64,000 nt of DNA, taken from Desulfobacula toluolica Tol2 (GTDB lineage: Bacteria; Desulfobacterota; Desulfobacteria; Desulfobacterales; Desulfobacteraceae). Position numbers and translations under genes: made by a program. Of the stretch, positions 1 to 64,000 are shown one piece after another (positions within the stretch are counted from its first letter, which is position 1; every line of letters starts with the position of its first letter). Below the pieces are notes generated by a model. It was given only the letters and a program-made list of their open reading frames with translations, was not told where the DNA came from and searched no databases. The DNA lies in NCBI RefSeq assembly GCF_000307105.1, contig NC_018645.1, positions 3,978,001 to 4,042,000 of the forward strand, written 5' to 3'.

Positions 1-2
1 GC

Positions 3-416
3 GCATCCATTCACGCAGAACTGATCCCCCTGTGCTGCGGAAAAAATGTCCATGTCTGCGAGGCAAAAGATGTTTTCGGCATGGAAAAGATATCTGCCGA
101 ACAGATTATCCAGTATAATCCCCAAGTGATTATAACCCGGGAATCCTCTTTTTATAACAGGATTTATACAAACCCTTGCTGGAAAAATATCCGGGCGGTT
201 CAAGAACACCGGGTTTTCCAAATTCCACGATCCCCGTTTGACTGGTTTGACCGTCCACCTTCATTCATGCGCCTTCTGGGAGCCAGATGGCTTATGAATA
301 AACTTTATCCAGACAAATACCCAGTAGACATGATTGAAGAAACCCGAACATTCTACCGGCTTTTTTTAAATAAAGCCCTTGACCCAAAGGCGGCTGCGGA
401 GATTTTGTATTTATGA
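3..416 (+). CDS. ABC transporter periplasmic binding protein, C-terminal part (BtuF/FepB type)
   Basis: The frame is open from the first bases of the window, so this is the 3' part (about 137 residues) of a gene starting upstream. The visible part reads as the C-terminal lobe of a class III (helical-backbone) binding protein for siderophores, haem or cobalamin: a segment on the pattern 'I-S-A-E-Q-I-I-Q-Y-N-P-Q-V-I-I', then a 'W-K-N-I-R-A-V' stretch and 'V-F-Q-I-P' with the bulky C-terminal helices of the family. Its stop overlaps the start of the permease gene (ATGA), so the two are translationally coupled. An ATG at 81 is internal and is not the start. The ligand cannot be told from this fragment; an iron chelate or corrinoid is likely. 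Confidence 0.75.
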   Translation, partial: ASIHAELIPLCCGKNVHVCEAKDVFGMEKISAEQIIQYNPQVIITRESSFYNRIYTNPCWKNIRAVQEHRVFQIPRSPFDWFDRPPSFMRLLGARWLMNKLYPDKYPVDMIEETRTFYRLFLNKALDPKAAAEILYL

Positions 417-1426
417 AATCCACATTTTTAATTCCCGCACTTCTTGTGCTTCTCTGCCTGACAGCCGTTGTTTCCCTTTGCCTGGGGCGGTATCCAGTGG
501 CTCCAGGCCAGATGATTTCATTTTTGAGCAATGGCATTTTCGGCAGCTTATTACCTGAGGAACGCGGGTTTGCCGTGATCCAAAACATTGTAGTGGATAT
601 TCGTCTGCCACGCATCATGGCCGCCATACTCATAGGTTCAGCGCTTTCGGTTTCCGGTGTCGCATTCCAGTCCATGTTTATTAATCCCCTGGTTTCCCCA
701 GGACTCCTGGGCGTGCTGGCCGGGGCATCTTTCGGGGCCGCCCTGGGCATGATCCTCTCTGTGAGCTGGATTGCAGTGCAGGCAGGAGCATTCATCTTTG
801 GATTTGTGGCGGTGCTGACAGCAATCTGCATTGCAGGTTTTTACAAGGGCGACCGGCTTTTGATGCTCATCCTCGGCGGAATCATCAGCGGTGCAATGTT
901 CACGGCACTGCTGTCCGTGATCAAATATCTGGCTGATCCCTACGACATGCTTCCAGCCATTGTTTACTGGCTCATGGGCGGTCTCTCCATGGCTGATGCA
1001 AAAACAGTCTGGACACTCAGCTTTCCGATTGCAGGAGGCATTGTCATGCTGATTTTTCTTTCCGGTCAAATGAACGTGTTGAGCATGGGCGATGAAGAAG
1101 CCCGATCCATGGGTGTAAACGTTGGACGAATCCGGTTTCTGCTCATATTTTTTGCCACACTGATCAGCGCACTTACAGTTGCCATAGGGGGAATCATCGG
1201 ATGGGTGGGTCTGGTCATCCCCCATATTGCCCGGATGATCGTGGGGTCGGACAACCGTATACTCCTTCCTGCGGCAGCAATTATCGGAGCCACCTATCTG
1301 CTGGTGGTGGACAACATTTCAAGATTGGCTTTCAGTGTGGAAATCCCCCTGGGCATTCTGACCGCTTTGGCTGGAATTCCTTTTTTTACAATAGTTCTTC
1401 GAAAATCAGGCAAAGGATGGAACTGA
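413..1426 (+). CDS. FecCD/BtuC-family ABC transporter permease
   Basis: 337 residues, the usual length for this family, with about nine to ten hydrophobic helices. It forms the inner-membrane channel of a binding-protein-dependent importer of iron-siderophore, haem or cobalamin. Family hallmarks are visible: 'DIRLPRI' near residue 65, 'GVAFQSMFINPLVSPGLLG' near 83 (the usual G-x-x-x-Q-x-x-x-x-N-P-L motif), and 'GWVGLVIPHIAR' near 268 in the cytoplasmic coupling region. The gene overlaps the binding-protein gene upstream by 4 bases and its TGA overlaps the ATG of the ATPase gene downstream, so all three form one operon. No riboswitch or promoter for it lies inside the window. Confidence 0.92.
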   Translation: MKSTFLIPALLVLLCLTAVVSLCLGRYPVAPGQMISFLSNGIFGSLLPEERGFAVIQNIVVDIRLPRIMAAILIGSALSVSGVAFQSMFINPLVSPGLLGVLAGASFGAALGMILSVSWIAVQAGAFIFGFVAVLTAICIAGFYKGDRLLMLILGGIISGAMFTALLSVIKYLADPYDMLPAIVYWLMGGLSMADAKTVWTLSFPIAGGIVMLIFLSGQMNVLSMGDEEARSMGVNVGRIRFLLIFFATLISALTVAIGGIIGWVGLVIPHIARMIVGSDNRILLPAAAIIGATYLLVVDNISRLAFSVEIPLGILTALAGIPFFTIVLRKSGKGWN

Positions 1427-2259
1427 TGAAATTTATTCATGTAAACAATATAAGCTATAACTATTCCCAAAAACAGGTACTCAAAAAAGTAACTCTTACC
1501 ATAGATCAGGGAAAAGTACTCTCCCTTTTAGGACCCAACGGCAGCGGCAAAACAACGCTGCTCAAGATGATAATGGGATTCTACCGGCCTTCAACCGGAC
1601 AGGTTATCCTGGAAGGCCGATCAATAAGTGACATGACTCCCAGGGAGCTGGCCCGGCGTATCGCCTATGTTCCCCAGGTTCATCGACTTGCCTTTTCATA
1701 TCGGGTCATGGATGTTATTTTGATGGGCCGAGTTTCCCGCAAACCTTTTTTTTTCCGATATTCGTCAAAAGACCGGGCTATTGCTGCCCGCGCTCTGGAA
1801 CAGCTTTCCATTGTCCACCTGAAAGACCGCCCCTATACCGAAATCAGTGGAGGCGAACGTCAGCTTACACTCATTGCAAGAGCCATGGCCCAGGGGGCAG
1901 ATACCTTTGTATTGGATGAACCGGTCAACGGTCTTGATTACGGCAACCAGATCCGTCTGCTAAAACAGATCGCAGACCTTGCTGAACAAGGATATACCTT
2001 TATCCAGACCTCTCATTTTCCGGAACATGCAATCTGGATATCGGATAGGGTAGTGATGCTTCAAGACGGGCAGATAATAGCAAACGGAAGCACACAGGAT
2101 GTCATCAACGGACCCAACCTTTACCGACTTTACAAAACCCCGATCGGCATTGTTGAGGCAAAAAACGGAATGCGGGTTTGTGTACCCCGTCTCATGAGGG
2201 ACAGACATCATTCATCGGAAAAACAAGAAAAAAACAATGCCCAATATCAGGCAGCCTGA
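1426..2259 (+). CDS. ABC transporter ATP-binding protein (FecE/BtuD type)
   Basis: 277 residues from the ATG at 1426, chosen because it overlaps the permease stop (TGATG) and has AAAGG about 8 bases upstream. The open frame extends to 1201, but that part lies inside the permease gene. Walker A is 'GPNGSGKT' near residue 36, the signature is 'SGGERQ' near 143, and Walker B is 'TFVLDEP' near 163, followed by the switch histidine in 'QTSHFPEH'. It energises import of the chelate bound by the partners encoded just upstream. The C-terminus is Lys/Gln-rich and probably disordered. Orthology to BtuD rather than FecE/HmuV is not resolved. Confidence 0.92.
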   Translation: MKFIHVNNISYNYSQKQVLKKVTLTIDQGKVLSLLGPNGSGKTTLLKMIMGFYRPSTGQVILEGRSISDMTPRELARRIAYVPQVHRLAFSYRVMDVILMGRVSRKPFFFRYSSKDRAIAARALEQLSIVHLKDRPYTEISGGERQLTLIARAMAQGADTFVLDEPVNGLDYGNQIRLLKQIADLAEQGYTFIQTSHFPEHAIWISDRVVMLQDGQIIANGSTQDVINGPNLYRLYKTPIGIVEAKNGMRVCVPRLMRDRHHSSEKQEKNNAQYQAA

Positions 2260-2268
2260 AAGCAAAAA

Positions 2269-2326
2269 AAGCCTGTTTATAAATAATCGTACAATTCAGT
2301 ACCAGTCCGGCTGAAAAAACAGGCTT
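2269..2326 (+). terminator. Inverted repeat after the ABC transporter operon
   Basis: A perfect 10-bp inverted repeat (AAGCCTGTTT at 2269-2278 and AAACAGGCTT at 2317-2326) starts ten bases after the ATPase stop. No T-run follows, so it is more likely an RNA-stabilising or Rho-assisted 3' structure than a classic intrinsic terminator. Confidence 0.4.
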
Positions 2327-2490
2327 CCAAAAATAAATTTGTTTTGAATCACAGAATGTTGTATATTCTTTTCTTGTAAAAAGACCTGACTATTGGTAAA
2401 AAAAATTGACTATTTAAAAAATATCCTTGTTTTCTTAATAGTTCAGGGTATCCAAAAAATATGGCGATATTACAGATAGACCGAAAGAAA

Positions 2491-2512
2491 CATCACGCAC
2501 TAATGTGTGATG
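2491..2512. promoter_or_regulatory. Short hairpin ahead of the histidine kinase gene
   Basis: CATCACGC and GTGTGATG flank a six-base loop, giving an 8-bp stem with one G-T pair. It lies 23 bases before the kinase start, so it could be a leader hairpin or an operator. The rest of the 2327-2534 interval is AT-rich without a convincing promoter. Confidence 0.3.
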
Positions 2513-2534
2513 TTGTAAAAAAACAGGAAAAATT

Positions 2535-5120
2535 TTGGATTCAAAAAACCCAGGCACAATCTATCTTAGCCCTTCAAAAACAAAAAACTACCCGCATAAG
2601 TACAAATTTATATCATTGGTAACGACATTCAATCCTTGGTGTTTTTTTGCTCTGCCCGTGATACCTTTTTTAATATTCATTTTAATAAATATCTCTTTTA
2701 TAACGGCTGGCAATGGTCAAGAAAACTTGTCTGTAAAGGTTGGGGTATATGAAAATAAACCGAAAATCTTTACAGATTCAAATGGCAGGGTTGCCGGATT
2801 CTGGCCTGACCTTTTAGCTTATATTGCAAACAAAGAAAACTGGGATATAACCTATATCCATGGAACCTGGAATGAGGGTCTTGAAAGATTACTGGCTAAT
2901 AATATAGATATCATGCCTGATGTTGCTTTTACGGAAGAAAGAGCCAATCTATATGCTTTTTCTAAAAGCCCTGTTCTTATAAGCTGGTCAAGGCTTTATA
3001 TCAAAAAAAACGTAACCGACATCAAATCAATTAGGGATCTGGAAAATAAAACAATAGCAGTCCTGAAGGGAAGTGTTAATTTTGAATGTACCGGCGGAAT
3101 AAAAGAACTCCTTCAAAAATTCAATATAAATTGTACGTTTCTGGAATTTGATAGCTATAACAATGCATTTGAGGCTGTTAAAAACGATTTGGCCGATGCC
3201 TGTGTAACAAACAGAAACTTTGGCAATAAAAATGAAAAAAAATTCCAACTTAAAAAAACTGCAATAATTTTCCAGCCCATCAATATCAATTTTGCTTTCA
3301 CAAAAAATGCTTCATTACCGCATAATTTTTCCGAAAGGATAGATCATCACATGGAGCAACTTTTTAAAGACAGCACTTCATTTTATTATCAATTGCTGGA
3401 AAAATATTTTGAAACAACAATAGCGAAAAAAACTGTGGAAATATTCCCTGACTGGATTAAAACGGTATTAAAAAGCAGTGGAATTCTGCTTGCTTTTTTA
3501 GTTCTTGTCGTCTTTATATCAAGAGTGCAGGCTAAAAAACAAACCGCTGAAATTAAAATCAAAAACAAAGCTCTGCAAAAAAGTGAAGCACATTTGCGCA
3601 CTTTGATTGAGACAATACCGGATCTTATATGGTTGAAAGATCCTGATGGAGTTTATCTTGCCTGTAATCCAAAATTCGAACGCTTCTTTGGCGCAAAAGA
3701 AACGGATATTGTGGGAAAAACCGACTATGATTTTGTAGACAAAAAAATGGCGGATTTTTTCCGGGAAAACGACCGTATGGCAATGGCTGCAGGCAAGCCG
3801 ACCATGAACGAAGAAGAAATTATTTTTAATGATGACGGCCACAAAGAGCTGCTGGAAACCGTTAAAACACCGATGTATGATTCAGATGATAAGCTTATCG
3901 GTGTGCTGGGCATTGGCCGGGACTTTACCAGGCGCAAACAGGCAGAGCAAGAAAAGATAATTGCGCAAAAAATTGCAGCAGAACACAAAAAACTGGCACT
4001 GGTTGGGCAGATTGCAGGAAAAATGGCCCATGATTTTAATAATATTCTCGGCATTATCATGGGCCACACTGACCTTTCTCTAATGGAATGCAAGGATTTG
4101 AAAACAAGAAAAACTCTTGAGTTAATCCTTCAACAGACCCTGAAAGGAAGAAATTTAACAAAAAACCTGGTTGCCTTTGCCAAAGATCAGGATCCAAAAC
4201 AAAAATTTTTCGAACTCAATGCAAAACTTGATCTGGTACTCAATTTATTAAACAAAGATATAGAAGAACTTGAACTGATAAAAGAATATAATCCTGAAAT
4301 GCCGGAACTGCTCGCAGACCCTGGAATGATCGAACATGCCTTTGTCAATATTATACAAAACTCAATTCATGCATTAAGCATGACTGAAAATCCAAAAATT
4401 ATTATCAGAACCTATTATTCTGATAATAATATCATTGTTGAAATTGAAGATAACGGATGCGGAATTCCTGAAGAACATATTGAAAAAATTTATGAACCGG
4501 CTTTCACACTGAAAGGAAGCCGTGATCTAACAGGTTCATACAAAAAAAACATTAAAGGAACCGGCTATGGTATGGCCAATGTAAAAAAATATATTGAACA
4601 GCACAAGGGCAATATTTCAATTGAATCAAAATCAGGCACAGGCACAAAAGTTATCATAAATCTGCCTGTGATTAAGAAAGTCTTAACAAAAGAAGAAAAA
4701 ACTGAACTTCAGAAAGCAAAACTACAATTTGGAAAAAACATTCTTATTGTGGAGGATGAAGCGGCGATATCTGAAGTACAACACAGGATATTGACACAAG
4801 CCCCATGTCATCACACTGTTGATATCGCTTCCAATGGACAGACCGCAATAGATTTATTAAAAAACAACCATTATGATCTGATAAGTTTAGATTATATTCT
4901 TCCGGGAAACATGAATGGAATTCATATATATAATCATATCAGGGAAACTGATAAAGCCGTTCCAATATTATTTATCTCCGGAAACATAGATTTTTTAGAA
5001 TCCATCAAGGAAATAAAACAAAAAGATGTGAACATTGATCATCTTTCCAAACCTTGCCAGAATAAAGATTATGTGGACGCCATAAATAGGTTATTGGAAA
5101 ATGCCTTACCAGCACAATAA
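2535..5120 (+). CDS. Hybrid sensor histidine kinase with periplasmic solute-binding domain
   Basis: 861 residues. The start is a TTG at 2535 behind AGGAAA; no ATG lies near the N-terminus. Domain order: N-terminal membrane helix (about 37-58); SBP_bac_3-type periplasmic domain (about 64-290), beginning 'LSVKVGVYEN' like amino-acid binding proteins; second helix (about 312-335); PAS domain with PAC (about 350-465); HisKA with the phospho-acceptor His in 'KMAHDFNN' (about residue 499); HATPase with 'DNGCGIP' and 'GTGYGM' boxes; and a C-terminal receiver with the acidic pair in 'IVEDEAA' and the phospho-acceptor Asp in 'LDYILPG' (about 785). It should sense a small ligand outside the membrane and pass phosphate to an unlinked partner. 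It stands alone. Confidence 0.88.
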   Translation: MDSKNPGTIYLSPSKTKNYPHKYKFISLVTTFNPWCFFALPVIPFLIFILINISFITAGNGQENLSVKVGVYENKPKIFTDSNGRVAGFWPDLLAYIANKENWDITYIHGTWNEGLERLLANNIDIMPDVAFTEERANLYAFSKSPVLISWSRLYIKKNVTDIKSIRDLENKTIAVLKGSVNFECTGGIKELLQKFNINCTFLEFDSYNNAFEAVKNDLADACVTNRNFGNKNEKKFQLKKTAIIFQPININFAFTKNASLPHNFSERIDHHMEQLFKDSTSFYYQLLEKYFETTIAKKTVEIFPDWIKTVLKSSGILLAFLVLVVFISRVQAKKQTAEIKIKNKALQKSEAHLRTLIETIPDLIWLKDPDGVYLACNPKFERFFGAKETDIVGKTDYDFVDKKMADFFRENDRMAMAAGKPTMNEEEIIFNDDGHKELLETVKTPMYDSDDKLIGVLGIGRDFTRRKQAEQEKIIAQKIAAEHKKLALVGQIAGKMAHDFNNILGIIMGHTDLSLMECKDLKTRKTLELILQQTLKGRNLTKNLVAFAKDQDPKQKFFELNAKLDLVLNLLNKDIEELELIKEYNPEMPELLADPGMIEHAFVNIIQNSIHALSMTENPKIIIRTYYSDNNIIVEIEDNGCGIPEEHIEKIYEPAFTLKGSRDLTGSYKKNIKGTGYGMANVKKYIEQHKGNISIESKSGTGTKVIINLPVIKKVLTKEEKTELQKAKLQFGKNILIVEDEAAISEVQHRILTQAPCHHTVDIASNGQTAIDLLKNNHYDLISLDYILPGNMNGIHIYNHIRETDKAVPILFISGNIDFLESIKEIKQKDVNIDHLSKPCQNKDYVDAINRLLENALPAQ

Positions 5121-5358
5121 TGACTATGGGCCCTACCTTTAAAGACTTTGAAAAATTGACGGATTTATTTACTTCCGAAGCGATTTTCATTACCCTATTT
5201 TTAAGAAGCTGATCAAAAATGAAATACATTTTGTACAGGCTGATCTTGCTGAAGCCATAATCAATCAGTTCACCCAATTTAATTAAAATTTCCTGAAACC
5301 AGACAACTTTATTCTTGACCTGCTTCAAACAAGGTGCTATACATTCTGGATAAATTCT
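5121..5358. other. Intergenic stretch with a possible degraded coding remnant
   Basis: About 240 bases separate the kinase gene from the first tRNA. A plus-strand frame ending at the TAA near 5284 reads protein-like ('LIKNEIHFVQADLAEAIIN'), and a minus-strand frame is also open. Neither has a start, ribosome site or family I recognise. I see no tRNA promoter good enough to mark. Confidence 0.25.
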
Positions 5359-5446
5359 GGAGGAGTGGCCGAGCGGCTGAAGGCGGCGGTCTTGAAAACC
5401 GTTAAGTGTCAAAGCTTCGTGGGTTCGAATCCTACCTCCTCCGCCA
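5359..5446 (+). tRNA. tRNA-Ser (anticodon UGA)
   Basis: 88 bases including an encoded CCA. Acceptor strands GGAGGAG (5359-5365) and CTCCTCC (5436-5442) pair perfectly, with discriminator G and CCA at 5444-5446. The anticodon loop CTTGAAA gives TGA at 5393-5395. The T-arm has GGTTCGAAT, and a long variable arm is present, as required for class II serine tRNA. Reads all UCN codons except possibly UCC/UCU. Confidence 0.96.
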
Positions 5447-5458
5447 TTTATAAAATAC

Positions 5459-5550
5459 GGAGAAATGGCCGAGTGGCTGAAGGCGCTCGCCTGCTAAGCG
5501 AGTATGGGTGTTGTTATCCATCCAGAGTTCGAATCTCTGTTTCTCCGCCA
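5459..5550 (+). tRNA. tRNA-Ser (anticodon GCU), integration target
   Basis: 92 bases with encoded CCA. Acceptor strands GGAGAAA (5459-5465) and TTTCTCC (5540-5546) pair perfectly. The anticodon loop CTGCTAA gives GCT at 5493-5495, with a long variable arm. It decodes AGC/AGU. The last 64 bases (5487-5550) recur exactly at 14927-14990, showing that a mobile element integrated here and rebuilt the intact tRNA from its own attachment site. It lies 12 bases after tRNA-Ser(UGA), probably in one transcript. Confidence 0.96.
5487..5550 (+). repeat. Left attachment site (attL) of the integrative element
   Basis: 64-bp sequence from the anticodon stem to the CCA end of tRNA-Ser(GCU), identical base for base to 14927-14990. 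Bases outside it diverge at once on both sides. Identity block length and position at a tRNA 3' end are typical of tyrosine-integrase core sites. Confidence 0.93.
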
Positions 5551-5565
5551 CAATATACAATTTTA

Positions 5566-5600
5566 GGAATTTTAAGCCTTGGCTTTCAATTCCTTTTTTT
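5566..5600 (+). terminator. Intrinsic terminator after the tRNA-Ser pair
   Basis: Stem GGAATT (5566-5571) pairs with AATTCC (5588-5593), with GCC/GGC inside, followed by seven T. It is supplied by the integrated element. The original chromosomal terminator of the tRNA is the equivalent structure at 15005-15042. Confidence 0.8.
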
Positions 5601-5608
5601 GTTTCTGT

Positions 5609-5626
5609 GGGGTCAAAAATGGTGTC
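5609..5626. repeat. Left end repeat, possible integrase arm site
   Basis: GGGGTCAAAAATGGTGTC, itself two imperfect tandem units of the form GGNGTCAAAAT. It matches 17 of 18 bases at 14796-14813 near the other end, in the same orientation. Position just inside both att sites suggests integrase or excisionase arm-type binding. Confidence 0.6.
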
Positions 5627-5827
5627 AAAATCATTTCGACCTTCTCAAAACACCTTCTTTTACAACAATTCAACCTTGGATTATTTCAGATTTCAACACC
5701 CTTACATCAAGACCCCTTCCCTACTCTCAACTTCCCCTAAATTCATCGATAAAAAAGACAAAAATTATATCCATATTTTTGTTCTTTTTTATATTCTACC
5801 AAACCAAAAATCTTAAAAGGGACTACT

Positions 5828-6243
5828 ATGAACATTGACTGTAAAAATGACACCATTACCTGTGACTGTGGTCACACCTTGCAAATCAAGGAAGCCAACT
5901 TTACCATTGTTCTGATTGTCACTCTTACCATTTTGATTGTGACCAATGCGAGAAAACCCATACAATACCATTGGGATTCAATGATTATCTCTTTGGTGAA
6001 ATATCAAAATCTGTTCTTCAGGCAAAAGATGATAACAACCAAATGCCTGATGAATTTTCCGACATCTTTCTTGGACAAAATCAAGTTCCGTTAACAGATG
6101 AATTAATTGAGCATCTGGTTAAAGAAAAAGGAATGAACAGGGAAGAATTGATTTACATGCAAAAAGAAGGGGCGAAATATTCTGTCTCCCGAAATTCCTT
6201 TATTTTCCCTCCTGAAGGGGATTTGGACAAACTCATCAAATAA
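5828..6243 (+). pseudogene. Zinc-ribbon-type small protein, frameshifted
   Basis: Two overlapping frames make one sensible protein of about 138 residues if one base is restored at 5900-5903 (run of T). The N-terminal part (frame from ATG 5828, behind AAAAGGGA) gives 'CKNDTITCDCGHTL'. The continuation in the other frame gives 'HCSDCHSYHFDCDQC', so Cys pairs from both frames complete a Cys/His-rich metal-binding module. A soluble tail ends at 6243 with no recognisable domain. Without correction the first frame gives an 88-residue product with an artificial hydrophobic stretch. This is either a real one-base deletion or a sequencing error; the context does not fit a programmed slippery site. Function unknown. 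Confidence 0.6.
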
Positions 6244-6270
6244 GAAAACAGTCTTCCACTTTTTGATTCT

Positions 6271-6349
6271 GCTAAACTATTGTCACTGATCGCAAGGTGG
6301 GCACGGAGCATTGCCCGGCACCACCTGAGAACGGGGACAATAGTTTAGC
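6271..6349. repeat. 79-bp palindromic hairpin element between convergent genes
   Basis: GCTAAACTATTGTC (6271-6284) and GACAATAGTTTAGC (6336-6349) form a perfect 14-bp inverted repeat. Inside is a second stem, AGGTGG with CCACCT (6295-6300 and 6321-6326), enclosing GGGCA/TGCCC. The inner part is much more GC-rich than its surroundings. It separates two convergent genes and may work as a bidirectional terminator or be a REP/MITE-like element. I saw no second copy in this window. Confidence 0.6.
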
Positions 6350-6352
6350 TGA

Positions 6353-6760
6353 TCAGAACAAAGAAAGCTGTCTTTCTTTTCTTTGATTCTTCTTGTTCTC
6401 ATTAAATTCAAAATCAAAAATACTTAACCGCCCTTTCAATGGATAAAATTCAATTTTTTGTGGTGAGGCCAAAACAAAACCATACCTGCCATGAAACCAG
6501 GATGAATAATGATTTGAAACACAATTTATTAAATTAACATGGCCAATTACGCCCCCTCTGACTTTTTTTGATTCTTCAATAAGACTTTCATATTCTGGAT
6601 GCAATCGTGATACAAGATTTGCACCCTGGATATCAAACCTTTTACCGGTGTGAATATAAATTCTGCCCCGGTAGTAGGTGAACCAATTCCGGTTTTCAAT
6701 ATCTTTGATGCCCTCAACGATGAGGGATGCCCACGGCTGTTGGATGCTAATCGCTTTCAT
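6353..6760 (-). CDS. ASCH-domain protein
   Basis: 135 residues, start behind AAGGAG. The N-terminus 'MKAISIQQPWASLIVEGIKDIENRNW' region has the ASCH signature (Q-P-W-A near residue 7, G-x-K near 17, E-N-R near 22), followed by 'YRGRIYIHTGKR' and 'GGVIGHVNL', the beta-barrel core that resembles the PUA fold. ASCH proteins bind RNA or modified nucleobases and are frequent on mobile islands; some members are nucleases or amidohydrolases. The C-terminus is Lys/Asn/Arg-rich and ends 'QLSLF', which resembles a beta-clamp-binding peptide, though that is only a resemblance. It is convergent with the zinc-ribbon gene and transcribed alone. Confidence 0.8.
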   Translation of the reverse strand: MKAISIQQPWASLIVEGIKDIENRNWFTYYRGRIYIHTGKRFDIQGANLVSRLHPEYESLIEESKKVRGGVIGHVNLINCVSNHYSSWFHGRYGFVLASPQKIEFYPLKGRLSIFDFEFNENKKNQRKERQLSLF

Positions 6761-6854
6761 GATAACTCCTTACCTGTTTGTCCAGGTTTTCAAAACCTGG
6801 CCCCCGGAGGGATAATTAATAAAAAAATATCATAATTATAAATTTTCCTCCTGA

Positions 6855-6906
6855 ACCCGCTTTTTTTTCTTGAGGCCTAGCGAATCTCATTTTATCTTAA
6901 GCGGGT
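6855..6906. repeat. Inverted repeat upstream of the ASCH gene
   Basis: ACCCGCTT (6855-6862) and AAGCGGGT (6899-6906), with partly complementary flanks (TTTTCCTCC against GGAGAAAA). It lies between the divergent ASCH and toxin genes. Function unknown. Confidence 0.4.
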
Positions 6907-6955
6907 GTGAAGGAGAAAAATCAGGATCAATCTCTTTTTCATCTTTTCAAAACTC

Positions 6956-6983
6956 TTGACAGGGTTATCAAAAATGATAACAT
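6956..6983 (+). promoter_or_regulatory. Promoter and operator of the toxin-antitoxin operon
   Basis: TTGACA at 6956-6961 and TAACAT at 6978-6983 are 16 bases apart. The perfect palindrome GTTATCA-AAAA-TGATAAC (6964-6981) fills the spacer and overlaps the -10. This is the expected place for autorepression by the HTH antitoxin encoded downstream. Confidence 0.6.
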
Positions 6984-7037
6984 ATTGATTGTAATTGACG
7001 GGCCAATTAATAAAATAAAACTCGGTTCTTTGCTGAT

Positions 7038-7373
7038 ATGACTTGGGAAATCACATTCTATAATAAAAAAATTGAAGAACAAACTTTATCTTTCCCTGCT
7101 GGAATATTGGCAAATTTAATACACATATTAGAACTGATAGAAGAGTTTGGACCGAATTTGGGGAAACCCCATACTGCAGCTATGGGAAAGGGCTTGTTTG
7201 AAATAAGAGCAAAAGGTAAGGAGGGAATCGGAAGATCTTTTTTTTGTTCTATTGAAAACAATGAAATTGTCATTCTTCATTCTATTATTAAAAAGACCCA
7301 AAAGACTCCTAAAAAAGATTTAGCTCTCGCAATAAAAAGAATGAAAGAGATTAAAGGAGGTAACAAGAAATGA
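7038..7373 (+). CDS. HigB-type toxin (phage Gp49-like, RelE superfamily)
   Basis: 111 residues. The pattern 'LIEEFGPNLGKPHTAAMGKGLFEIRAKG' followed by 'GRSFFCSIENNEIVILHSIIKKTQKTPKKDLALAIKRM' (quoted in parts: the G-L-F-E-I-R strand, the R-x-F-F strand and the K-K-T-x-K-T-P helix start) is the usual core of Gp49/HigB-type ribosome-dependent mRNA endonucleases. The gene comes first and overlaps its antitoxin by ATGA, the HigBA order. Transcription is likely from the TTGACA promoter at 6956. In this element it probably promotes maintenance of the integrated island. Confidence 0.85.
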   Translation: MTWEITFYNKKIEEQTLSFPAGILANLIHILELIEEFGPNLGKPHTAAMGKGLFEIRAKGKEGIGRSFFCSIENNEIVILHSIIKKTQKTPKKDLALAIKRMKEIKGGNKK

Positions 7374-7660
7374 CCAGACCAACTTTTAAAAATTTCAAAG
7401 AAAAAGCGCTTAAAAATCCTGAAGTTAAAAAAGAATATGAAGCCTTAATCCCTATTTATGAGCTTAGAAAAAAACTGATCCAGATGAGAATAAACAAGGG
7501 GTTAACACAAGCTGAAGTTGCAAAAAGGATGGGAACAAAAAAAAGCAATATTTCAAGATTAGAATGTGGAGAAAACGTTTCATATCCTACATTGGCAAGC
7601 ATTTCAAAATATGCAGGTGCGCTGGGATATAAGGTCAAAGTGGAGTTCGAACCCATATAA
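7370..7660 (+). CDS. HigA-type antitoxin, Xre-family HTH
   Basis: 96 residues, RBS AAAGGAGG. The HTH_3 domain covers about residues 33-90: 'IQMRINKGLTQAEVAKRMG' then 'NISRLECGENVSYPTLASISKYAGALG'. The start overlaps the toxin stop by 4 bases. It should neutralise the upstream toxin and repress the shared promoter, most simply at the palindrome 6964-6981. The N-terminal 30 residues ('KEKALKNPEVKKEYE') are the usual extension of Gp49-partner antitoxins. Confidence 0.88.
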   Translation: MTRPTFKNFKEKALKNPEVKKEYEALIPIYELRKKLIQMRINKGLTQAEVAKRMGTKKSNISRLECGENVSYPTLASISKYAGALGYKVKVEFEPI

Positions 7661-7669
7661 TACACTTCA

Positions 7670-7703
7670 ACGCATTATCCATCATTATGGTTATCCAATG
7701 CGT
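7670..7703 (+). terminator. Hairpin after the toxin-antitoxin operon
   Basis: ACGCATT (7670-7676) and AATGCGT (7697-7703) with CCAT/ATGG inside. No strong T-run follows. Between it and 7876 there is only AT-rich DNA with TTGACT near 7815, a possible -35 for the next gene. Confidence 0.4.
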
Positions 7704-7876
7704 ATAACTTTCTGTCACTACTGCCACTCTTCCCGACAACGGGTAATCTGTATAAGAAGTTTTAAAATTCATCTTTAAATTTAGAAAAAGAAAAACTATT
7801 TTTTATAAAATTATGTTGACTTTTTATCATGATAGCGTAAGTGTAACACATTACCATTACTTTTTATGGAATAAAC

Positions 7877-8434
7877 ATGAAAAAAACCAGAAAAACTATA
7901 GTCACCATTTGGATAAATCCAGAAATTTTAGACAAGTTAGATAAATTTGCAAAAAAAGCAAATATTTCAAGAAGCCAGTTAATCCATAATTTGTTAACAA
8001 TTGGTTATGATGAAATCAATTTGCAAAAGAACCTTGGAATTATCAAACTCACTTTGTCCTTAGAAAGGCTACAGGCAAAAATCGCCAAGCTTCTTTCTGG
8101 TGCTAAGAAAAAAATTGTTATTGTCGATCCAAACAAAAAGGGAACCAATCTTTCTATACGAATTGATCCAGAGTTAATGAAAAAAATTGATGCCTTAGCA
8201 AATAAATTAAGCATGTCAAGAAGCATATTTATTGAGTACCTTTTGGAAATATCCATAAAAGAGCTTAAATACATTAATTTTCCAGGAATTATTGACAGTG
8301 CTCTATTGATTAGAGATTTAAACGATAAAATTAGTGAAGCCTGGAAAAAATTATTTAAAAAATCTGAAAAAGCCCTAAAGGAGAAAGAGGTCATCACCAA
8401 AATAGATGAGAATTTAGAAGAAAACAATAATTAA
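7877..8434 (+). CDS. Tandem ribbon-helix-helix DNA-binding protein
   Basis: 185 residues. Two CopG/Arc-like ribbon-helix-helix units occur in one chain: residues about 7-50 ('TIVTIWINPEILDKLDKFAK', then 'ISRSQLIHNLL') and about 91-135 ('NLSIRIDPELMKKIDALANK', then 'MSRSIFIEYLLE'). Such proteins normally dimerise through one unit, so a covalent tandem can form an intramolecular dimer. The C-terminal 45 residues are Lys/Glu-rich and probably coiled. Its place directly before the Rep-like gene suggests copy-number or operon control, as with CopG on plasmids; this is inference. Confidence 0.75.
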   Translation: MKKTRKTIVTIWINPEILDKLDKFAKKANISRSQLIHNLLTIGYDEINLQKNLGIIKLTLSLERLQAKIAKLLSGAKKKIVIVDPNKKGTNLSIRIDPELMKKIDALANKLSMSRSIFIEYLLEISIKELKYINFPGIIDSALLIRDLNDKISEAWKKLFKKSEKALKEKEVITKIDENLEENNN

Positions 8435-8440
8435 AAAGGC

Positions 8441-8474
8441 CAAGCACCGCGTCTCGCCAAAGCCAAGGTGCTTG
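8441..8474. repeat. Inverted repeat ahead of the Rep-like gene
   Basis: CAAGCACC (8441-8448) and GGTGCTTG (8467-8474) form a perfect 8-bp stem flanked by GG/CC. No T-run follows. It could be a replication-linked site, an operator or a leader hairpin for the Rep gene. Confidence 0.45.
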
Positions 8475-8572
8475 ACCCATTAATCGTGAGAGTTCAAAGA
8501 ACACTCAGTAACTAAGTGTATCAATACGCCGTTCTGGTGTCAATGAACTCTCCAAAATTCGGAGGTGTTCAA

Positions 8573-9853
8573 ATGACAAGTTCAAATCAAAAAAATTATC
8601 CAAAAACTGCAAAATCACAAGCCACTTCTATTGGGGGGCGGACTACTATCAGCCCCCCCGCAAAAATAAGCCAGGAGTCTCAACAAGAGATAGAAATCTT
8701 AGCTTCAAATATTGATACATTAAGGCTTTCAATCAATATCGTATGGGAAAATTCATATTTCTTTGCTGTTCTCTCTGAAGCCAAAACAATAGCTCGACTT
8801 GATAAAATAGATTTACCCGTCCCATTTATAATTAATGACACAGATGATGAATATTTTTTCAGCATCAAAGAACATGGATCACAAGGCTATGAATGGATTC
8901 TCAACAATTCAGAGTATTCCTTGTTAATAGGCAACTGGCGACAACCACAATCAAGACCAAGTGTTTTATTGACTATACGTTCTGAAACCCTTTGGAGAAA
9001 AGGCCCCTTTGAGGCAATTTTTTTCATCATAAATTTTTTAAAAAAAGTTGGTGGCAAATTAACTCAAATAAAAATAAGCCGTCTTGATTTGTGTGTAGAC
9101 ACATTATTCCCTGAAAAATTGTGGTCTGTAAATATCCTTGATCACAGGGTTACCAGGGCATCTGATACAAAAATATTTCATAGCAATAAAAATCTATCTG
9201 GCATAACAATTGGCAAGAATAAATTTTCAGCCAGATTATATGACAAGCCGTTGGAAATACAACAGCAATCAAATAAAACCTGGTTTTTCAATATATGGGG
9301 ACTGGAAAGCGTACCCGCAGATTATAAAATTATCAGGGTTGAATTTCAATTAAGAAGAGAAGACATTAAAGAGCTTGGAATCATTTCCATTAATGATCTG
9401 TTTAACCTCATACAAAACATTTGGTCTTACTGCACAAAAGATTGGCTGAAATTTCAAGACAACCCCGGCAAGCAATCCCACCAGCGAAAAACTTTAAAAT
9501 GGTGGGAAATCATACAAAATGGATTTAACAACATGTCTCCCGGTAATCCATTAATCCGCAGCAAAGCATTAAACGCAGACAAAGACAGACTTTCCCAACA
9601 AATTGTGGGCTTAATGTCTTCATTCGCGGCATTGGAATTTGAAACCGGATGGGATATCAACCCTAAAAATATCAATTTAATTAACACATTCAAAAGATTC
9701 CAGAGACACTTTATCCAAAACAATTTAAATAAAATTGAATTTTCAGAACGTGTTGAAAATAAAAAAGCTAAATTCCAAAGACTCAACAATAAGCACCTTG
9801 AATCCCTTGATCTAAGAAAAGAACTTGGATTTTTACCGAACAATGCAGCTTAG
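8573..9853 (+). CDS. Rolling-circle-type replication initiation factor-like protein
   Basis: 426 residues from the ATG at 8573, chosen because GGAGGTG precedes it; an open GTG frame from 8516 lacks a ribosome site. The centre carries 'KISRLDLCVDT' (an R-x-D-x-x-x-D strand), 'ARLYDKPLEI' (candidate catalytic Tyr/Lys) and 'IIRVEFQLRRE', the pattern of Rep_trans/replication initiation factor proteins of mobile elements. It probably nicks element DNA for replication after excision or for transfer. It follows the tandem RHH gene and precedes xis/int. I cannot identify the nick site. Assignment rests on motif pattern, not on full-length similarity. Confidence 0.65.
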   Translation: MTSSNQKNYPKTAKSQATSIGGRTTISPPAKISQESQQEIEILASNIDTLRLSINIVWENSYFFAVLSEAKTIARLDKIDLPVPFIINDTDDEYFFSIKEHGSQGYEWILNNSEYSLLIGNWRQPQSRPSVLLTIRSETLWRKGPFEAIFFIINFLKKVGGKLTQIKISRLDLCVDTLFPEKLWSVNILDHRVTRASDTKIFHSNKNLSGITIGKNKFSARLYDKPLEIQQQSNKTWFFNIWGLESVPADYKIIRVEFQLRREDIKELGIISINDLFNLIQNIWSYCTKDWLKFQDNPGKQSHQRKTLKWWEIIQNGFNNMSPGNPLIRSKALNADKDRLSQQIVGLMSSFAALEFETGWDINPKNINLINTFKRFQRHFIQNNLNKIEFSERVENKKAKFQRLNNKHLESLDLRKELGFLPNNAA

Positions 9854-9864
9854 GAGTGATTTTT

Positions 9865-10248
9865 ATGATTTCACCAAGTGACATAGTTGACGTTGAAGGT
9901 TTATCAAAAGTTCTTTCTTGTTCCACGGCAACAATCAAAAAGACCTGGAGAGAATATCCTCATATTTTTATCGGTCTTGGCCGAACAGCCAAATCAGCCA
10001 GGTTTATTGTAAATGATGTTGTATCGTATTTAATTGAAAGGGATTACAAAAATGGCATATCAAGATCCAAAAACAAAAAAATGGGTAGGGGATTCAAGAG
10101 TTACAGGATGTCCAAGAAAAAAGAAAAGAGGGTTCAAGACCAAGAGAGCGGCAAAAAATTGGGAAAATACCAGGAGGGAAGACTTACTGAACCCGAAACC
10201 CGAACAGATCCAATTGACAACTTCAGAAGCATGTTTGCGATATCTTGA
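9865..10248 (+). CDS. AlpA/excisionase-like small HTH protein
   Basis: 127 residues from ATG 9865 with AGGAGTG upstream. Residues 1-60 ('DVEGLSKVLSCSTATIKKTW', then 'VNDVVSYLIERDY') look like an MerR/HTH_17-type winged helix, the usual fold of excisionases and AlpA regulators. It sits directly before the integrase. The last 65 residues are read from bases that also encode the integrase N-terminus in another frame, and they look like compositional noise (Lys/Arg-rich), so the functional product may once have ended near 10050. Probably controls the direction of recombination. Confidence 0.6.
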   Translation: MISPSDIVDVEGLSKVLSCSTATIKKTWREYPHIFIGLGRTAKSARFIVNDVVSYLIERDYKNGISRSKNKKMGRGFKSYRMSKKKEKRVQDQESGKKLGKYQEGRLTEPETRTDPIDNFRSMFAIS

Positions 10249-11107
10249 ACATTGTAAAAGACGGGGGTTCAAGCTCAATACATATCGTTATAAAGCCAAT
10301 ATTTACAAGTCTATGATTCATTTCTGGGAAAACGACCCGGATATAAAGGCTGTTGATTCAATAATGATAGAAGAATTCTTTGACCACATTTTTGATTCAT
10401 CCGGCGGAAAAACCGTAAACCGTTACAAACGTGAAATTAAATCTCTTTTTAATTATCTGAAAAAAAGGCATTTAATAATCAACGATCCGACCTCCCCTAT
10501 AGATGATTATGAAGAGGAAGTATTTAAAAAATATGTTCCCCCGGCTGAAGATATCCAGGCCGTGATCAATGTTGCTAATGAATTTGAATCTGATATTATC
10601 CGGACAACATATCATACGGCTGCAAGATCAGGGGAAATACGTCAACTTACTTGTGATGATGTTGATTTGAATAACAACGCTTTAACACTTTGGACCCGGA
10701 AACGAAAAAATGGAAATTTTGAAGCCGACACAATTGATATGAGCCAATCCTTAAGCGATATTTTACAAAAAAAATTAAAAAGCTGCACAAAAGATTGTCC
10801 CTGGATATTCCCAAATCAGAAAGGCAAACAACTTTCCAAATACACCCTTGATAATATCATGCCGAGGCTTTGCAAAAAAGCTAATGTAAAGTCATTTGGC
10901 CTTCACGCGATACGCCACCATATAGCGGTACAACTTGCCCATAAAAATTGGCCTTTAATTAAAATCCAAAAATTTCTCAGACATAAAAGAGCAACCACAA
11001 CTGATATCTATCTCCGGTCGTTAGTTAACATCAAAACTGATGGAGCATCAATTCTTGATGATTTAGAACTAAGCATGAAGAAACACAATTTAATTGAATC
11101 TCGATGA
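10052..11107 (+). CDS. Tyrosine recombinase, integrase of the element
   Basis: 351 residues from the ATG at 10052 (a TTG at 10034 is also in frame). The N-terminal arm-type DNA-binding region starts 'MAYQDPKTKKWVGDSRVTG'. A SAM-like core-binding domain covers about 70-150. The catalytic domain has all residues: Arg in 'AARSGEIRQL', Lys in 'TRKRKNG', 'HAIRH', the second His in 'LRHKRATT', and the nucleophilic Tyr in 'TDIYLRSL'. It should catalyse recombination between the tRNA-Ser(GCU) 3' end and the element's att site. It overlaps the excisionase-like frame by about 200 bases. It is the only element gene with a clear integration role. Confidence 0.93.
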   Translation: MAYQDPKTKKWVGDSRVTGCPRKKKRGFKTKRAAKNWENTRREDLLNPKPEQIQLTTSEACLRYLEHCKRRGFKLNTYRYKANIYKSMIHFWENDPDIKAVDSIMIEEFFDHIFDSSGGKTVNRYKREIKSLFNYLKKRHLIINDPTSPIDDYEEEVFKKYVPPAEDIQAVINVANEFESDIIRTTYHTAARSGEIRQLTCDDVDLNNNALTLWTRKRKNGNFEADTIDMSQSLSDILQKKLKSCTKDCPWIFPNQKGKQLSKYTLDNIMPRLCKKANVKSFGLHAIRHHIAVQLAHKNWPLIKIQKFLRHKRATTTDIYLRSLVNIKTDGASILDDLELSMKKHNLIESR

Positions 11108-11130
11108 TGCCAAAGGTTAAGCTTTAGAGC

Positions 11131-11252
11131 CTGTTTAAAAATTATTCTTCAAGCCGGTGTTGGGCTGATATCAGTGATTTTTTGTGTCGGAATCAGACAA
11201 AATTTAACATGTATCGCTTGAATTATGACACGATGTGGTATTTTTTAAACAG
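11131..11252. repeat. Inverted repeat pair beside the IS insertion
   Basis: CTGTTTAAAAA (11131-11141) and TTTTTAAACAG (11242-11252) are perfect 11-bp inverted copies about 100 bases apart. The pair looks like the ends of a ~120-bp MITE or of an older IS remnant, with no coding capacity inside. The IS110-type element begins only 5 bases later. Confidence 0.45.
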
Positions 11253-11264
11253 ATAATATGAGAA

Positions 11265-11353
11265 GGCTGGTCCCTCCAACGAGCTATGATATAATCACGC
11301 TCAATTAGTAACGCAGTCACCCAAGGGGCTGCAAAAAAAGGAGGGGACCAGCC
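11265..11353 (+). promoter_or_regulatory. Transposase leader: internal -10 and RBS-sequestering stem
   Basis: GGCTGGTCCC (11265-11274) is perfectly complementary to GGGACCAGCC (11344-11353), whose 3' end abuts the transposase ATG and whose extension contains the ribosome site GGAGGGG. A TATAAT (11290-11295) lies in the loop. Transcripts entering from outside would carry both arms and mask the ribosome site. Transcripts from the internal promoter lack the 5' arm and would be translated. Confidence 0.55.
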
Positions 11354-12400
11354 ATGAATAACAATATCACAATAGGAATGGATTTGGGAGACAAGTTTCA
11401 CATAGCGGTTGTATTTGACAGTGATGGCACTGAATTAGAGATTGCCAAAGTGATTAATACTAAAACCGGTATACGCACGTTCTTCAAACAGTACAAATCC
11501 GCCACAGTGGCTATAGAGGCAGGCACTCACTCTCCATGGATCAGCCGGTTGTTGACTGAAATGGAGCAGACCGTGTACGTCGGGAACCCTCGTAAATTAA
11601 GGTATATCTGGGACAGTATTGATAAATCAGATGCCCGGGACGCACGGATGCTTGGTATGGTTTGCCGATTGGAACCAAGACTTCTGCAACCAATACACCA
11701 TCGCAGCAGCCAGGCCCAAGTTGATCTGACAACAATCAAATCCCGTGATATGCTGGTTAAGAGCCGCACACAGCTGATCAACCACGTAAGGGGAATCGTC
11801 AAAGCCAATGGGGAGCGTCTGCCCAAATGCAGTGCAGCAAGCTTTGCCAATAAATGTAGTTCCGATATCCCAAAAGAGCTTTGGCCTGCTATAGCGCCTT
11901 TGTTTGAAGTTATCACGGAGTTGAATTGCCAGATAAAAGAGCTTGAGAGCAAAATTGAACAACTCAGCATAGAAAAGTACCCTGAAACCAGGTTTTTGAG
12001 GCAGGTTCCTGGAGTTGGTCCCATAACTGCATTGTCATATATCCTTTACATTGAAGATCCTGCCCGTTTTTCCAAAAGTCGTCAAGTCGGTCCTTTCTTA
12101 GGGTTAACACCCAGGAGGGACCAATCGGGTGAAATGGACAAGCAACTTCCCATTGCTAAAGCAGGGAATACTTATCTGCGCCAGTTGCTGGTGGGATGTG
12201 CCCATTATATTATGGGGCCATTTGGCCCAGAAAATTCCCTGCGCCTCCACGGCCTGGCTATCGCTGCAAGAGGAGGTAAAAATGCCAAGAAACGAGCCGT
12301 TGTCGCTGTCGCCCGGAAATTGGCAGTGCTACTGCATCGATTATGGGTGAGCGAAGACACATACCAGCCATTTTATTGCAGAGACAAAAAAGTTGCCTGA
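11354..12400 (+). CDS. IS110-family transposase (DEDD type)
   Basis: 348 residues, full length for the family. The N-terminal RuvC-like DEDD domain starts 'ITIGMDLGDKFHIAVVF' (first Asp), with the Glu in 'AIEAGTHSPW' and the paired Asp in 'DKSDARDARML'. The C-terminal Transposase_20 region has 'LRQVPGVGPITALSYI' and 'FLGLTPRRDQSG', with a Ser in the region expected for the catalytic serine. This family recombines without a classic DDE mechanism and is directed by a structured RNA encoded in a non-coding end. A decayed N-terminal copy of a close relative lies at 50425-50568. Confidence 0.95.
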   Translation: MNNNITIGMDLGDKFHIAVVFDSDGTELEIAKVINTKTGIRTFFKQYKSATVAIEAGTHSPWISRLLTEMEQTVYVGNPRKLRYIWDSIDKSDARDARMLGMVCRLEPRLLQPIHHRSSQAQVDLTTIKSRDMLVKSRTQLINHVRGIVKANGERLPKCSAASFANKCSSDIPKELWPAIAPLFEVITELNCQIKELESKIEQLSIEKYPETRFLRQVPGVGPITALSYILYIEDPARFSKSRQVGPFLGLTPRRDQSGEMDKQLPIAKAGNTYLRQLLVGCAHYIMGPFGPENSLRLHGLAIAARGGKNAKKRAVVAVARKLAVLLHRLWVSEDTYQPFYCRDKKVA

Positions 12401-12524
12401 AGATGAACCTCATCAATATAAAACAGGATTTATGAGTTGAAGATTTTTAAGGAAGATGACCCGATTTTAAGGGGGCCAGCCGCCCCCTATACCCCCCCCC
12501 GGGATTTATCGCGCTAGGGACAAA

Positions 12525-12631
12525 AGCATGAGGGAGGAACAGGTACAGTTGCGGTGTACCTGCCCCCATGCTCTCGTCACCGGCTGCGGCGCTCGGGTCG
12601 CTTCCCAGCGTTGCCCTATCCTCCGAGCCGG
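12525..12631. ncRNA. Structured RNA candidate in the IS right end (bridge/seek RNA-like)
   Basis: Two adjacent long stems can be drawn. First, AGCATG (12525-12530) with CATGCT (12567-12572), enclosing GGG/CCC and the perfect 8-bp stem CAGGTACA/TGTACCTG (12540-12562). Second, CCGGCT (12580-12585) with AGCCGG (12626-12631), enclosing CTCGG/CCGAG. The region is far more GC-rich than its neighbours, lies between the transposase stop and the right IR, and has no credible gene. In IS1111-type elements the guide RNA is encoded on this side. Strand and ends are unknown. Confidence 0.5.
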
Positions 12632-12884
12632 CAGTAAGATAATATCACTGCCATACAAAATATCAACAGGATGGTGCAGCATGATACAAGTTTCCAACGT
12701 CTCATCCAGGAGACTGCGATAAGAGCCTTGCAACAGTCGGTTGCCGCTGACATTAAATGGTTGCGTTAAACAGATAGCAGCTCCTGCCACCGGATATTAA
12801 CATGCACCGGGACAAATGGCAGTCCCATAAAAGAGTGCGAATGGAAGCGTGATGGTCCGAGACTTGTTGGATTGGGAAAAGGAT

Positions 12885-12900
12885 AATTCGTGAACGAATT
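12885..12900. repeat. 16-bp palindrome near the IS right end
   Basis: AATTCGT-GA-ACGAATT, 14 bases before the right inverted repeat. A TTGACA follows at 12906-12911, which could act as an outward or junction -35 sequence. The rest of 12632-12884 shows no gene. Confidence 0.45.
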
Positions 12901-13068
12901 TCCTCTTGACATAAGCCTTCTCATGGAAGGCTCTTAAGAACAGGGTATTTTTATAAAAAAATCAATTGACTGTTTTCCGGTATTTATATAATCATCCTAT
13001 AAATTATTAGACGCTTATATTCTATGATATCAAATTCATAACTGATTCTCTAAAGGAGCTGCTCTACT

Positions 13069-13935
13069 ATGTCATCAATAGAAATACATTTTCAAGGCGA
13101 TCTTGTCACGAATCACAAAATATCGTTGAGAGTTCTATCTCTTACGTTAACTCACATCCAAAGCGCAATTAACCGTTCTTATTTAGACATTACAAAAAAA
13201 AAAGGTGTTTTTAAGCATGCAAAGATGACGGAAAAAGACTTTAGAAATTCAGTTTTTATTGTTGGAAATGCTCGAGAGGGTGGATATATTCTTGATTTCT
13301 TATCAGAGTTACCTCTTGCCAATCAAATCATAAAAAGGATATCTGATTCACTTGAACCAGCTTTTGAAAAATCAAAAACCGCTGGATTTTCCAATTTAGA
13401 CAATATTGATTTACAAGTTAGTATTAAGAAGGATCAAATCATAAAAAATGTTGTGCAACCCCGATCCTTTGATAAAGAATTTTTATTCCCTGATCCAAAA
13501 ATCATAAGGAATTATGGGGATAAATCTATACTAAAAGAAATTGATCAAATTTTAGCTATAATTCGAGCAAAAAAATTAGGTGACAATTATTTTGACTTAT
13601 CTCTTGATTCCGGTCAAAAAAAGACTTTTTCATTTGATAGGAATCAAAGCAATAATTTTAGTTCATTAATCAAAAAAAGGTCTGTTGGTAACCCTCTGAT
13701 TTATAAGGGTACAATTAGAGCTTTGGATACAGTCACTAAAATTGGAAAATTTATTAATTCCGGGACAAAAAAAACCTGCAATCTCCTTTTTTCATCAGCG
13801 AATGATATAATTTCAATTCGAGAATTTTTAGGCGATCAAAAAGAAATCGTGTTTTATGGTTCTCCCGTTATTGAATATGGATCGTATGACCTGAATGCTG
13901 GCGATATTTATTTTTTAATGCTTTCGACCGAGTAA
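13069..13935 (+). CDS. Island cargo protein 1, uncharacterised, soluble
   Basis: 288 residues behind AAAGGAG. No signal peptide or membrane helix. The N-terminus ('IEIHFQGDLVTNHKISLRVL') and the segment 'FIVGNAREGGYILDFLSELP' are strand/turn-rich; the C-terminus 'KEIVFYGSPVIEYGSYDLNAGDIYFLML' suggests a beta domain closing the chain. I do not recognise a family with certainty. The AT-rich coding sequence is unlike the core genes. It is followed 6 bases later by a membrane-protein gene, so the two form an operon, probably read from TTGACT/TATAAT-like boxes near 12966-12992. A soluble-plus-membrane pair as sole cargo of a tRNA island suggests defence or fitness cargo, as inference. Confidence 0.7.
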   Translation: MSSIEIHFQGDLVTNHKISLRVLSLTLTHIQSAINRSYLDITKKKGVFKHAKMTEKDFRNSVFIVGNAREGGYILDFLSELPLANQIIKRISDSLEPAFEKSKTAGFSNLDNIDLQVSIKKDQIIKNVVQPRSFDKEFLFPDPKIIRNYGDKSILKEIDQILAIIRAKKLGDNYFDLSLDSGQKKTFSFDRNQSNNFSSLIKKRSVGNPLIYKGTIRALDTVTKIGKFINSGTKKTCNLLFSSANDIISIREFLGDQKEIVFYGSPVIEYGSYDLNAGDIYFLMLSTE

Positions 13936-13941
13936 GATGCT

Positions 13942-14781
13942 ATGGAAATTTTTGATTCTATAAAAGACAAATTTATTGCAGACTTAACGGACACAGTATC
14001 TCTCCAAAAAGTTATTGTATTTGTTGTTTTTGTACTTTTTCTAAATCAATTCCACGAGATAAAAAAGAACCCTATTATTTCATTGAATTATTCAAAAGAA
14101 ATAGTGACTGAATCCGTAGAAACTCAAAAAAATATAAAAGTTACAACTACGGAAAAATTCATTGAAAAAAAAATTGTAAAGAAAAGACCCCAAAAAGTTG
14201 ATAAATTAGACTTGAAAAAAAAATATTGGGAAGAGCCCAAAAGCCTTTGGTTGATTTTGCTTAAGAAAAATGTACTGGAAGTTTTTTCAACAAGTTCCGG
14301 TATCATTGCTAAAATTTCTTTAGCCACCATTTTTAGTGTCATCGGTCTCTTGTTTTTTTTACATTTTATTTATCAAGGTTTTAAAAATAAATTATTCAAT
14401 TTGTTTTCACGTTTTTCAAAATTAGAAACCTATATAAAAGAACTTGAAGAAGAGGCTCAAAAGAATAAATCGGACAACTATTACTTTGATACCATTATTG
14501 CTATTAATTTAGACAACCAATTATCCGATAAAATAAAATTTATTAAAAGATTTGCGAACACAGGAGAAATTTTATTTGATCTTTCGATACTATGCATTCT
14601 ATCTTTTTTTTTAAAATTTTATATTGACTTAATAATAGGATTGTTCCTTTTTGCTTCCTCTACGTTTCTATATTACAAATCATTCCACTATTATCTCAGC
14701 CATTACTTGCCTATGTTTTTAAAAATTCAGATTTTAAAAAATGAACCAACCATAGATAAGAATGCGAAAGGAATCATTTGA
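13942..14781 (+). CDS. Island cargo protein 2, uncharacterised membrane protein
   Basis: 279 residues. Predicted layout: short N-terminal segment, helix about 22-36, a charged Lys/Glu-rich loop (about 40-105), helix about 122-145 ('IFSVIGLLFFLHFIY'), a coiled segment 'FSKLETYIKELEEEAQKN', and two strongly hydrophobic helices about 210-245. No enzymatic motif is visible. It starts 6 bases after cargo gene 1, so co-expression and possibly a complex are likely. The stop is 12 bases before the right end repeat of the element, so it is the last gene inside it. Confidence 0.7.
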   Translation: MEIFDSIKDKFIADLTDTVSLQKVIVFVVFVLFLNQFHEIKKNPIISLNYSKEIVTESVETQKNIKVTTTEKFIEKKIVKKRPQKVDKLDLKKKYWEEPKSLWLILLKKNVLEVFSTSSGIIAKISLATIFSVIGLLFFLHFIYQGFKNKLFNLFSRFSKLETYIKELEEEAQKNKSDNYYFDTIIAINLDNQLSDKIKFIKRFANTGEILFDLSILCILSFFLKFYIDLIIGLFLFASSTFLYYKSFHYYLSHYLPMFLKIQILKNEPTIDKNAKGII

Positions 14782-14795
14782 TAATTCAATTTAGC

Positions 14796-14813
14796 GGGGT
14801 CAAAAATGGGGTC
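14796..14813. repeat. Right end repeat, possible integrase arm site
   Basis: GGGGTCAAAAATGGGGTC, one mismatch from 5609-5626 and in the same orientation. It lies about 115 bases inside attR. The 14814-14926 stretch between it and attR has no gene. Confidence 0.6.
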
Positions 14814-14926
14814 ACTTTTTTTTAGAATCGAATATTTTAGGCTATTTTAAGAATGATTGAAAATTCAAAAACCCTAACAATAAAGGGGTTATGCGCTATT
14901 AACAAGACTTTAGAAAAACCGTTCTT

Positions 14927-14990
14927 TCGCCTGCTAAGCGAGTATGGGTGTTGTTATCCATCCAGAGTTCGAATCTCTGTTTCTCCGCCA
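14927..14990 (+). repeat. Right attachment site (attR), 3' fragment of tRNA-Ser(GCU)
   Basis: Exact copy of 5487-5550 including the CCA end, without the 5' half of the tRNA, so it cannot fold as a tRNA. It marks the original chromosomal end of the gene before integration. Confidence 0.93.
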
Positions 14991-15004
14991 TTAACAACAA
15001 TCTT

Positions 15005-15042
15005 GGGGGTTAAAAGCAACCGCTTTCAATCCCCTTTTTTTT
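15005..15042 (+). terminator. Original terminator of tRNA-Ser(GCU), now stranded
   Basis: GGGG with TT and AAAGC (15005-15016) pairs with GCTTT and CCCC (15022-15034), followed by a nine-T run. It has the same architecture as the terminator at 5566-5600 but different bases, as expected if the chromosome and the element each supplied one. Confidence 0.75.
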
Positions 15043-15096
15043 TGTTTATTTTGGCAGCCATTCTCCATCAACACCCCAAAAACCAAAATCAGCTGT

Positions 15097-15323
15097 TCAG
15101 GCCCGAAGATGGAACCCACAATAATTTTTCAAAACTCCGTTTATGTCATTATTGTTAACCGTATTATAGAACAACTCAAACCATTTGAAAAAAATCTTTT
15201 TTCAATCCCAGATAAGTTTCAATACTTGAATTAGCTTCACCATAACCAAAAGAAATACCATATTCTGAAGAATCAGCCATTATGGCATTAGCAAATACAA
15301 TAAAAAAACACGCAATTTTTCAT
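15097..15323 (-). pseudogene. Decayed PagL-like outer-membrane protein, N-terminal remnant
   Basis: On the minus strand an ATG at 15323 begins a signal-peptide-like sequence that is broken at a run of T (about 15304-15310). With one base removed it reads through into 'ADSSEYGISFGYG' and 'SIETYLGLKKDFFKW', the N-terminal strand pattern of lipid A deacylase/acyloxyacyl-hydrolase-like barrels, and stops at 15097-15099. A complete family member would be about twice this length and carry the catalytic His/Ser near its C-terminus, which is absent. Truncation next to attR suggests disruption by integration or later decay. The family call is tentative. Confidence 0.4.
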
Positions 15324-15490
15324 AACAGTTCTTTTTTATCCAAAACCAAAGAGGTGAAATTTTCTGATTATTCCTTTTTTTAAATGAAAACCGTCATTTA
15401 TTCAATAAATAAAGATTGATCTTTGCCCGAAGCCATATCATCACAAATTTCAAGGGCATGCATGGATTGCAGCCTTGCGTGCATTAACCC

Positions 15491-15519
15491 TTGACATAAA
15501 ATTGAAGGGAGTTTATATC
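15491..15519 (+). promoter_or_regulatory. Sigma-70-type promoter of the dsr operon
   Basis: TTGACA at 15491-15496, 17-base spacer, TATATC at 15514-15519, 58 bases before the first gene. It is the best promoter match in the 15324-15576 gap, which otherwise holds no gene. AAGGAG at 15538 lies too far from the ATG to be its ribosome site. Confidence 0.65.
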
Positions 15520-15576
15520 CTTCTAACAATTATACCAAGGAGATATTTTATTTTTATATAAAATAATTAAAAAAAC

Positions 15577-16092
15577 ATGCATTTAAAACAGACACTTGAA
15601 AAGAACAAAAAATCATTTACAGAAAAATGGTTCCAGGCAACTATTGATACATACCCTGCACAAAGTGCAAAGTTTCTAGGAAAAGATTCCAACCGATTTG
15701 ACAACCCTGTTGGAGCTGTTACCCATGAAACCATTGAAGACGTTATCAATCTTATTATAGGTGATTTCAATCAGGAAACACTTGAAAAAGCCCTTGATCC
15801 GATCATCCGCATCAGGGCGGTACAGTCCTTTTCCGCTTCGGAAGCGGTCAGTTTTGTTTTTGCACTAAAGCAAATTGGCGAAACCATACTTGACAACAGC
15901 CTGATCAGAGAATTTGATAAGCTTGTTGACCAGATTGCTTTAGCTTCATTTAACAAGCTTATGAAATGTAAAGAAGAAGTTTTCCTTTTAAAAGCCACTG
16001 AGAGCAAAAGACGTATCCACAGGGCTTTTGAAAGGGCGGGTTTAGTAGCTGAGCTAACGGAGGAGGACCTTCTTGGCTCAAAAAAATCTTAA
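15577..16092 (+). CDS. RsbRD N-terminal-domain protein of the dsr operon
   Basis: 171 residues, all helical in character. 'SFTEKWFQATIDTYP' near residue 13 and 'LDPIIRIRAVQSFSASEAVSFVFALK' (the R-A-V-Q-x-F-x-x-S-x-A core near 78) match the RsbRD_N globin-like sensor domain. No catalytic or STAS domain follows, so it is a stand-alone sensor. It sits directly before dsrM, an arrangement seen in several sulfate reducers. A role in sensing the state of the sulfite-reduction pathway or assembling the Dsr complex is inference. The ATG has no good ribosome site nearby. Confidence 0.82.
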   Translation: MHLKQTLEKNKKSFTEKWFQATIDTYPAQSAKFLGKDSNRFDNPVGAVTHETIEDVINLIIGDFNQETLEKALDPIIRIRAVQSFSASEAVSFVFALKQIGETILDNSLIREFDKLVDQIALASFNKLMKCKEEVFLLKATESKRRIHRAFERAGLVAELTEEDLLGSKKS

Positions 16093-16149
16093 CCTGTATG
16101 ACAAAAATTTTAAAACTTGTCATACATAAAATAATGAGGTGGTTATAAT

Positions 16150-17157
16150 ATGAATCAAAAGTACTTGATCCCCCTGACAGCTGTTTTCCTGCTTTTTTTA
16201 GTAGCCTATACAGGGGTTGAGGGAGCAGGGCTTCAGTGGTTCTTCGGAATTGTTTTCCCCTATGTAGCGATGATTGCCTTCCTTGCCGGGTTTGTATACA
16301 AGGTTATGGGATGGGCATCTTCTGCTGTACCGTTCAGGATTCCGACAACCTGCGGGCAACAGAAATCTCTACCATGGATAAAACATAACGCCATTGACAA
16401 TCCTGATACTTCAACAGGTGTGTTTGTGCGTATGATTCTTGAAATTTTTCTTTTCAGGTCTCTGTTCAGAAACACAAAAGCAGCATTCAGCAGAAATGCT
16501 TCAAACAGGCTTTCCTATTCCTGGGAAATTTTCCTTTGGGTAGGTGCCCTTGCCTTTCATTATTCCTTTTTAGTAGTATTGTTAAGGCATTTCAGATTTT
16601 TTACTTCCCCAGTACCGTCGTGCATCAAATTTCTGGAGTACTTTGACGGTATTGTACAATTGGGACTTCCCGGTCTGTTTTTATCCGGTGTAGTATTGTT
16701 AGCGGCAACATTATACCTGCTTGCGCGAAGAATCTTTGATGCCAAGGTCACCTATATATCCCAGGCGGCTGACTACTTCCCATTATTCCTTATCATCGGA
16801 ATTGCAGTGACCGGTTTGTCCATGAGATATTTCACAAAAGTTGATATTATCGGTATTAAAACGCTTACCATGGGCCTTGCGACTTTCAGTCCCACAATTC
16901 CTGAAGGAGTTAGCGGTCTTTTTTATGCCCATATTTTTCTGGTAAGCATCCTTTTTGCATATTTCCCAGCCAGCAAACTGATGCATTTGGGCGGAGTTTT
17001 CTTAAGCCCTACAAGAAATATGGCAAGCAATACGCGTGCAAAAAGACATATTAACCCCTGGAACTATGATGTTGATATTCATACCTATGCACAGTATGAA
17101 GATCACTTCAGAGAAAAAATGATTGAAGCTGGCCTGCCAGTGGATAAGAAGGAGTAA
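16150..17157 (+). CDS. dsrM: DsrM, cytochrome b subunit of the DsrMKJOP complex
   Basis: 335 residues behind TGAGGTGG. NarI-like di-haem cytochrome b with an N-terminal pair of helices (about 5-55), then helices near 118-140, 170-195, 215-235 and 255-280. Histidines within or beside the helices ('GALAFHYSFLVVLLRHFRFF' and 'GLFYAHIFLVSILFAYFPASKLMH') are the likely haem ligands. It takes electrons from menaquinol and passes them to DsrK on the cytoplasmic side. It is separated by 3 bases from dsrK, in one operon dsrM-K-J-O-P. Confidence 0.95.
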   Translation: MNQKYLIPLTAVFLLFLVAYTGVEGAGLQWFFGIVFPYVAMIAFLAGFVYKVMGWASSAVPFRIPTTCGQQKSLPWIKHNAIDNPDTSTGVFVRMILEIFLFRSLFRNTKAAFSRNASNRLSYSWEIFLWVGALAFHYSFLVVLLRHFRFFTSPVPSCIKFLEYFDGIVQLGLPGLFLSGVVLLAATLYLLARRIFDAKVTYISQAADYFPLFLIIGIAVTGLSMRYFTKVDIIGIKTLTMGLATFSPTIPEGVSGLFYAHIFLVSILFAYFPASKLMHLGGVFLSPTRNMASNTRAKRHINPWNYDVDIHTYAQYEDHFREKMIEAGLPVDKKE

Positions 17158-17160
17158 TAA

Positions 17161-18825
17161 ATGTCTGACGAAATCAAATCGGATGAATTATTAGATAAAA
17201 TAGACTTCAGCCCGAGATCAGATAAAGGTCCGGGCAATTGGATGGATACTTCGGTCCAGATCAGACCGGGAATGTATTGCTATGCATCAAACTACAAAAG
17301 TGTAGAAACCTTGGGTCTTCCCAACGCAAGGCCGTGGAATCCCCTGGATGATGACTGGAAACTGCCGGAAAACTGGCAGGAAATTCTTCACCAGGGAATA
17401 AAGGAACGCCTGGAAAGATTTCGTACATTCAAGGTATTCATGGATATCTGTGTACGCTGCGGCGCATGTGCTGATAAATGTCACTTTTTTCTTGGAACCG
17501 GTGACCCAAAAAATATGCCTGTCTTGAGAGCCGAGCTTTTAAGGTCTGTATACAGAAATGATTTTACAACTGCAGGAAAAATTTTAAAAAAAGTTCCAGG
17601 CGGAAGCGCACTGGCCGGAGCCAGACCCCTGACCATTGATGTACTCAAGGAATGGTGGTACTATTTTTTCCAATGTACGGAATGCAGACGCTGCTCTGTT
17701 TTCTGCCCTTATGGAATTGACACGGCTGAAATCACCATCATGGGCCGGGAGTTGTTAAACCTTATCGGTCTGAACATCGACTGGATTGCAACACCTGTTT
17801 CAAATTGCTACCAAACGGGTAATCATCTGGGCATCCAGCCCCATGCTTTTAAAGACATGATTGATTTCTTTGTTGAAGATATTGAAGATGTTACAGGTGT
17901 TAATGTTGAACCCCAAATGAATAAAAAAGGGGCGGATATTCTTTTCATAACTCCTTCTGGAGATGTCTTTGCTGATCCTGGCACATATACATGTCAGGGA
18001 TACATGATTCTGTTCAAATATCTCAAAGATAAATACGGCCTGGATGTAACCTGGAGTACATATGCATCAGAAGGCGGCAATTTTGGTTTCTTTACCTCCC
18101 ATGAAACCATGAAACGCTTGAACGCCAAGATGTTTGCAGAAGCCAAACGTTTGGGTGTCAAATGGATTCTGGGCGGTGAATGCGGTCATATGTGGCGTGT
18201 CATCAATCAATATATGGACACCATGAATGGCCCTGCCGACTTCCTTGAAGAGCCAGTTAATCCTATTACAGGCACCAAATTTGAAAATGCAAAATCCACA
18301 AAAATGGTTCATATCACAGAGTTCACGGCAGATCTTATCAAACACGGAAAACTTGAACTTGATAAGAGCAGAAATTCAAATCGTGTCATGACCTTTCATG
18401 ATTCATGCAACCCTGCCAGGGGCATGGGCCTTCTGGATGAACCCCGATATATTATCGAGAACTGTTGTGACCAGTTTTATGAAATGCCGCCAAACACGAT
18501 TCGTGAGCTGACCTTCTGCTGCGGTTCAGGCGCTGGTCTGAATGCCGGTGAAAATATTGAACTGAGAATGGCCGGTGGACTGCCAAGGGCCAATGCTGTT
18601 AAATATGTTCATGAAAAATTCGGTGTTAACAGCCTGGGAACCATATGCGCTATTGACAGGGCAGCACTCCCAACCCTGATGGACTACTGGGTTCCGGGCG
18701 TGGATGTTGTTGGCATCCATGAGCTTGTAGGAAATGCCTTGATCCTGCCGGGCGAAAAGAAAAGAACAGAAGACCTGAGATTTGAACCATTGCCAGGCTT
18801 TGAGGAGGAGGAAGACGATGAATAA
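17161..18825 (+). CDS. dsrK: DsrK, iron-sulfur subunit of the DsrMKJOP complex
   Basis: 554 residues, HdrD-like. Two classic [4Fe-4S] motifs: 'CVRCGACADKC' (about 97-107) and 'CTECRRCSVFCP' (about 172-183). The C-terminal half has the CCG-type elements for the special catalytic cluster: 'GECGHMW', 'HDSCNPARG' and 'FCCGSGAG'. The enzyme faces the cytoplasm and is thought to reduce the DsrC trisulfide or disulfide with electrons from DsrM. The C-terminus 'FEEEEDDE' is acidic. Its last 8 bases overlap dsrJ. Confidence 0.96.
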   Translation: MSDEIKSDELLDKIDFSPRSDKGPGNWMDTSVQIRPGMYCYASNYKSVETLGLPNARPWNPLDDDWKLPENWQEILHQGIKERLERFRTFKVFMDICVRCGACADKCHFFLGTGDPKNMPVLRAELLRSVYRNDFTTAGKILKKVPGGSALAGARPLTIDVLKEWWYYFFQCTECRRCSVFCPYGIDTAEITIMGRELLNLIGLNIDWIATPVSNCYQTGNHLGIQPHAFKDMIDFFVEDIEDVTGVNVEPQMNKKGADILFITPSGDVFADPGTYTCQGYMILFKYLKDKYGLDVTWSTYASEGGNFGFFTSHETMKRLNAKMFAEAKRLGVKWILGGECGHMWRVINQYMDTMNGPADFLEEPVNPITGTKFENAKSTKMVHITEFTADLIKHGKLELDKSRNSNRVMTFHDSCNPARGMGLLDEPRYIIENCCDQFYEMPPNTIRELTFCCGSGAGLNAGENIELRMAGGLPRANAVKYVHEKFGVNSLGTICAIDRAALPTLMDYWVPGVDVVGIHELVGNALILPGEKKRTEDLRFEPLPGFEEEEDDE

Positions 18826-19213
18826 AAATTTGATCATCACAGGGCTTGTTATATTTGTCCTGGCCGTACTCTCACCGTTCTGGTTTAATATCATTACAGA
18901 AACCCAGGCAGCACCTGAGCCTGAACTGGTGGGAAAAGCCAAAACCGAAAAAAAATGCGTGCTGGACAAATATGACATGAGAGCCAATCACATGTCCCTT
19001 CTGGACGAATGGAGAGATTCGGTGGTTAGGGATGCAGACAGACAATACAATGCCGTCAACGGCAATTCATTTAATATGAGTCTGTCCACTGGTGAAAATT
19101 CATGTCTTGGCTGTCATGAAGATAAAGCAAAATTTTGTGACTCCTGTCATACTTATGCTTCAGTTGATCCCTATTGCTGGGATTGTCACACAAACCCCAA
19201 GGAGATTGAATGA
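18818..19213 (+). CDS. dsrJ: DsrJ, periplasmic tri-haem cytochrome c
   Basis: 131 residues from ATG 18818, chosen because GAGGAGGA lies upstream and the N-terminus then starts as an uncleaved signal anchor (helix about 5-24). Three haem c sites, 'CLGCH', 'CDSCH' and 'CWDCH', lie close together in the C-terminal third. A separate Cys47 ('KKCVLDKYDM') matches the extra cysteine known in DsrJ to ligate one haem with unusual His/Cys coordination. It overlaps dsrK by 8 bases and dsrO by 4. Confidence 0.95.
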   Translation: MNKNLIITGLVIFVLAVLSPFWFNIITETQAAPEPELVGKAKTEKKCVLDKYDMRANHMSLLDEWRDSVVRDADRQYNAVNGNSFNMSLSTGENSCLGCHEDKAKFCDSCHTYASVDPYCWDCHTNPKEIE

Positions 19214-20028
19214 TGAAAAAAAGCAGAAGAAGCTTTCTTAAAGTAGCAGGTATTGCTGCCATTGGATTAGGTGCTTCTCCGGCAATTAACTTTGCTTCAT
19301 CTGATTCTCAAGGTACAGCCCATGCGGTGAAAAACTCAGAAGCGCTGCAAGCCCATCGCTGGGGCATGGTTATTGATACCAACAAGATTACGGATGAGGT
19401 CGCTGAAAGTATTGTTGAGGCATGTCACAAATCCCATAATGTTCCAAATTTAAACCATGAAGTGAATGAAGAAAAATTTCCAAAAACACGGCCGGTCAAT
19501 CACAAGCAGGAAATCAAATGGATATGGGAAGAAGAATTCCACAACGCTTTTCCAGACAAAGAAGATGAATTTCTTGCTGAGAAATTCCATCACCTTCCTT
19601 TTCTTGTGACCTGTAACCATTGCAAAAATGCACCTTGTGTTCAAGCATGCCCGACACAGGCGACTTTCAAAAGAGAAGACGGGATTGTTCTGATGGACTA
19701 CCACCGCTGCATCGGATGCCGTTTTTGCATGGCTGCCTGCCCGTTTGGAGCCAGAAGCTTTAATTTCAGAGACCCAAGACCGTTTATTGAAGAAACTGAT
19801 CTTGATTTCCCAACCCGGACAAAAGGGGTTGTGGAAAAATGTAATTTCTGTGCTGAACGGCTGGCAAAAGGGGAACAACCGCATTGCGTGGAAGCCTCTA
19901 AAGGTGCAATTGTGGTTGGAGACCTTGAAGATCCGGAATCTGAAGTTCGCGCACTTTTGAATGAACATTATACAATCAGACGTAAACAGTCCCTGGGTAC
20001 GGAACCCTCTGTTTACTATGTCATGTAA
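19210..20028 (+). CDS. dsrO: DsrO, periplasmic ferredoxin-like subunit
   Basis: 272 residues. A twin-arginine signal 'SRRSFLKVAG' directs the folded protein to the periplasm. Cluster motifs typical of the NrfC/HybA/DmsB group follow: 'CNHCKNAPCVQACP', 'CIGCRFCMAACP' and 'CNFCAERL', with single cysteines (for example in 'HCVEA') completing the set. It links DsrJ to the quinone-interacting DsrP. It overlaps dsrJ (ATGATGA); the ATG at 19213 is an equally good start with better spacing from GGAG. Confidence 0.94.
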   Translation: MMKKSRRSFLKVAGIAAIGLGASPAINFASSDSQGTAHAVKNSEALQAHRWGMVIDTNKITDEVAESIVEACHKSHNVPNLNHEVNEEKFPKTRPVNHKQEIKWIWEEEFHNAFPDKEDEFLAEKFHHLPFLVTCNHCKNAPCVQACPTQATFKREDGIVLMDYHRCIGCRFCMAACPFGARSFNFRDPRPFIEETDLDFPTRTKGVVEKCNFCAERLAKGEQPHCVEASKGAIVVGDLEDPESEVRALLNEHYTIRRKQSLGTEPSVYYVM

Positions 20029-20039
20029 AAGGAGCGAGT

Positions 20040-21197
20040 ATGCTTGAAATAGCTATCAAAGGAAGTAAAAATTACTGGTTATGGATAGTCTTACTGCTCA
20101 TAGTAATAGGAGCAGGCACGATTGTTTATATTGACCAGTTCATAAACGGACTTATGATCACCGGCATGAGCCGGGATGTATCATGGGGATTTTATATTGC
20201 CAACTTTACATTTCTTGTGGGTGTTGCCGCAGGAGGTGTTATGGTTGTTATCCCCTATTATCTTCATAATTATGAAAAATTTCACAGAATTACCATTTTA
20301 GGAGAATTTCTGGCTGTTGGGGCTCTGATCATGTGCCTTCTTTTCATTGTTGTGGATTTAGGTCAGCCCACCCGTATGCTGAACGTATTATTATACCCTT
20401 CACCCAAATCAATGCTGTTCTATGACATGCTTGTTCTGAACGGGTATCTGTTTTTAAACATTGTCATTGGCTGGAAAGTGCTTGAAGCGGAAAGAAATCA
20501 GGTGGAACCGCCGTTCTGGACAAAACCCTTGATTTATCTTTCCATTCCCTTTGCCATTGGTATTCATACGGTAACAGCATACCTGTATTGTGGTCTTCCT
20601 GGTCGTGGATTCTGGCTGACAGCCATTTTAGCACCCAGGTTTCTTGCATCGGCTTTTGCTGCAGGGCCGGCCTTTTTGATCATTCTTTGTTATATTATCA
20701 GAAAATACACCAAGTTTGATCCGGGCTGGGATGCAATGCAGACTTTATCAAAAATTGTCTGCTGGGCAATTATTGCCAATCTGTTCTTCTTTTTGTGTGA
20801 AGTCTTTGTTGTTTACTATTCCAAGATTCCGGGACATAAAGTCCATATCCAGTATCTGCTCTTTGGATATCACGGATATACGGCACTTGTACCATGGATG
20901 TGGACCAGCCTGATCCTCATGGGAACAGGAGCAATTTTCCTTTTGCTTCCAAAATTAAGAACCAACAAAACCCTGTTACCTGTCTCCTGCGCCATGATCT
21001 TTTTCGGTGCGTGGATTGATAAGGGATTGGGAATGATCTCAGGCGGGTTTGTACCATCTCCTTTGCACCATGTAACAGAGTATGGCCCCACAGGACCTGA
21101 AATCATGATTACCCTTGGGATATATGCCACAGGCTTTCTGGTTATAACGATTCTTTACAAACTGGCAACTCAAGTTAAAGAAGAAGTTCACGGATAG
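20040..21197 (+). CDS. dsrP: DsrP, NrfD-family membrane subunit
   Basis: 385 residues, about ten membrane helices, no cofactor motif, as in NrfD/PsrC quinone-binding subunits. Conserved stretches 'DVSWGFYIANFTFLVG' (near 43) and 'GLGMISGGFVPSPLHHVTEY' (near 335) mark the family. It should exchange electrons and protons with menaquinone for DsrO. It is preceded by AAAGGAG and is the last gene of the operon, which ends at the strong terminator 50 bases later. Confidence 0.95.
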   Translation: MLEIAIKGSKNYWLWIVLLLIVIGAGTIVYIDQFINGLMITGMSRDVSWGFYIANFTFLVGVAAGGVMVVIPYYLHNYEKFHRITILGEFLAVGALIMCLLFIVVDLGQPTRMLNVLLYPSPKSMLFYDMLVLNGYLFLNIVIGWKVLEAERNQVEPPFWTKPLIYLSIPFAIGIHTVTAYLYCGLPGRGFWLTAILAPRFLASAFAAGPAFLIILCYIIRKYTKFDPGWDAMQTLSKIVCWAIIANLFFFLCEVFVVYYSKIPGHKVHIQYLLFGYHGYTALVPWMWTSLILMGTGAIFLLLPKLRTNKTLLPVSCAMIFFGAWIDKGLGMISGGFVPSPLHHVTEYGPTGPEIMITLGIYATGFLVITILYKLATQVKEEVHG

Positions 21198-21243
21198 TCT
21201 TAAAACATAATAATCTTAAGATATCATAACCGATATTGATCTC

Positions 21244-21285
21244 AAAACAGGGGAGTTTTTTCAATAAAACTCCCCTGTTTTATTC
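21244..21285 (+). terminator. Strong intrinsic terminator of the dsr operon
   Basis: AAAACAGGGGAGTTTT (21244-21259) pairs perfectly with AAAACTCCCCTGTTTT (21266-21281): a 16-bp stem with a six-base loop and T-rich tail. A-runs on the other side let it work for both strands. Confidence 0.93.
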
Positions 21286-21328
21286 ATGGTGCTTTAGAGT
21301 GCCGTAACACGGACTCAAAACAAATGAT

Positions 21329-23005
21329 ATGATTTTACTAAACAACGACATTAAAATCCAGGCTTTCACAACCAAAGATTGCTTGCTGGAACAAAAAAAA
21401 AATGAATTTCTGGCGTCCTTGTATGAAAAAAATTTTCAAGCTGCCGAACTTATCTTCATGGATATTCTCAAACTTGCACAAAACCAGTCAGAATTCAGTG
21501 AAAATTTTGAAAAACGCCTGAACCAGATACAAACTATTTTCAAAAAATTCAAACATGCTCTGTTCAAGCATTGCTCTTCAGAAATCAAAAAAAATCATGA
21601 CTGCCTTAAAAAAATGATTCTGGCTTCGATCAAGCACTCTTCCGACTCTATCGGTCATGTGAATTTTCAAACATGGGAAACAAAACTTGATTTAAAACCT
21701 TGCCAAAAAAATCTCTTGTTTCAAACAGCCATGACTTTTCAATTGACATCGGGATGCAGCAATTTTTGCAGACGTTGCAATGAATGGGCCTTGCCCAAGG
21801 TCAGGCGTCACTTCTCCTTTAATGCCATACTGACGATCCTCAACCATATGGCAGACCAAAAAAATGATGAAATTTCCCTTTACGGCGCATCCGACCCTCT
21901 TGACTGGACAGCGGGCGATAAAGCCTTGCCTGATATCATTGAGTACTTGAAAAAATTACCGCTTGAATACAGTCTATTAACAAAAGTTCCAAAAGGGAAG
22001 CGGCACTTATTAAAACTGCTGTTAAAAAACCATTCAAACCTTTCGGTCAGCATCACCTCAAAAAACAAAAAGCGCATCAAACAAATAGAACAAGAAATCG
22101 ACACACCCATAAGCAAACAGCACGATCTTGAAGAGCTGCTGATCCCCGCAGGACTGGACGAAGATTTTATCAGCATAAAACCCTCAATCACTGACGGATA
22201 CGGCACGGAAATCACTCCGGACGGTGCTTTTATCATTATTCCCTGCTTTACCAGCGCATTGTACCCGTTTGGCCACAAAAAAATTCCTGTTACATCAAAT
22301 ACACGCTTTTTCCCAGTTAAAAAAACCGGCCGCCAAGCCCTGCTTGTGGACTATTTCAAACCCCTGGAAGGCTATGATCTAAATAAAAGTCGATGCCACC
22401 TGTCCGCTTTGCTGGACGTACAAATCGAATCTGTTATTCTTGACAACGGAACTGACCAGTTGACACCGCCAGGCATGAGAAGCCTGAAAGAATTTCTGTC
22501 CATATTTGAAGAAAAGGCAAGATGTCAACGAAAGAAAATGACACCGTCGATAATGAAAAAGTTAAAACAACGGTTTCTGGCAACCACCTGTTTTAAAAAA
22601 TTATCTAAAAAAAATAAAAATTTGTTTTTAAAAAAAATAGCCGGCCATTTGAAGTTATGCAAACAAAAGCACTGTGTTTCAGCAAGACTATATGCTGTCT
22701 CCTTTTTCCTGGAATCTATTCGTCAATATATACCCACCCATTCAGTTAACGTCAAAATAATGCGGTTTCTTTTGAAAAATGAGATACAATATGTCTTCAA
22801 TCTTACTGACACCCTGATTGCTGATCAATCTTTGGATAAGGTGTTAACCGATCCTGATGTTGATGTGTTTTATGCCTTCAGATTTTACGTTTTTTGTCTG
22901 CTGACCGAATCTGATGATCGTGCCATCCTTGAATTCATTCAAACTTATCCTGCAGCCTATGACCCTGAAGCTGATATATTTGTTCTTCGTTCATTCTCCA
23001 ATTGA
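21329..23005 (+). CDS. Uncharacterised radical-SAM-like protein
   Basis: 558 residues. The motif C-S-N-F-C-R-R-C inside 'LTSGCSNFCRRCNEWALP' (about residues 142-159) fits the CxxxCxxC [4Fe-4S] site of radical SAM enzymes, and 'YGASDPLDW' (near 191) is in the place of the usual SAM-binding strand after it. The first 130 residues are helical with no known fold. After the core come further Cys residues ('CKQKHC' near 450) and a helical C-terminal domain (about 470-558). No ribosome site is strong, and an earlier start is excluded by the dsr terminator. It lies alone between dsrMKJOP and the corrinoid operon. Substrate unknown. Confidence 0.7.
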   Translation: MILLNNDIKIQAFTTKDCLLEQKKNEFLASLYEKNFQAAELIFMDILKLAQNQSEFSENFEKRLNQIQTIFKKFKHALFKHCSSEIKKNHDCLKKMILASIKHSSDSIGHVNFQTWETKLDLKPCQKNLLFQTAMTFQLTSGCSNFCRRCNEWALPKVRRHFSFNAILTILNHMADQKNDEISLYGASDPLDWTAGDKALPDIIEYLKKLPLEYSLLTKVPKGKRHLLKLLLKNHSNLSVSITSKNKKRIKQIEQEIDTPISKQHDLEELLIPAGLDEDFISIKPSITDGYGTEITPDGAFIIIPCFTSALYPFGHKKIPVTSNTRFFPVKKTGRQALLVDYFKPLEGYDLNKSRCHLSALLDVQIESVILDNGTDQLTPPGMRSLKEFLSIFEEKARCQRKKMTPSIMKKLKQRFLATTCFKKLSKKNKNLFLKKIAGHLKLCKQKHCVSARLYAVSFFLESIRQYIPTHSVNVKIMRFLLKNEIQYVFNLTDTLIADQSLDKVLTDPDVDVFYAFRFYVFCLLTESDDRAILEFIQTYPAAYDPEADIFVLRSFSN

Positions 23006-23032
23006 GATTCTTTTTAAAATTCAAGTTTAGAG

Positions 23033-23061
23033 TTGACTTTTAGAACAGTTCTAAATATTAA
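23033..23061 (+). promoter_or_regulatory. Promoter of corrinoid operon 1 with palindromic operator
   Basis: TTGACT (23033-23038) and TATTAA (23056-23061) are exactly 17 bases apart. The spacer 23039-23055 is the perfect palindrome TTTAGAACAGTTCTAAA. A dimeric repressor bound here would block RNA polymerase, adding a second control above the riboswitch. Confidence 0.65.
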
Positions 23062-23069
23062 GACTATGT

Positions 23070-23231
23070 TTCAGGTGCTTTAACTGCTTAAAAGGGAACG
23101 CCTGTGGAAATCAGGGACGGGCCCGCCGCTGTAATTGGGGACTAAAGCTTTACTTAAGCCACTGTCAGTTGCAAAACAGATGGGAAGGCAAAGCGATCAG
23201 GATGATCCAAAAGTCAGAAGACCTGCCTGGT
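23070..23231 (+). ncRNA. Cobalamin riboswitch 1
   Basis: The order of conserved blocks is diagnostic: TTCAGGTGC, AAAGGGAACGCCTG, GGGACGGGCCCGCCGCTGTAA (read in parts as GGGACGGGC and GCCGCTGTAA), GCCACTG, a GGGAAGGC block, and GTCAGAAGACCTGCCTG at the 3' side closing P1. It precedes periplasmic cbiK and the corrinoid uptake genes, so bound adenosylcobalamin should switch the operon off. Confidence 0.93.
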
Positions 23232-23295
23232 ACATTGTATGTATTCTCCGTGGAAAAGAGAATTACAATAAGATCTTGAGGAAAAAAAAGGGATG

Positions 23296-23334
23296 CCCCG
23301 GATCATTTGAAATAAACGGTCCAGGGGTTTTTTA
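23296..23334 (+). terminator. Riboswitch 1 expression platform (terminator)
   Basis: CCCCGGATC (from 23296) pairs with GGTCCAGGGG (23318-23327), with one bulge, and is followed by six T. It lies about 65 bases beyond the aptamer and 47 bases before the cbiK start, so control is probably by transcription termination. Confidence 0.75.
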
Positions 23335-23380
23335 TTGCCTTGGACCATTGAATTTAATTATTTAATTTTAAGAGGCAAAC

Positions 23381-24253
23381 ATGAAAAAACAAATTTTAAC
23401 CTTATTTCTAATTTTTCTGCTATTTCCTTCAATTGCTGTGGCATCAGGTCATGGTCATCACAAAGCTGTGAAAAAAGGTATTCTGCTGGTTGCATTTGGT
23501 TCCAGTATTCCTGAAGCCCAGGTTTCATTTGAGAACATTGATAAAAGAGTAAAAAAAGAATTTGCAAATATTCCTGTTCAATGGGCATTCACCTCTTCCA
23601 TCATCAGAAACAAGCTGGCAAAACAGGGAAAACAACTTGACTCTGTCGCAGTAGCGCTTGCAAAAATGATGGATCAGGGATTTACCCATGTGGCGGTTCA
23701 ATCTCTTCACACAATCCGGGGAGAAGAGTTTAATGACCTTTTGCATACGGCATATGCGTTCAACAATATGGCGGGCGGTATTGAAAAAATAATGATTGGA
23801 TCTCCGCTTCTTTCCAGTCATCAGGATATGGAAGCTGTAACGCATGCCATTATTGAAAACATACCTGCTAAAAGAAAGAAAAATGAAGCGGTTGTTCTGA
23901 TGGGCCATGGAACGCCTCACCCTTCAAATGCTTTTTATGCGGCCCTGATGTTTCATCTTCAGAGAAAAGATGCCAACATATTTGTTGGCACTGTTGAAGG
24001 TTCTCCAACCATAGATGACATAGCAACCATGTTAAAGGAAAAAAAGATAAAAAAAGTTCATCTCATACCTTTTATGTCGGTTGCCGGAGACCATGCCAGA
24101 AATGATATGGCAGGAGAAGAAGATGATTCATGGAAATCAATTCTTGAAAAACAAGGCATCAACTGTGAAGTTGTCCTTAAAGGAACAGCTGAATACGACA
24201 ATATGATTGATATCTGGGTCGGGCACTTAAAAGATGTAATGGCACATTTTTAG
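23381..24253 (+). CDS. cbiK: Periplasmic CbiK-type chelatase
   Basis: 290 residues, RBS AAGAGG. A cleavable signal peptide (about 1-22, ending 'AVASG') sends it to the periplasm, like the CbiK-P known from Desulfovibrio. After a 'HGHH' metal-binding-like stretch comes the chelatase fold: 'GILLVAFGSS', 'VAVQSLHTIRGEEF', catalytic His in 'VLMGHGTPH' (about His176) and the second in 'VAGDHARND' (about His238). Family members insert Co(II) into sirohydrochlorin; the periplasmic form may instead handle metal on imported tetrapyrroles or bind haem. First gene after cobalamin riboswitch 1, followed by BtuF-CbiZ. Confidence 0.92.
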   Translation: MKKQILTLFLIFLLFPSIAVASGHGHHKAVKKGILLVAFGSSIPEAQVSFENIDKRVKKEFANIPVQWAFTSSIIRNKLAKQGKQLDSVAVALAKMMDQGFTHVAVQSLHTIRGEEFNDLLHTAYAFNNMAGGIEKIMIGSPLLSSHQDMEAVTHAIIENIPAKRKKNEAVVLMGHGTPHPSNAFYAALMFHLQRKDANIFVGTVEGSPTIDDIATMLKEKKIKKVHLIPFMSVAGDHARNDMAGEEDDSWKSILEKQGINCEVVLKGTAEYDNMIDIWVGHLKDVMAHF

Positions 24254-24426
24254 AGTTTGATCAAAACACAGACCATTGAGATGGGTCAGGCTTGCATGAT
24301 TGGCATTTTGTTCAAATTCTTTTTTATGATCAAAATGTTGGCAGACAAACAATAGCACAAGCCTGCCGCTCATTGGTTCTGGTCCCCACAGGTTCCATAA
24401 ATTCAATTCACGATCCCAAGGAAGTT

Positions 24427-26520
24427 ATGCTCATACAAAACAAAAAAAGATTAAAGTTCAACCCTTTTCTTTTAATATCCGCCTTGCTTTTCATAATCTG
24501 TACAACATCAGTTGCTGCATATCCTGTAAGTGTCATAGATTCTAAAGGAAATCATTTAAAAATTTTTAAAACTCCGCATAAGGTTATCAGCCTTGTGCCC
24601 TCAGCCACCCAAATTATTTTTGAGATAGGGGCAAAAGAGCATATCCACGCCATCACCTACCACGATATCACACTTGCCGGAGCTTTTGACAAACAAATAA
24701 TAGGCGGTTTTTTTCTGCCGTCCATTGATAAAATTAAAACTGCAAAACCGGATATGATAATCCTTTCCACCCTCCACCAAGATATCATTGAAAAATTTCA
24801 AAACACTGAATGCAAAATATTTATTTTTGATACAACAACCATTGAAAGTGCTTATAAAAATATAGAGGTTTTAGGAAAAATATTTAACCGCGAACAAGCA
24901 GCTCAAAAGATCATTAAAAAAAACAAGGCAGAACTGAATCATATAAAACAAAAATTAGCTAAAATTAATCATTTAAAACACAAACGCGTCATACGGCTCA
25001 TGGGCAAAAATACGATCATGACTCCTGGCACAGATTCCTTTCAAACCCGGATTATCCGTGCAGCCGGGGGAATTGCCCCTGATTTTGGCAAAAAAGGAAG
25101 TATTGTTTCCGTTACAAAACAAGAATGGATAAAATTTAACCCACAGGTGATTTATGGCTGCGGGCCTGACAAAGAGGCTGCCAAAAAATTTTTCTCAAAA
25201 CCCGGCTGGAAAGATGTGGATGCTGTAAAAAAAGGACAGATCTATTATTTTCCCTGTGACCTGACCTGCAGGGCCTCCACACATACAGGTTATTTTGTAT
25301 CATGGCTTTCTTCAATGATTTATACTGATGAGTTTGCCAAAGCAAAAAACACGATTTTACCCATAACCATAACCCGGTCCAAACCGTTTGAAATTGATCT
25401 TGACTATATAAAGTCAGCTTCAATCAATTATAGTCATATTTATGATTTTGAAAACAAAACCCTGGTGGTGAATTTTCAAAAGGATCAAACCATTATTTCC
25501 ACTCTTGAAGGTCAACGGGATCATATCCTGACGGTGGGAAATCATTATTCTCCCCCGCCAACCTGGGCGCCGGGACATCACCTGGGCATAGAGCATATCC
25601 GGTCATCCATATTAAAAGCCATGGGGAAAAACCAACAAACAGCCAGTTTTTTAATGACCGGGGCAGACATGGATAACCTGAGCGTGAAAACAAAAGTCTT
25701 CAAAGAGATGAAAGTGGTGGCCCTGGTGACTGCCGGTGTCATGTCCAATGCGGTTCGCATGTCAAAGGATACAGGCGACTTTTATGAACCCGGCACAATT
25801 AACGTTATTATCATGACAAATATGCGTCTTTCAACAAGAGCCATGACCCGGACCATCATTGCAGGCACTGAGGCCAAAACCGCAGCTCTTGAAGACATGG
25901 ATATCCGAAGCACCTATACGCCTTTAATGAATGCGGCAACCGGTACGGGAACCGATAATATTATTGTGGTTCAAGGCGAAGGGCAATTGGTGGAAAATGC
26001 CGGAGGCCACTCAAAGATGGGGGAACTGATTGCAAAAGCGGTTTATGACGGTGTCAGTGAGGCCATACTAAAACAAAATAAAATCACGGCTGATCGCCAT
26101 CTTTTTCAGCGACTCAAGGAAAGAAAGATCTCTATTTTCCAGCTGGTATCCAATGTAAACTGCGACTGCATAAACAATACATCAGGAACCCCAAACAGAC
26201 TTGCACAAGTTGTGGAACACCTGCTTCTTGAGCCCAAATATGCATCATTTTTAGAATCCGCTCTGGCCATAAGCGATGAATATGAAAAAGGTCTGGTAAA
26301 AGATCTGTTCTTTTTTCAAAAATGGTGCAGGACCATTGCCGGAGATATTGCAGGAAAAAATATTGAAGAGATAAAAATTCATGTCATGGATGACCATATC
26401 CCTGTCACCTTGAAAACAGCATTTAACGCTATCTTTACCGGGGCACTGGCAAAATTAAATACAGATGAATCAAATCCAGACAAATCAAATCAGGGCAAAT
26501 CAACCCATGAAAACAATTAA
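24427..26520 (+). CDS. Exported BtuF-CbiZ fusion 1 (binding protein plus adenosylcobinamide amidohydrolase)
   Basis: 697 residues from ATG 24427 (AAGGAAG upstream; the longer frame from 24292 has no ribosome site and would hide the signal peptide). Signal peptide about 12-34. Residues about 36-340 form a BtuF-like binding domain ('KVISLVPSATQIIFEIGAKEHI', then 'GWKDVDAVKKGQIYYFPCD'). Residues about 375-600 are a CbiZ domain: 'FLMTGADMDNLSV', 'VVALVTAGVMSNAVRMSKD', 'ATGTGTDNI' and 'GGHSKMGELIAKAV'. CbiZ cleaves the amide bond of cobinamide-type corrinoids to give cobyric acid, normally in the cytoplasm; here it would act outside the membrane while the ligand is held. Overlaps btuF. Confidence 0.9.
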   Translation: MLIQNKKRLKFNPFLLISALLFIICTTSVAAYPVSVIDSKGNHLKIFKTPHKVISLVPSATQIIFEIGAKEHIHAITYHDITLAGAFDKQIIGGFFLPSIDKIKTAKPDMIILSTLHQDIIEKFQNTECKIFIFDTTTIESAYKNIEVLGKIFNREQAAQKIIKKNKAELNHIKQKLAKINHLKHKRVIRLMGKNTIMTPGTDSFQTRIIRAAGGIAPDFGKKGSIVSVTKQEWIKFNPQVIYGCGPDKEAAKKFFSKPGWKDVDAVKKGQIYYFPCDLTCRASTHTGYFVSWLSSMIYTDEFAKAKNTILPITITRSKPFEIDLDYIKSASINYSHIYDFENKTLVVNFQKDQTIISTLEGQRDHILTVGNHYSPPPTWAPGHHLGIEHIRSSILKAMGKNQQTASFLMTGADMDNLSVKTKVFKEMKVVALVTAGVMSNAVRMSKDTGDFYEPGTINVIIMTNMRLSTRAMTRTIIAGTEAKTAALEDMDIRSTYTPLMNAATGTGTDNIIVVQGEGQLVENAGGHSKMGELIAKAVYDGVSEAILKQNKITADRHLFQRLKERKISIFQLVSNVNCDCINNTSGTPNRLAQVVEHLLLEPKYASFLESALAISDEYEKGLVKDLFFFQKWCRTIAGDIAGKNIEEIKIHVMDDHIPVTLKTAFNAIFTGALAKLNTDESNPDKSNQGKSTHENN

Positions 26521-27487
26521 AAATTTTAAACCATCTTTTGGTTTGTGTATAATTCTGGCTGTTTTCGTCATCCTGTTTTTATGCGGAACAAAAAAATCAT
26601 TTGCCGCAGGACAAGCCTTTCCCAAAAGAGTGATCTCTTTATCCCCAATTATAACGGAAACAATTTATCTTGTGGGCGCCCAGGACAGCCTGATCGCCAA
26701 CACCACCTATTGCAATATACCGGAACAGGCAGGACTTAAAGAAAAAATCGGGTCCGTAACCCATATGAATGTTGAAAAAATTATCAGTCTTTGTCCCGAT
26801 CTTGTGATTGCAAGCGCCCTAACCAGGGAAAGACAGCTCATCATTTTAGAACGACAGCATATCACGATTTTAAGGGCCGAAAATCCAAAAACATTTGAGC
26901 AGATGTGCGACATGACCCTGACTATCGGACAAAAACTTGGAAAAGAATCAACAGCTAAGGTCATCGTGGAAAAAGCAAGAACAGAGGTGGCTCATGTAAT
27001 GAAAAAAACCTGCGGGCTTAAAAAACCCAGGGTATTTCTGCAAATCGGTTTAAAACCCCTGCATTCCGCCAACAAGGATATGTTTATCAATGAATACATC
27101 CGGTATGGCGGCGGTGTCAATATTGCAGAACATGAATCCTCCGGCATATACAGCCGGGAAAAAGTCATTCAGGAAAACCCCCAGGTCATTCTCATCGCCA
27201 CCATGGGGACATCCAAAAAAGCCGGATTAATTGAACGGCAAAGATGGATGTCGTTCCAAGGCATTGATGCAGTAAAAAACAAACGGCTTCACGTTCTGGA
27301 CCCGGAAATGATCTGCAGTCCCACACCGGCAACCTTTGTGAAAGGGTTAAGATTAATCGTGCCCCTGATCCATCCGGAAATAGCCTGTCTGGAATTGGAA
27401 CATCCGGAATCGGACAGTCCAAAGTCAGACAGTCCCAAATTGGTACATACAGAGGTGGCCCATCAGGAGGTGAGTGTTGAACCGTAA
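26507..27487 (+). CDS. btuF: BtuF-like corrinoid-binding protein
   Basis: 326 residues from ATG 26507, chosen because the signal peptide (about 10-33) then starts properly; it overlaps the fusion gene by 14 bases. Class III binding-protein fold: 'RVISLSPIITETIYLVGAQDSLI', 'VEKIISLCPDLVIAS', 'YGGGVNIAE' and 'ENPQVILIATMG'. The C-terminus has a short repeated Asp-Ser-Pro-Lys stretch of no evident function. It delivers ligand to the BtuC/BtuD importer encoded next; the following start overlaps its 3' end by 14 bases. Specificity for corrinoid rests on the riboswitch and neighbours. Confidence 0.88.
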   Translation: MKTIKNFKPSFGLCIILAVFVILFLCGTKKSFAAGQAFPKRVISLSPIITETIYLVGAQDSLIANTTYCNIPEQAGLKEKIGSVTHMNVEKIISLCPDLVIASALTRERQLIILERQHITILRAENPKTFEQMCDMTLTIGQKLGKESTAKVIVEKARTEVAHVMKKTCGLKKPRVFLQIGLKPLHSANKDMFINEYIRYGGGVNIAEHESSGIYSREKVIQENPQVILIATMGTSKKAGLIERQRWMSFQGIDAVKNKRLHVLDPEMICSPTPATFVKGLRLIVPLIHPEIACLELEHPESDSPKSDSPKLVHTEVAHQEVSVEP

Positions 27488-28487
27488 AAGATTCAAACAA
27501 TGGCTGCTGATTCTCATAGGCCTTGCAGGGCTTGTTCTGGCCACCGGCATTTTGGCGCTTTGCACCGGAAGTGCGGGCATTGAATTAAACAAGATACCCA
27601 ATATTCTTGTCCACGGCAAAGGAACGGCAGACTACAGCATCCTTGTCGGCATACGTCTGCCCAGAATCATTCTGGGGATGTCCATTGGCGGTGCTTTAAG
27701 CCTTGCCGGCACACTGCTTCAGGGCATGTTCCGCAATCCATTGGTAGAGCCTTATACCCTGGGTATTTCCGGAGGTGCCTCCCTGGGGGTCTGCATGAAT
27801 ATTTTGTTCAAGCTGTATGCTGTTGTAGGTATAATCGCCTATCCATTGTCCGGTTTTTTGGGAGCAAGCATTGTGATATTTCTGGTGTACAGTCTGAACA
27901 GCAGAACACAGGATGTCCAATCCAACAGGATGCTGCTTACAGGCGTGATGATCTCCTATGTTGCATCCTCTCTTGTAATGCTGCTCATGGCCCTTTCAAA
28001 AAGCGATGACCTTCAGAATATTGTTCTGTGGATCATGGGTTCTCTTGATGAACCCGATACCACACTGATAACAATCACCTGTGCAGGCTCCATTGCAGGC
28101 CTTTTTGTGTCCTATTTTTTCTGTATGGATCTCAACGCACTGCTCTTAGGAGAAGAAGAGGCAACCACCCTTGGAATCAACACTCAAAAGACAAAAAAAA
28201 TCCTGTTTATCATTGCATCCTTTTTAACGGGACTCAGTGTTGCCGTTGCCGGTATCATAATGTTTGTAGGGCTGATTGTACCCCACTTTGTCCGCATGAT
28301 GACAGGTCCCGACCACAGGATTCTTCTGGCCGCATCCTTTCTGGCCGGCGCTGCATTTTTAACCCTGTCCGATGTGATTGCCCGTATTATTATTGCACCA
28401 CTTGAACTTCCCGTGGGCGTCATAACAGGGATCATAGGCGGAGTAATGTTTATCTGGGCTCTTTCAAGAAAGCAGGTGAGCCTATGA
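27474..28487 (+). CDS. btuC: BtuC-like corrinoid importer permease
   Basis: 337 residues with about ten membrane helices, FecCD/BtuC family. Typical blocks are visible: 'GIRLPRIILGMSIGGALSLAG', 'LQGMFRNPLVEPYTLGISGGA', and the coupling-helix region 'MFVGLIVPHFVRMMTGPDHR', ending in 'LPVGVITGIIGG'. It overlaps btuF upstream and btuD downstream by a few bases, so the three are translationally coupled. It carries corrinoids or their products from the periplasm to the cytoplasm. Confidence 0.92.
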   Translation: MLNRKRFKQWLLILIGLAGLVLATGILALCTGSAGIELNKIPNILVHGKGTADYSILVGIRLPRIILGMSIGGALSLAGTLLQGMFRNPLVEPYTLGISGGASLGVCMNILFKLYAVVGIIAYPLSGFLGASIVIFLVYSLNSRTQDVQSNRMLLTGVMISYVASSLVMLLMALSKSDDLQNIVLWIMGSLDEPDTTLITITCAGSIAGLFVSYFFCMDLNALLLGEEEATTLGINTQKTKKILFIIASFLTGLSVAVAGIIMFVGLIVPHFVRMMTGPDHRILLAASFLAGAAFLTLSDVIARIIIAPLELPVGVITGIIGGVMFIWALSRKQVSL

Positions 28488-29308
28488 AGCCATTGCTGGA
28501 AATCAAAAATTTAAGTTTTAGATACCAAAAAAAAATGATTCTCCAGGACATCTCATTTTCAGTTGATCCAGGTGAATTTGTGGCTGTGATCGGCCCCAAC
28601 GGGTGCGGCAAAACAACCCTGATTAAAACAATTTTAAAAACCATCCACCCGGAAACCGGCACGATTCATATAGAAAACAAAGACATACAAACGCTTTCCA
28701 ACAAAGCCCTTGCCAAAAGGGTGGCTGTGGTCATGCAGACCATTGATCCGGCAAGCATGACAGTGCGCGATTATGTCCAGTTGGGGCGGCTGCCCTTTTT
28801 TCAAAAATACCAGTTTTTTGAAACCCGGAATGATGTGGATATTGCAAAAAAATATATGCGACTGACAGATGTGGCAAGGCTGGCAGATGCCAGAATCAAT
28901 GAGATCAGCGGCGGGGAACGGCAGCTGGCATCCATTGCAAGGGCTTTGACCCAGGAACCCGCCCTTCTGATCTTGGATGAACCCACCTCCCATCTGGATA
29001 TTACACATCAGGTCAGGATACTTGAATTGATCAACAAGTTGAAAAAAGAATTGTCTTTGACAGTTCTCATGGTACTCCATGACCTGAATCTTGCAGCAGA
29101 GTATTCCGACCGGCTGGTGCTGCTGAACAAGAAAAACGGACGTATTTTCAAGGCAGGTGTCCCAAAAGAGGTGTTAACCGAAGCATCCATCCGGGAGGTA
29201 TACCAGACCCGTGTAAGGGTCAGACCGAATCCTGTTTCAAATAAGCCATGGATTTTTTTAGTAAACCAGCACGATTTAGACAACAGACCTGGCATGAAAA
29301 AAGATTAA
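28484..29308 (+). CDS. btuD: BtuD-like corrinoid importer ATPase
   Basis: 274 residues. Walker A 'GPNGCGKTT' (near 38), signature 'ISGGERQ' (near 142), Walker B 'ALLILDEP' (near 163), H-loop 'MVLHDLNLA' (near 197). The sequence just after Walker A and the Q-loop ('VAVVMQTI') fit the FecE/BtuD group. It overlaps btuC by 4 bases. It drives the importer encoded by btuF/btuC. Confidence 0.93.
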   Translation: MKPLLEIKNLSFRYQKKMILQDISFSVDPGEFVAVIGPNGCGKTTLIKTILKTIHPETGTIHIENKDIQTLSNKALAKRVAVVMQTIDPASMTVRDYVQLGRLPFFQKYQFFETRNDVDIAKKYMRLTDVARLADARINEISGGERQLASIARALTQEPALLILDEPTSHLDITHQVRILELINKLKKELSLTVLMVLHDLNLAAEYSDRLVLLNKKNGRIFKAGVPKEVLTEASIREVYQTRVRVRPNPVSNKPWIFLVNQHDLDNRPGMKKD

Positions 29309-29352
29309 TACTATAAAGACAATAAAAGCTAAAAATAAAGGCTAAAAAAATA

Positions 29353-31305
29353 ATGAACACTGAAAAATCAATACACATAAAAGGACATGGTGTGGTCATA
29401 ATGCTTTTATGTACTGCACTGTTCTGCATGTGCTTTGCCTCAGCTGCCAAGGCTCAGGATCATGACGGCCCGGCAAAGACATCTGACCATCAACCAGCTC
29501 CCATGGAGCTTCAACAGGTGGTGGTGATCGGTGAAAAAATTGATGATTATATCAAAAAAAATCCCGCCCAGATTGTCAGCATGGATGCCAGGGAAATCGA
29601 ACAGAGAAACTTTCTCCAGGTGAACGAAGTCCTTGGCAGCATGGCTGGAGTGGATGTCAAACCCGGAACCAGTGGAATGGGAACAAGGATTTCCATCCGG
29701 GGCGGCGGCGGTTCAGGATCAGTACTGGTACTTGTGGACGGCAGACCCGTGAGTACCATGCAATATGGCGGGGTTGACCTGGGCAGTATTCCCATAGACA
29801 TTGTAAAAAAAATCACTGTCTTTAAACCCCCTGTCCCTGTCTGGCTGGGGCCCGGCAGCAGTGCCGGTGCCATCTATATTGAAACCAAATCCGGACAAAT
29901 CAAATCCAAAAAAATCGAATCAAGGCAAACCGAGAAAAAAAGCGTAAAAAACGGCCGTGTCAGAATCTTGGCCGGATCATATGGCCTGGCCAATGTCAGT
30001 GCCACATGCAGATCAGATGCCGATGACAGTGATTATATGATTTCAGGCGGTGTCGGCCATAACGACGGAAAGCGGGACAACAGCAAAAAAGATCAGGGCA
30101 ATTTAAGCATTCACTATGGAAAGGCAGTTGATTTGTTCAAATACCAGGTGAACGCCAAAGGCTTTATATCAGATCATGGTGTGTCCGGCCCGACTTACAA
30201 CCCCACCCCCAATGCCCACCAGCGCTATGAAAAAGCAAGCCTGGATGTCAAACTCGACGGAATGGCTCAGCAGGCACTGGATTATGATGTCAAAGCCTAT
30301 CTGGATGTCAAAAAGCTGGAAGACACCGCAAACAATGGCGATGTAGCAAAACTGGATGCATTCACCACAGGTTTTGGAACCAATTTTTTTATAACCAACA
30401 GCGCGGAAAAAAACGAATTCCGTTTCGGTACACTGGCAGAACACAGTCGGGTAGACCATACGCTGAGCGGAAAACACGAAAGAAATATGGCTTCTTTTCA
30501 TGGGGTCTATACATTGAGATCCGCCCCCTTTAACCTTACCACAGGCCTGAGATCTGATTATACCAGTGATTTTCACTTTTCTCCGGGCGGCAATGCAGGA
30601 GTGAGCTATGAACTGTCTGAAAAAACGATTGTCAAAGGCAATGCCGGATATTCTGAAAATATTCCCTCTTTTGGCCAGTTGTACCAGCCAAGTCACGGAT
30701 GCATTGATCAGGTCAGGGGAAACCCGGATCTGGAAAAAGAAAAAATCGTTTCTCTCTCTTTAGGAATCACTCATACCTTTGAAAACAAAAATGAGCTTGA
30801 GTTCTCTTTGTTCAGGACAGATACCTGGGATCTGATCAAATACCAGCGGGGAATTGATCTGATCAGCCGCCCGGATAATATCAACCGGGCGTACAAGCAG
30901 GGACTGGAAACAAGTGTCAGGTTTCACCTGACATCCACAACAGACCTGGATCTGAACCATATCTGGCAGAAAACTGAAAACAAGGACAATGGAAAAAATT
31001 TGAGTTATGCTCCCGAGCATACCCTCAAGGTGATCCTGAAAACAAAATTCAAAACCGGAACCAAACTGGAAATTACGGCAAGGCACTATAGTGATCAGTT
31101 TACCGATACTCTGAACACCGAATATGAAAAAATAAAAACCTACATCACCACAGATGCCAAAATTATTCATCCAGTCCTGGTGCTGAAAAAAAAGGCACAA
31201 ATCTTTGTCCATATTCACAATTTGTTTGATACTGATTTTGAATCGCACTACGGGTATCCGGATGACGGATTAAAGGTACAGGCAGGTTTAAATATAAACT
31301 TTTAG
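29353..31305 (+). CDS. TonB-dependent receptor, probable corrinoid receptor 1
   Basis: 650 residues. Signal peptide about 10-35 ('FASAAKAQD'). TonB box/plug domain about 50-170: 'QQVVVIGEK', 'VLGSMAGVDVKPG', 'ISIRGGGGSGSVLVLVDGRP' and 'GPGSSAGAIYIETK'. A 22-strand-type beta barrel follows, ending 'KVQAGLNINF' with a terminal Phe for outer-membrane insertion. BtuB-like by context: it lies behind a cobalamin riboswitch, after btuFCD and before its own TonB-ExbBD set. It is only loosely similar to receptor 2 at 38530, so the two may take different corrinoids. Confidence 0.88.
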   Translation: MNTEKSIHIKGHGVVIMLLCTALFCMCFASAAKAQDHDGPAKTSDHQPAPMELQQVVVIGEKIDDYIKKNPAQIVSMDAREIEQRNFLQVNEVLGSMAGVDVKPGTSGMGTRISIRGGGGSGSVLVLVDGRPVSTMQYGGVDLGSIPIDIVKKITVFKPPVPVWLGPGSSAGAIYIETKSGQIKSKKIESRQTEKKSVKNGRVRILAGSYGLANVSATCRSDADDSDYMISGGVGHNDGKRDNSKKDQGNLSIHYGKAVDLFKYQVNAKGFISDHGVSGPTYNPTPNAHQRYEKASLDVKLDGMAQQALDYDVKAYLDVKKLEDTANNGDVAKLDAFTTGFGTNFFITNSAEKNEFRFGTLAEHSRVDHTLSGKHERNMASFHGVYTLRSAPFNLTTGLRSDYTSDFHFSPGGNAGVSYELSEKTIVKGNAGYSENIPSFGQLYQPSHGCIDQVRGNPDLEKEKIVSLSLGITHTFENKNELEFSLFRTDTWDLIKYQRGIDLISRPDNINRAYKQGLETSVRFHLTSTTDLDLNHIWQKTENKDNGKNLSYAPEHTLKVILKTKFKTGTKLEITARHYSDQFTDTLNTEYEKIKTYITTDAKIIHPVLVLKKKAQIFVHIHNLFDTDFESHYGYPDDGLKVQAGLNINF

Positions 31306-31506
31306 GAGCTGTTTGCAAAAAATATAAGATGGAGAAAACATTTGACTTTTTAAAAAGCATTTTATAATACTTTTCAATCAATTATGATAATTTTCAACCA
31401 ACTAACCTCACAGCAGAAGCTGTCCATCATAATTTTGATTAAAACAAAAATCCAAATAAAATAATAAGAGCCGGTTAGTACAGGCTGTCATTTATTAGCA
31501 AGATCT

Positions 31507-31567
31507 AAAAAAAAGGCCATGAAGGTCAATGATCCTGAAAATGGATACGGCTTTGTGGTCTTTTTTG
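31507..31567 (+). terminator. Terminator-like hairpin between receptor 1 and the TonB machinery
   Basis: AAAAAAGGCCATGAAG pairs with CTTTGTGGTCTTTTTT with a few G-T pairs, and the T-run is part of the stem. It lies in the 31306-31621 gap, which otherwise has no gene. It probably lowers read-through into the TonB genes or separates two units. Confidence 0.55.
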
Positions 31568-31621
31568 GTTAGGGACTCATATAACACTTAACCCTTTAAA
31601 ATATAAGATGATTGAATAAAA

Positions 31622-32431
31622 ATGAAATTTTTCAAGAAACAAACAAACAATTTAATAGTGCAGGCAGTTGTCCTGTTTTTGGGGGGATGTGCTTTTGTTT
31701 TTCCCTCCACAGGATGGTGCAGAACAGACACGGTAAAACAAGTGAAGCAGCCGGTTGAACAGTCGGTGCAGATCCGCCGGGAAACACAGAAACAAAGAGA
31801 CCAATGGGAACAGGAAAAATCAAAACTGGCTCTATTGTACGAACAGCTCAAACAAGAGCATGAAATGCTGGTATCGGAAAACAAAGACTTAATCACAACT
31901 CAAAAAAGTCAAAAAAAACTGAACCAGACCCTTTTAAAACAACAACAAGAATCCTCAAAAATCCAGAAAGAATTGTTTCCCTTTTTAAAAGAGGTGTATG
32001 CCCAACTTTCCACCCTTGTAGCCAATGATCCCCCCTTTTTAAAAGAAGAAAGGGCAGTACGGCTGAAAACACTTGAACAAGTGATCCATGATCCCGAGGT
32101 TTGCATTGCGGAAAAATACCGGAAGGTAATGGAAGCCCTTTTTATTGAAGCAGAGTATGGCGCCACCATTGAAGTATACCAGGATAAAGTGCTGATCGGC
32201 ACAGAAGAAGTTCTGGGCAATATTTTCCGCCTGGGCCGGGTTTCTCTTTTCTTTTTATCATTAGATAAGCAGTCTTCAGGTTATTTTAATGTGGCACAAA
32301 AATCATGGCTGCCACTTGCAGACGACCACCTCCCAGCCATTCGCTCAGCCGTTGAAATCGGCAACAAGAGAAGAACTGTGGAGCTTTTACCCCTCCCCTT
32401 AGGACAGCTGGCCATACAAGGAGATGAATAA
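31622..32431 (+). CDS. DUF3450-like TonB-system component
   Basis: 269 residues. N-terminal signal/anchor (about 10-34), then a long coiled coil (about 38-130: 'QWEQEKSKLALLYEQLKQEHEML' region, heptads throughout). The C-terminal part has 'PFLKEVYAQLSTLV', 'ERAVRLKTLEQVI', 'YRKVMEALFIEAEYGATIEVYQ' and 'VLGNIFRLGRVSLFFLSLD', the conserved core of DUF3450 proteins that accompany TtpC-type TonB systems. It overlaps the next gene by one base. It likely works in the periplasm as a partner of the ExbB-like TtpC protein. Confidence 0.8.
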   Translation: MKFFKKQTNNLIVQAVVLFLGGCAFVFPSTGWCRTDTVKQVKQPVEQSVQIRRETQKQRDQWEQEKSKLALLYEQLKQEHEMLVSENKDLITTQKSQKKLNQTLLKQQQESSKIQKELFPFLKEVYAQLSTLVANDPPFLKEERAVRLKTLEQVIHDPEVCIAEKYRKVMEALFIEAEYGATIEVYQDKVLIGTEEVLGNIFRLGRVSLFFLSLDKQSSGYFNVAQKSWLPLADDHLPAIRSAVEIGNKRRTVELLPLPLGQLAIQGDE

Positions 32432-33903
32432 TGATAAAGAAACCCCTTTTTATTTGTATTATCATGGTCTGTCTGGCAACGCTTCCCGCCTTTGCCCAGG
32501 ATGTTCAGCCGGACATGCAATCTGACAGACGATCTGACATGCGATCAGATTACAAGACATTTGAGCAGCAGCGCAGGCAATTGATTCAAAAAGCTTTGGA
32601 TGAGAAAAAAGAGGCACAACAAGAGGCACAAGACCAGTTGACATACATTAAAAGCAATAAACAAGCCCTGAAAAAAGCCATTGCACAGCTGAAAACCAAT
32701 ATCACCCATCTTAAAGCTGAAAACAAACAGATTCAAACCCATATCACTGAATTAAAACTTGAGGAAGACCGTCTCAAACAGGAGCTTGAAAAAACCAGTG
32801 GAGTGAACCGTGAATTTTCAGGATTTGTCAGGAGCAATGCAAAAGACTTGAAAGCCCTTTTACTCGAAAGCCTTCAATCCGGTCTTACACCGGGCCGCCA
32901 CAATTTTTTGGAACCCGTCATCCTCCAGGAAAAATTTCCTTCCATGGATGATGTCAGAAAACTGGTACATAACCTGTTTGATGAAATCCATACCACAGGC
33001 CAGGTAACACTGACAAAAGGCTTGATGGTTGATCGCCAGGGCAAGGAGCAGGAGGCAAAACTGTTGATCCTGGGAAATTTTACAGGTATTTATCTTCTGG
33101 ATAAAGAGGCTGGATTTCTTTTGTATTCAGACCAGAGCCAGCGGTATTTTGCCCTTTCCAAACTGCCTTCCTCACGGATAACCAACAATATCACAGCCTA
33201 TATGCAGGGTAAAAGCGACAATGTTTACATGGACGTTTCAAAAGGCGGAGCGATCCGGCAGCTGGCCCATCAGCTAAACCTGATGGAACAGGTTCCCAAA
33301 GGCGGTGCCATTGTCTGGCCCATATTGATCATCCTGATGATAGCCGTTCTTATTCTCATTGAAAGAGTCTTCTTTTTTACACAAAGACGTACCCACCCGG
33401 AACAGCTGATGAAAACTATCAGGGAACTTGTCATGGCTGATAACTGGGACGGTTGCCGCAAATTTCTGGAATCTAAAAACCGCAAACTTCTCCCCCAGGT
33501 ACTCCTGACAGCCATGGCATTTAAAGACCAGACCCGGCAGGACATGGAAAATGCACTTCAGGAAGCCATATTGGGGCAAATCCCAAAAATAGAACGATTT
33601 TTATCCACCCTGGGAATGCTCGCGGCCATTGCCCCGCTTCTCGGCCTTTTGGGAACCGTCACAGGCATGATCAACACCTTTCATGTGATCACTTACTATG
33701 GCACAGGTGATCCCAGGATGATGTCAGGCGGTATTTCAGAAGCGCTTGTGACAACCATGCTGGGCCTGTCCGTGGCCATCCCCATCATGCTGGCCCACAC
33801 CTTTTTAAGCCGCAGGGTTGAAACCCAGATTTCACGCATGGAAGAAAAATCCGTAGCATTTGTCAATCTGGTGTTCAAGAACAGAAACGAGAGCAGGCAA
33901 TAG
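32431..33903 (+). CDS. TtpC-like MotA/TolQ/ExbB proton channel protein
   Basis: 490 residues. Signal peptide about 5-22, then a short Asp/Ser/Arg repeat, a coiled coil (about 42-125), a DUF3450-like periplasmic domain to about 270, and a C-terminal TolQ/ExbB channel domain (about 290-480). The latter has 'ILIILMIAVLILIERVFFF', 'LSTLGMLAAIAPLLGLLGTVTGMINTF' (in parts) and 'ALVTTMLGLSVAIPIMLAH'. TtpC proteins act with TonB2-type complexes to energise receptors across a wide periplasm. Its stop is 5 bases before exbB. Confidence 0.88.
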   Translation: MIKKPLFICIIMVCLATLPAFAQDVQPDMQSDRRSDMRSDYKTFEQQRRQLIQKALDEKKEAQQEAQDQLTYIKSNKQALKKAIAQLKTNITHLKAENKQIQTHITELKLEEDRLKQELEKTSGVNREFSGFVRSNAKDLKALLLESLQSGLTPGRHNFLEPVILQEKFPSMDDVRKLVHNLFDEIHTTGQVTLTKGLMVDRQGKEQEAKLLILGNFTGIYLLDKEAGFLLYSDQSQRYFALSKLPSSRITNNITAYMQGKSDNVYMDVSKGGAIRQLAHQLNLMEQVPKGGAIVWPILIILMIAVLILIERVFFFTQRRTHPEQLMKTIRELVMADNWDGCRKFLESKNRKLLPQVLLTAMAFKDQTRQDMENALQEAILGQIPKIERFLSTLGMLAAIAPLLGLLGTVTGMINTFHVITYYGTGDPRMMSGGISEALVTTMLGLSVAIPIMLAHTFLSRRVETQISRMEEKSVAFVNLVFKNRNESRQ

Positions 33904-33907
33904 TATC

Positions 33908-34507
33908 ATGATCACAGAACTGCTGTTTTCCATAGAAAATTATATCCGGTCAGGCGGAGCCGTAATGATACCGATTTTGACCATCTCATTTTTCATGTGG
34001 CTTTTGATCATCAACCGGGTGATGTTTATGCACAGGCTTTATATCAAAAACATTACCCGGGATACGGCAGGGCAACTGGTCAAAACCAATCAAATGCCGG
34101 AAGAAAAATACCAGGGTGCCAACTCGCTTCTGGTAAGAGAATTTCTTGCGGCCCGAAGCCATGACCCAAAACTGGATGATTTTATCCTTGATGAAACCGT
34201 TGTGAGGCTGACCTCATCTTTGGACACCCATCTTGCCGTCATAAGGGTATTGGCAGGGGTTGCCCCCCTTTTAGGGCTGTTGGGCACGGTAACCGGAATG
34301 ATGGACACCTTTGATGTGATCACCATTTTCGGCACAGGCAATGCCAAAGCAATGGCAGGCGGTATTTCCGTGGCATTGATCACCACTCAGACAGGACTTA
34401 TGGTATCCATACCCGGTCTTTACATGGGCGGATTTTTAACCAAAAGAGCCCAGAACCTTAAATACAGAATCGCTGCCACCGGCATGTATTTAAAACGTTT
34501 TCTATAA
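33908..34507 (+). CDS. exbB: ExbB-like proton channel
   Basis: 199 residues from ATG 33908 (the frame is open from 33860 inside the previous gene). Three membrane helices: about 17-38 ('AVMIPILTISFFMWLLII'), about 112-135 ('AGVAPLLGLLGTVTGMMDTF') and about 150-180 ('ISVALITTQTGLMVSIPGLYMGG'). The G-L-L-G-T-V-x-G-M motif is the family hallmark. It uses the proton gradient to power TonB together with ExbD. Part of the TtpC-ExbB-ExbD-TonB set. Confidence 0.92.
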   Translation: MITELLFSIENYIRSGGAVMIPILTISFFMWLLIINRVMFMHRLYIKNITRDTAGQLVKTNQMPEEKYQGANSLLVREFLAARSHDPKLDDFILDETVVRLTSSLDTHLAVIRVLAGVAPLLGLLGTVTGMMDTFDVITIFGTGNAKAMAGGISVALITTQTGLMVSIPGLYMGGFLTKRAQNLKYRIAATGMYLKRFL

Positions 34508-34538
34508 AAAAATTTTTATCAACAAAAGGAGATTTTCC

Positions 34539-34958
34539 ATGCTCAACATTTCAGCTGCCAGACGGGCAAACTCAAAAAACCTTGAGTTGAATATCGCCCC
34601 CCTGATTGACATGGTCTTTATATTATTGATTTTTTTCCTGGTAACCACAAGTTTTGTAAAAGAGACCGGAGTTGACATAGCAAGGCCCACAGCCTCAACA
34701 GCGGTCAGTAAAGCAAAATCCACCATCCTAATTGGCGTTACACAGCACAACACCATCCATATTGACCGGCGCCAGGTGGATATCCGTGCGGTCCGGGCCA
34801 ATGTGGAACGGGCCCTGGCAGAAAACCCGGAAGGCAGTGTTGTTATTGTGGCGGACAAACAAAGTCTGACAGGTCTTGTGATCAATGTGATGGATGCCTG
34901 CAAGCTGGCCGGTGCCCAAAACATATCCATTGCCGCAAACCTGGATACTGGAGCATAG
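34539..34958 (+). CDS. exbD: ExbD-like TonB accessory protein
   Basis: 139 residues behind AAAAGGAG. One membrane helix (about 20-40) with the essential Asp in 'APLIDMVFILLIFFLV', then a periplasmic domain with 'NTIHIDRRQVD' and 'VVIVADKQSLTGLVINVMDA'. Works with ExbB in proton-driven TonB activation. It precedes tonB by 4 bases. Confidence 0.93.
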   Translation: MLNISAARRANSKNLELNIAPLIDMVFILLIFFLVTTSFVKETGVDIARPTASTAVSKAKSTILIGVTQHNTIHIDRRQVDIRAVRANVERALAENPEGSVVIVADKQSLTGLVINVMDACKLAGAQNISIAANLDTGA

Positions 34959-34962
34959 AAGT

Positions 34963-35646
34963 ATGTTTGTCACCTCTTTCAGATCTTTTTGGGGATGGAC
35001 ATTGGCCCTGGTAGGTTCCATCCTTCTCAATATAACTCTCTTCGGCTTGATGCCCGGCCTGATCCAGATGGTTCCCGACAAGCCTGATGCACTGGATGAC
35101 ATCAGACAGATACGGGTCATCAGGGTTAAAAAACCCACAACCCCGCCCCGGAAAAAAGAACCGGAAAAAATAAAAAAACCCGATACCTTGAAAAAAATAG
35201 CCCGATCCCATACCACACCCCTCAAACAAAGGCCCATGAACCTGAAGCCACGACTTGACTTTGAATTAAACCCGAAACTTCCGGCAGCGCCAATGGATCT
35301 TGTGATGCCAAGTCTTGAACACTTTTCCATGAATGGCCCGATGCTGAAAACCCACTACACCATGGGTGAACTGGATTCCCCCATTACCCCCCTTGTAAAA
35401 ATTCCACCCATCTATCCGATCAGGGCCACCCGGCGTGGGATTGAAGGAGCTGTAACGGTCCAGTTTCTTGTGACAAAAAACGGAACCGTGGAACAGATCA
35501 GCATCATTGATGCCCAGCCTGAAAACATATTTAACCAAAGTGTGATAAACTGTGTTTCCCATTGGAAATTCAAGCCAGGAACCGTGGAAGGCATTCCTGT
35601 TGCCACACTGGCTCAAACCACTATCCGATTCAAACTGGAGCAATAA
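34963..35646 (+). CDS. tonB: TonB
   Basis: 227 residues from ATG 34963 (the frame is open from 34894 inside exbD). N-terminal anchor helix about 10-35; a Pro/Lys-rich periplasm-spanning stretch about 50-90 ('VKKPTTPPRKKEPEKIKKP' region); C-terminal TonB domain about 145-227 with 'YPIRATRRGIEGAVTVQFLV' and 'CVSHWKFKPGTVEGIPV'. It transmits energy to the two corrinoid receptors encoded in this cluster. The stop overlaps the TPR gene start (TAATG). Confidence 0.92.
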   Translation: MFVTSFRSFWGWTLALVGSILLNITLFGLMPGLIQMVPDKPDALDDIRQIRVIRVKKPTTPPRKKEPEKIKKPDTLKKIARSHTTPLKQRPMNLKPRLDFELNPKLPAAPMDLVMPSLEHFSMNGPMLKTHYTMGELDSPITPLVKIPPIYPIRATRRGIEGAVTVQFLVTKNGTVEQISIIDAQPENIFNQSVINCVSHWKFKPGTVEGIPVATLAQTTIRFKLEQ

Positions 35647-37034
35647 TGAAACAGATAAGGTTGAAACATATTTTAATTCTCCTGGTTTTTCTGGTGATAC
35701 CGTCACTTTCCATGGCAGAAGAAGAACACCTTCCCCTGGCAGCTGGTATTTGTGTCAACAAAGCCCAACTGCTGTTTCAAAACGGCGAAATCCCAAAAGC
35801 CGTTGACGTGCTGGAAAAGTTCACGGCAAAGCAGGCCGGGCTTGATAAACAACAAATTCAAAAAAAAGGATATGCCCATTATTATATCTATTTCCTTTTG
35901 GGCAACTATTACCTGACACTGGCACAAGAAACTGAAGGAAAACAAAACAAAATATTTTCCCGCAACGCCATGACAAACTTTCAGAAGGCGGTTCTGCAGA
36001 ATCCAACCTTTTGTGCAGCCTGGCTGAATCTTGCAAAGACCAGGTATGAAGCCGGCCTTTTTGCCCAGGCAGCCAAAGCTTTTGAAAAAGGATACCAGAC
36101 ATCTGAAACTCAAAAACCGGTTCACCTGTATTATGCTGCAGTCTGTAATTTTCATGCAAACGACCCTGCAACGGCATTGACCGTATTTAACCGGTTGATA
36201 AAACTTCACCCTGACAAAGTGACCCTTGCCTGGAAAGAAACCCTTGTCCATATCCTTTTCGCCCTTGAACGTTACCGGGATGCCCTGCCCTGGCTTGAAC
36301 AACTGGCTTCAAACTCAAAAAAAGAAAAACAAAAAAAATGGCAGGAGATTCTGCTGCACCAGTATATGTCATTGAATATGAACAAAAAGGCCCTGGAATA
36401 TGCTGATTTTCTGACCCGGACGGATACCCTGGAACCAAAATGGTGGAAGGCGCTGAGCCATATCCATCTGGGAAACAACCAGTTCAAGCAGGGATTATCC
36501 GCCCTGGTCATTTACGGCTACTTGACCCCCATGACCCGTAAAGAGCTTTTGCTGGCGGCAGACCTGTATCTTTCCCTGGATGTGCCAGCCAAGGCTGCAT
36601 CTTTTTACACGGCTGCATTAAAAGAGAAACAGGATCAAAAAAATATTGCAAAAATAAGCCGGGCCTTTACCATGGCCTATGATCAGGACAAAGCCCTGGA
36701 ATGGATTGATAAAGGACTGTCCGCTTGTCAGGACATTAAACTGCTCAGGATAAAAGCCCAAATCCTGTATAACAAAAAAGAATATGCAAAGGCAGCAGAC
36801 GCATATGAAACGCTGGCAAAAAAAATGCTTGAACAAAAGACGGCCTCAAAAAACGATACCCCGGGCCAGGTATGGCTAATGCTTGGGTATTGCGCCATGA
36901 ATGATCACCAGCTTACCCGGTCGCAGAAGGCTTTTTTAAAAGCATCCAAGTATAAAAAACAGCAAAAGTCCGCCCAAAAAGCCATTGCCTTGATAAAGGC
37001 AATGCAAACAAAACAGAACTGTCAGGTAATGTGA
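35646..37034 (+). CDS. TPR-repeat protein of the TonB cluster
   Basis: 462 residues from ATG 35646. Signal peptide about 7-24 ('IPSLSMA'). The rest is helical TPR-like repeats: 'YFLLGNYYLTLAQ', 'AWLNLAKTRYEAGLFAQAAKAFEKGYQ', 'HLYYAAVCNFHANDPATALTVFNRLI', 'YAKAADAYETLAKK' and 'LMLGYCAMNDHQLTRSQKAFLKASKY'. Secreted TPR proteins often close TtpC/TonB2 operons and are thought to stabilise the complex in the periplasm. It is translationally coupled to tonB. No enzymatic motif. Confidence 0.85.
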   Translation: MKQIRLKHILILLVFLVIPSLSMAEEEHLPLAAGICVNKAQLLFQNGEIPKAVDVLEKFTAKQAGLDKQQIQKKGYAHYYIYFLLGNYYLTLAQETEGKQNKIFSRNAMTNFQKAVLQNPTFCAAWLNLAKTRYEAGLFAQAAKAFEKGYQTSETQKPVHLYYAAVCNFHANDPATALTVFNRLIKLHPDKVTLAWKETLVHILFALERYRDALPWLEQLASNSKKEKQKKWQEILLHQYMSLNMNKKALEYADFLTRTDTLEPKWWKALSHIHLGNNQFKQGLSALVIYGYLTPMTRKELLLAADLYLSLDVPAKAASFYTAALKEKQDQKNIAKISRAFTMAYDQDKALEWIDKGLSACQDIKLLRIKAQILYNKKEYAKAADAYETLAKKMLEQKTASKNDTPGQVWLMLGYCAMNDHQLTRSQKAFLKASKYKKQQKSAQKAIALIKAMQTKQNCQVM

Positions 37035-37093
37035 AATCATAATTTTGTTCATCAGGCGGCAGTTTCAAAAAACAAAAAAAGGATATTACAGCA

Positions 37094-37885
37094 ATGACCA
37101 GTAAAAAAAATACAAATAAAGATGTTCCCATTATTTTAACTGCATTCGGCACCACTGCACGGGCATTTTCAACCTATGAAAAAATGGGCCAGGTGTTTGA
37201 GGCCACATTTCCGGAACATAAAATTCACTGGGCCTATTCCTCGAGAATGGTAAAATGCACCATGAAACGCAAAAAACAGCTTGATTTAAAAGATCCCATT
37301 GAAATGGCCCAAATTTTTGCCGAGCAGGGCCACCAATGGGTTGTCATGCAATCACTGCACATGATCTGCGGTCATGAATTCGACCGCTTAGTCACGGAAA
37401 GAAGCCATGCAAATATCCGCTCCTCCATTGGCCTGCCCCTGCTGACCTCTTACAATGACTATGAAAAAGCAGCTCTTGCCCTTGAGCCTATGTTCCCAAA
37501 AGATAAAGATGAGGCCGTCATCCTTGTGGGCCACGGTACGGACCACCCTGCATGGACTGCCTACCCTGCCATGGAAGCCGTGCTTCGCCGACACTATGGC
37601 AACCGTATATTCATAGGTGTGGTGGAATATTTTCCAGATATGGACGATACCCTTCAAAGAATAAAATCTGCCGGGTATAAAAAAGTCTGCCTCATCCCCT
37701 TAATGCTGGTGGCAGGCGTCCACTTCAAGGAAGATCTTACCTGCGAAGAAGACTCCTGGCAGAAAACCTTTGAACGAAACGACATCCAGGTCTCAGTGGT
37801 TGATCACGGCATCGGTTATATTGATGGCATTACAAAAATATTTTGCGACCATATATCAGATGCATTGGATGTTATACCATTGTAA
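37094..37885 (+). CDS. cbiK: Cytoplasmic CbiK-type cobaltochelatase
   Basis: 263 residues, no signal peptide ('MTSKKNTNKDVPIILTAFGTT'), unlike the copy at 23381, so this is the cytoplasmic form. Chelatase His in 'ILVGHGTDHPAW' (about His147) and 'LVAGVHFKEDL' (about His210). 'VMQSLHMICGHEFDRL' matches the same block in the periplasmic copy. It should insert Co(II) into sirohydrochlorin in the anaerobic B12 pathway. It is the last gene of corrinoid operon 1, 59 bases after the TPR gene; no ribosome site stronger than AAAGGA precedes it. Confidence 0.93.
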   Translation: MTSKKNTNKDVPIILTAFGTTARAFSTYEKMGQVFEATFPEHKIHWAYSSRMVKCTMKRKKQLDLKDPIEMAQIFAEQGHQWVVMQSLHMICGHEFDRLVTERSHANIRSSIGLPLLTSYNDYEKAALALEPMFPKDKDEAVILVGHGTDHPAWTAYPAMEAVLRRHYGNRIFIGVVEYFPDMDDTLQRIKSAGYKKVCLIPLMLVAGVHFKEDLTCEEDSWQKTFERNDIQVSVVDHGIGYIDGITKIFCDHISDALDVIPL

Positions 37886-38186
37886 TACCGAATGTGTTTT
37901 ACCCAAAAAATTCTGAACAAAGAACTATAACACTCGATATTTGAATAAAATGAAACATACACTTAAACAAGGACTTCTTATTTTTTACCTGATATGGGGC
38001 TTGTTTCTCTTTGATCATGTTTTTTGATGAAAACAACAAATTGATTCAGCATCAGAAATCCGTCACACAGGCAACTGACAGGCAAGGTTTAAAAATTTAT
38101 TAAGCTCTCTCTGATAGAAAGTTAATAATATCAGGCTAAAAACGTGCGTGAAAAATTGAGGCCAATAAACACAATTTGTTTTTAAC
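37886..38186. other. Intergenic region before riboswitch 2
   Basis: 300 AT-rich bases. A 25-codon open frame (37950-38027) encodes a hydrophobic peptide but has no ribosome site. No other gene, tRNA or clear terminator for operon 1 is visible. Confidence 0.4.
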
Positions 38187-38214
38187 TTGACATTTCAAAG
38201 TTATTAGTTAATAT
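38187..38214 (+). promoter_or_regulatory. Promoter of corrinoid operon 2
   Basis: TTGACA (38187-38192) and TAATAT (38209-38214) with a 16-base spacer, just before the riboswitch. The palindrome found in promoter 1 is absent here. Confidence 0.65.
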
Positions 38215-38222
38215 TTTTTCCC

Positions 38223-38382
38223 GTTCAGGTGCTTAAAGCATTTAGCACAATAGGGAACCACGTTGAAATCGTGGACGGGCCCACCGCTGTAATCGGGGAC
38301 GAACGCTGCAGTATACCACTGACCAAATGGTTGGGAAGGTGTGGCGCAAGATTGATCCGTTAGTCAGAAGACCTGCCTGAAC
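38223..38382 (+). ncRNA. Cobalamin riboswitch 2
   Basis: Same conserved blocks as riboswitch 1: GTTCAGGTGC, TAGGGAACCACG, GGACGGGCCCACCGCTGTAA (as GGACGGGCC and ACCGCTGTAA), CCACTG, TGGGAAGG, and AGTCAGAAGACCTGCC. P1 closes by GTTCAGG with CCTGAAC. It governs receptor 2, BtuF-CbiZ 2 and the CobN-like cluster. Confidence 0.94.
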
Positions 38383-38445
38383 ATAGAGGGTATAAACTTT
38401 GAGGACGAAGTGACCCTTGTCAAATATCTAAGGATAAAAAAGGGA

Positions 38446-38490
38446 AATCCCTGGAATGAATAATTATTCAGTCCGGGGATTTTTGTTTTT
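38446..38490 (+). terminator. Riboswitch 2 expression platform (terminator)
   Basis: AATCCCTGGA with GAAT pairs with ATTC and TCCGGGGATT, followed by TTTTGTTTTT. It ends 40 bases before the receptor start, indicating transcription termination when cobalamin is bound. Confidence 0.8.
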
Positions 38491-38529
38491 CCGGACAGGC
38501 AATTTTACTTGTTTATAGGAGGTTTTTTC

Positions 38530-40509
38530 ATGTTTAAGCATAGATTTGTTAAGTTGTTTGCAGTGTTATTGTTTATGTGGTCACTGCCTGCCTGGAGTGA
38601 AGAAATAGAACAGTCGGAAAAAAAGACGTCGATATTAGACACGATGGTGGTAACTGCGGGAAGAGTGGAAGAAAAAAAAGAGGATGTCACCACCAATATT
38701 ACAATTGTGACAGAAGAAGAGATCCAGCAGTCTTTTGCCCAGGATCTGGGTGATTTGCTATCCAAAAAAGGGTTTATGATCCGGGAATATCCCAATTCAC
38801 TTGTTTCAGTGGAAATCCGTGGTTTCAGGACTGAAACCCATGGTAATGATCTGGCCAGTCATGTTCTTATTCTGATCAACGGACGACGGGCCGGAACCGG
38901 AAATCTGGCAAAAATAATGCTGGGTAATGTGGAGAGGATTGAAATCATCCGTGGACCTGGGTCTGTCCAGTATGGTGCTTCTGCCATGGGCGGGGTTGTC
39001 AATATTATTACCAAACAAGGGGCCGGCAAACCTTCATTCTATGCGGAAGGAACTTTAGGCAGCTGGGACTATCAGCAGGCTTCAGCCGGAGCTTCCGGCC
39101 AGTTCAAGGCTTTTGACTTTTCATTTGATGCCTCAAAATCATCTCAGGATGATTACGACACTGCCAATGGCGACAAATATTACAACACGGGATTTGATTC
39201 AAAAAAGAGAGTTAGTTTCAATACCGGCTGGACGTTTGCGCCTGAAAACCGGATTGGATTCAGCTATACCGGGTATGAAGGTGATGGCATCGGAAATCCT
39301 GACTATCTGAGCAATAATGATTTGGACAATTATGTGGACCATGCCATCAAAACCTTTGATTTGGTTTATGATGGGCAAACAGCTGATGGATTTTTGATAT
39401 GGAACCTGCGCTATTTTAATGGAAAAGATGAGTACGAAACCTTTGATCCGGAAAATTATGGCAGCAATAATTCCTACTTTAGAGATACAGATCAACAGGG
39501 TGCGCAGGCACAGCTGACGGCTAAGTGGGATTTCGCCCATATCACAGCCGGTGCTGACTGGACTAATTATGCCATCAGCAATACCTATACCATGGCCGGT
39601 GAAGAAAACACTTATGACAACCCGGCGGCATTCCTCATGGCAAAAATCAAACTGATGGACAACAAATTGATTCTATCGGCAGGGGGCCGTTATGATAAAT
39701 ATGAAATCGAAAGTGATGATGGTCAAAAGACTGATGAAACCAACTGGTCCAGCAATTTAGGAGCAGTCTACAAACTGGCACCAGGGTTAAGTGTACGGGC
39801 CAATTTTGCCGAAGCATTCAGAATGCCAACCGCAGACCAGCTTTACATGTTTAATGATTACAGCGCCTGGGGGTTTGGCATCTGGTCTGGAAATCCGGAT
39901 CTTAAACCGGAGGAAAGCAAAACATATGAAATAGGCATGGATTTTTCAAGAGCAGCCTTTTCTTGTGGTATGACCTATTTCTACACGGATTTTAAAAATA
40001 AGATTGATTATTCTTATATCCCGGCTGAAGACCTTACCCGTTATGAAAATGTTGAAGGTGCCACCATTTCAGGCATTGAAGGCAGTCTGCAATTGGATAT
40101 TGGAGCCCTGCTTGACTGGTCATATACACTGGCGCCCTACGGTTCATTTACCTATCTTACCGAATATGCGGATGACGCTACCAAGAAAGATCTTCAGTAT
40201 ACCCCCAATTGGACGGCATCCTATGGTTTAAAGGTTGCTAATTCCGATATCGGCTTCTCCGCAGGCCTGAATTTCAGCTATATAGGTGAGCAGGATATAA
40301 CCGACTATGAAGGAACCGGTGCCACAGCACTGGGAAGCCATACTGTTGCTGATCTGACTGTTTCCAAAACACTTTTGTCCTTTGAAAAATATGGTGATGT
40401 TTCTCTTAAGGCTGAAATTCAAAATCTTTTCAACAAAGACTATGCGGTTGTTCAAGGGTATCCTATGCCGGGTCGTACATTTTTTGCCGGTTTGAAATAT
40501 TTGTTTTAA
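38530..40509 (+). CDS. btuB: TonB-dependent corrinoid receptor 2 (BtuB-like)
   Basis: 659 residues from ATG 38530 (AGGAGG upstream; a TTG at 38509 precedes the ribosome site). Signal peptide about 1-25 ('LPAWSEE'). TonB box region 'ILDTMVVTAGRVEEK' is close to that of known BtuB. Plug: 'VSVEIRGFRTE', 'ILINGRRAGTGNLAKI' and 'IEIIRGPGSVQYGASAMGGVVNIITK'. Barrel ends in 'PMPGRTFFAGLKYLF' with terminal Phe. Directly controlled by riboswitch 2 and followed by the second BtuF-CbiZ gene. Confidence 0.93.
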   Translation: MFKHRFVKLFAVLLFMWSLPAWSEEIEQSEKKTSILDTMVVTAGRVEEKKEDVTTNITIVTEEEIQQSFAQDLGDLLSKKGFMIREYPNSLVSVEIRGFRTETHGNDLASHVLILINGRRAGTGNLAKIMLGNVERIEIIRGPGSVQYGASAMGGVVNIITKQGAGKPSFYAEGTLGSWDYQQASAGASGQFKAFDFSFDASKSSQDDYDTANGDKYYNTGFDSKKRVSFNTGWTFAPENRIGFSYTGYEGDGIGNPDYLSNNDLDNYVDHAIKTFDLVYDGQTADGFLIWNLRYFNGKDEYETFDPENYGSNNSYFRDTDQQGAQAQLTAKWDFAHITAGADWTNYAISNTYTMAGEENTYDNPAAFLMAKIKLMDNKLILSAGGRYDKYEIESDDGQKTDETNWSSNLGAVYKLAPGLSVRANFAEAFRMPTADQLYMFNDYSAWGFGIWSGNPDLKPEESKTYEIGMDFSRAAFSCGMTYFYTDFKNKIDYSYIPAEDLTRYENVEGATISGIEGSLQLDIGALLDWSYTLAPYGSFTYLTEYADDATKKDLQYTPNWTASYGLKVANSDIGFSAGLNFSYIGEQDITDYEGTGATALGSHTVADLTVSKTLLSFEKYGDVSLKAEIQNLFNKDYAVVQGYPMPGRTFFAGLKYLF

Positions 40510-40524
40510 AAGGATTATTAAATA

Positions 40525-42543
40525 ATGAGATCAGATAATCGTCGTTTAAGCTTGTGCTTTTTTCTGACCGGTTTGATCCTGATGCTGCCCCTCCCATGTT
40601 CGGGAGGGGCTTTTCCCTTAACTGTAACAGATTCCGCACAAAACAAGCTCATTATACAAAAAAAACCCCGGCGCGTGGTCTGCCTGGTGCCCTATATCAC
40701 AGAAATGATAGGGGCATTCGGCCGGGAACAGGTACTGGTGGGGTTGACCCGTCAAGACCTGGTTTTGTATCCTTCCTTTCGAAAAAATCATGTGGGCGGT
40801 TATTTTCATCCCGACATTGATGCAATTGCCAAAACCCATCCGGATCTGATCATTGCAGCTCCTTTTCATAAAGCAGTGATTCAATATTTTGGACCGGACT
40901 GCTGCCCCCTGATGGTGATGGAAACAAAAAGCATAGCAGATGCCTTTTATCAGATGGAAATAATCGGGCAATTGTTTGATTGCGAAAAAAAAGCCTCAGA
41001 GATCATCCAGCGCAACCGGGAACAATTGGCATTGGTCAAGTCCAGGCTGGGCAACCTGCCGGTCCAACAAAGAAAACGAGTAGTCCGGGTAATGGCGGGC
41101 ACCACGCTTTCCTGCCCGGGTGACGATTCATTCCAGAATGAAATAATTACCGCCGCCGGGGGCATCCCTCCCAAATGGGGGAAAAACGGATTTGCCGTGC
41201 CGGTCAGCCAGGAACAATGGCAGCAGTTCAATTCCCAGATGGTCTACGGATGCAGCAGAAACGAAAAGGCTGTGCAAGCCTTTCTGAAGCAGGACGGCTG
41301 GAAAGATGTGGCAGCAGTGCAGAATGGATTTATCAGAATGTTTCCCTGTAATCTGACCTGCCAGGTCTCCACACGGGTGGGGTATTTTGTCCAGTGGCTG
41401 GCAACCGTCCTCTACCTGGATCTGTTTGCAGACCCTGAAAAGGCCGTGACCACCAATGCGGTTCTGGATGAATCCCCTGTGGTCCTGGGCCTTGATTATG
41501 TTAAGCAGGCTCGGGTGGTGCGGCACCGGGTGGCGGATTCCGAATACAAGTCCCTGGTGATTCGTTTCAACGGCCCCCAGGAGATCCTGTCAACCTTTGA
41601 AGGAAACCTGACCGGGATACTGGGAGCAGGCAACACCTATGTGCCCATGCCTGCCAGCCTGGGACACATGGCCTATGGCGTTACCCAGGCACAGGAAGCG
41701 ATCCAAAAAAATCTGGGGTTTGCCAAAGGTGAATTTAGCACCATGATGACCGGTGCTGACATGGACAACCTGGCCGTGGTAAAAAAGAGCTTTAAAGACC
41801 TGGAAGTGACCGCACTGGTAACGGCGGGTGTCAAAGGCAATGCCATGCGCATGTCAAAGGATACCGGCCAATATTTTTCACACGGCACCATCAATATTAT
41901 TGTCATGACCAATCGTACCCTGCCCCCCAATGCCAGGGCCAGAAGCATTATAACAGCCACCGAGGCCAAATCCGCAGCCCTGCTGGATATGGATGTCCGC
42001 AGTTCCTACACACCGTTGACCCACCGTGCCACCGGCACGGGCACTGACAATATCATGGTGGTGCAGGGGGACGGGCCTGTTGAGCGCTTTGCCGGTGGAC
42101 ACAGCAAAATCGGCGAGCTCATTGCCAAAGCGGTCCATGCCGGTGTCACCCAGGCGATTTTAAAGCAGAACGGTCTTGCGGCAGACCGGGATCTGTTCCA
42201 GAGATTAACCGACCGTAAGCTGAGGATAGAGGAGATTGTCAAGCACTGCGCCTTTGATTATGACAAACAGGTCCTGATTTCCAGAATGGAAAAATTATTG
42301 GCAACACCCTATTATTCGTCTTTCATTGAGTCGGCCCTGTCAATCAGTGATGACTATGAAAAAGGGCTTATCAAAGAATTAAACTTTTTCGATACCATGT
42401 GCTGTTCAGTAACTGCCAGGCTGTCAGGAAAAAAAGATATCAGACCTGAGACCATTGATTCGTCCAATGCTCTGCCGATTGTTATGGCCAAGGCGTTTGA
42501 TGCTTTGATTTCCGGTATCACAGGAGATCATAATGAAAAATAA
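40525..42543 (+). CDS. Exported BtuF-CbiZ fusion 2
   Basis: 672 residues, RBS AAAGGA. Signal peptide about 8-28 ('LPLPCSGG'). BtuF-like domain about 30-335 ('RRVVCLVPYITEMIGAFGREQVL', 'GYFHPDIDAIAKTHPDLIIAA', 'GWKDVAAVQNGFIRMFPCN'). CbiZ domain about 365-600 with 'MMTGADMDNLAVV', 'TAGVKGNAMRMSKD', 'ATGTGTDNIMVV' and 'GGHSKIGELIAKAV'. It has the same architecture as fusion 1, diverged throughout and more GC-rich in codon use, so the duplication is old. It should capture and trim corrinoids in the periplasm before the CobN-like complex or importer acts. Confidence 0.9.
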   Translation: MRSDNRRLSLCFFLTGLILMLPLPCSGGAFPLTVTDSAQNKLIIQKKPRRVVCLVPYITEMIGAFGREQVLVGLTRQDLVLYPSFRKNHVGGYFHPDIDAIAKTHPDLIIAAPFHKAVIQYFGPDCCPLMVMETKSIADAFYQMEIIGQLFDCEKKASEIIQRNREQLALVKSRLGNLPVQQRKRVVRVMAGTTLSCPGDDSFQNEIITAAGGIPPKWGKNGFAVPVSQEQWQQFNSQMVYGCSRNEKAVQAFLKQDGWKDVAAVQNGFIRMFPCNLTCQVSTRVGYFVQWLATVLYLDLFADPEKAVTTNAVLDESPVVLGLDYVKQARVVRHRVADSEYKSLVIRFNGPQEILSTFEGNLTGILGAGNTYVPMPASLGHMAYGVTQAQEAIQKNLGFAKGEFSTMMTGADMDNLAVVKKSFKDLEVTALVTAGVKGNAMRMSKDTGQYFSHGTINIIVMTNRTLPPNARARSIITATEAKSAALLDMDVRSSYTPLTHRATGTGTDNIMVVQGDGPVERFAGGHSKIGELIAKAVHAGVTQAILKQNGLAADRDLFQRLTDRKLRIEEIVKHCAFDYDKQVLISRMEKLLATPYYSSFIESALSISDDYEKGLIKELNFFDTMCCSVTARLSGKKDIRPETIDSSNALPIVMAKAFDALISGITGDHNEK

Positions 42544-42630
42544 TAATAACTTCTATCAGGTTAACCACTTGGTAACAAGACAGATACTGAAACCATTAGA
42601 AGCAAGTTCAGCATTTCAGGAGAATGCATC

Positions 42631-45600
42631 ATGTACAAAAATCAAACTATAATCTTATTGATTGTTGCCTTCCTGTCCCTGGCTTCGACAGCTTTCCCGG
42701 CTGACACCAGGGACAAACAAACCCTGACCCTGCTGATGGGGGCGGCAGCTTCCTATAATGTCACCCAGGCCATTTCCCAGGTATTGGAAGACCCCGGGAT
42801 ATCAGGGCATGTGACCCTCCATTATTATACAGAGGAAGATCTGGCCGATGGAAAGATCGATCAGGAGGTCATCAATGAATCCGGCATCATCATCCTTGAT
42901 GACATGTATCGCACCTTGAGCGAATATGTTCTTGAAAATGCAAATTTCAAGACAACCAAGGTTTACGGTCTTTCCACGGTGGCAAACAACCCTGAAAAAA
43001 TCATATCCGATCCCAGGATCAAGCAGTATGCCCGTTCCCTTACCCGGAAAAACATATCAAACCTCATCTGTTTTCTGCTCAAGCGGGAATACGGCCTGGC
43101 TACGGACTGTGATCCGCCCCAAATCGTTCCGAAAACAGGTATTTTCCATCCCCAAAGTGATCGCATTTTCGAAAGCTTTGAGGCCTATTTTTCCTGGTAT
43201 AAATCATCAGGACTCTACAAAGAAAAAGGCTTCTGGGTCGGGATTCCTGAAATGAATACCTACGTTTATCCAGGAGAAACCGGATACGTTGTGCGTTCGC
43301 TCATCGAAAAGCTGGAAGCAAACCGGATCAATGTGTTGCCGGTATATTCCTATCCCCCGGACAAGGCGGTGGAACACTATTTCTACGACGAAAAAAGCCG
43401 AAAATCCAGGGTCAACCTGATTGCGGCCATGTCCTACAAGTTTGCCCCATCCAGTGCCGAAAAAACCCGAAAGCTTTTTGCCAAACTTGGGGTTCCGGTT
43501 TTAAATCCCATCAGAGTGCATTTTCTGACCATTCCCCAGTGGGAAAATGATCCCCAGGGGCTTGGACCCATGGAAGTCACCTATGCCATGAGCAACCCGG
43601 AGGTTCTGGGCCTGATCGAACCTTCCGCCATAGGCGGCAGGGTGGCATCCCGGGACAAACAAACCGGAAAAGATGTATACACCTATCAGCCCATTGAAAA
43701 GAATATCGACTTTTTCATCCAACGCATCAATGCCTGGCGCAGACTCCAGTCAACGCCGAATAAGGACAAAAAAATTGCCATCATGTTCTGGAACCACACC
43801 CCCGGCAAGCAGAACATCGGTGCCACCTACCTGAACGTGTTCCGCAGCCTGGAAGAAATTTTACAGCGGCTTTCCAAAGAAGGCTATCATGTAGCGGGTA
43901 ACCTGCCATCTGAAGAGGAGATAAAAAATCTTATCCTGGCCTCCGGCCGAAACATTGGTTCCTGGGCTTCGGGTGAGCTAGATGCGCTTATCAGCAAAGG
44001 ACAAGCGATCCGCCTGCCCTTTGAGCGCTACAAGCAATGGTATCAAACCATTGATCCAGAATACAAAAAAAAGGTAGAAAAAGACTGGGGCCGAGTGGAG
44101 GATTCCAAAATCATGACTCGGAACCAGGATATTATTTTTCCCTGTATCCCCCTTGGCAACATCATCCTTATACCCCAGCCCTCCAGGGGCTGGCATGATG
44201 ATCCGATAAAGCTATACCATTCAACCAAGCTGATGCCCCATCATCAATATACGGCATTTTACCTCTGGCTGAAAAACGAATTCAAGGCCGATGCCATCGT
44301 CTCTTTTGGGACCCACGGATCCCATGAATGGCTTCCCGGCAAGCAAGCGGGCTTAAGCCAATCCTGCTCCCCGGAAGTCCTGATCCGGGACATACCCAAT
44401 ATTTATCCCTATGTCATGGATAATATCGGAGAGGGGGTCCAGGCCAAACGCCGGGGCCGGGGCGTGATTATCGATTACCTGATCCCGGCCATGAAAAAGG
44501 CCGGAACCTATGAAGAATACGAGGAACTTGGGGGCCTTATCAGCGAGTATAACGACACCTTAATCCGGAGTCCCGAACTGGCAGGCCAAAAATTCAAGCG
44601 CATTGAAGCCATGGCAGCCAAACTGGGACTGCTTGAGGATCTGATGATAAAAAAATTTAACGAAGAGGCCATTGAAGCTGTTGAACATTATTTGCTTGAA
44701 CTGCAGGAAGCCAATCTGCCATACGGCCTTCACACCTTTGGCACCTCTCCCACAGGGGAAGCATTAGAAGAATTTTCCCAACTGATCCATGAACGCAACG
44801 ACACACTTGCTTTTCAAGAAATCAAAAAGAATTTAAGCCTTTGCAATAGAGAAATGGATCATCTGATTAAAGGCCTTGACGGCGGATACATCCCTTCTGC
44901 TGAGGCCAATGACCCCTTGAGAAACCCCGAGGCCATCCCCACGGGGAATAATTTTTACGGGTTTGATCCAGCCAAGGTGCCGTCAAAGGATGCCTGGAAC
45001 TTAGGAAAAACCCAGGCCGATCAAATGATTGAAAAATATGTAAAAGAAAACAAAACCTACCCGGAAAAAATCGGCCTGGTTTTCTGGAGTATTGAACTTC
45101 AACGCAATGAAGGAACCCAGGTGGGGACCGCTCTCCACCTTCTGGGGATGAAGCCTGTCTGGGACAAGAACAACAAGGTGATTGGGGTTGAACCCATCCC
45201 GGGAACTGTACTCGGTCGGCCGCGGATTGATGTGCATATGCAGGTGTCAGGCCTTTTCAGGGATAATTTTCCCACCCTGATTCTGCTGATGGATGAAGCC
45301 GTGCGCAAGGCCGGCCAACTAAAGGATGTGGACAATTTCATTGCTGTTCACAACCAGAAAATAAAAGCTTACCTTCTGGAAAAAGGCTATGACGAAAAAG
45401 AAGCCGATCAGTTAAAACAGCTGAGGGTGTTTTCCAATGAATTGGGCAGCTACGGTAATACCATTGAAGACCTTATTCCCAACAGCGGGCTCTGGGAAGG
45501 CGATGATGAGATTGCCGATGTGTTTATCAACTTTGTCTCCTTTGGATATGGTAAGGGCGTGTGGGGCAAACCCCTGAAGTCCGCCTACAAAAAGAATCTT

Positions 45601-46527
45601 GAAGATGTGAAAATGACCATGCACACCCGGTCCAGCAATCTGTTCATGAACCTGGATACCGACGGCGTTTTCTCAGAGCTGGGCGGCCTTGCCCTGGCCG
45701 TAAAACGGGTCAGCGGGGCATATCCGGATGTGGTGCTGTCCAACCAGATGAACCCCGATGCCGCCTATGTTGAAGATATAGAAAAAACCATTGGCAAAGA
45801 GCTGCGCTCCCGTTACCTGAATCCCAAATGGATTGAGGGCATGAAAAAGGAAAATTATGCAGGTGCAAGGGAGATGAACCGGTTTGTGGAACATCTCTGG
45901 GGCTGGCAGGTGACGACTCCCTTTGCCGTTGACGGTGCAAAATGGGAACAGATCTATGAGGTCTATATTCAGGACAAATACGGCATGGAGCTGAAATCCT
46001 TTTTTAACAAACACAACCCCTGGGCCCGACAGTCCATGGCGGCACGGATGCTGGAGGCGGACCGTAAAGAATACTGGAAAGCGCCGGAAGAGATAAAAAA
46101 GAATCTGGCCAGGACCTATGCATTAAATGTCATTGAAAAAGGGGTGGCCTGCTGTGAACACACCTGCAACAATCCCATGCTTCAAAAATTTGTCACCAAC
46201 ATCATTTCCCTCCATGGCCTGCTGACGCCCAAAGAGCTGGAGCAGTTTAAAATGGTCATTGCCAAAGCCGTGGGAAAAACCCAGGCCGAACATGAAGCCG
46301 AGCATGCCAAAACCTGGGAAGGATTGAAAGAGCCCATTGAAAAAAATCAGCAGGAAGAGACTATCAAAGCGAAAACCCAAGGCAAACAGATGAAAGGCTT
46401 TGAAATGGTTGAAGACAAAATGGAGGAGACAAAGATTACGTCATCGGGCTCATCCTGGATGGTCATGGTTATTGTCATCGGCATCATAGGCCTTGTGGCC
46501 CTGGGATGGAAAAGAAAAAAAATATAA
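42631..46527 (+). CDS. Exported, membrane-anchored CobN-like chelatase (HmuS-like)
   Basis: 1298 residues behind AGGAG. Signal peptide about 6-24 ('STAFPAD'), C-terminal membrane helix about 1270-1292 followed by 'KRKKI'. So the catalytic body lies in the periplasm, unlike classic cytoplasmic CobN. CobN/BchH-type blocks are present: 'KIAIMFWNHTPGKQNIGATY', 'HQYTAFYLWLKNEFKADAIV', 'FGTHGSHEWLPGKQ', 'YPYVMDNIGEG' and 'PRIDVHMQVSGLFRDNFPT'. No CobS/CobT or ChlI/D-like ATPase lies nearby. The following membrane genes match the HmuTUV set of haem-dechelatase loci. Under a cobalamin riboswitch it may remove or insert metal in corrinoids. Confidence 0.88.
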   Translation: MYKNQTIILLIVAFLSLASTAFPADTRDKQTLTLLMGAAASYNVTQAISQVLEDPGISGHVTLHYYTEEDLADGKIDQEVINESGIIILDDMYRTLSEYVLENANFKTTKVYGLSTVANNPEKIISDPRIKQYARSLTRKNISNLICFLLKREYGLATDCDPPQIVPKTGIFHPQSDRIFESFEAYFSWYKSSGLYKEKGFWVGIPEMNTYVYPGETGYVVRSLIEKLEANRINVLPVYSYPPDKAVEHYFYDEKSRKSRVNLIAAMSYKFAPSSAEKTRKLFAKLGVPVLNPIRVHFLTIPQWENDPQGLGPMEVTYAMSNPEVLGLIEPSAIGGRVASRDKQTGKDVYTYQPIEKNIDFFIQRINAWRRLQSTPNKDKKIAIMFWNHTPGKQNIGATYLNVFRSLEEILQRLSKEGYHVAGNLPSEEEIKNLILASGRNIGSWASGELDALISKGQAIRLPFERYKQWYQTIDPEYKKKVEKDWGRVEDSKIMTRNQDIIFPCIPLGNIILIPQPSRGWHDDPIKLYHSTKLMPHHQYTAFYLWLKNEFKADAIVSFGTHGSHEWLPGKQAGLSQSCSPEVLIRDIPNIYPYVMDNIGEGVQAKRRGRGVIIDYLIPAMKKAGTYEEYEELGGLISEYNDTLIRSPELAGQKFKRIEAMAAKLGLLEDLMIKKFNEEAIEAVEHYLLELQEANLPYGLHTFGTSPTGEALEEFSQLIHERNDTLAFQEIKKNLSLCNREMDHLIKGLDGGYIPSAEANDPLRNPEAIPTGNNFYGFDPAKVPSKDAWNLGKTQADQMIEKYVKENKTYPEKIGLVFWSIELQRNEGTQVGTALHLLGMKPVWDKNNKVIGVEPIPGTVLGRPRIDVHMQVSGLFRDNFPTLILLMDEAVRKAGQLKDVDNFIAVHNQKIKAYLLEKGYDEKEADQLKQLRVFSNELGSYGNTIEDLIPNSGLWEGDDEIADVFINFVSFGYGKGVWGKPLKSAYKKNLEDVKMTMHTRSSNLFMNLDTDGVFSELGGLALAVKRVSGAYPDVVLSNQMNPDAAYVEDIEKTIGKELRSRYLNPKWIEGMKKENYAGAREMNRFVEHLWGWQVTTPFAVDGAKWEQIYEVYIQDKYGMELKSFFNKHNPWARQSMAARMLEADRKEYWKAPEEIKKNLARTYALNVIEKGVACCEHTCNNPMLQKFVTNIISLHGLLTPKELEQFKMVIAKAVGKTQAEHEAEHAKTWEGLKEPIEKNQQEETIKAKTQGKQMKGFEMVEDKMEETKITSSGSSWMVMVIVIGIIGLVALGWKRKKI

Positions 46528-46557
46528 GGAAACACTCGTTATCAAGGAGTTATAAAA

Positions 46558-47310
46558 ATGTTTGAACAATTATGGATGAGTGGGATACTGGTTGCTTTTT
46601 CCGCTTTTGGCATCAAAGCAGGCATGGGGCTTGGCGCACAGGTTTACAGCAAAACTGTTTCTACAAAGAAAAAAGCGCTTTTTCTTGCTGCAGGCTTTTT
46701 TGCCTATCTTCTCCTGTTTTTGCTTATGTATGCCCTGGTGAGCCGGCTGAATCTGTTGAGCTACCTGGACCATCTTTCCAACATGCTCCAATACGGCATG
46801 CTGGTACATCTGCTGGTTGCCGCAGGATTGTTTGTCTGGGGAGCAAAATTGCTGTTGAATCAGTCGAAAAAAAACAATTCCTCCCTGTTCCGGGCCAGCC
46901 TGCTTCTTGTTATGCCCTGCCCGGTATGCGCCACCGTGATCCTTCTCAACCTGACCCTGGCCCTTTCCCTTTCAACCCTGACCCCGTTTTTAACCACCCT
47001 GATCCTGTTCGGTCTGTTTGCGGGCATAATTGCCGTAACTTTAGGGCTGCTTTTTCCCTATCACCATCGGATGGGCTCAGGCAATGTTTTCTTAGGATCG
47101 TCAATGACCTTGATATCCCTTTATTTTCTAATGACCGTTATCATCGCCCCCATCTACCCAAAAATAAAAGCCGCCTTTGCCATGGCGGTTTCCAATACTC
47201 CGGTAAGCGGGATCGACCCCAAATCAACCCTTATTTTATCCGGACTGTCCCTTGCCCTGGCAGGCACAGGATTTATCCGAACCTATTTTAACAAAGGAGA
47301 CATTCATTGA
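46558..47310 (+). CDS. DUF2162-like membrane protein (HmuT-like)
   Basis: 250 residues, RBS AAGGAG. Six to seven membrane helices. 'VAFSAFGIKAGMGLGAQVY' at the N-terminus, 'LLVMPCPVCATVILLNLTLALSL' (Cys pair within the helix, about residues 119-123) and 'TLGLLFPYHHRMGSGNVFLG' are the recognisable blocks of this putative transporter family. It lies between the CobN-like gene and the TolQ-like gene, as in HmuSTUV operons. The Cys/His residues may carry metal. Its stop overlaps the TTG start of the next gene. Confidence 0.78.
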   Translation: MFEQLWMSGILVAFSAFGIKAGMGLGAQVYSKTVSTKKKALFLAAGFFAYLLLFLLMYALVSRLNLLSYLDHLSNMLQYGMLVHLLVAAGLFVWGAKLLLNQSKKNNSSLFRASLLLVMPCPVCATVILLNLTLALSLSTLTPFLTTLILFGLFAGIIAVTLGLLFPYHHRMGSGNVFLGSSMTLISLYFLMTVIIAPIYPKIKAAFAMAVSNTPVSGIDPKSTLILSGLSLALAGTGFIRTYFNKGDIH

Positions 47311-47954
47311 ACCTTTTTCCTGCATTCCAAACCATTCTCTATACCATTTCCACTGCCCTGCTTTATCCGGTGGTGGCGCTGCTAATCATCCTCTGTCTCT
47401 GGCTGCTGGTCTATTCCGGCGGATTTATTGCAGAATGGATAAAGCGGACTCAATTTCGAACAAACGGGCAATTGTCGGATTCCCTGGAAATGATTCAAGA
47501 ACAGCTGGCGCTTCCCCCTTCTTTAAGTGAAAATCTGCCCGCACACATCACAGCCTACACCCGGCAGATTAAAAACATCATAGCCGGAAGTTCCGTATTT
47601 CAAGAAGAAAAAGTGGAAGACCTTAATCAACAAAAACAATATGCCTTGTTGCGGGAGGTGGATAAAATCCGTCTCATTGTCCGAATCGGCCCGAGTCTCG
47701 GGCTCATGGGAACCCTGATACCCATGGGAACCGGTCTTGCCGATTTGACCAAGGGCAATATGGCTCAACTTTCCTCAAGCCTTATCCTGGCCTTTACCAC
47801 AACGGTTGTGGGCCTGGCCCTTGGAGTTACCGCCCATTTTTTCTCTGTTGTCAAAGAACGATGGACAATTGAAGATATGCGGCATATCAACCTGATCACC
47901 GAAGCCATGGTCAAAAAAATGGTCAAAAAGGATATAAAGGCGGAAAAATTATGA
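47307..47954 (+). CDS. MotA/TolQ/ExbB-family protein (HmuU-like)
   Basis: 215 residues starting at a TTG (47307) that overlaps the previous stop; AAAGGAG is spaced correctly and no ATG fits. N-terminal helix about 15-40; then 'IRLIVRIGPSLGLMGTLIPMGTGLADL' (in parts) and 'SLILAFTTTVVGLALGVTAHF', the two conserved TolQ/ExbB channel helices with the G-L-M-G-T-L-I-P motif. It should use proton flow to power the CobN-like/DUF2162 complex, in place of the missing AAA+ ATPase; this is inference. Confidence 0.85.
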   Translation: MNLFPAFQTILYTISTALLYPVVALLIILCLWLLVYSGGFIAEWIKRTQFRTNGQLSDSLEMIQEQLALPPSLSENLPAHITAYTRQIKNIIAGSSVFQEEKVEDLNQQKQYALLREVDKIRLIVRIGPSLGLMGTLIPMGTGLADLTKGNMAQLSSSLILAFTTTVVGLALGVTAHFFSVVKERWTIEDMRHINLITEAMVKKMVKKDIKAEKL

Positions 47955-48316
47955 AATACCTGATCACCAGCCGACCGGGACAATTGGGCCGTGCCGGAAA
48001 AGAAGAGCCAATGAACGGGGTGGCGAATTTGTTTGATGTTGCCCTGGTTTTTATCGTGGCCCTTCTGCTTTCACTGATGTCCACCTTCCAGGTCCTTGAT
48101 TTTTTTAATCCTGAAAGTGATATAACCATCATGAAAAAAGTCCGGGATCAATGGCACATCATCACCAAAAAAGGCCAGGAGGTCAAAGTCAAAAAGGTGA
48201 CGGACCGCAAAGTGGGTGGAGATGAAGGCTTTGAACTTGGTACTGCCTATCAGTTAAAAGACGGCCGTGTTATCTACATTCCCAATGGCACCAATCAGGA
48301 GGAAGGTATAAAATGA
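47951..48316 (+). CDS. DUF2149-like membrane protein (HmuV-like)
   Basis: 121 residues, overlapping both neighbours by 4 bases. One membrane helix about 27-48 in 'GVANLFDVALVFIVALLLSLM', whose Asp resembles the proton-channel Asp of ExbD, then a soluble tail with 'GQEVKVKKVTDRKVGGDEGFELGTAYQLKDGRVIYIP' (in parts), typical of DUF2149. It probably pairs with the TolQ-like protein as ExbD does with ExbB. Confidence 0.8.
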   Translation: MKYLITSRPGQLGRAGKEEPMNGVANLFDVALVFIVALLLSLMSTFQVLDFFNPESDITIMKKVRDQWHIITKKGQEVKVKKVTDRKVGGDEGFELGTAYQLKDGRVIYIPNGTNQEEGIK

Positions 48317-49905
48317 AAATTTTGTTCCGATGTGTGGTAATGGTATGTTTTTTATGGGGACACTTTGTCATAACCTGTACTGCCGGACCTGATACCTCAA
48401 ACTCTTTGAAAATTGCCCTGGTGCATTACGGCGTGAGATATAAAGATCCAAAACTGAATTTAAAAGAGCTGGTGCGGCTGAATCGCAAAGCCGCCCTTGA
48501 AGGGGCACGTATCATCCTTAACACGGAACTTGCCGTCAGTGGATATTCTTTCCAATCCCGTCAGGACATTACCCCCTATACAGAAACAGACAACGGAAAA
48601 ACAATTCAGGCCATAAAAACGCTGTCCAGGGAACTGGGGATTTACGTCGGAATTACCTTTCCTGAACGCGACCCCTTAACCCAAAGTTACTATAACAGCG
48701 CCTTTGTCATTGATCCCCAGGGGCAATTGGTGTGCAAATACCATAAGATTTATGCGGAAAAGCGATGGGCAAGACCCGGCAGCCCTTATCAAGAAGGGAC
48801 ATTTGACACACCATGGGGTCGAATCGGGGTAGCCATCTGTGCAGACAGCTATTTCGGGCTGATCCCACGGACCATGGCTTTAAAGGACGCAGATTTTCTG
48901 TGGATTCCTGCCAACTGGCCTCCCACAGGCCAATTGAGTCCCCTGGAGGTCTGGCAGGCCAGGGCACTGGAAAACGGAATCTATCTGGCCGCCTGCAACA
49001 GAACCGGAAAAGATCGCGTAATGGACTGCCGACAGGCGGTTTCCGGTGTCATTGATCCCACGGGCACACCCATATTTTCAGGATCATCGGAAAGCAGCAA
49101 GATTTTTTTTGCTGATATCCCCCTGAATGAAGATGGCCGTTTTGGCAATATTCATCGACTGGAAAGGATGAAATTACGGGATATTGACCTATACCGCCAG
49201 ATCTATCTGGACCCCTGGGTTGAAAATTTAACCTTGTATTATCAGTTGCCAAAAACAGGTATGCTTGATGTTCACTGTTTTGTACCCCCATCATCGGGCC
49301 GGATTGATCTTAAGGTCTTGGAAACCGCTGTTGAAAAACGCCAAACAGACCACCCTGCCCTGTGGATACTGCCTGAATCCTCTGCAAACCAAGCAAAAGA
49401 GGCTGATCTGTTAAAGATCTCCAAAAACCGCAATGTGGCCTTTGCCTTGTCGGTTGCCGGTGAAACTCAGACGCTGAGTCTGATTACTCCCAAAGGCATT
49501 CAGCCCTTTTTTGAACCGGATATCATCCCTTCTCAGGCATTTCCCTTTAAACTCATTCACTACGGACCTGCTGCCATCGCCATGGTTCCAATGGAGGCTT
49601 TCAGGCATCCGGAACTTGCTGTTGTTCTCGCCAAATTGGGATGTGATCTGGTGGTAGTGTCTGAAGACAAGCTATCTTCGAAAGATCTGCTTTTAAGCCG
49701 AATGAGGGTACTTAACAGCGTTGCTGTGGCAGCTTGTTCGAACAATGGGGCACAGATCACCTGCATGCAGGGGCTTCACGGCAACCTGGATCAACAGCAC
49801 CAGATCCAGCCGGGTGTTTGTACCTATGGTTTGGATACATCCAGGACACGCAAGAAAAGTTTTCAATATCACATTGATTATGATCTATTGCTAAAAAACA
49901 ATTAA
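48313..49905 (+). CDS. Exported nitrilase-family amidohydrolase, tandem domains
   Basis: 530 residues, overlapping the DUF2149-like gene by 4 bases. Signal peptide about 5-24. The first carbon-nitrogen hydrolase domain (about 32-285) has the full triad: Glu72 in 'LNTELAVSGYSF', Lys145 in 'KYHKIYAEK' and Cys176 in 'VAICADSYF'. The second (about 305-520) keeps the fold pattern ('ALWILPESSAN', 'LGCDLVVVSEDKL') but lacks an equivalent Cys ('AIAMVPMEAF'), so it is probably non-catalytic. Family members hydrolyse or transfer amides. As last gene of the riboswitch-controlled CobN-like operon it may act on corrin side-chain amides; that is inference. Confidence 0.85.
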   Translation: MKILFRCVVMVCFLWGHFVITCTAGPDTSNSLKIALVHYGVRYKDPKLNLKELVRLNRKAALEGARIILNTELAVSGYSFQSRQDITPYTETDNGKTIQAIKTLSRELGIYVGITFPERDPLTQSYYNSAFVIDPQGQLVCKYHKIYAEKRWARPGSPYQEGTFDTPWGRIGVAICADSYFGLIPRTMALKDADFLWIPANWPPTGQLSPLEVWQARALENGIYLAACNRTGKDRVMDCRQAVSGVIDPTGTPIFSGSSESSKIFFADIPLNEDGRFGNIHRLERMKLRDIDLYRQIYLDPWVENLTLYYQLPKTGMLDVHCFVPPSSGRIDLKVLETAVEKRQTDHPALWILPESSANQAKEADLLKISKNRNVAFALSVAGETQTLSLITPKGIQPFFEPDIIPSQAFPFKLIHYGPAAIAMVPMEAFRHPELAVVLAKLGCDLVVVSEDKLSSKDLLLSRMRVLNSVAVAACSNNGAQITCMQGLHGNLDQQHQIQPGVCTYGLDTSRTRKKSFQYHIDYDLLLKNN

Positions 49906-50027
49906 AAAAGCAATGGCCCCCTGATTTCCCGGCAAATTACAACCAGCGGAGTTACCGGGTTCAGGTGATTTAACAGCAGTTATCAATAATCCATTGAGTG
50001 AATTGTAATGTTTTTATGTCTGGGGAT

Positions 50028-50122
50028 GTTTATGCTTGACACACAACTCAATTTAAGATTGATTGTCAGGTAATAAAGCAATTTAATTTGCTAAATATTT
50101 TGCTATAATAAGATTTTAAAAC
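50028..50122 (+). repeat. Imperfect direct repeat, copy 1
   Basis: Begins GTTTATGCTTGACACA and ends near AAGATTTTAAAACAA. Most positions match 50601-50697, with small gaps. It contains TTGACA and a TATAAT (50104-50109), so it may carry the promoter of the glutaredoxin-like gene. Confidence 0.7.
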
Positions 50123-50164
50123 AAAAAATTACCCATCATACAACTGATTATCAAAGAGGTTATT

Positions 50165-50419
50165 ATGTTGAAAGTATATGCTGCCAAATGGTGTCCACAT
50201 TGTACGAAAACCGTTGAATATTTAAAAAACAACAACATTGAATTTGAATATTTTGAAATAGAAAAGCAATCAGAAGAGACAATTCAAAAAATCATTGAAA
50301 TAAACGGAGGAGATGATTGGGTTGTACCAACACTTGAATTTAATGGAAATTGGAGGAAAGGCAAAGTCTATAATGAAAAAGAACTTGGCTTTGATTTAAA
50401 TAAATTAGGATTAAAATAA
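50165..50419 (+). CDS. Glutaredoxin-like protein
   Basis: 84 residues behind AAAGAGG. The active-site motif 'AAKWCPHCTKTVEYL' puts C-P-H-C at about residues 10-13, followed by the thioredoxin-fold strand 'IEFEYFEIEKQ' and the cis-Pro segment 'WVVPTLEF'. It matches short glutaredoxin/NrdH-like proteins that reduce small disulfides. It stands between the two ~95-bp repeats and next to an IS110 remnant, so it may have been moved or duplicated into place. Confidence 0.88.
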   Translation: MLKVYAAKWCPHCTKTVEYLKNNNIEFEYFEIEKQSEETIQKIIEINGGDDWVVPTLEFNGNWRKGKVYNEKELGFDLNKLGLK

Positions 50420-50424
50420 AGCCA

Positions 50425-50568
50425 TAACTTTAAAAATTTACTAACACCGGTTTTCGTCTTAATCACCTTGGCGATTTTCAATTCATTACTATCACCGTCA
50501 AAAACTACAGCTATTTGAAACTTGTCTCCCAAATCGACTCCAATTGTGATATTATTTCTGTTATCCAT
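50425..50568 (-). pseudogene. IS110-family transposase, N-terminal remnant
   Basis: On the minus strand, ATG 50568 begins about 48 residues that closely follow the transposase at 11354: 'ITIGVDLGDKFQIAVVFDGD' against 'ITIGMDLGDKFHIAVVFDSD', then 'KTKTGVSKF' against 'NTKTGIRTF'. Similarity stops at about 50425 where the frame runs into the antisense of the glutaredoxin gene. The leader GAGGGG...CC before the ATG also matches. The remaining 300 residues are lost. Confidence 0.85.
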
Positions 50569-50600
50569 GGATAGCCCCTCTTCTGTTTCATGTATAGACT

Positions 50601-50697
50601 GTTTATGCTTGACACATGCATTAATTTGAGATTGATTGTCAGGTAAGAAAGCAATCTGATTTCCCAAATATTTTGCCATGATAAGGATTTAAAACAA
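50601..50697 (+). repeat. Imperfect direct repeat, copy 2
   Basis: Counterpart of 50028-50122 in the same orientation. The shared core GATTGATTGTCAGGTAA is exact. The TATAAT of copy 1 is degraded here. It sits directly upstream of the J-domain gene. Confidence 0.7.
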
Positions 50698-50729
50698 CTA
50701 TTACGAAATCACAAATAAGGATTAACGGA

Positions 50730-51320
50730 ATGAACAGCATCGCCTTTGATGATTATTATGAAGACCTTCAAATAAGTCCCAATGCTGATTTGGAAACTAT
50801 TGAGCGTATTTATCGATTACTGGCAAAACGCTACCACCCGGACAATAAAAAAACAGGGAGTCTTGATAAATTTAATATTATCAACAAAGCGCATCAAGTG
50901 CTGTCAAATCCGGAAAAACGAGCTGCCTATGATGTTGTATATGAAGAAAAAAAGAATCATCAGTGGCAAGCTATTTCACAAATTTCTTCGCATGACGGAT
51001 ATGAGCAAGATTTGTATAATCGAAGATGCCTGCTGTCCATATTATATATTAAGTGCAGGGAGAATCCATCCGACCCGGGTATCGGTTTGTGGCACCTTGA
51101 AAAAATGTTAGGCTGGCCGGAAAATGTAATGGAATTTCATTTCTGGTATTTAAAAGAAAAAAGTTATATCCGGCGCGACGAAAACGGCCAGTTGGCTATC
51201 ACAGTAACAGGTGTAGACAAAATTGAGCAAGATGGTTTGGTGCTGGGAAAAGATCGATTACTGCCGGAATCCACAGAAGAAAACCACAGATTAAAACTTA
51301 TTAAAGATGATCCAACTTAA
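50730..51320 (+). CDS. J-domain protein with C-terminal uncharacterised domain
   Basis: 196 residues. J domain about 8-70: 'DYYEDLQISPNADLETIERIYRLLAKRYHPDNKK' (read in parts; the H-P-D motif is at about 36-38) and 'INKAHQVLSNPEKRAAYD'. It stimulates a DnaK-type chaperone. No G/F-rich or zinc-finger region follows, so it is a class C type. The second half ('LLSILYIKCRENPSDPGIG', 'WHLEKMLGWPENVMEFHFWYLKEKSYI') looks like a winged-helix module, perhaps for a specific partner. It is convergent with cpaF. Confidence 0.85.
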   Translation: MNSIAFDDYYEDLQISPNADLETIERIYRLLAKRYHPDNKKTGSLDKFNIINKAHQVLSNPEKRAAYDVVYEEKKNHQWQAISQISSHDGYEQDLYNRRCLLSILYIKCRENPSDPGIGLWHLEKMLGWPENVMEFHFWYLKEKSYIRRDENGQLAITVTGVDKIEQDGLVLGKDRLLPESTEENHRLKLIKDDPT

Positions 51321-51335
51321 AACAGTCTTGTCCAT

Positions 51336-52631
51336 TTACCATATACTGGATTTTTTGAAATTGAACAATTCAGGTCCCAAATCCAATCCTGCAACCTTAA
51401 GTTTCTGACTGAAAAACGGCCTGACACCGGTAGCCGTTAACTCACCGATAACAGTTCCGTCATGGTCAATTTTGCGTTGTTCAAATTTGAATATCTCTGT
51501 CATGGTGATCACATCACCCTCCATACCCGATATTTCGGTAATGGACGTCACTTTACGGGAACCATCACTGAAACGCGATACCTGTATGATTACATCAATG
51601 GCTGAGGCGATCTGTTTACTGATAACCCGGATGGGAAGATCCAAACCGGCCATAAGACACAGGGTTTCCAGCCGGCCGACAGCATCCCTGGGAGAATTGG
51701 CATGCACAGTTGTCAGTGAACCGTCGTGTCCGGTGTTCATGGCTTGCAGCATATCCAGAGCTTCACCACTTCGGCACTCGCCAACCACAATCCGGTCCGG
51801 CCTCATTCTCAGAGAATTTATTACCAGATCTCTTATTGTTTTTTCATATTTACCCTCGATATTGGGTGGTTTTGTTTCCATCTTCAGGACATGTTCCTGC
51901 TGCAATTGTAATTCAGCCGCATCTTCAATGGTGATAATCCGCTCATCATCAGGAATAAACCCGGAAAGAATATTAAGCAGGGTTGTTTTACCGGAGCCTG
52001 TTCCCCCGGAGATAAGGATATTGAGCCTGCCTATGACACAGGCCCGAAGCAACTGAACCATATTTTCAGTAATGGAACCCATTTCGATAAGCTGCTCAAA
52101 GCCTATCTTATCGGTTTGAAATTTTCTGATGGTTATACACGGGCCCTCGATCATCACCGGAGGGATAACGGCATTAACACGCGAACCATCCGGCAGACGG
52201 GCATCTACCGTTGGGTTATTCGCGTCAATGGTACGGCCAAGAGGCAAAATTATCCGTTCAATGAGCTTTATTATCTGGGCATCATCAGCAAAGGAAACAT
52301 CTGCTCTTGTTATTTTCCCATTACGTTCAACATAAGTTTTATTAATGCCGTTTACCATGACTTCGGTTATGTCGGGATCATCCAGAAGAGGTTGCAATGG
52401 CCCAAAACCAAGGACTTCATCCAATACCTCTTTGAAAATCCGGGTTTTAACAGAATCAGAAAATCCAGGGTCATTTGCCTGATAAATCTGTTCCAGGCAA
52501 CCTATAATTGCCTGGCGGTTTTCATCAAGTGGTACAGAATTTGCTTCCATCATGCGAGTAACCGTATCAATCAAATGATGCTTGAATCTGTTAACATCTG
52601 TTTGTGGTGATTTTTGGTCCAATTTATTCAT
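51336..52631 (-). CDS. cpaF: CpaF/TadA-type secretion ATPase
   Basis: 431 residues. N-terminal domain about 1-130, then the ATPase core: Walker A 'ISGGTGSGKTT' (about 208-218), Asp box 'IITIEDAAEL', Walker B 'RPDRIVVGECRSGEA', and the His box 'GHDGSLTTVHANS'. 'FGPLQPLLDDPDITEVMVNG' is the CpaF signature. It normally powers Tad/Flp pilus assembly or related secretion. No other tad/cpa genes (TadB/C, RcpA, prepilin) are visible, so it is either an orphan or works with partners elsewhere. It overlaps its upstream small gene by 4 bases. Confidence 0.92.
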   Translation of the reverse strand: MNKLDQKSPQTDVNRFKHHLIDTVTRMMEANSVPLDENRQAIIGCLEQIYQANDPGFSDSVKTRIFKEVLDEVLGFGPLQPLLDDPDITEVMVNGINKTYVERNGKITRADVSFADDAQIIKLIERIILPLGRTIDANNPTVDARLPDGSRVNAVIPPVMIEGPCITIRKFQTDKIGFEQLIEMGSITENMVQLLRACVIGRLNILISGGTGSGKTTLLNILSGFIPDDERIITIEDAAELQLQQEHVLKMETKPPNIEGKYEKTIRDLVINSLRMRPDRIVVGECRSGEALDMLQAMNTGHDGSLTTVHANSPRDAVGRLETLCLMAGLDLPIRVISKQIASAIDVIIQVSRFSDGSRKVTSITEISGMEGDVITMTEIFKFEQRKIDHDGTVIGELTATGVRPFFSQKLKVAGLDLGPELFNFKKSSIW

Positions 52632-52927
52632 GAGTCTTCCCCGTCATTTTTTAGATCATCATCCTGGAATAACCATACAATGTCCTGACGATTTACAGTT
52701 AGAAAACTGCAATTATAAATAAGCCTACTTTTCAAATCGTAAATTCCGGCATCTGTTAAGGCTATAAATGTATTGGACTTATCCAATTCATCCTTTATTC
52801 TCTCATGCAGACGCACATGAAACTTCCCTTTAATCAGGTGATTAGACATCTGAATGTGAACATCAACAGGTCTTTTTTTTATTACTTCGGTAAAAATTTT
52901 ACCTTTTTCATCAAATGTAGTTGGCAT
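52628..52927 (-). CDS. Small protein co-transcribed with cpaF, uncharacterised
   Basis: 99 residues from ATG 52927, preferred over 52942 because GGAAAG then precedes it. Sequence pattern: 'VDVHIQMSNHLIKGKFHVRLHERIKDELDK', 'FIALTDAGIYDLKSRLIYNCSFLTVNRQDIVWLFQDDD' (read in parts). It looks like a small all-beta domain of the type that follows 'R-L-x-D-x-L-N' in flagellum or pilus regulator families (PilZ/DUF6812-like), but I cannot assign it firmly. Its stop overlaps the cpaF start (ATGA), so the two act together. Confidence 0.65.
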   Translation of the reverse strand: MPTTFDEKGKIFTEVIKKRPVDVHIQMSNHLIKGKFHVRLHERIKDELDKSNTFIALTDAGIYDLKSRLIYNCSFLTVNRQDIVWLFQDDDLKNDGEDS

Positions 52928-52942
52928 ATGTCTTTCCTTCAT

Positions 52943-53430
52943 TTTTTGGAGTCCCTGCTTTTGAAGTTCCTGCGATAAGAAGCCAATTGAATATCCTTTG
53001 GTTCTGTACTATCAAAGGGAATATTTCAAATAATAAGGCAATCGCCATAAAAAACTGTTGAAATGCTTCATTATGATCAAGACGTTTGAAAAACACAATA
53101 ACACAAGTCTGACCCAATTGGTTATCATTGACTCATTGTTTGTTTTTTTGGGGATAACTCTGAATATTAGTCAATAATAGTAATAAAGCAGGTTCAATTC
53201 GCCGTGTCAAGATCACGATGGATTTTTTATAAGGATTGGCCTTTGCTCAAACGCCATTAAAGCTTTATCATCACTACATGGTGTTTTATATGAAAAAATT
53301 TTTAACCTGCTGAAATTAGAGGCTTTTCATTATTTATTGCGGCAGAGTGATCTGCTATGGCCGTTTTATATGAAAGTCTTCAAAAATCCAAACAGCGACT
53401 TTCAATCTTTGTTGTGGGCAAACCAAGTAG
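52943..53430. other. Gene-free interval between the cpaF operon and the synthase
   Basis: About 490 bases, AT-rich. A plus-strand frame at 53337-53540 runs into the antisense of the synthase gene and has no ribosome site. I see no tRNA, repeat or convincing promoter. Confidence 0.4.
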
Positions 53431-53431
53431 A

Positions 53432-53459
53432 AATAACAGGTCTGCCCGTGGCAGTTATT
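53432..53459 (-). terminator. Hairpin at the end of the PfaA-like gene
   Basis: Nested inverted repeats AATAAC/GTTATT (53432-53437, 53454-53459) and CTGCC/GGCAG (53442-53446, 53450-53454). The following T-rich bases on the minus strand are weak (TTATTTCT). Confidence 0.55.
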
Positions 53460-56400
53460 CAGAAACCTTGTCCTGTTTTAATGATTTTTTTTAAGCTCTT
53501 GATTTTATTAAATCCAACAATAAAATCTGTCATTTCATAAATACAAATGCCGTCAACAGTCAGCGCACCATCTGCAATAATGGAAAGCTCATCTTTTCCT
53601 GTGGAAATATCTTTAATATGGGCATGGACTTCAATTTTTTTGTTTGAAGGTATTATTTGCCCCCGGTAGATCCATTCATGGGATTGACCAATTGTCATTT
53701 GAGGGTCATACGCTTCCGGGTCAATATCAAATTTTTTAACAAGGAAAAATCGGATCATCTGAAGAAAAGATTCGATTCCAAGTGAACCTGGACAGACCGG
53801 GTCCTGATAAAAATGGGCTTTAAAAAACCATTCCAAAGGATCAATAATTTTTATCGCCTTGATATATCCTTTTTCATAGAGCCCTGCATCAAAACTTAAA
53901 ACTTCAATTTTATCGATCATTCTCAGTGCTTTTGCCGGCATCCCGGTATTTTTGTCAATATTTTTGTCATCCGGTGTTAAGGGTGCATCATCTTTAAATT
54001 CATAGGCAATTGTTGTTTTTGCATTTTGTTCCGGCAACAAATATCCGCTGAACCGGCTGTTCCTTATACCGACCTGATTTGAAAGGGTTTGTGTGGTAAA
54101 AAAACCAAAATTGGTCCATCCTTTATACACTGCATTGCCATCCTTTAATACCTCCATGTCAAAATCCTGAATAATCATACCGCCTGCTTTGGAGACATCC
54201 TTCATCCTGCTTCGAATGGTGACAGTACCACAATCTTTTGATAAAGGCTGAATCAATGTGGCTTTTCCCCCCAGATTTCTAAAATGTAGCCTTTCATCAC
54301 TTGCAAGAGCGGAACCTGCATAAGCAGCCAGCCATCCACAGGGCTGGAGCGCAATTTCAAGAAGGATGCAAAAGGGAATGGTATCGCTTTTGTTGGCCTT
54401 AAAATACCATGCATCTTTTGGAATATCATATTGAGTTTCAATCCATCCGCCCGGTTTTATTTCCCATTGCGGATGGTCAGCGACAACAACCCTGTCCATA
54501 AAAAAGTAGGGAGGTCTGGGCAGTCGGGCTATCTGCCGGTCTTTATCAAATATGGTATATTTTTCTCCAAATGCTTCGGAAGGATTGCCCTGGGCAAATG
54601 CAAGAATAGAATCCCTTGAAAAAAGAGGTTTGTTTTTGAATGTGTCATTTAAAGACAAATCGGTAATCGCTTCAAATCCTGTGATACTTGCAACAACAAC
54701 ATTTTCTTCATTCAAAAAAGTAAAATAGCCTTTAATTTTGCTCTTGGTTTCTTCATTTACGGTAAACAAAATTCGAATATCACCTTTTAATTCTTTAAAG
54801 GATGAATACAGCCTTAGATTAGCGATAAAGCTTGGCAGGCAAACCTGTCCCATTCTTTCATAGGACCAGAGTATGGCAGCCTGAAAAGCGGCATCCAGCA
54901 TCATGGGCTCAATTTTCCATGTTGAATGCAATGGCTTTTTAAACCATTTATCCGGATGAGGTGCCAAACCTGTAATCACTTCAATCCCTTTTTTTGAATA
55001 CCCATTAATACATTTTATCCCCTGCAGGGCATTTCCATGGAAAAGGATTTCACGATATGCCTTTGTTATTGTTAAAGAATAGGGTTTTAACTCCATGAAA
55101 GCCGCTTTGGAAAGAACAGGCGGTTTAGGCAGTTTGTCTTTTAAAATAACGGTACAATTTGAATGCTGAAAAAAGTTTTCATTGTCGTTGGTTGATGTAA
55201 TGCTGCTGGGTGTCTTATATTCATTTCCGTCTGGTTTGCATTTTCCCAGATTGACCGTGACATTCAATTCCTCAGTTCCGGGTTTAATGCCCTTTAAAAG
55301 GCGCATGCCGTCCATCCCTGCGAACACAAGGCCTGGATTGTTTTTTTGGGCAGCATGAGCATGGCATTCCATTAATAATGCAAATGGTACTACCGGCTCT
55401 CCTGCGATCCTGTGAGAATTTAGAACCGGCGCTGAGGTTAAACCCAAAGACAGCGTCATAGCCTTTGAAAGTTTGGGTTCTCTGGATTTTTCAGGCTCTA
55501 AAAGATGCGCGCCAATGACCACTTCAGGGCAAATTTTTTGTGTGTGTTCCATTTCCCTTAATAATTGTTTTGCTCCGGCCTTTAAGGGAATAAGATCAAT
55601 GCCTCTTTTTAAAAATGCTTTTTTCAAAGACTCATCCACCATCCCGCCTTCCCACGGTCCCCAGTTGATGGATAAAAATTTACATTCCGGGTTTTTTATT
55701 GCCAGTTTTTGAGCTGTCTTATTTAAAATCTCGTTTGCAATTGAATAATCACATTGGCCCTGATTACCGGTTCTGGCAGCAATAGAAGAAAATAGAATAA
55801 GATATTTGAGTTTATCATGTTTTGAAGCATACAAAAGCGAGTCAAGCCCTTTTACTTTTGTTTCCAGCACATTACAAAATTGATCGATTTGTTTATCAAT
55901 GATCAGTTTGTCTTCCAGTACCCCGGCACCGTGGATGATAGCGGTAATCTGCCTGAACTCTTTGCGCACGGTTTTAAAAATCTTATCAATCTCTTTTTGA
56001 TTTCTGATATCTGCTGAAAAATATCTAACCTGTGATCCGTTTTTTTTCATCAATTCTATGTTTTTTTGAATTTCCCGGTTGGATACAATTTTTTGATATA
56101 TTTTTTCTATATCAGCAGGTTTGGGGATCTGACCTTTAAACTCATGAGTGAGTATGGCTTTTTTCAGCATGGCAGGGTCATAAAGATCATTGGCCCATTC
56201 CGGTTCCAAAGCAGGAGGGGCTGATCTGCCGATAAGGACAATGGTGGGTGAATACTTTTTGGCAAGTTCATTGGCACAGGCTGCAGTAACTCCTTTGGCA
56301 CCGCCTGTGATGATGACGACATCCTCGGGCGAAAGATCGACAATGCCATGTTGTGTCAGGTCCTGATCAACCAGAACGGGAATATTACAGCTGTCCCCAT

Positions 56401-59400
56401 CCAGCCCCATTTCAACTGCACCGTGGGTCATCATTAAAGCCACTGCAGCTTCGGCATTTTCCAGACATTTTTCTTTGCTGTCCGGCATGTCCAATGCTCT
56501 GCATAAAACATTTTTCCACTCAAGATCAGCGGTTTTTGCAAGCCCTGCAACTCCTCCATAAGCCGGGTCACAATTGAATGCTTTGCCTGAAAATCCAAAT
56601 TGTCCGCCTAAAAACGAGACTGTCGTTAAAAATGCCCCTTTTTCAGTGGCAGAATCTATGAGATAGGCTGCATTCTTTTTTACAAATTCGAATGCTGATT
56701 TTAAAAATTCCATGGCAGAGTTCCGGTTTTTTTCCTTGAAAGCATCCGGCAGCAGGACTATCCCTGCCGCATCCGGCAATTCAGGTATGTTGCCGTTACC
56801 GATATCAATCAGGTCTGCAGTTATACCTGATTTTTCAAATTCCGATTTAAACCGGGCAGCTATTGTTGAGCTGTCTTGTGTGATATAAACTTTTTTTTTA
56901 GTCGGCAGTTCGATTCTTGAGCCGTTATAAAATCTGATCTGATTTGTCGGATATTCTTGTAAAGAAACAACCTGCCGTGTCAGTCTTGTATCGGATACGG
57001 GGTTATCCGGTCCTTTTTGAGGCTCATAATTGGACTCTGGAGTTTTTTTTTTAGAGTCAACCGGTATTTTTGAATCAAGCGGTGTTTTTGAATCGTTTTT
57101 TGTCAGGTATTGAATGATCTCTTCAATCGTTTTAAGGGTTGCAATATCATCAGAAGAGATGGTTTCAATATGATCCAGTTCCTGCTCAAGTTTTGAAAGA
57201 ATCTCCACACGTTTAATGGAATCAATTCCCAGGTCTGATTCAAGATTCATGGATGGTTCAAGCATTTCAACAGGAAATCCCGTCAATTCACTGATGGTAT
57301 TTACCAGCACTGTTGAAACTGTTTGATAGGTATAGGTGTCATGCTTAATATCTACTTGAACAACGGGTTCAGATTCAGTGACTGGATTTGTCACAGCCGT
57401 AGTTTCAATGACAGGAGTTGCTTCATTTTGTATGGCAATACAGATATCTTTTAAGGTCCTGACGGAACCGATATTGTCAGTAGTCAATCCTTCACAGGAA
57501 GGGATCTGTTTTTCAAGTTCTGAAATAATTTCCACTTTTTTAATGGAATCAATGCCAAGATCAGATTCAATGTCCATATCGGATTCCAGCATTTCAACAG
57601 GAAAGCCGGTCAGCTTGCTTACAATTTCAAACAGGATATGTTCATTGTGAGCATCGGCAGTATTATTTTCAGATTCAGCGAACCGATTCGTTTCAACTGG
57701 TTGGGATTTCGTTTTAACTGGTTGGGGTGTCTCAATTTGAATCTCAGGTTCAACTGCAGGCGCAATTATGGTGTGGGAAGAAATTTGAGAAACCGGAATA
57801 GGATCATTTTCATGGTCAGGTCTGTATTCTGTTATTGCCGGTGCCGGTTCTGATACTGCTGCTGATACCGGTGCCGGTACTGATGACGCAATGGGAGTAT
57901 TAAAGGCAATATTGCGGGTATGCTCCAGCATGCTTGCCAGGGTTTTGCTGGCCTGGGCCTGGGTCTCAAGAAATTTTTCATGGGTCCGGGCGGTCTGTGT
58001 TTGAAGCTGCTGCATGGCTTCAAACCCTTTTTGAACCATTGTCATGGCTTGTGATGCCGGTGAACTCAGACGGTAATTCTCCTGCCGTTGTGTGTTTTGA
58101 GTCGTCATATCAGATCCTTTTATGGCTGACCTGTTTTCAATAAATGGTTTTTGCATTGCTTTTTGCGGTGAATTATTTGTCAATTCAACAGTTTTTGCCG
58201 CTTTAAATTCAAGTGATTCATGGTGGATTTTTTGTTGTAATGGTTCAGGTGCTGATTTCGGAAGGTTGCACCGGTTTTTCGGCTTAGGATTAGCACCTGA
58301 AAATTGTACGCTCATTTTTTTAAGTTTGGGTTTTTCTGCTGCATCTTCCCATTGGGTCAGATCAACAAAAAATCCCTTTGATGCGATCATACACAACACA
58401 TGGGCAAGATCTTCAATACCTGATTTTTTTCCTGATGATTGGTCAACAGAGACTGCCATAATATTTTTGTCTCGTAAAATTGGCTTTATGAGACCGGTTA
58501 ATACGGCTTTGGGGCCCGCTTCAATAAAAAATGAGACATTTTTGCCCAGCATGTTTTCAATATTGTCCACGAAATTGACCGGGTTTATCAGCTGGTTTCC
58601 AAGAATTTTTTTGATTTCAGATTCTTTTTTAAGATAAGACGTTCCCGTGGTGTTTGACAGGACGTCAATACCAGTTGAAGAAAATGTTGTAGAGGCCAGA
58701 TCTTTTTGAAAAGGCTTTACAGCATTTTGAACCAGTTTGCTGTGGAATGCTGCGGCAACATCAAGTTTGACAGCCCTCATTTTCTTTTGGTCACAGATTT
58801 CTTTTGCACGAAGGATTTCTTGTGTTGAGCCGGATAAAACCCCCTGGGTTTTACTGTTTTTATTTGCAAGGATAAGGTCAAGTTTGTTTTGTTTTATCAG
58901 GGTTTCTATATCTTTTAACGCAGCTTGAACTGCAAGCATGCTGCCTGAATCCCCATCCAGGGAACCGGCTGCGGCCATATGTTTGCCGCGTATTGCAGCC
59001 AATTTGAGAAAGGATTTTTCATCCATCCAACCTGCTGAATAAAGGGCACAAAGCTCACCAAAACTGTGACCACAGGTGATGTGTGGTGTTATGCCGAATC
59101 TTTTTAACACCTTGATCATGGCAAGGGACAGTGCGCCAATGGCGGGCTGGGCAATATCAGTTTGGCGAAGCTGTTCTTCTGATTTGTTTTTTTGCTGCAA
59201 ATGGGATGGAGGGGGAAAAATATAGTCTTGTAACAGCTTGCTGCCGGAGGTGCTGTTTTCTTTAGAAAAGATATCGGCTGCCTGTTCCATTGCTTCTAAT
59301 GCTTCAGGGAAGACGGAAACAAGATCTTTTCCCATACCCGTATACTGGCTTCCCTGGCCTGGAAATAAAAATCCCAGCTTGCCTTTGTTGTTGCCGGATG

Positions 59401-61111
59401 AAAAATAAAGATTGGGTTGTGATTTGCCCGTCTCAATGCTTTGCATGGCAAGATTCAGATTCTTTTGAATATCATCCTCTTTTTTATGAACTATCAGCAG
59501 TCTGAACTCATGAGCAGATAAAAAGTTCTGCCTTGATTCACAGGACAGCCAGGCAATGGTCTGGCGGGTTTCCAAAGCATCTTTTGTCACATCCAGCCCT
59601 GCTTTAAACCCATTGATTTTGTCCAGCAGACCCTCTTTGGCATCAGATGAAAACGCAATGATTTGAATGGCCCCATCCCATGAAACATGATTTTTTTTAG
59701 GCGCATATTCTTCCAAAACCACATGAAAATTACTGCCTCCAAAACCAAATGCGCTGACGCCCGATCGTCTGGGAGCAGCAGCAGGGTATGATATCCAGGG
59801 TTTTGACTCTGAATTTAAATAAAAAGCGGAATTGTTGATGTCCAGTTCCGGGTCAGGTTCCAGGGCTTTTAAGGTTGGAGGAAAGGTTTTGTTATAAAGA
59901 GATAAAGCGGTTTTTATAACCCCTGCCGCCCCTGCCGCAGCCTTGGTATGTCCGATCATGGACTTGACCGATCCTATGACTGTGTGATTCTTTTTGCCGG
60001 TGTGTTCAAAACATTTTTTTAATGCTTCAAACTCCACCTTGTCCCCAACCCGTGTTCCGGTTCCATGGGCCTCCACAAGCCCAACTGTGGAAGGGTCGAA
60101 ACCAGCTTCCCGGTAAGCTTCCTTGAGTGCTTTTAACTGTCCTTTTGAATCCGGGGCATAAACGGCTGACGTCCTGCCGTCACTTGACGTGCCGATACCT
60201 TTAATCACGGCATAAATTCTGTCATTATCCTTTTGAGCATCTTCAAGGCGTTTTAAAATCAGCATCCCGATACCTTCACCCAGAACAGTGCCGTCAGCAT
60301 CTTTTGAAAAAGGTTTTGCATCACTGGTGTGTGACAGAACCCCGGTTTTTGCAAAACACATGTGCATGAAAATATCATTTAACGTATCCACTCCGCCGGT
60401 AATGGACATATCGCATTTTTTTGAAACAAGTTCCATGACCGCCGTATGAATGGCAGACAAAGAGCTTGCACAGGCAGCATCTGTGACGGTGTTTGTTCCG
60501 GAAAGGTTCAGGCGGTTTGCAATTCTGCCGGCTACCACATTGCCAAGAAGGCCCGGAAAAGAGTTTTCCTGCCATTGAACATAATCGCCTTGTATCCGCT
60601 GAAGGATTTCTTCTCTTTTCTCTTCACGGATACCTGAATCTTTCAGAGCCTTTTTCCAAATCGGATGTCCAAGCCGTCCGCCCAGAGGAATAACCAGTTC
60701 CTGGGTTCCGGTAACGCCTAAAATCACATTGACCTTTTTTTGTTCAAGAGCAGGATGATTCAAGGGGTATCCAGCGTCTTCAAGAGCCATTCTTGCCACC
60801 TCAAGACCCAGAAGCTGGGAGGTGTCGGTTACTTCAAGATTATTGGGCGGGATACCGTAACTTAACGGGTCAAAGGAGACGGCCGGAAGAAACCCGCCTC
60901 TTTTACAATAGACATGGTCTGGTGTGGATGGGTCAGGATCAAAATAGTCTTTTATTTTCCAATGGGTTTTGTCCGGGATATCTTCAATTGCATCAATACC
61001 GTTGAACAGCAGGTGCCAATATTCTTTCAAGTTCCTGGATTTTGGGAAGATACATCCCATACCGACGATGGCAATGCAAGGTTTGTGCTGTGTGTTGTCT
61101 GTTTTGCTCAT
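53459..61111 (-). CDS. pfaA: Single-chain PUFA-synthase-like megasynthase (PfaA/PfaC type)
   Basis: 2550 residues. Domain order: KS about 10-470 (Cys214 in 'DAACASSLSA', His349 in 'EAHGTGT', His388 in 'GHTKAAAG'); AT about 578-880 ('LFPGQGSQYTGMG', Ser683 in 'GHSFGE', 'AAFHSK'); linker about 880-1140 with coiled and Pro/Ala/Glu-rich parts; two ACPs ('DLGIDSIKKVEI' near 1187, 'DLGIDSIKRVEIL' near 1297); KR ('VVIITGGAKGVTAAC' near 1600, active Tyr in 'GQCDYSIANE' near 1788); PKS-type DH ('HRIAGEPVVP' near 1896, HxxxGxxxxP); FabA-like DH with 'FYQDPVCPGSLG' near 2437. PfaA-type iterative chemistry, but with the FabA-like domain of PfaC fused on and no KS-CLF pair. PfaD is encoded just upstream. 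Confidence 0.9.
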   Translation of the reverse strand: MSKTDNTQHKPCIAIVGMGCIFPKSRNLKEYWHLLFNGIDAIEDIPDKTHWKIKDYFDPDPSTPDHVYCKRGGFLPAVSFDPLSYGIPPNNLEVTDTSQLLGLEVARMALEDAGYPLNHPALEQKKVNVILGVTGTQELVIPLGGRLGHPIWKKALKDSGIREEKREEILQRIQGDYVQWQENSFPGLLGNVVAGRIANRLNLSGTNTVTDAACASSLSAIHTAVMELVSKKCDMSITGGVDTLNDIFMHMCFAKTGVLSHTSDAKPFSKDADGTVLGEGIGMLILKRLEDAQKDNDRIYAVIKGIGTSSDGRTSAVYAPDSKGQLKALKEAYREAGFDPSTVGLVEAHGTGTRVGDKVEFEALKKCFEHTGKKNHTVIGSVKSMIGHTKAAAGAAGVIKTALSLYNKTFPPTLKALEPDPELDINNSAFYLNSESKPWISYPAAAPRRSGVSAFGFGGSNFHVVLEEYAPKKNHVSWDGAIQIIAFSSDAKEGLLDKINGFKAGLDVTKDALETRQTIAWLSCESRQNFLSAHEFRLLIVHKKEDDIQKNLNLAMQSIETGKSQPNLYFSSGNNKGKLGFLFPGQGSQYTGMGKDLVSVFPEALEAMEQAADIFSKENSTSGSKLLQDYIFPPPSHLQQKNKSEEQLRQTDIAQPAIGALSLAMIKVLKRFGITPHITCGHSFGELCALYSAGWMDEKSFLKLAAIRGKHMAAAGSLDGDSGSMLAVQAALKDIETLIKQNKLDLILANKNSKTQGVLSGSTQEILRAKEICDQKKMRAVKLDVAAAFHSKLVQNAVKPFQKDLASTTFSSTGIDVLSNTTGTSYLKKESEIKKILGNQLINPVNFVDNIENMLGKNVSFFIEAGPKAVLTGLIKPILRDKNIMAVSVDQSSGKKSGIEDLAHVLCMIASKGFFVDLTQWEDAAEKPKLKKMSVQFSGANPKPKNRCNLPKSAPEPLQQKIHHESLEFKAAKTVELTNNSPQKAMQKPFIENRSAIKGSDMTTQNTQRQENYRLSSPASQAMTMVQKGFEAMQQLQTQTARTHEKFLETQAQASKTLASMLEHTRNIAFNTPIASSVPAPVSAAVSEPAPAITEYRPDHENDPIPVSQISSHTIIAPAVEPEIQIETPQPVKTKSQPVETNRFAESENNTADAHNEHILFEIVSKLTGFPVEMLESDMDIESDLGIDSIKKVEIISELEKQIPSCEGLTTDNIGSVRTLKDICIAIQNEATPVIETTAVTNPVTESEPVVQVDIKHDTYTYQTVSTVLVNTISELTGFPVEMLEPSMNLESDLGIDSIKRVEILSKLEQELDHIETISSDDIATLKTIEEIIQYLTKNDSKTPLDSKIPVDSKKKTPESNYEPQKGPDNPVSDTRLTRQVVSLQEYPTNQIRFYNGSRIELPTKKKVYITQDSSTIAARFKSEFEKSGITADLIDIGNGNIPELPDAAGIVLLPDAFKEKNRNSAMEFLKSAFEFVKKNAAYLIDSATEKGAFLTTVSFLGGQFGFSGKAFNCDPAYGGVAGLAKTADLEWKNVLCRALDMPDSKEKCLENAEAAVALMMTHGAVEMGLDGDSCNIPVLVDQDLTQHGIVDLSPEDVVIITGGAKGVTAACANELAKKYSPTIVLIGRSAPPALEPEWANDLYDPAMLKKAILTHEFKGQIPKPADIEKIYQKIVSNREIQKNIELMKKNGSQVRYFSADIRNQKEIDKIFKTVRKEFRQITAIIHGAGVLEDKLIIDKQIDQFCNVLETKVKGLDSLLYASKHDKLKYLILFSSIAARTGNQGQCDYSIANEILNKTAQKLAIKNPECKFLSINWGPWEGGMVDESLKKAFLKRGIDLIPLKAGAKQLLREMEHTQKICPEVVIGAHLLEPEKSREPKLSKAMTLSLGLTSAPVLNSHRIAGEPVVPFALLMECHAHAAQKNNPGLVFAGMDGMRLLKGIKPGTEELNVTVNLGKCKPDGNEYKTPSSITSTNDNENFFQHSNCTVILKDKLPKPPVLSKAAFMELKPYSLTITKAYREILFHGNALQGIKCINGYSKKGIEVITGLAPHPDKWFKKPLHSTWKIEPMMLDAAFQAAILWSYERMGQVCLPSFIANLRLYSSFKELKGDIRILFTVNEETKSKIKGYFTFLNEENVVVASITGFEAITDLSLNDTFKNKPLFSRDSILAFAQGNPSEAFGEKYTIFDKDRQIARLPRPPYFFMDRVVVADHPQWEIKPGGWIETQYDIPKDAWYFKANKSDTIPFCILLEIALQPCGWLAAYAGSALASDERLHFRNLGGKATLIQPLSKDCGTVTIRSRMKDVSKAGGMIIQDFDMEVLKDGNAVYKGWTNFGFFTTQTLSNQVGIRNSRFSGYLLPEQNAKTTIAYEFKDDAPLTPDDKNIDKNTGMPAKALRMIDKIEVLSFDAGLYEKGYIKAIKIIDPLEWFFKAHFYQDPVCPGSLGIESFLQMIRFFLVKKFDIDPEAYDPQMTIGQSHEWIYRGQIIPSNKKIEVHAHIKDISTGKDELSIIADGALTVDGICIYEMTDFIVGFNKIKSLKKIIKTGQGF

Positions 61112-61226
61112 AATCTCAAAATATTGAATTTAAATAATTAAAATTATAGACAATATACTATCCCAAAATTGGAGAATCACCCAATTGTCATGGATTTGAC
61201 AAAAGTTTTACATTGAAAAACACAAT

Positions 61227-62813
61227 TTAAAGATAAAGAAAAATTTCTTCTTTTCTTATGGGGTTGAAACCATTTGCATTCATTGGAAGTTCGATTCCCT
61301 GGGTTTTTAAAATAGATGCCCGGGTGCAGACACACGCACCAAAAAGGAGATTTAGAGCTATTTCAGCTGTTTTGCGGTTTTCATGGGGTTCAAGAAAACT
61401 GCCTTTGACCCACTGATTAAAGGCACCAATGGCAGGGCCACACCATATCTGGTAATCCATTTTTCTCTGGGGGATACCCTTTATGGCCCATTTGGATGAA
61501 AGGCCCAAATAGGACCTGAAAACAAGGGCCATTTTATGTTTTGGATCAGCTTGGGCTTTTTCTATCTCTTTTATGTTTCCGGTTTTATGAAAAAAATCTT
61601 TTGTGGATTCCCAGGCATCCTCAAAGCGTGCCTGCAAAAATTTTTCCTGAATTTCATGCTTTGATTTTTCATCAATTTCATCAAAACTATTGTGGGATTG
61701 ATATAATTTGTAAAGCTTGTCCGCCCTCACTGGAAACATGGTGCCACGCTTTAAAACCTGAACCTTTGCGCCAATCTCAAACATATCCGCTGCAGGGGCC
61801 ATGGCCACATCCGCCTGCTCGGCCTGGCAGAGCATCTTTTTGACATCCTCACAGATTCCGGCTTCAACACAGGATTGATTTATGGACCCTGTCAAGATAT
61901 AGGCGGCCCCCATTCCAAAGGCTGCTGCTGCTGATTCAGGCGTGGCAATTCCCCCTGCAAGCCCTACGCACAAGGGATCTTTGTAATTGAAAGTTTCCAT
62001 AAATTCATTTTTCAATGCTATCATGGTCGGCAATAGCGTCAGTGCCGGTCGGTTGTCCGTATGGCCACCCGAGTCTGCTTCCGCAGTCAGATCCTGGGCC
62101 ATAGGAATGTGTTGGGACAGCCTTGCTTCCTGTTGGGTAATCAATTTTCTTTCAAGAAGTTGATTTACAAGTTTTTCAGGCGGTGGAGAGAAAAACTGCC
62201 GTGCAATTTCAATCCTGGATACTTTTGCTATGATATTATGGGGTGTAACAATGTGCCCATTGTCGTTTGTATGAATACCTTTAATTCGATAATACACAAG
62301 GGCTGGGGTCATACGCATGAAAGCCGCAGCACTGATGAGATTGACCTGATGTTTTAGATACAGTTCCACCGTAGCCATTTCATGGGCAGGGTCACCCGGG
62401 GAATGAATCAGGTTAAACCCAAAGGGCCTGTCTTTCAGCGTGCTTTTCAGCTCAATGATATTTTCTTTGATTTTTTCAATGGAAAGGCCACCAGCACCCA
62501 AAAAACCTATCATCCCGTTTTCTGCCATGGTTTTTACAATAGCCACAGATGTGATGCCATTGGCCATGGCACCGGCAATATAGGGATATTTCAAAGCATG
62601 CCGGGTCTTGAACCGCTTATCACCAAGGTTTTCAGGCCGGACAGCCGGAACAAATGCCTTGATATGATGCAATGTGTCTTCCTTAAAAGCAGCGGTGAAA
62701 AAATCATTGTCATTATGTATAAAATGAATTGCGTCATTGTTCTGAATAGCAAAAATAGGTTTGTTCACCTGCATGAGCAGTTCGTTCAAGGAGTTTGAAT
62801 TTTCAAAGGACAT
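61227..62813 (-). CDS. pfaD: PfaD-type enoyl reductase
   Basis: 528 residues from ATG 62813; a GTG at 62894 is in frame but has no ribosome site. NMO/PfaD-type TIM barrel that binds FMN: 'YIAGAMANGITSVAIVKTMAENGMIGFLGAGGLS' (read in parts), 'VNLISAAAFMRMTPALVYYRI', 'EADSGGHTDNRPALTLLP' and 'VGLAGGIATPESAAAAFGMGAAYILTGSINQ'. It supplies the trans-acting enoyl reductase step to the synthase encoded 115 bases downstream, so the two are probably one operon. Typical Pfa clusters also have PfaB, PfaC and a PPTase, which are not seen here. Confidence 0.93.
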   Translation of the reverse strand: MSFENSNSLNELLMQVNKPIFAIQNNDAIHFIHNDNDFFTAAFKEDTLHHIKAFVPAVRPENLGDKRFKTRHALKYPYIAGAMANGITSVAIVKTMAENGMIGFLGAGGLSIEKIKENIIELKSTLKDRPFGFNLIHSPGDPAHEMATVELYLKHQVNLISAAAFMRMTPALVYYRIKGIHTNDNGHIVTPHNIIAKVSRIEIARQFFSPPPEKLVNQLLERKLITQQEARLSQHIPMAQDLTAEADSGGHTDNRPALTLLPTMIALKNEFMETFNYKDPLCVGLAGGIATPESAAAAFGMGAAYILTGSINQSCVEAGICEDVKKMLCQAEQADVAMAPAADMFEIGAKVQVLKRGTMFPVRADKLYKLYQSHNSFDEIDEKSKHEIQEKFLQARFEDAWESTKDFFHKTGNIKEIEKAQADPKHKMALVFRSYLGLSSKWAIKGIPQRKMDYQIWCGPAIGAFNQWVKGSFLEPHENRKTAEIALNLLFGACVCTRASILKTQGIELPMNANGFNPIRKEEIFLYL

Positions 62814-62949
62814 TATGTTTTCCGTATAAAATATTTTGCTAAAAAGCGTTTCATTGATGTTTTCCAAAAAAATAGCAGCCCTCTCTATTACCACAAAAGG
62901 AATTTAAGAATCAATATGGAAGTTTTTGATTTGAAAATCAAATGCTTAA

Positions 62950-63837
62950 TTAGTGTCTTGGATGATATTTTTGATGCATTTTCATCAGGTATTCCCTTGA
63001 AATGTGCGTATAAATTTGTGTTGTGGATATATCTGAATGTCCAAGCATGGTCTGAACAGACCTTAAGTCAGCACCGCCTTCCAGCAGATGAGTGGCAAAT
63101 GAATGCCTTAAAGTGTGGGGGGTGATATTCTTTGATATGCCTGCAATCAGAGCATATTTTTTTATTATTTTCCAGAAAGATTGCCGGGTCATGGGTTTGC
63201 CTGCCCTTGCAACAAAAAGATATGGGGTTGATATTTTATTTAACAGGGCAGGTCTGCCTTGGTTAATCCATTGTTGTGTAATTGATCTTGCAGGGGACCC
63301 TATAGGTATGAGTCGCTCTTTGGAACCTTTTCCCATAACTCTTACACAGTTTGCATCAAGGTTGATGTCCTGAAGTTTCAATGAAATCAGTTCAGATACC
63401 CTTAGGCCCGCTCCGTACATGATTTCCATCATGGCTGAATTTCTCATCTCCCGGGGCTTTTTGATGTCAGGTACATCAAGAAGATCTGCAACTTCCTCTA
63501 CTGTCATAATTTTGGGAAGCGCCAGGCCGCTTTTGGGGATTTCAACCTTTTTTACAGGGTTCTTTTTGATTTTTTTTTCATTCACCAGGAATTTATAAAA
63601 TCCCCGGATGGTAATCAAATGCCGGGCTCTTGATTTAGCAGACAGGCCTTGTTTTGATAGATCAATCAACCAGGCAAAAATGAATACCGTATCCACATCA
63701 GCCGGATCTTTAATTTTATTTTTTTCAAGAAAGGTGATGTATTGAGCCAGATCTGCCGAATAGGACATCAGGCTGTTATCGGACAAGCCTTTTTCAATGA
63801 TAAGGTAATCAAGATATTGTTGAGTTAAATCATCCAT
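62950..63837 (-). CDS. XerC/XerD-type tyrosine recombinase
   Basis: 295 residues, the usual Xer length. N-terminal core-binding domain about 5-90 ('YLDYLIIEKGLSDNSLMSY'). Catalytic domain with all residues: Arg in 'GAGLRVSELISL', Lys in 'GKGSKERLIPIG', 'HTLRHSFATHLL', second His in 'LGHSDISTTQIYTH' and the nucleophilic Tyr in the same segment. Most like XerD; it would resolve chromosome dimers at dif. No dif-like site is seen nearby. It is probably a housekeeping gene; it is unrelated to the island integrase. Confidence 0.9.
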   Translation of the reverse strand: MDDLTQQYLDYLIIEKGLSDNSLMSYSADLAQYITFLEKNKIKDPADVDTVFIFAWLIDLSKQGLSAKSRARHLITIRGFYKFLVNEKKIKKNPVKKVEIPKSGLALPKIMTVEEVADLLDVPDIKKPREMRNSAMMEIMYGAGLRVSELISLKLQDINLDANCVRVMGKGSKERLIPIGSPARSITQQWINQGRPALLNKISTPYLFVARAGKPMTRQSFWKIIKKYALIAGISKNITPHTLRHSFATHLLEGGADLRSVQTMLGHSDISTTQIYTHISREYLMKMHQKYHPRH

Positions 63838-63858
63838 GTTGTTATGAAAATATTGTGA

Positions 63859-64000
63859 TTATGAAAATATTTCGGAAATACATCGAAATCCAATTGTGTT
63901 TGAGGTGAAGCCTGGTTTAAACAAAGCTCTTGAGCTGATGGTAATATCTTGTTTGGAGTTCCAGGCTGCACCCTTTGCAATATTGTATCGGATATTTTTT
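63859..64000 (-). CDS. Formylglycine-generating-enzyme-like protein, C-terminal end
   Basis: The last 47 codons of a gene that continues beyond the window, stop TAA at 63859-63861. The pattern 'KGAAWNSKQDITISSRALF' followed by 'TIGFRCI' is the conserved C-terminal core of SUMF1/FGE-sulfatase domains (G-x-x-W, then a G-F-R-C/V ending). Such proteins activate sulfatases or serve as sulfoxide-synthase or lectin-like domains; which one cannot be told from this end. Confidence 0.65.
   Translation of the reverse strand, partial: KNIRYNIAKGAAWNSKQDITISSRALFKPGFTSNTIGFRCISEIFS

Follow-up and report, generated by a model that had tools for sequence, protein, structure and literature searches.

The presence, behind a cobalamin riboswitch, of genes resembling a haem dechelatase system together with a nitrilase raises the question of which substrate this operon serves and what chemistry it carries out. 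The window studied here is the whole stretch of 64,000 nucleotides of Desulfobacula toluolica Tol2 that was analysed. The original prediction had placed in it an exported CobN-like protein, a DUF2162 protein, a TolQ/ExbB-like protein, a DUF2149 protein and an exported nitrilase as a single gene train, and the ORFs lie where it had put them (Table 1). That they follow the riboswitch, a TonB receptor gene and a gene for a BtuF-CbiZ fusion was borne out by the ORF list, the RF00174 search and Pfam.

Operon layout and its regulatory region

The CobN-like gene is followed by a 30-base gap before the DUF2162 gene, and the three subsequent junctions (DUF2162/TolQ-like, TolQ-like/DUF2149 and DUF2149/nitrilase) are 4-base overlaps. 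The CobN-like protein, the nitrilase and the BtuF-CbiZ fusion have an N-terminal hydrophobic segment and the CobN-like protein also a C-terminal one, the export and anchor assignments in the operon being made from hydropathy only. The same seven-gene order recurs in three other genomes (G034, G235 and G162), each time with an upstream riboswitch. Desulfogranum japonicum (L116) has a like order and a riboswitch, with the receptor not called and DUF2149 found by tblastn only, and one more genome (G012) carries a fragment of the order.

Table 1. Features of the corrinoid-related region of the window. All positions are those of the window.
Feature	Position	Strand	Evidence
First cobalamin riboswitch, heading the neighbouring corrinoid-uptake cluster A	23056..23244	+	109.4 bits
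CbiK with N-terminal hydrophobic segment, cluster A	23381..24253	+	PF06180, 3.5e-74; hydropathy
Cluster A: BtuF-CbiZ, BtuF-like, BtuC-like (FecCD), BtuD-like ATPase, TonB receptor (Btu names ours, from context)	24292..31305	+	Pfam
Cluster A: DUF3450, two ExbB-like, ExbD-like, TonB, TPR protein, CbiK without signal	31622..37885	+	
Cluster A: ExbD-like	34539-34958	+	by eye
Cobalamin riboswitch aptamer (RF00174)	38210..38394	+	118.3 bits, E 4.7e-29; site also found by our pattern
Hairpin resembling a terminator, with T tract, downstream of the aptamer; putative expression platform	38437..38491 (ends approximate)	+	fold, sequence
TonB-dependent receptor (TBDR_B)	38530..40509	+	PF00593, 3e-55; PF07715, 8e-19; start by eye
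Exported BtuF-CbiZ fusion	40525..42543	+	PF01497, 7e-17; PF01955, 7e-52; N-terminal hydrophobic segment
Exported, C-terminally anchored CobN-like protein (1298 aa)	42631..46527	+	PF02514, 1062 bits; tree; residues; hydropathy
DUF2162 membrane protein, HmuT-like by gene company	46558..47310	+	PF09930, 3e-45; alignment
TolQ/ExbB-like (MotA/ExbB) proton channel protein, HmuU-like, TTG start	47307..47954	+	PF01618, 1e-8
DUF2149 protein, HmuV-like by gene company	47951..48316	+	PF09919, 2e-29
Exported tandem nitrilase	48313..49905	+	PF00795, 2e-35; triad, model, half-versus-half comparison

The region after the aptamer (38395-38500) folds at -37.1 kcal/mol (z = -4.14) into a strong hairpin with a U tract that looks like a transcription terminator; the consensus terminator scan lists nothing at this site. 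By eye, the receptor probably starts at the ATG at 38530, preceded by AGGAGG, the mechanical ORF start being the TTG at 38509. That this protein is a TonB-dependent receptor stands, and the label BtuB-like is weak: it scores higher with the haem-receptor model (224 bits) than with the B12-receptor model (178 bits), neither score reaching the cut-off of its model. The CbiZ domain of the fusion scores 176.7 bits with PF01955, against a cut-off of 27.

Elsewhere, the genome encodes a cytoplasmic counterpart (CobN, ChlD, ChlI, CbiZ and a paralogue of the nitrilase), and all four of its CobN-family proteins sit in clusters headed by cobalamin riboswitches. The window set is not the only exported CobN set under such control, since a second one (L008) has a riboswitch just upstream. 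One CobQ/CbiP-family gene scores above the cut-off, and its product could re-amidate corrinoids.

The CobN-like protein branches with HmuS and lacks its defining features

In the CobN-family tree, the exported proteins, including that of the window, join HmuS on one branch (SH-aLRT 99); the tree was made by a quick method with no mixture model, and the program flagged HmuS and one other sequence (L078) as long branches. The window protein thus has exported relatives and lies outside the CobN/ChlH side, which rules out a place inside cytoplasmic CobN, one of two outcomes that would have spoken against the original prediction. The tree holds 63 of 70 rows, seven near-copies having been dropped, and uses ORFs of more than 1050 aa clear of contig edges; L031-L046 were omitted as repeats, save L033, L035 and L036. 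Proteins were labelled exported or cytoplasmic from their best BLAST match, with hydropathy as a check: a hydrophobic segment in the first 110 residues occurs in 48 of the 50 exported and 1 of the 16 cytoplasmic proteins, and a C-terminal one in 48/50 and 0/16, respectively.

Among PDB entries, the CobN-like protein matches HmuS best (473 bits, versus 435 for CobN). His538 of the HFG(T/A)HG motif, named as essential for haem turnover in the HmuS description consulted, is present (FGTHG in the window protein; His in all 50 exported proteins). At the column of HmuS His1209 (LSLDHxxEFMGG), the window protein has Gly (LDTDGVFSELGG), and the exported proteins have 40 Asp, 8 Gly, 2 Phe and no His; both solved CobN proteins have Asp there. 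The haem ligand His254 is matched by a His in 0/50 (two gaps), in a weakly aligned region; the alignment read here covers HmuS from residue 171 onwards, beyond the haem ligand Met79. The Met-rich domain IV insert is missing: between its matched segments phmmer leaves only 8 residues here (706 to 715), compared with 221 in HmuS (684 to 906), and in our own alignment the region comprises 31 residues with no Met. The absence of His1209, His254 and the insert rules out that the protein is HmuS proper.

Most DUF2149 genes of the class follow cobalamin riboswitches

We surveyed 389 sampled genomes of the organism's class, with genes called mechanically as longest ORFs. This gave 69 DUF2149 rows, reduced to 63 genes by dropping five below the cut-off and counting two pieces in G012 as one. 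A cobalamin riboswitch lies on the same strand within 12 kb upstream of 44 of them, the stretches fetched mostly spanning about 10 kb so that the area examined reaches at most 12 kb; about 1% was expected, taking a hand-added total of 399 riboswitches and supposing genomes of 4.6 Mb on average. These riboswitches were located with our own pattern, plus six hits beyond the fetched stretches. The pattern found 18/18 copies and both of those in the window, with no extras in these loci, and 32/32 outside its design set; it replaced a poor fuzzy pattern (11/18 found, 18 extras). Seven DUF2149 genes with sufficient upstream sequence have no riboswitch by our test. HmuT- and HmuV-type proteins have been proposed, in the part of the study consulted, as diagnostic of haem transport (PMC10100974); the association of most DUF2149 genes in the class with cobalamin riboswitches revises this view.

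Of the 63 DUF2149 genes, 56 have a same-strand CobN gene no more than 6 kb away and none has ChlD/ChlI in that range and orientation, in agreement with the predicted absence of CobN's AAA+ partners; in one genome (G018) ChlD/ChlI occur more than 6 kb upstream, past another riboswitch. Judged from gene content, ChlI/ChlD are thus exchanged for DUF2149, TolQ and DUF2162. From their gene company, DUF2162 and DUF2149 probably correspond to HmuT and HmuV. A PCPVC motif is invariant in the four aligned DUF2162 sequences, from which the AlphaFold model reaches a pLDDT of 55. A similarity of HmuV to ExbD is reported in the published excerpt (PMC10100974); hhalign of DUF2149 against ExbD, with shallow profiles, was not significant (probability 0.4%). 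A literature search on DUF2149 and DUF2162 found neither word among the matches listed, and the papers listed for the presumed source strain do not, judged from their titles and abstracts, deal with these genes.

A tandem nitrilase family in corrinoid gene company

The nitrilase has an N-terminal domain that appears active from its sequence and a degenerate C-terminal copy (hhalign of the two halves, E 4e-6). The Glu-Lys-Cys triad is intact, as predicted (E72/K145/C176), and invariant in the 27 aligned family members. The structure model has a pLDDT of 90.8, and the best PDB match an E of 7e-22. Known nitrilase amidases (P. horikoshii 6ypa, mouse nitrilase-2 2w1v) share the N-terminal fold and the triad; the window family differs by its degenerate second domain, an export segment in some members and its corrinoid gene company.

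This company was assessed on 80 of 105 relatives, gathered regardless of gene context. Rows 1-37 form the tandem family (E <= 3e-57, mostly about 500 residues matched; contig ends truncate L133 and L135, and L104 is broken), and rows 38-80 are ordinary nitrilases matching by the N-terminal domain only (E >= 2e-22). CobN, CbiZ (markers by tblastn, at least 60 bits) or a cobalamin riboswitch were found at 28/37 tandem loci versus 0/43 ordinary ones (Fisher 4e-14), and CobN in 16 of 17 genomes bearing the nitrilase versus 65 of 372 others; the loci are kin by descent and some bins contribute two, which makes such Fisher values overstate their independence. Nine tandem loci lack all three markers. 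Three of them (L103, L104, L133) are on contigs shorter than 5.5 kb, one (L125) adjoins an ORF like ATP:corrinoid adenosyltransferase (by eye), one (L122) has a radical-SAM gene, and no corrinoid neighbour was recognised at L102, L107, L112 and L117. At L042, an AP_endonuc_2 gene (the CbiR superfamily) sits beside an ATP:corrinoid adenosyltransferase. The matching of compartments is imperfect: G120 has a nitrilase of lipoprotein type (by eye) beside ChlD/ChlI, and in G027 the nitrilase is cytoplasmic and the nearby CobN exported. By sequence and gene neighbourhood, the nitrilase is a member of a separate family with tandem domains, which keeps the company of corrinoid-salvage genes. The records of this family are labelled Desulfobacterota, Chlorobiota, Armatimonadota, Actinomycetota and Pseudomonadota, many being metagenome bins.

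Comparison with known systems

As far as described in the parts compared (PMC12583661, PMC10100974), HmuRSTUV of Bacteroidota shares with the window set a TonB receptor, an exported and anchored member of the CobN family and, besides a TolQ/ExbB-like protein, two more membrane proteins; the HmuS branch and the superfamily His538 are also common. The window adds the riboswitch, BtuF-CbiZ and the nitrilase, and lacks the HmuS-specific residues and insert. Its seven genes gave no HmuY-type Pfam match, HmuY being a divergent protein. An Hmu-like core behind a cobalamin riboswitch is not new, one having been published in B. fragilis (excerpt of PMC10100974), and CobN-like BtuS proteins are also in print, described as a third type related to CobN, with a predicted periplasmic location and anchor (Rodionov 2003 as cited in PMC6460266); BtuS1/2 of B. 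fragilis have, in the text seen, been studied for haem iron. These BtuS-type operons (PMC10100974) are the nearest described kind and the window set has their features, whereas the nitrilase and BtuF-CbiZ appear in neither of the descriptions compared. CobN-ChlI-ChlD and CobNST share the CobN-family large subunit, and a cytoplasmic paralogue stands near ChlD/ChlI in this very genome; the window protein is instead exported, without a close AAA+ partner and outside their branch. CbiZ/CbiR remodelling has the CbiZ domain in common, which here is part of an exported fusion followed by the CobN-like and nitrilase genes. What is added here is the DUF2149 survey, the comparison of residues between exported CobN proteins and HmuS, the tandem nitrilase family and the cytoplasmic counterpart.

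A proposed periplasmic line for corrinoid disassembly

The substrate of the operon is very probably a corrinoid. The reading that we favour, tentatively, is a periplasmic salvage or remodelling line that disassembles corrinoids, undoing late B12 synthesis. The operon would be made when adenosylcobalamin is short. Cobamides would be imported through the TonB receptor, and BtuF-CbiZ would bind them and remove the nucleotide loop. The nitrilase might then hydrolyse amides on the side chains of the corrin ring and so undo what CbiP/CobQ do; the product would be a partly amidated ring, the form on which CobN-family proteins act. Next, the CobN-like protein would work on the central metal, most likely by removal or exchange, as HmuS does with haem, and TolQ/DUF2149/DUF2162 may be a membrane-embedded helper in place of the AAA+ ChlI/ChlD. 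Disassembly is favoured by the riboswitch directly upstream and BtuF-CbiZ in the train, the recurring gene order, the DUF2149 survey, the nitrilase's company, the cytoplasmic counterpart, the CobQ/CbiP-family gene available for re-amidation, and the branching of the exported proteins with the dechelatase HmuS. The absence of His1209 from the exported proteins and the receptor's higher haem-model score count against it, as do the seven DUF2149 genes without riboswitch, the nine nitrilase loci without markers and the imperfect match of compartments. So does the regulatory logic, because stripping corrinoids under B12 shortage is sensible only for unusable analogues. Cobalt corrins are reported, in the passage available, to resist cobalt removal unless the ring is destroyed (PMC6771967), so that enzymatic removal would be unprecedented chemistry.

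The original prediction of a corrinoid counterpart of HmuSTUV holds for the HmuSTUV-like exported set, its cobalamin-riboswitch operon, the place outside cytoplasmic CobN and the lack of AAA+ partners, and the ChlD/ChlI counterpart in the genome lends it further support. The sequence itself shows the gene content, the hydrophobic segments for export, the riboswitch, how the set is conserved and which genes accompany the nitrilase. We infer the nitrilase substrate, the direction of the metal step, the order of steps and proton powering, and likewise the de-chelation, re-metallation, deamidation and proton-powered catalysis that had been predicted.

The same enzymes might also run towards cobalt insertion: CbiZ and the nitrilase would trim cobalt-free or wrong-metal corrinoids from neighbours to the a,c-diamide, and the CobN-like protein would use energy supplied by the proton channel to load cobalt in the periplasm. 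In the sections consulted, CobN of the aerobic pathway inserts cobalt into hydrogenobyrinate a,c-diamide, its natural substrate, and purple sulfur bacteria without cobalt make cobalt-free corrinoids, one tentatively hydrogenobyric acid (PMC8123684, PMC6771967); for Chlorobaculum tepidum, speculation about cobalt insertion into exogenously acquired cobalamin is cited in PMC8620254. Insertion also matches the riboswitch logic, B12 being made when short, and the CobN-like Asp of most exported proteins at the His1209 column. Yet the exported clade branches with HmuS and not CobN, and the window subtype has Gly at that column. We also know of no proton-driven chelatase, and consider this reading rather unlikely. 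That the operon is an ordinary Hmu-type haem or iron system under incidental B12 control is very improbable: its gene set, the receptor's top score and the top PDB match all resemble HmuRSTUV, but the features that define HmuS are missing, and the riboswitch, the CbiZ fusion and the corrinoid-linked nitrilase are there.

An unlikely alternative is that the nitrilase, a member of a family of putative amidases, acts elsewhere, e.g., on the aminopropanol amide, on a lower-ligand fragment or in acyl transfer, while the CobN-like protein binds or delivers corrinoids with the TonB system. The nitrilase superfamily spans acyltransferases and glutaminase domains, and low-scoring lnt and NAD synthase models match. 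HmuU/HmuV are read, in the account available (PMC12583661), as energising the TonB receptor for haem uptake, in line with delivery. Against the TonB part, cluster A encodes a separate ExbB/ExbD/TonB set; against the alternative as a whole, His538 is kept in all 50 exported CobN-like proteins and Glu-Lys-Cys in all 27 aligned nitrilases.

Carried to its end, the disassembly line would have CbiZ reverse CbiB, the nitrilase reverse CbiP/CobQ and the CobN-like protein reverse cobalt insertion, resetting corrinoids to the a,c-diamide and changing or removing the metal, with an AAA+ motor in the cytoplasm and, for this lineage, a proton-driven membrane helper in the periplasm. This full version is possible but doubtful. 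The tandem nitrilases are a previously unnoticed family whose gene company points to corrinoid work, and the operon offers a direct biochemical test case of whether enzymes can de-amidate corrin side chains and exchange the metal. The paralogues of this one genome, some with AAA+ partners and some with the TolQ-type trio, lend themselves to a comparison of the helpers that CobN-family proteins use. To our knowledge there is no earlier case of enzymatic de-amidation of corrin side chains or of de-metallation; if true, the end of B12 synthesis run backwards would be the first of both.

Two riboswitch-headed clusters in the window

The window, positions 3,978,001 to 4,042,000 of a single-contig genome of 5.2 Mb, carries two clusters, each with its own cobalamin riboswitch (see table). 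In the operon under study (cluster B), the riboswitch and a hairpin precede genes for a TonB receptor, a BtuF-CbiZ fusion, an exported CobN-like protein, DUF2162, a TolQ/ExbB-like protein, DUF2149, and an exported nitrilase; each of the three junctions among the final four genes is a 4-base overlap. The gene calls, the Pfam matches, and the riboswitch score confirm the original observation that the set from CobN-like protein to nitrilase lies behind a riboswitch. Folding places the hairpin, with a U tract, after the riboswitch, and the site is not among the calls of a consensus terminator scan. Cluster A, 15 kb upstream, encodes two CbiK proteins, the first with an export segment, together with BtuF-CbiZ and BtuF-, BtuC-, and BtuD-like proteins; its other genes are for a TonB receptor, DUF3450, two ExbB-like proteins, an ExbD-like protein (by eye), TonB, and a TPR protein. 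The first CbiK is probably periplasmic, because it has a hydrophobic N-terminal segment. The PCPVC motif of DUF2162, invariant in 4/4 aligned sequences, has a possible thiol-redox or metal role. In DUF2149, Asp29 is an invariant residue.

Positions of features in the window and in loci elsewhere in the genome (L008, L009, L010)
Stretch	Positions	Strand	Feature	Remarks
Window	23056-23244		Cobalamin riboswitch, cluster A	
Window	23381-24253		CbiK, cluster A	First cobalamin riboswitch upstream
Window	38210-49905		Cluster B	
Window	38210-38394		Cobalamin riboswitch, cluster B	118.3 bits
Window	46558-47310		DUF2162	PCPVC within hydrophobic stretch
Window	48313-49905		Exported nitrilase	
Window	53459-61111	minus	Large polyketide-synthase-like protein	2550 aa; PfaA-like (by eye); downstream
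L008	630-956 and 3476-4350	both	Group II intron pieces	In stretch with second exported CobN cluster
L008	11201-11638		Small DUF4019 protein	3' of second exported CobN-like gene; similar ORFs in L054, L070, L088
L009	1171-2625 and 4817-5911		Two OYE-like ORFs (by eye)	Either side of another ORF
L009	9032-12718		CobN, third subtype	No export segment
L009	12764-14409		CcsA-like and ResB-like (cytochrome c biogenesis type)	Inside BtuFCD-CobN cluster; CcsA match below Pfam cut-off
L010	2873-3985		Radical-SAM (SPASM-like) protein	Near nitrilase

Conservation and regulation of the set across the class

Among 389 sampled genomes of the class, 17 have the nitrilase (E <= 1e-60). The full gene order recurs, each time after a cobalamin riboswitch, in G034, G235, and G162. 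Desulfogranum japonicum (locus L116) also has a riboswitch and keeps this order; there the receptor went uncalled and DUF2149 was detected by tblastn only. G012 holds a fragment. DUF2149 exceeds its cut-off in 55 of the 389 genomes, and a CobN-family gene is present in 54 of these 55 versus 27 of the remaining 334. On the strand of the 63 DUF2149 genes, a TolQ-like gene lies within 3 kb of 61, DUF2162 within 4 kb of 58, CobN within 6 kb of 56, and ChlD/ChlI within 6 kb of none; CbiZ is found within 8 kb of 24 and the nitrilase of this family within 4 kb of seven. A same-strand cobalamin riboswitch occurs at most 12 kb upstream of 44 of the 63 (median 3.9 kb), with about 1% expected. Among the 19 genes without one, 10 have less than 7 kb of contig upstream, two belong to a second cluster that follows a window-type operon, and the remaining seven count as misses by the riboswitch test used. 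Two of these seven (G351, G234) are of an odd subtype that lacks DUF2162 and has Phe at the column of HmuS His1209; their loci (L078, L079) encode an exported CobN-like protein, TolQ, and DUF2149, with no riboswitch found.

Given these riboswitch and gene-company counts, the HmuSTUV-like set is mainly cobalamin-regulated in this class. This disagrees with PMC10100974 where it proposes HmuY, HmuT, and HmuV as diagnostic of haem transport, though that paper also mentions cobalamin riboswitches at Hmu-like operons, e.g., in Bacteroides fragilis. The predicted corrinoid counterpart of HmuSTUV is well supported by gene context, but it is not wholly new, being partly in print.

The CobN-like protein is distinct from HmuS

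In a tree of 63 rows, one branch (SH-aLRT 99) separates the exported proteins and HmuS from cytoplasmic CobN and ChlH. HmuS falls outside a 42-row exported group (support 99), a position that is unsure because HmuS and one other row form long branches. The window protein groups with its four nitrilase-linked orthologues (support 100). The protein of L078 joins HmuS via long branches.

His538, a superfamily-wide residue that a section heading of PMC12583661, the paper on HmuS, describes as essential, is retained in 50/50 exported CobN-like proteins. At the column of the HmuS-specific His1209 none of the 50 has His (Asp in 40, Gly in 8, the window protein among them, and Phe in 2); in the alignment, this column is Asp in both solved CobN proteins and His in solved ChlH. 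His254 of HmuS is found in 0/50, and the Met-rich insert is absent from the aligned CobN-like protein. Since it lacks His1209, His254, and the insert, we rejected its identity with HmuS by the features taken from PMC12583661; it may nevertheless work like HmuS. CobN proteins of a third subtype (L009, L111, L114, L115, L129-L131) have no export segment; at the His1209 column six carry Cys and one carries Gly, and in two of them Glu replaces His538.

Periplasmic and cytoplasmic sets in one genome

A PF02514 profile search identified four CobN-family proteins in the genome. The second exported one (L008/L011) is accompanied by a receptor, with a cobalamin riboswitch immediately 5' of its gene, DUF2162, TolQ, and DUF2149, and by no nitrilase. 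Two others, without export segment, are encoded in L009/L010, a region that carries a divergent pair of riboswitches, together with CcsA- and ResB-like proteins, BtuF-, BtuC-, and BtuD-like proteins, a radical-SAM protein, a receptor, ChlD, ChlI, an ABC exporter, and CbiZ and a nitrilase that both lack an export segment (some names by eye). Over 512 columns, this nitrilase shares 39% identity with its exported counterpart. From this gene content, one genome has a predicted periplasmic set (CbiZ, CobN-like protein, and nitrilase with TolQ/DUF2149/DUF2162) and a predicted cytoplasmic set (CbiZ, CobN, and nitrilase with ChlD/ChlI).

The CcsA- and ResB-like proteins, seen again in L039 and L041, have a possible part in tetrapyrrole or redox handling. 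The two OYE-like ORFs have several hundred N-terminal residues in common, which indicates a recent local duplication.

A tandem nitrilase family in corrinoid loci

The window nitrilase has 530 residues, with E72-K145-C176 in its N-terminal domain conserved in 27/27 aligned relatives; its predicted mature form would lack about 29 residues at the N terminus. The C-terminal half repeats the nitrilase domain in degenerate form (hhalign N versus C, E 4.2e-6, probability 87%) and reads MVPMEAF at the Cys position. The first half of the predicted model (mean pLDDT 90.8) matches the PDB amidases 2w1v and 6ypa (TM-score by target 0.83).

The genome-wide nitrilase scan, in which 80 of 105 relatives were kept, separated 37 members of the tandem family from 43 ordinary nitrilases, with scores well apart. 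CobN, CbiZ, or a cobalamin riboswitch occurs within the locus (up to 10 kb either side) for 28/37 of the former versus 0/43 of the latter (Fisher 4e-14, on loci that are related by descent and hence not independent). Singly, the 37 loci contain CbiZ in 19, radical-SAM in 19, CobN in 18, a riboswitch in 16, a BtuC-like gene in 12, and ChlD/I in 10. The order BtuFCD-nitrilase-radical SAM-CobN-ChlD-ChlI-CbiZ, whole or partial, recurs in L124, L127, L128, L136, and L137, loci in records (bins for the most part) of Syntrophobacteraceae, Armatimonadota, Actinomycetota, and others. L042 (= L119), in which no CbiZ was found, has an ATP:corrinoid adenosyltransferase and a gene of the AP_endonuc_2 superfamily, which includes CbiR (PMC7733943). 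In L125, scored as a miss, an adenosyltransferase-like ORF adjoins the nitrilase (by eye); L102, L107, L112, and L117 have no recognised corrinoid neighbour of the nitrilase. With the searches made, the family was not found in print: none of the papers listed links a nitrilase with corrinoids or CbiZ, and the word nitrilase is absent from the main text of PMC8123684.

The radical-SAM protein near the nitrilase (L010, L040, L041, L042, L109, L124, L127-L131, L136), encoded directly upstream of it in several loci, scores under the cut-off for all 25 NCBIfam models among the matches listed. Could it catalyse a further corrinoid step?

A proposed route of corrinoid disassembly

The corrinoid left after CbiZ would be cobyric acid, fully amidated except for one carboxylate, and CobQ/CbiP adds four more amides after the CobN step. 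Cobyric acid from CbiZ would have to lose four amides to give the ring form that CobN handles. CbiZ cleaves the amide adjoining the aminopropanol linker (PMC7733943), and in the aerobic pathway CobN puts cobalt into the a,c-diamide ring form (PMC8123684, PMC6771967). In both compartments, CbiZ and CobN have beside them a nitrilase-fold amidase, a candidate for removing the side-chain amides; such a step, linking the CbiZ product to the CobN substrate, would explain the joint occurrence of the three genes.

For the metal step we lean towards a disassembly in which the metal is removed or exchanged, and the kinship of the CobN-like protein with HmuS points to removal. Insertion into cobalt-free or wrong-metal rings is a close rival: it would fit the energy input, the riboswitch logic, and the fact that cobalt corrins are known to be inert (PMC6771967).

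The amide-removal proposal predicts the product. Our analysis adds a class-wide riboswitch survey, a residue test against HmuS, and paired cytoplasmic and periplasmic sets within one genome, whose activities are all predicted from sequence.
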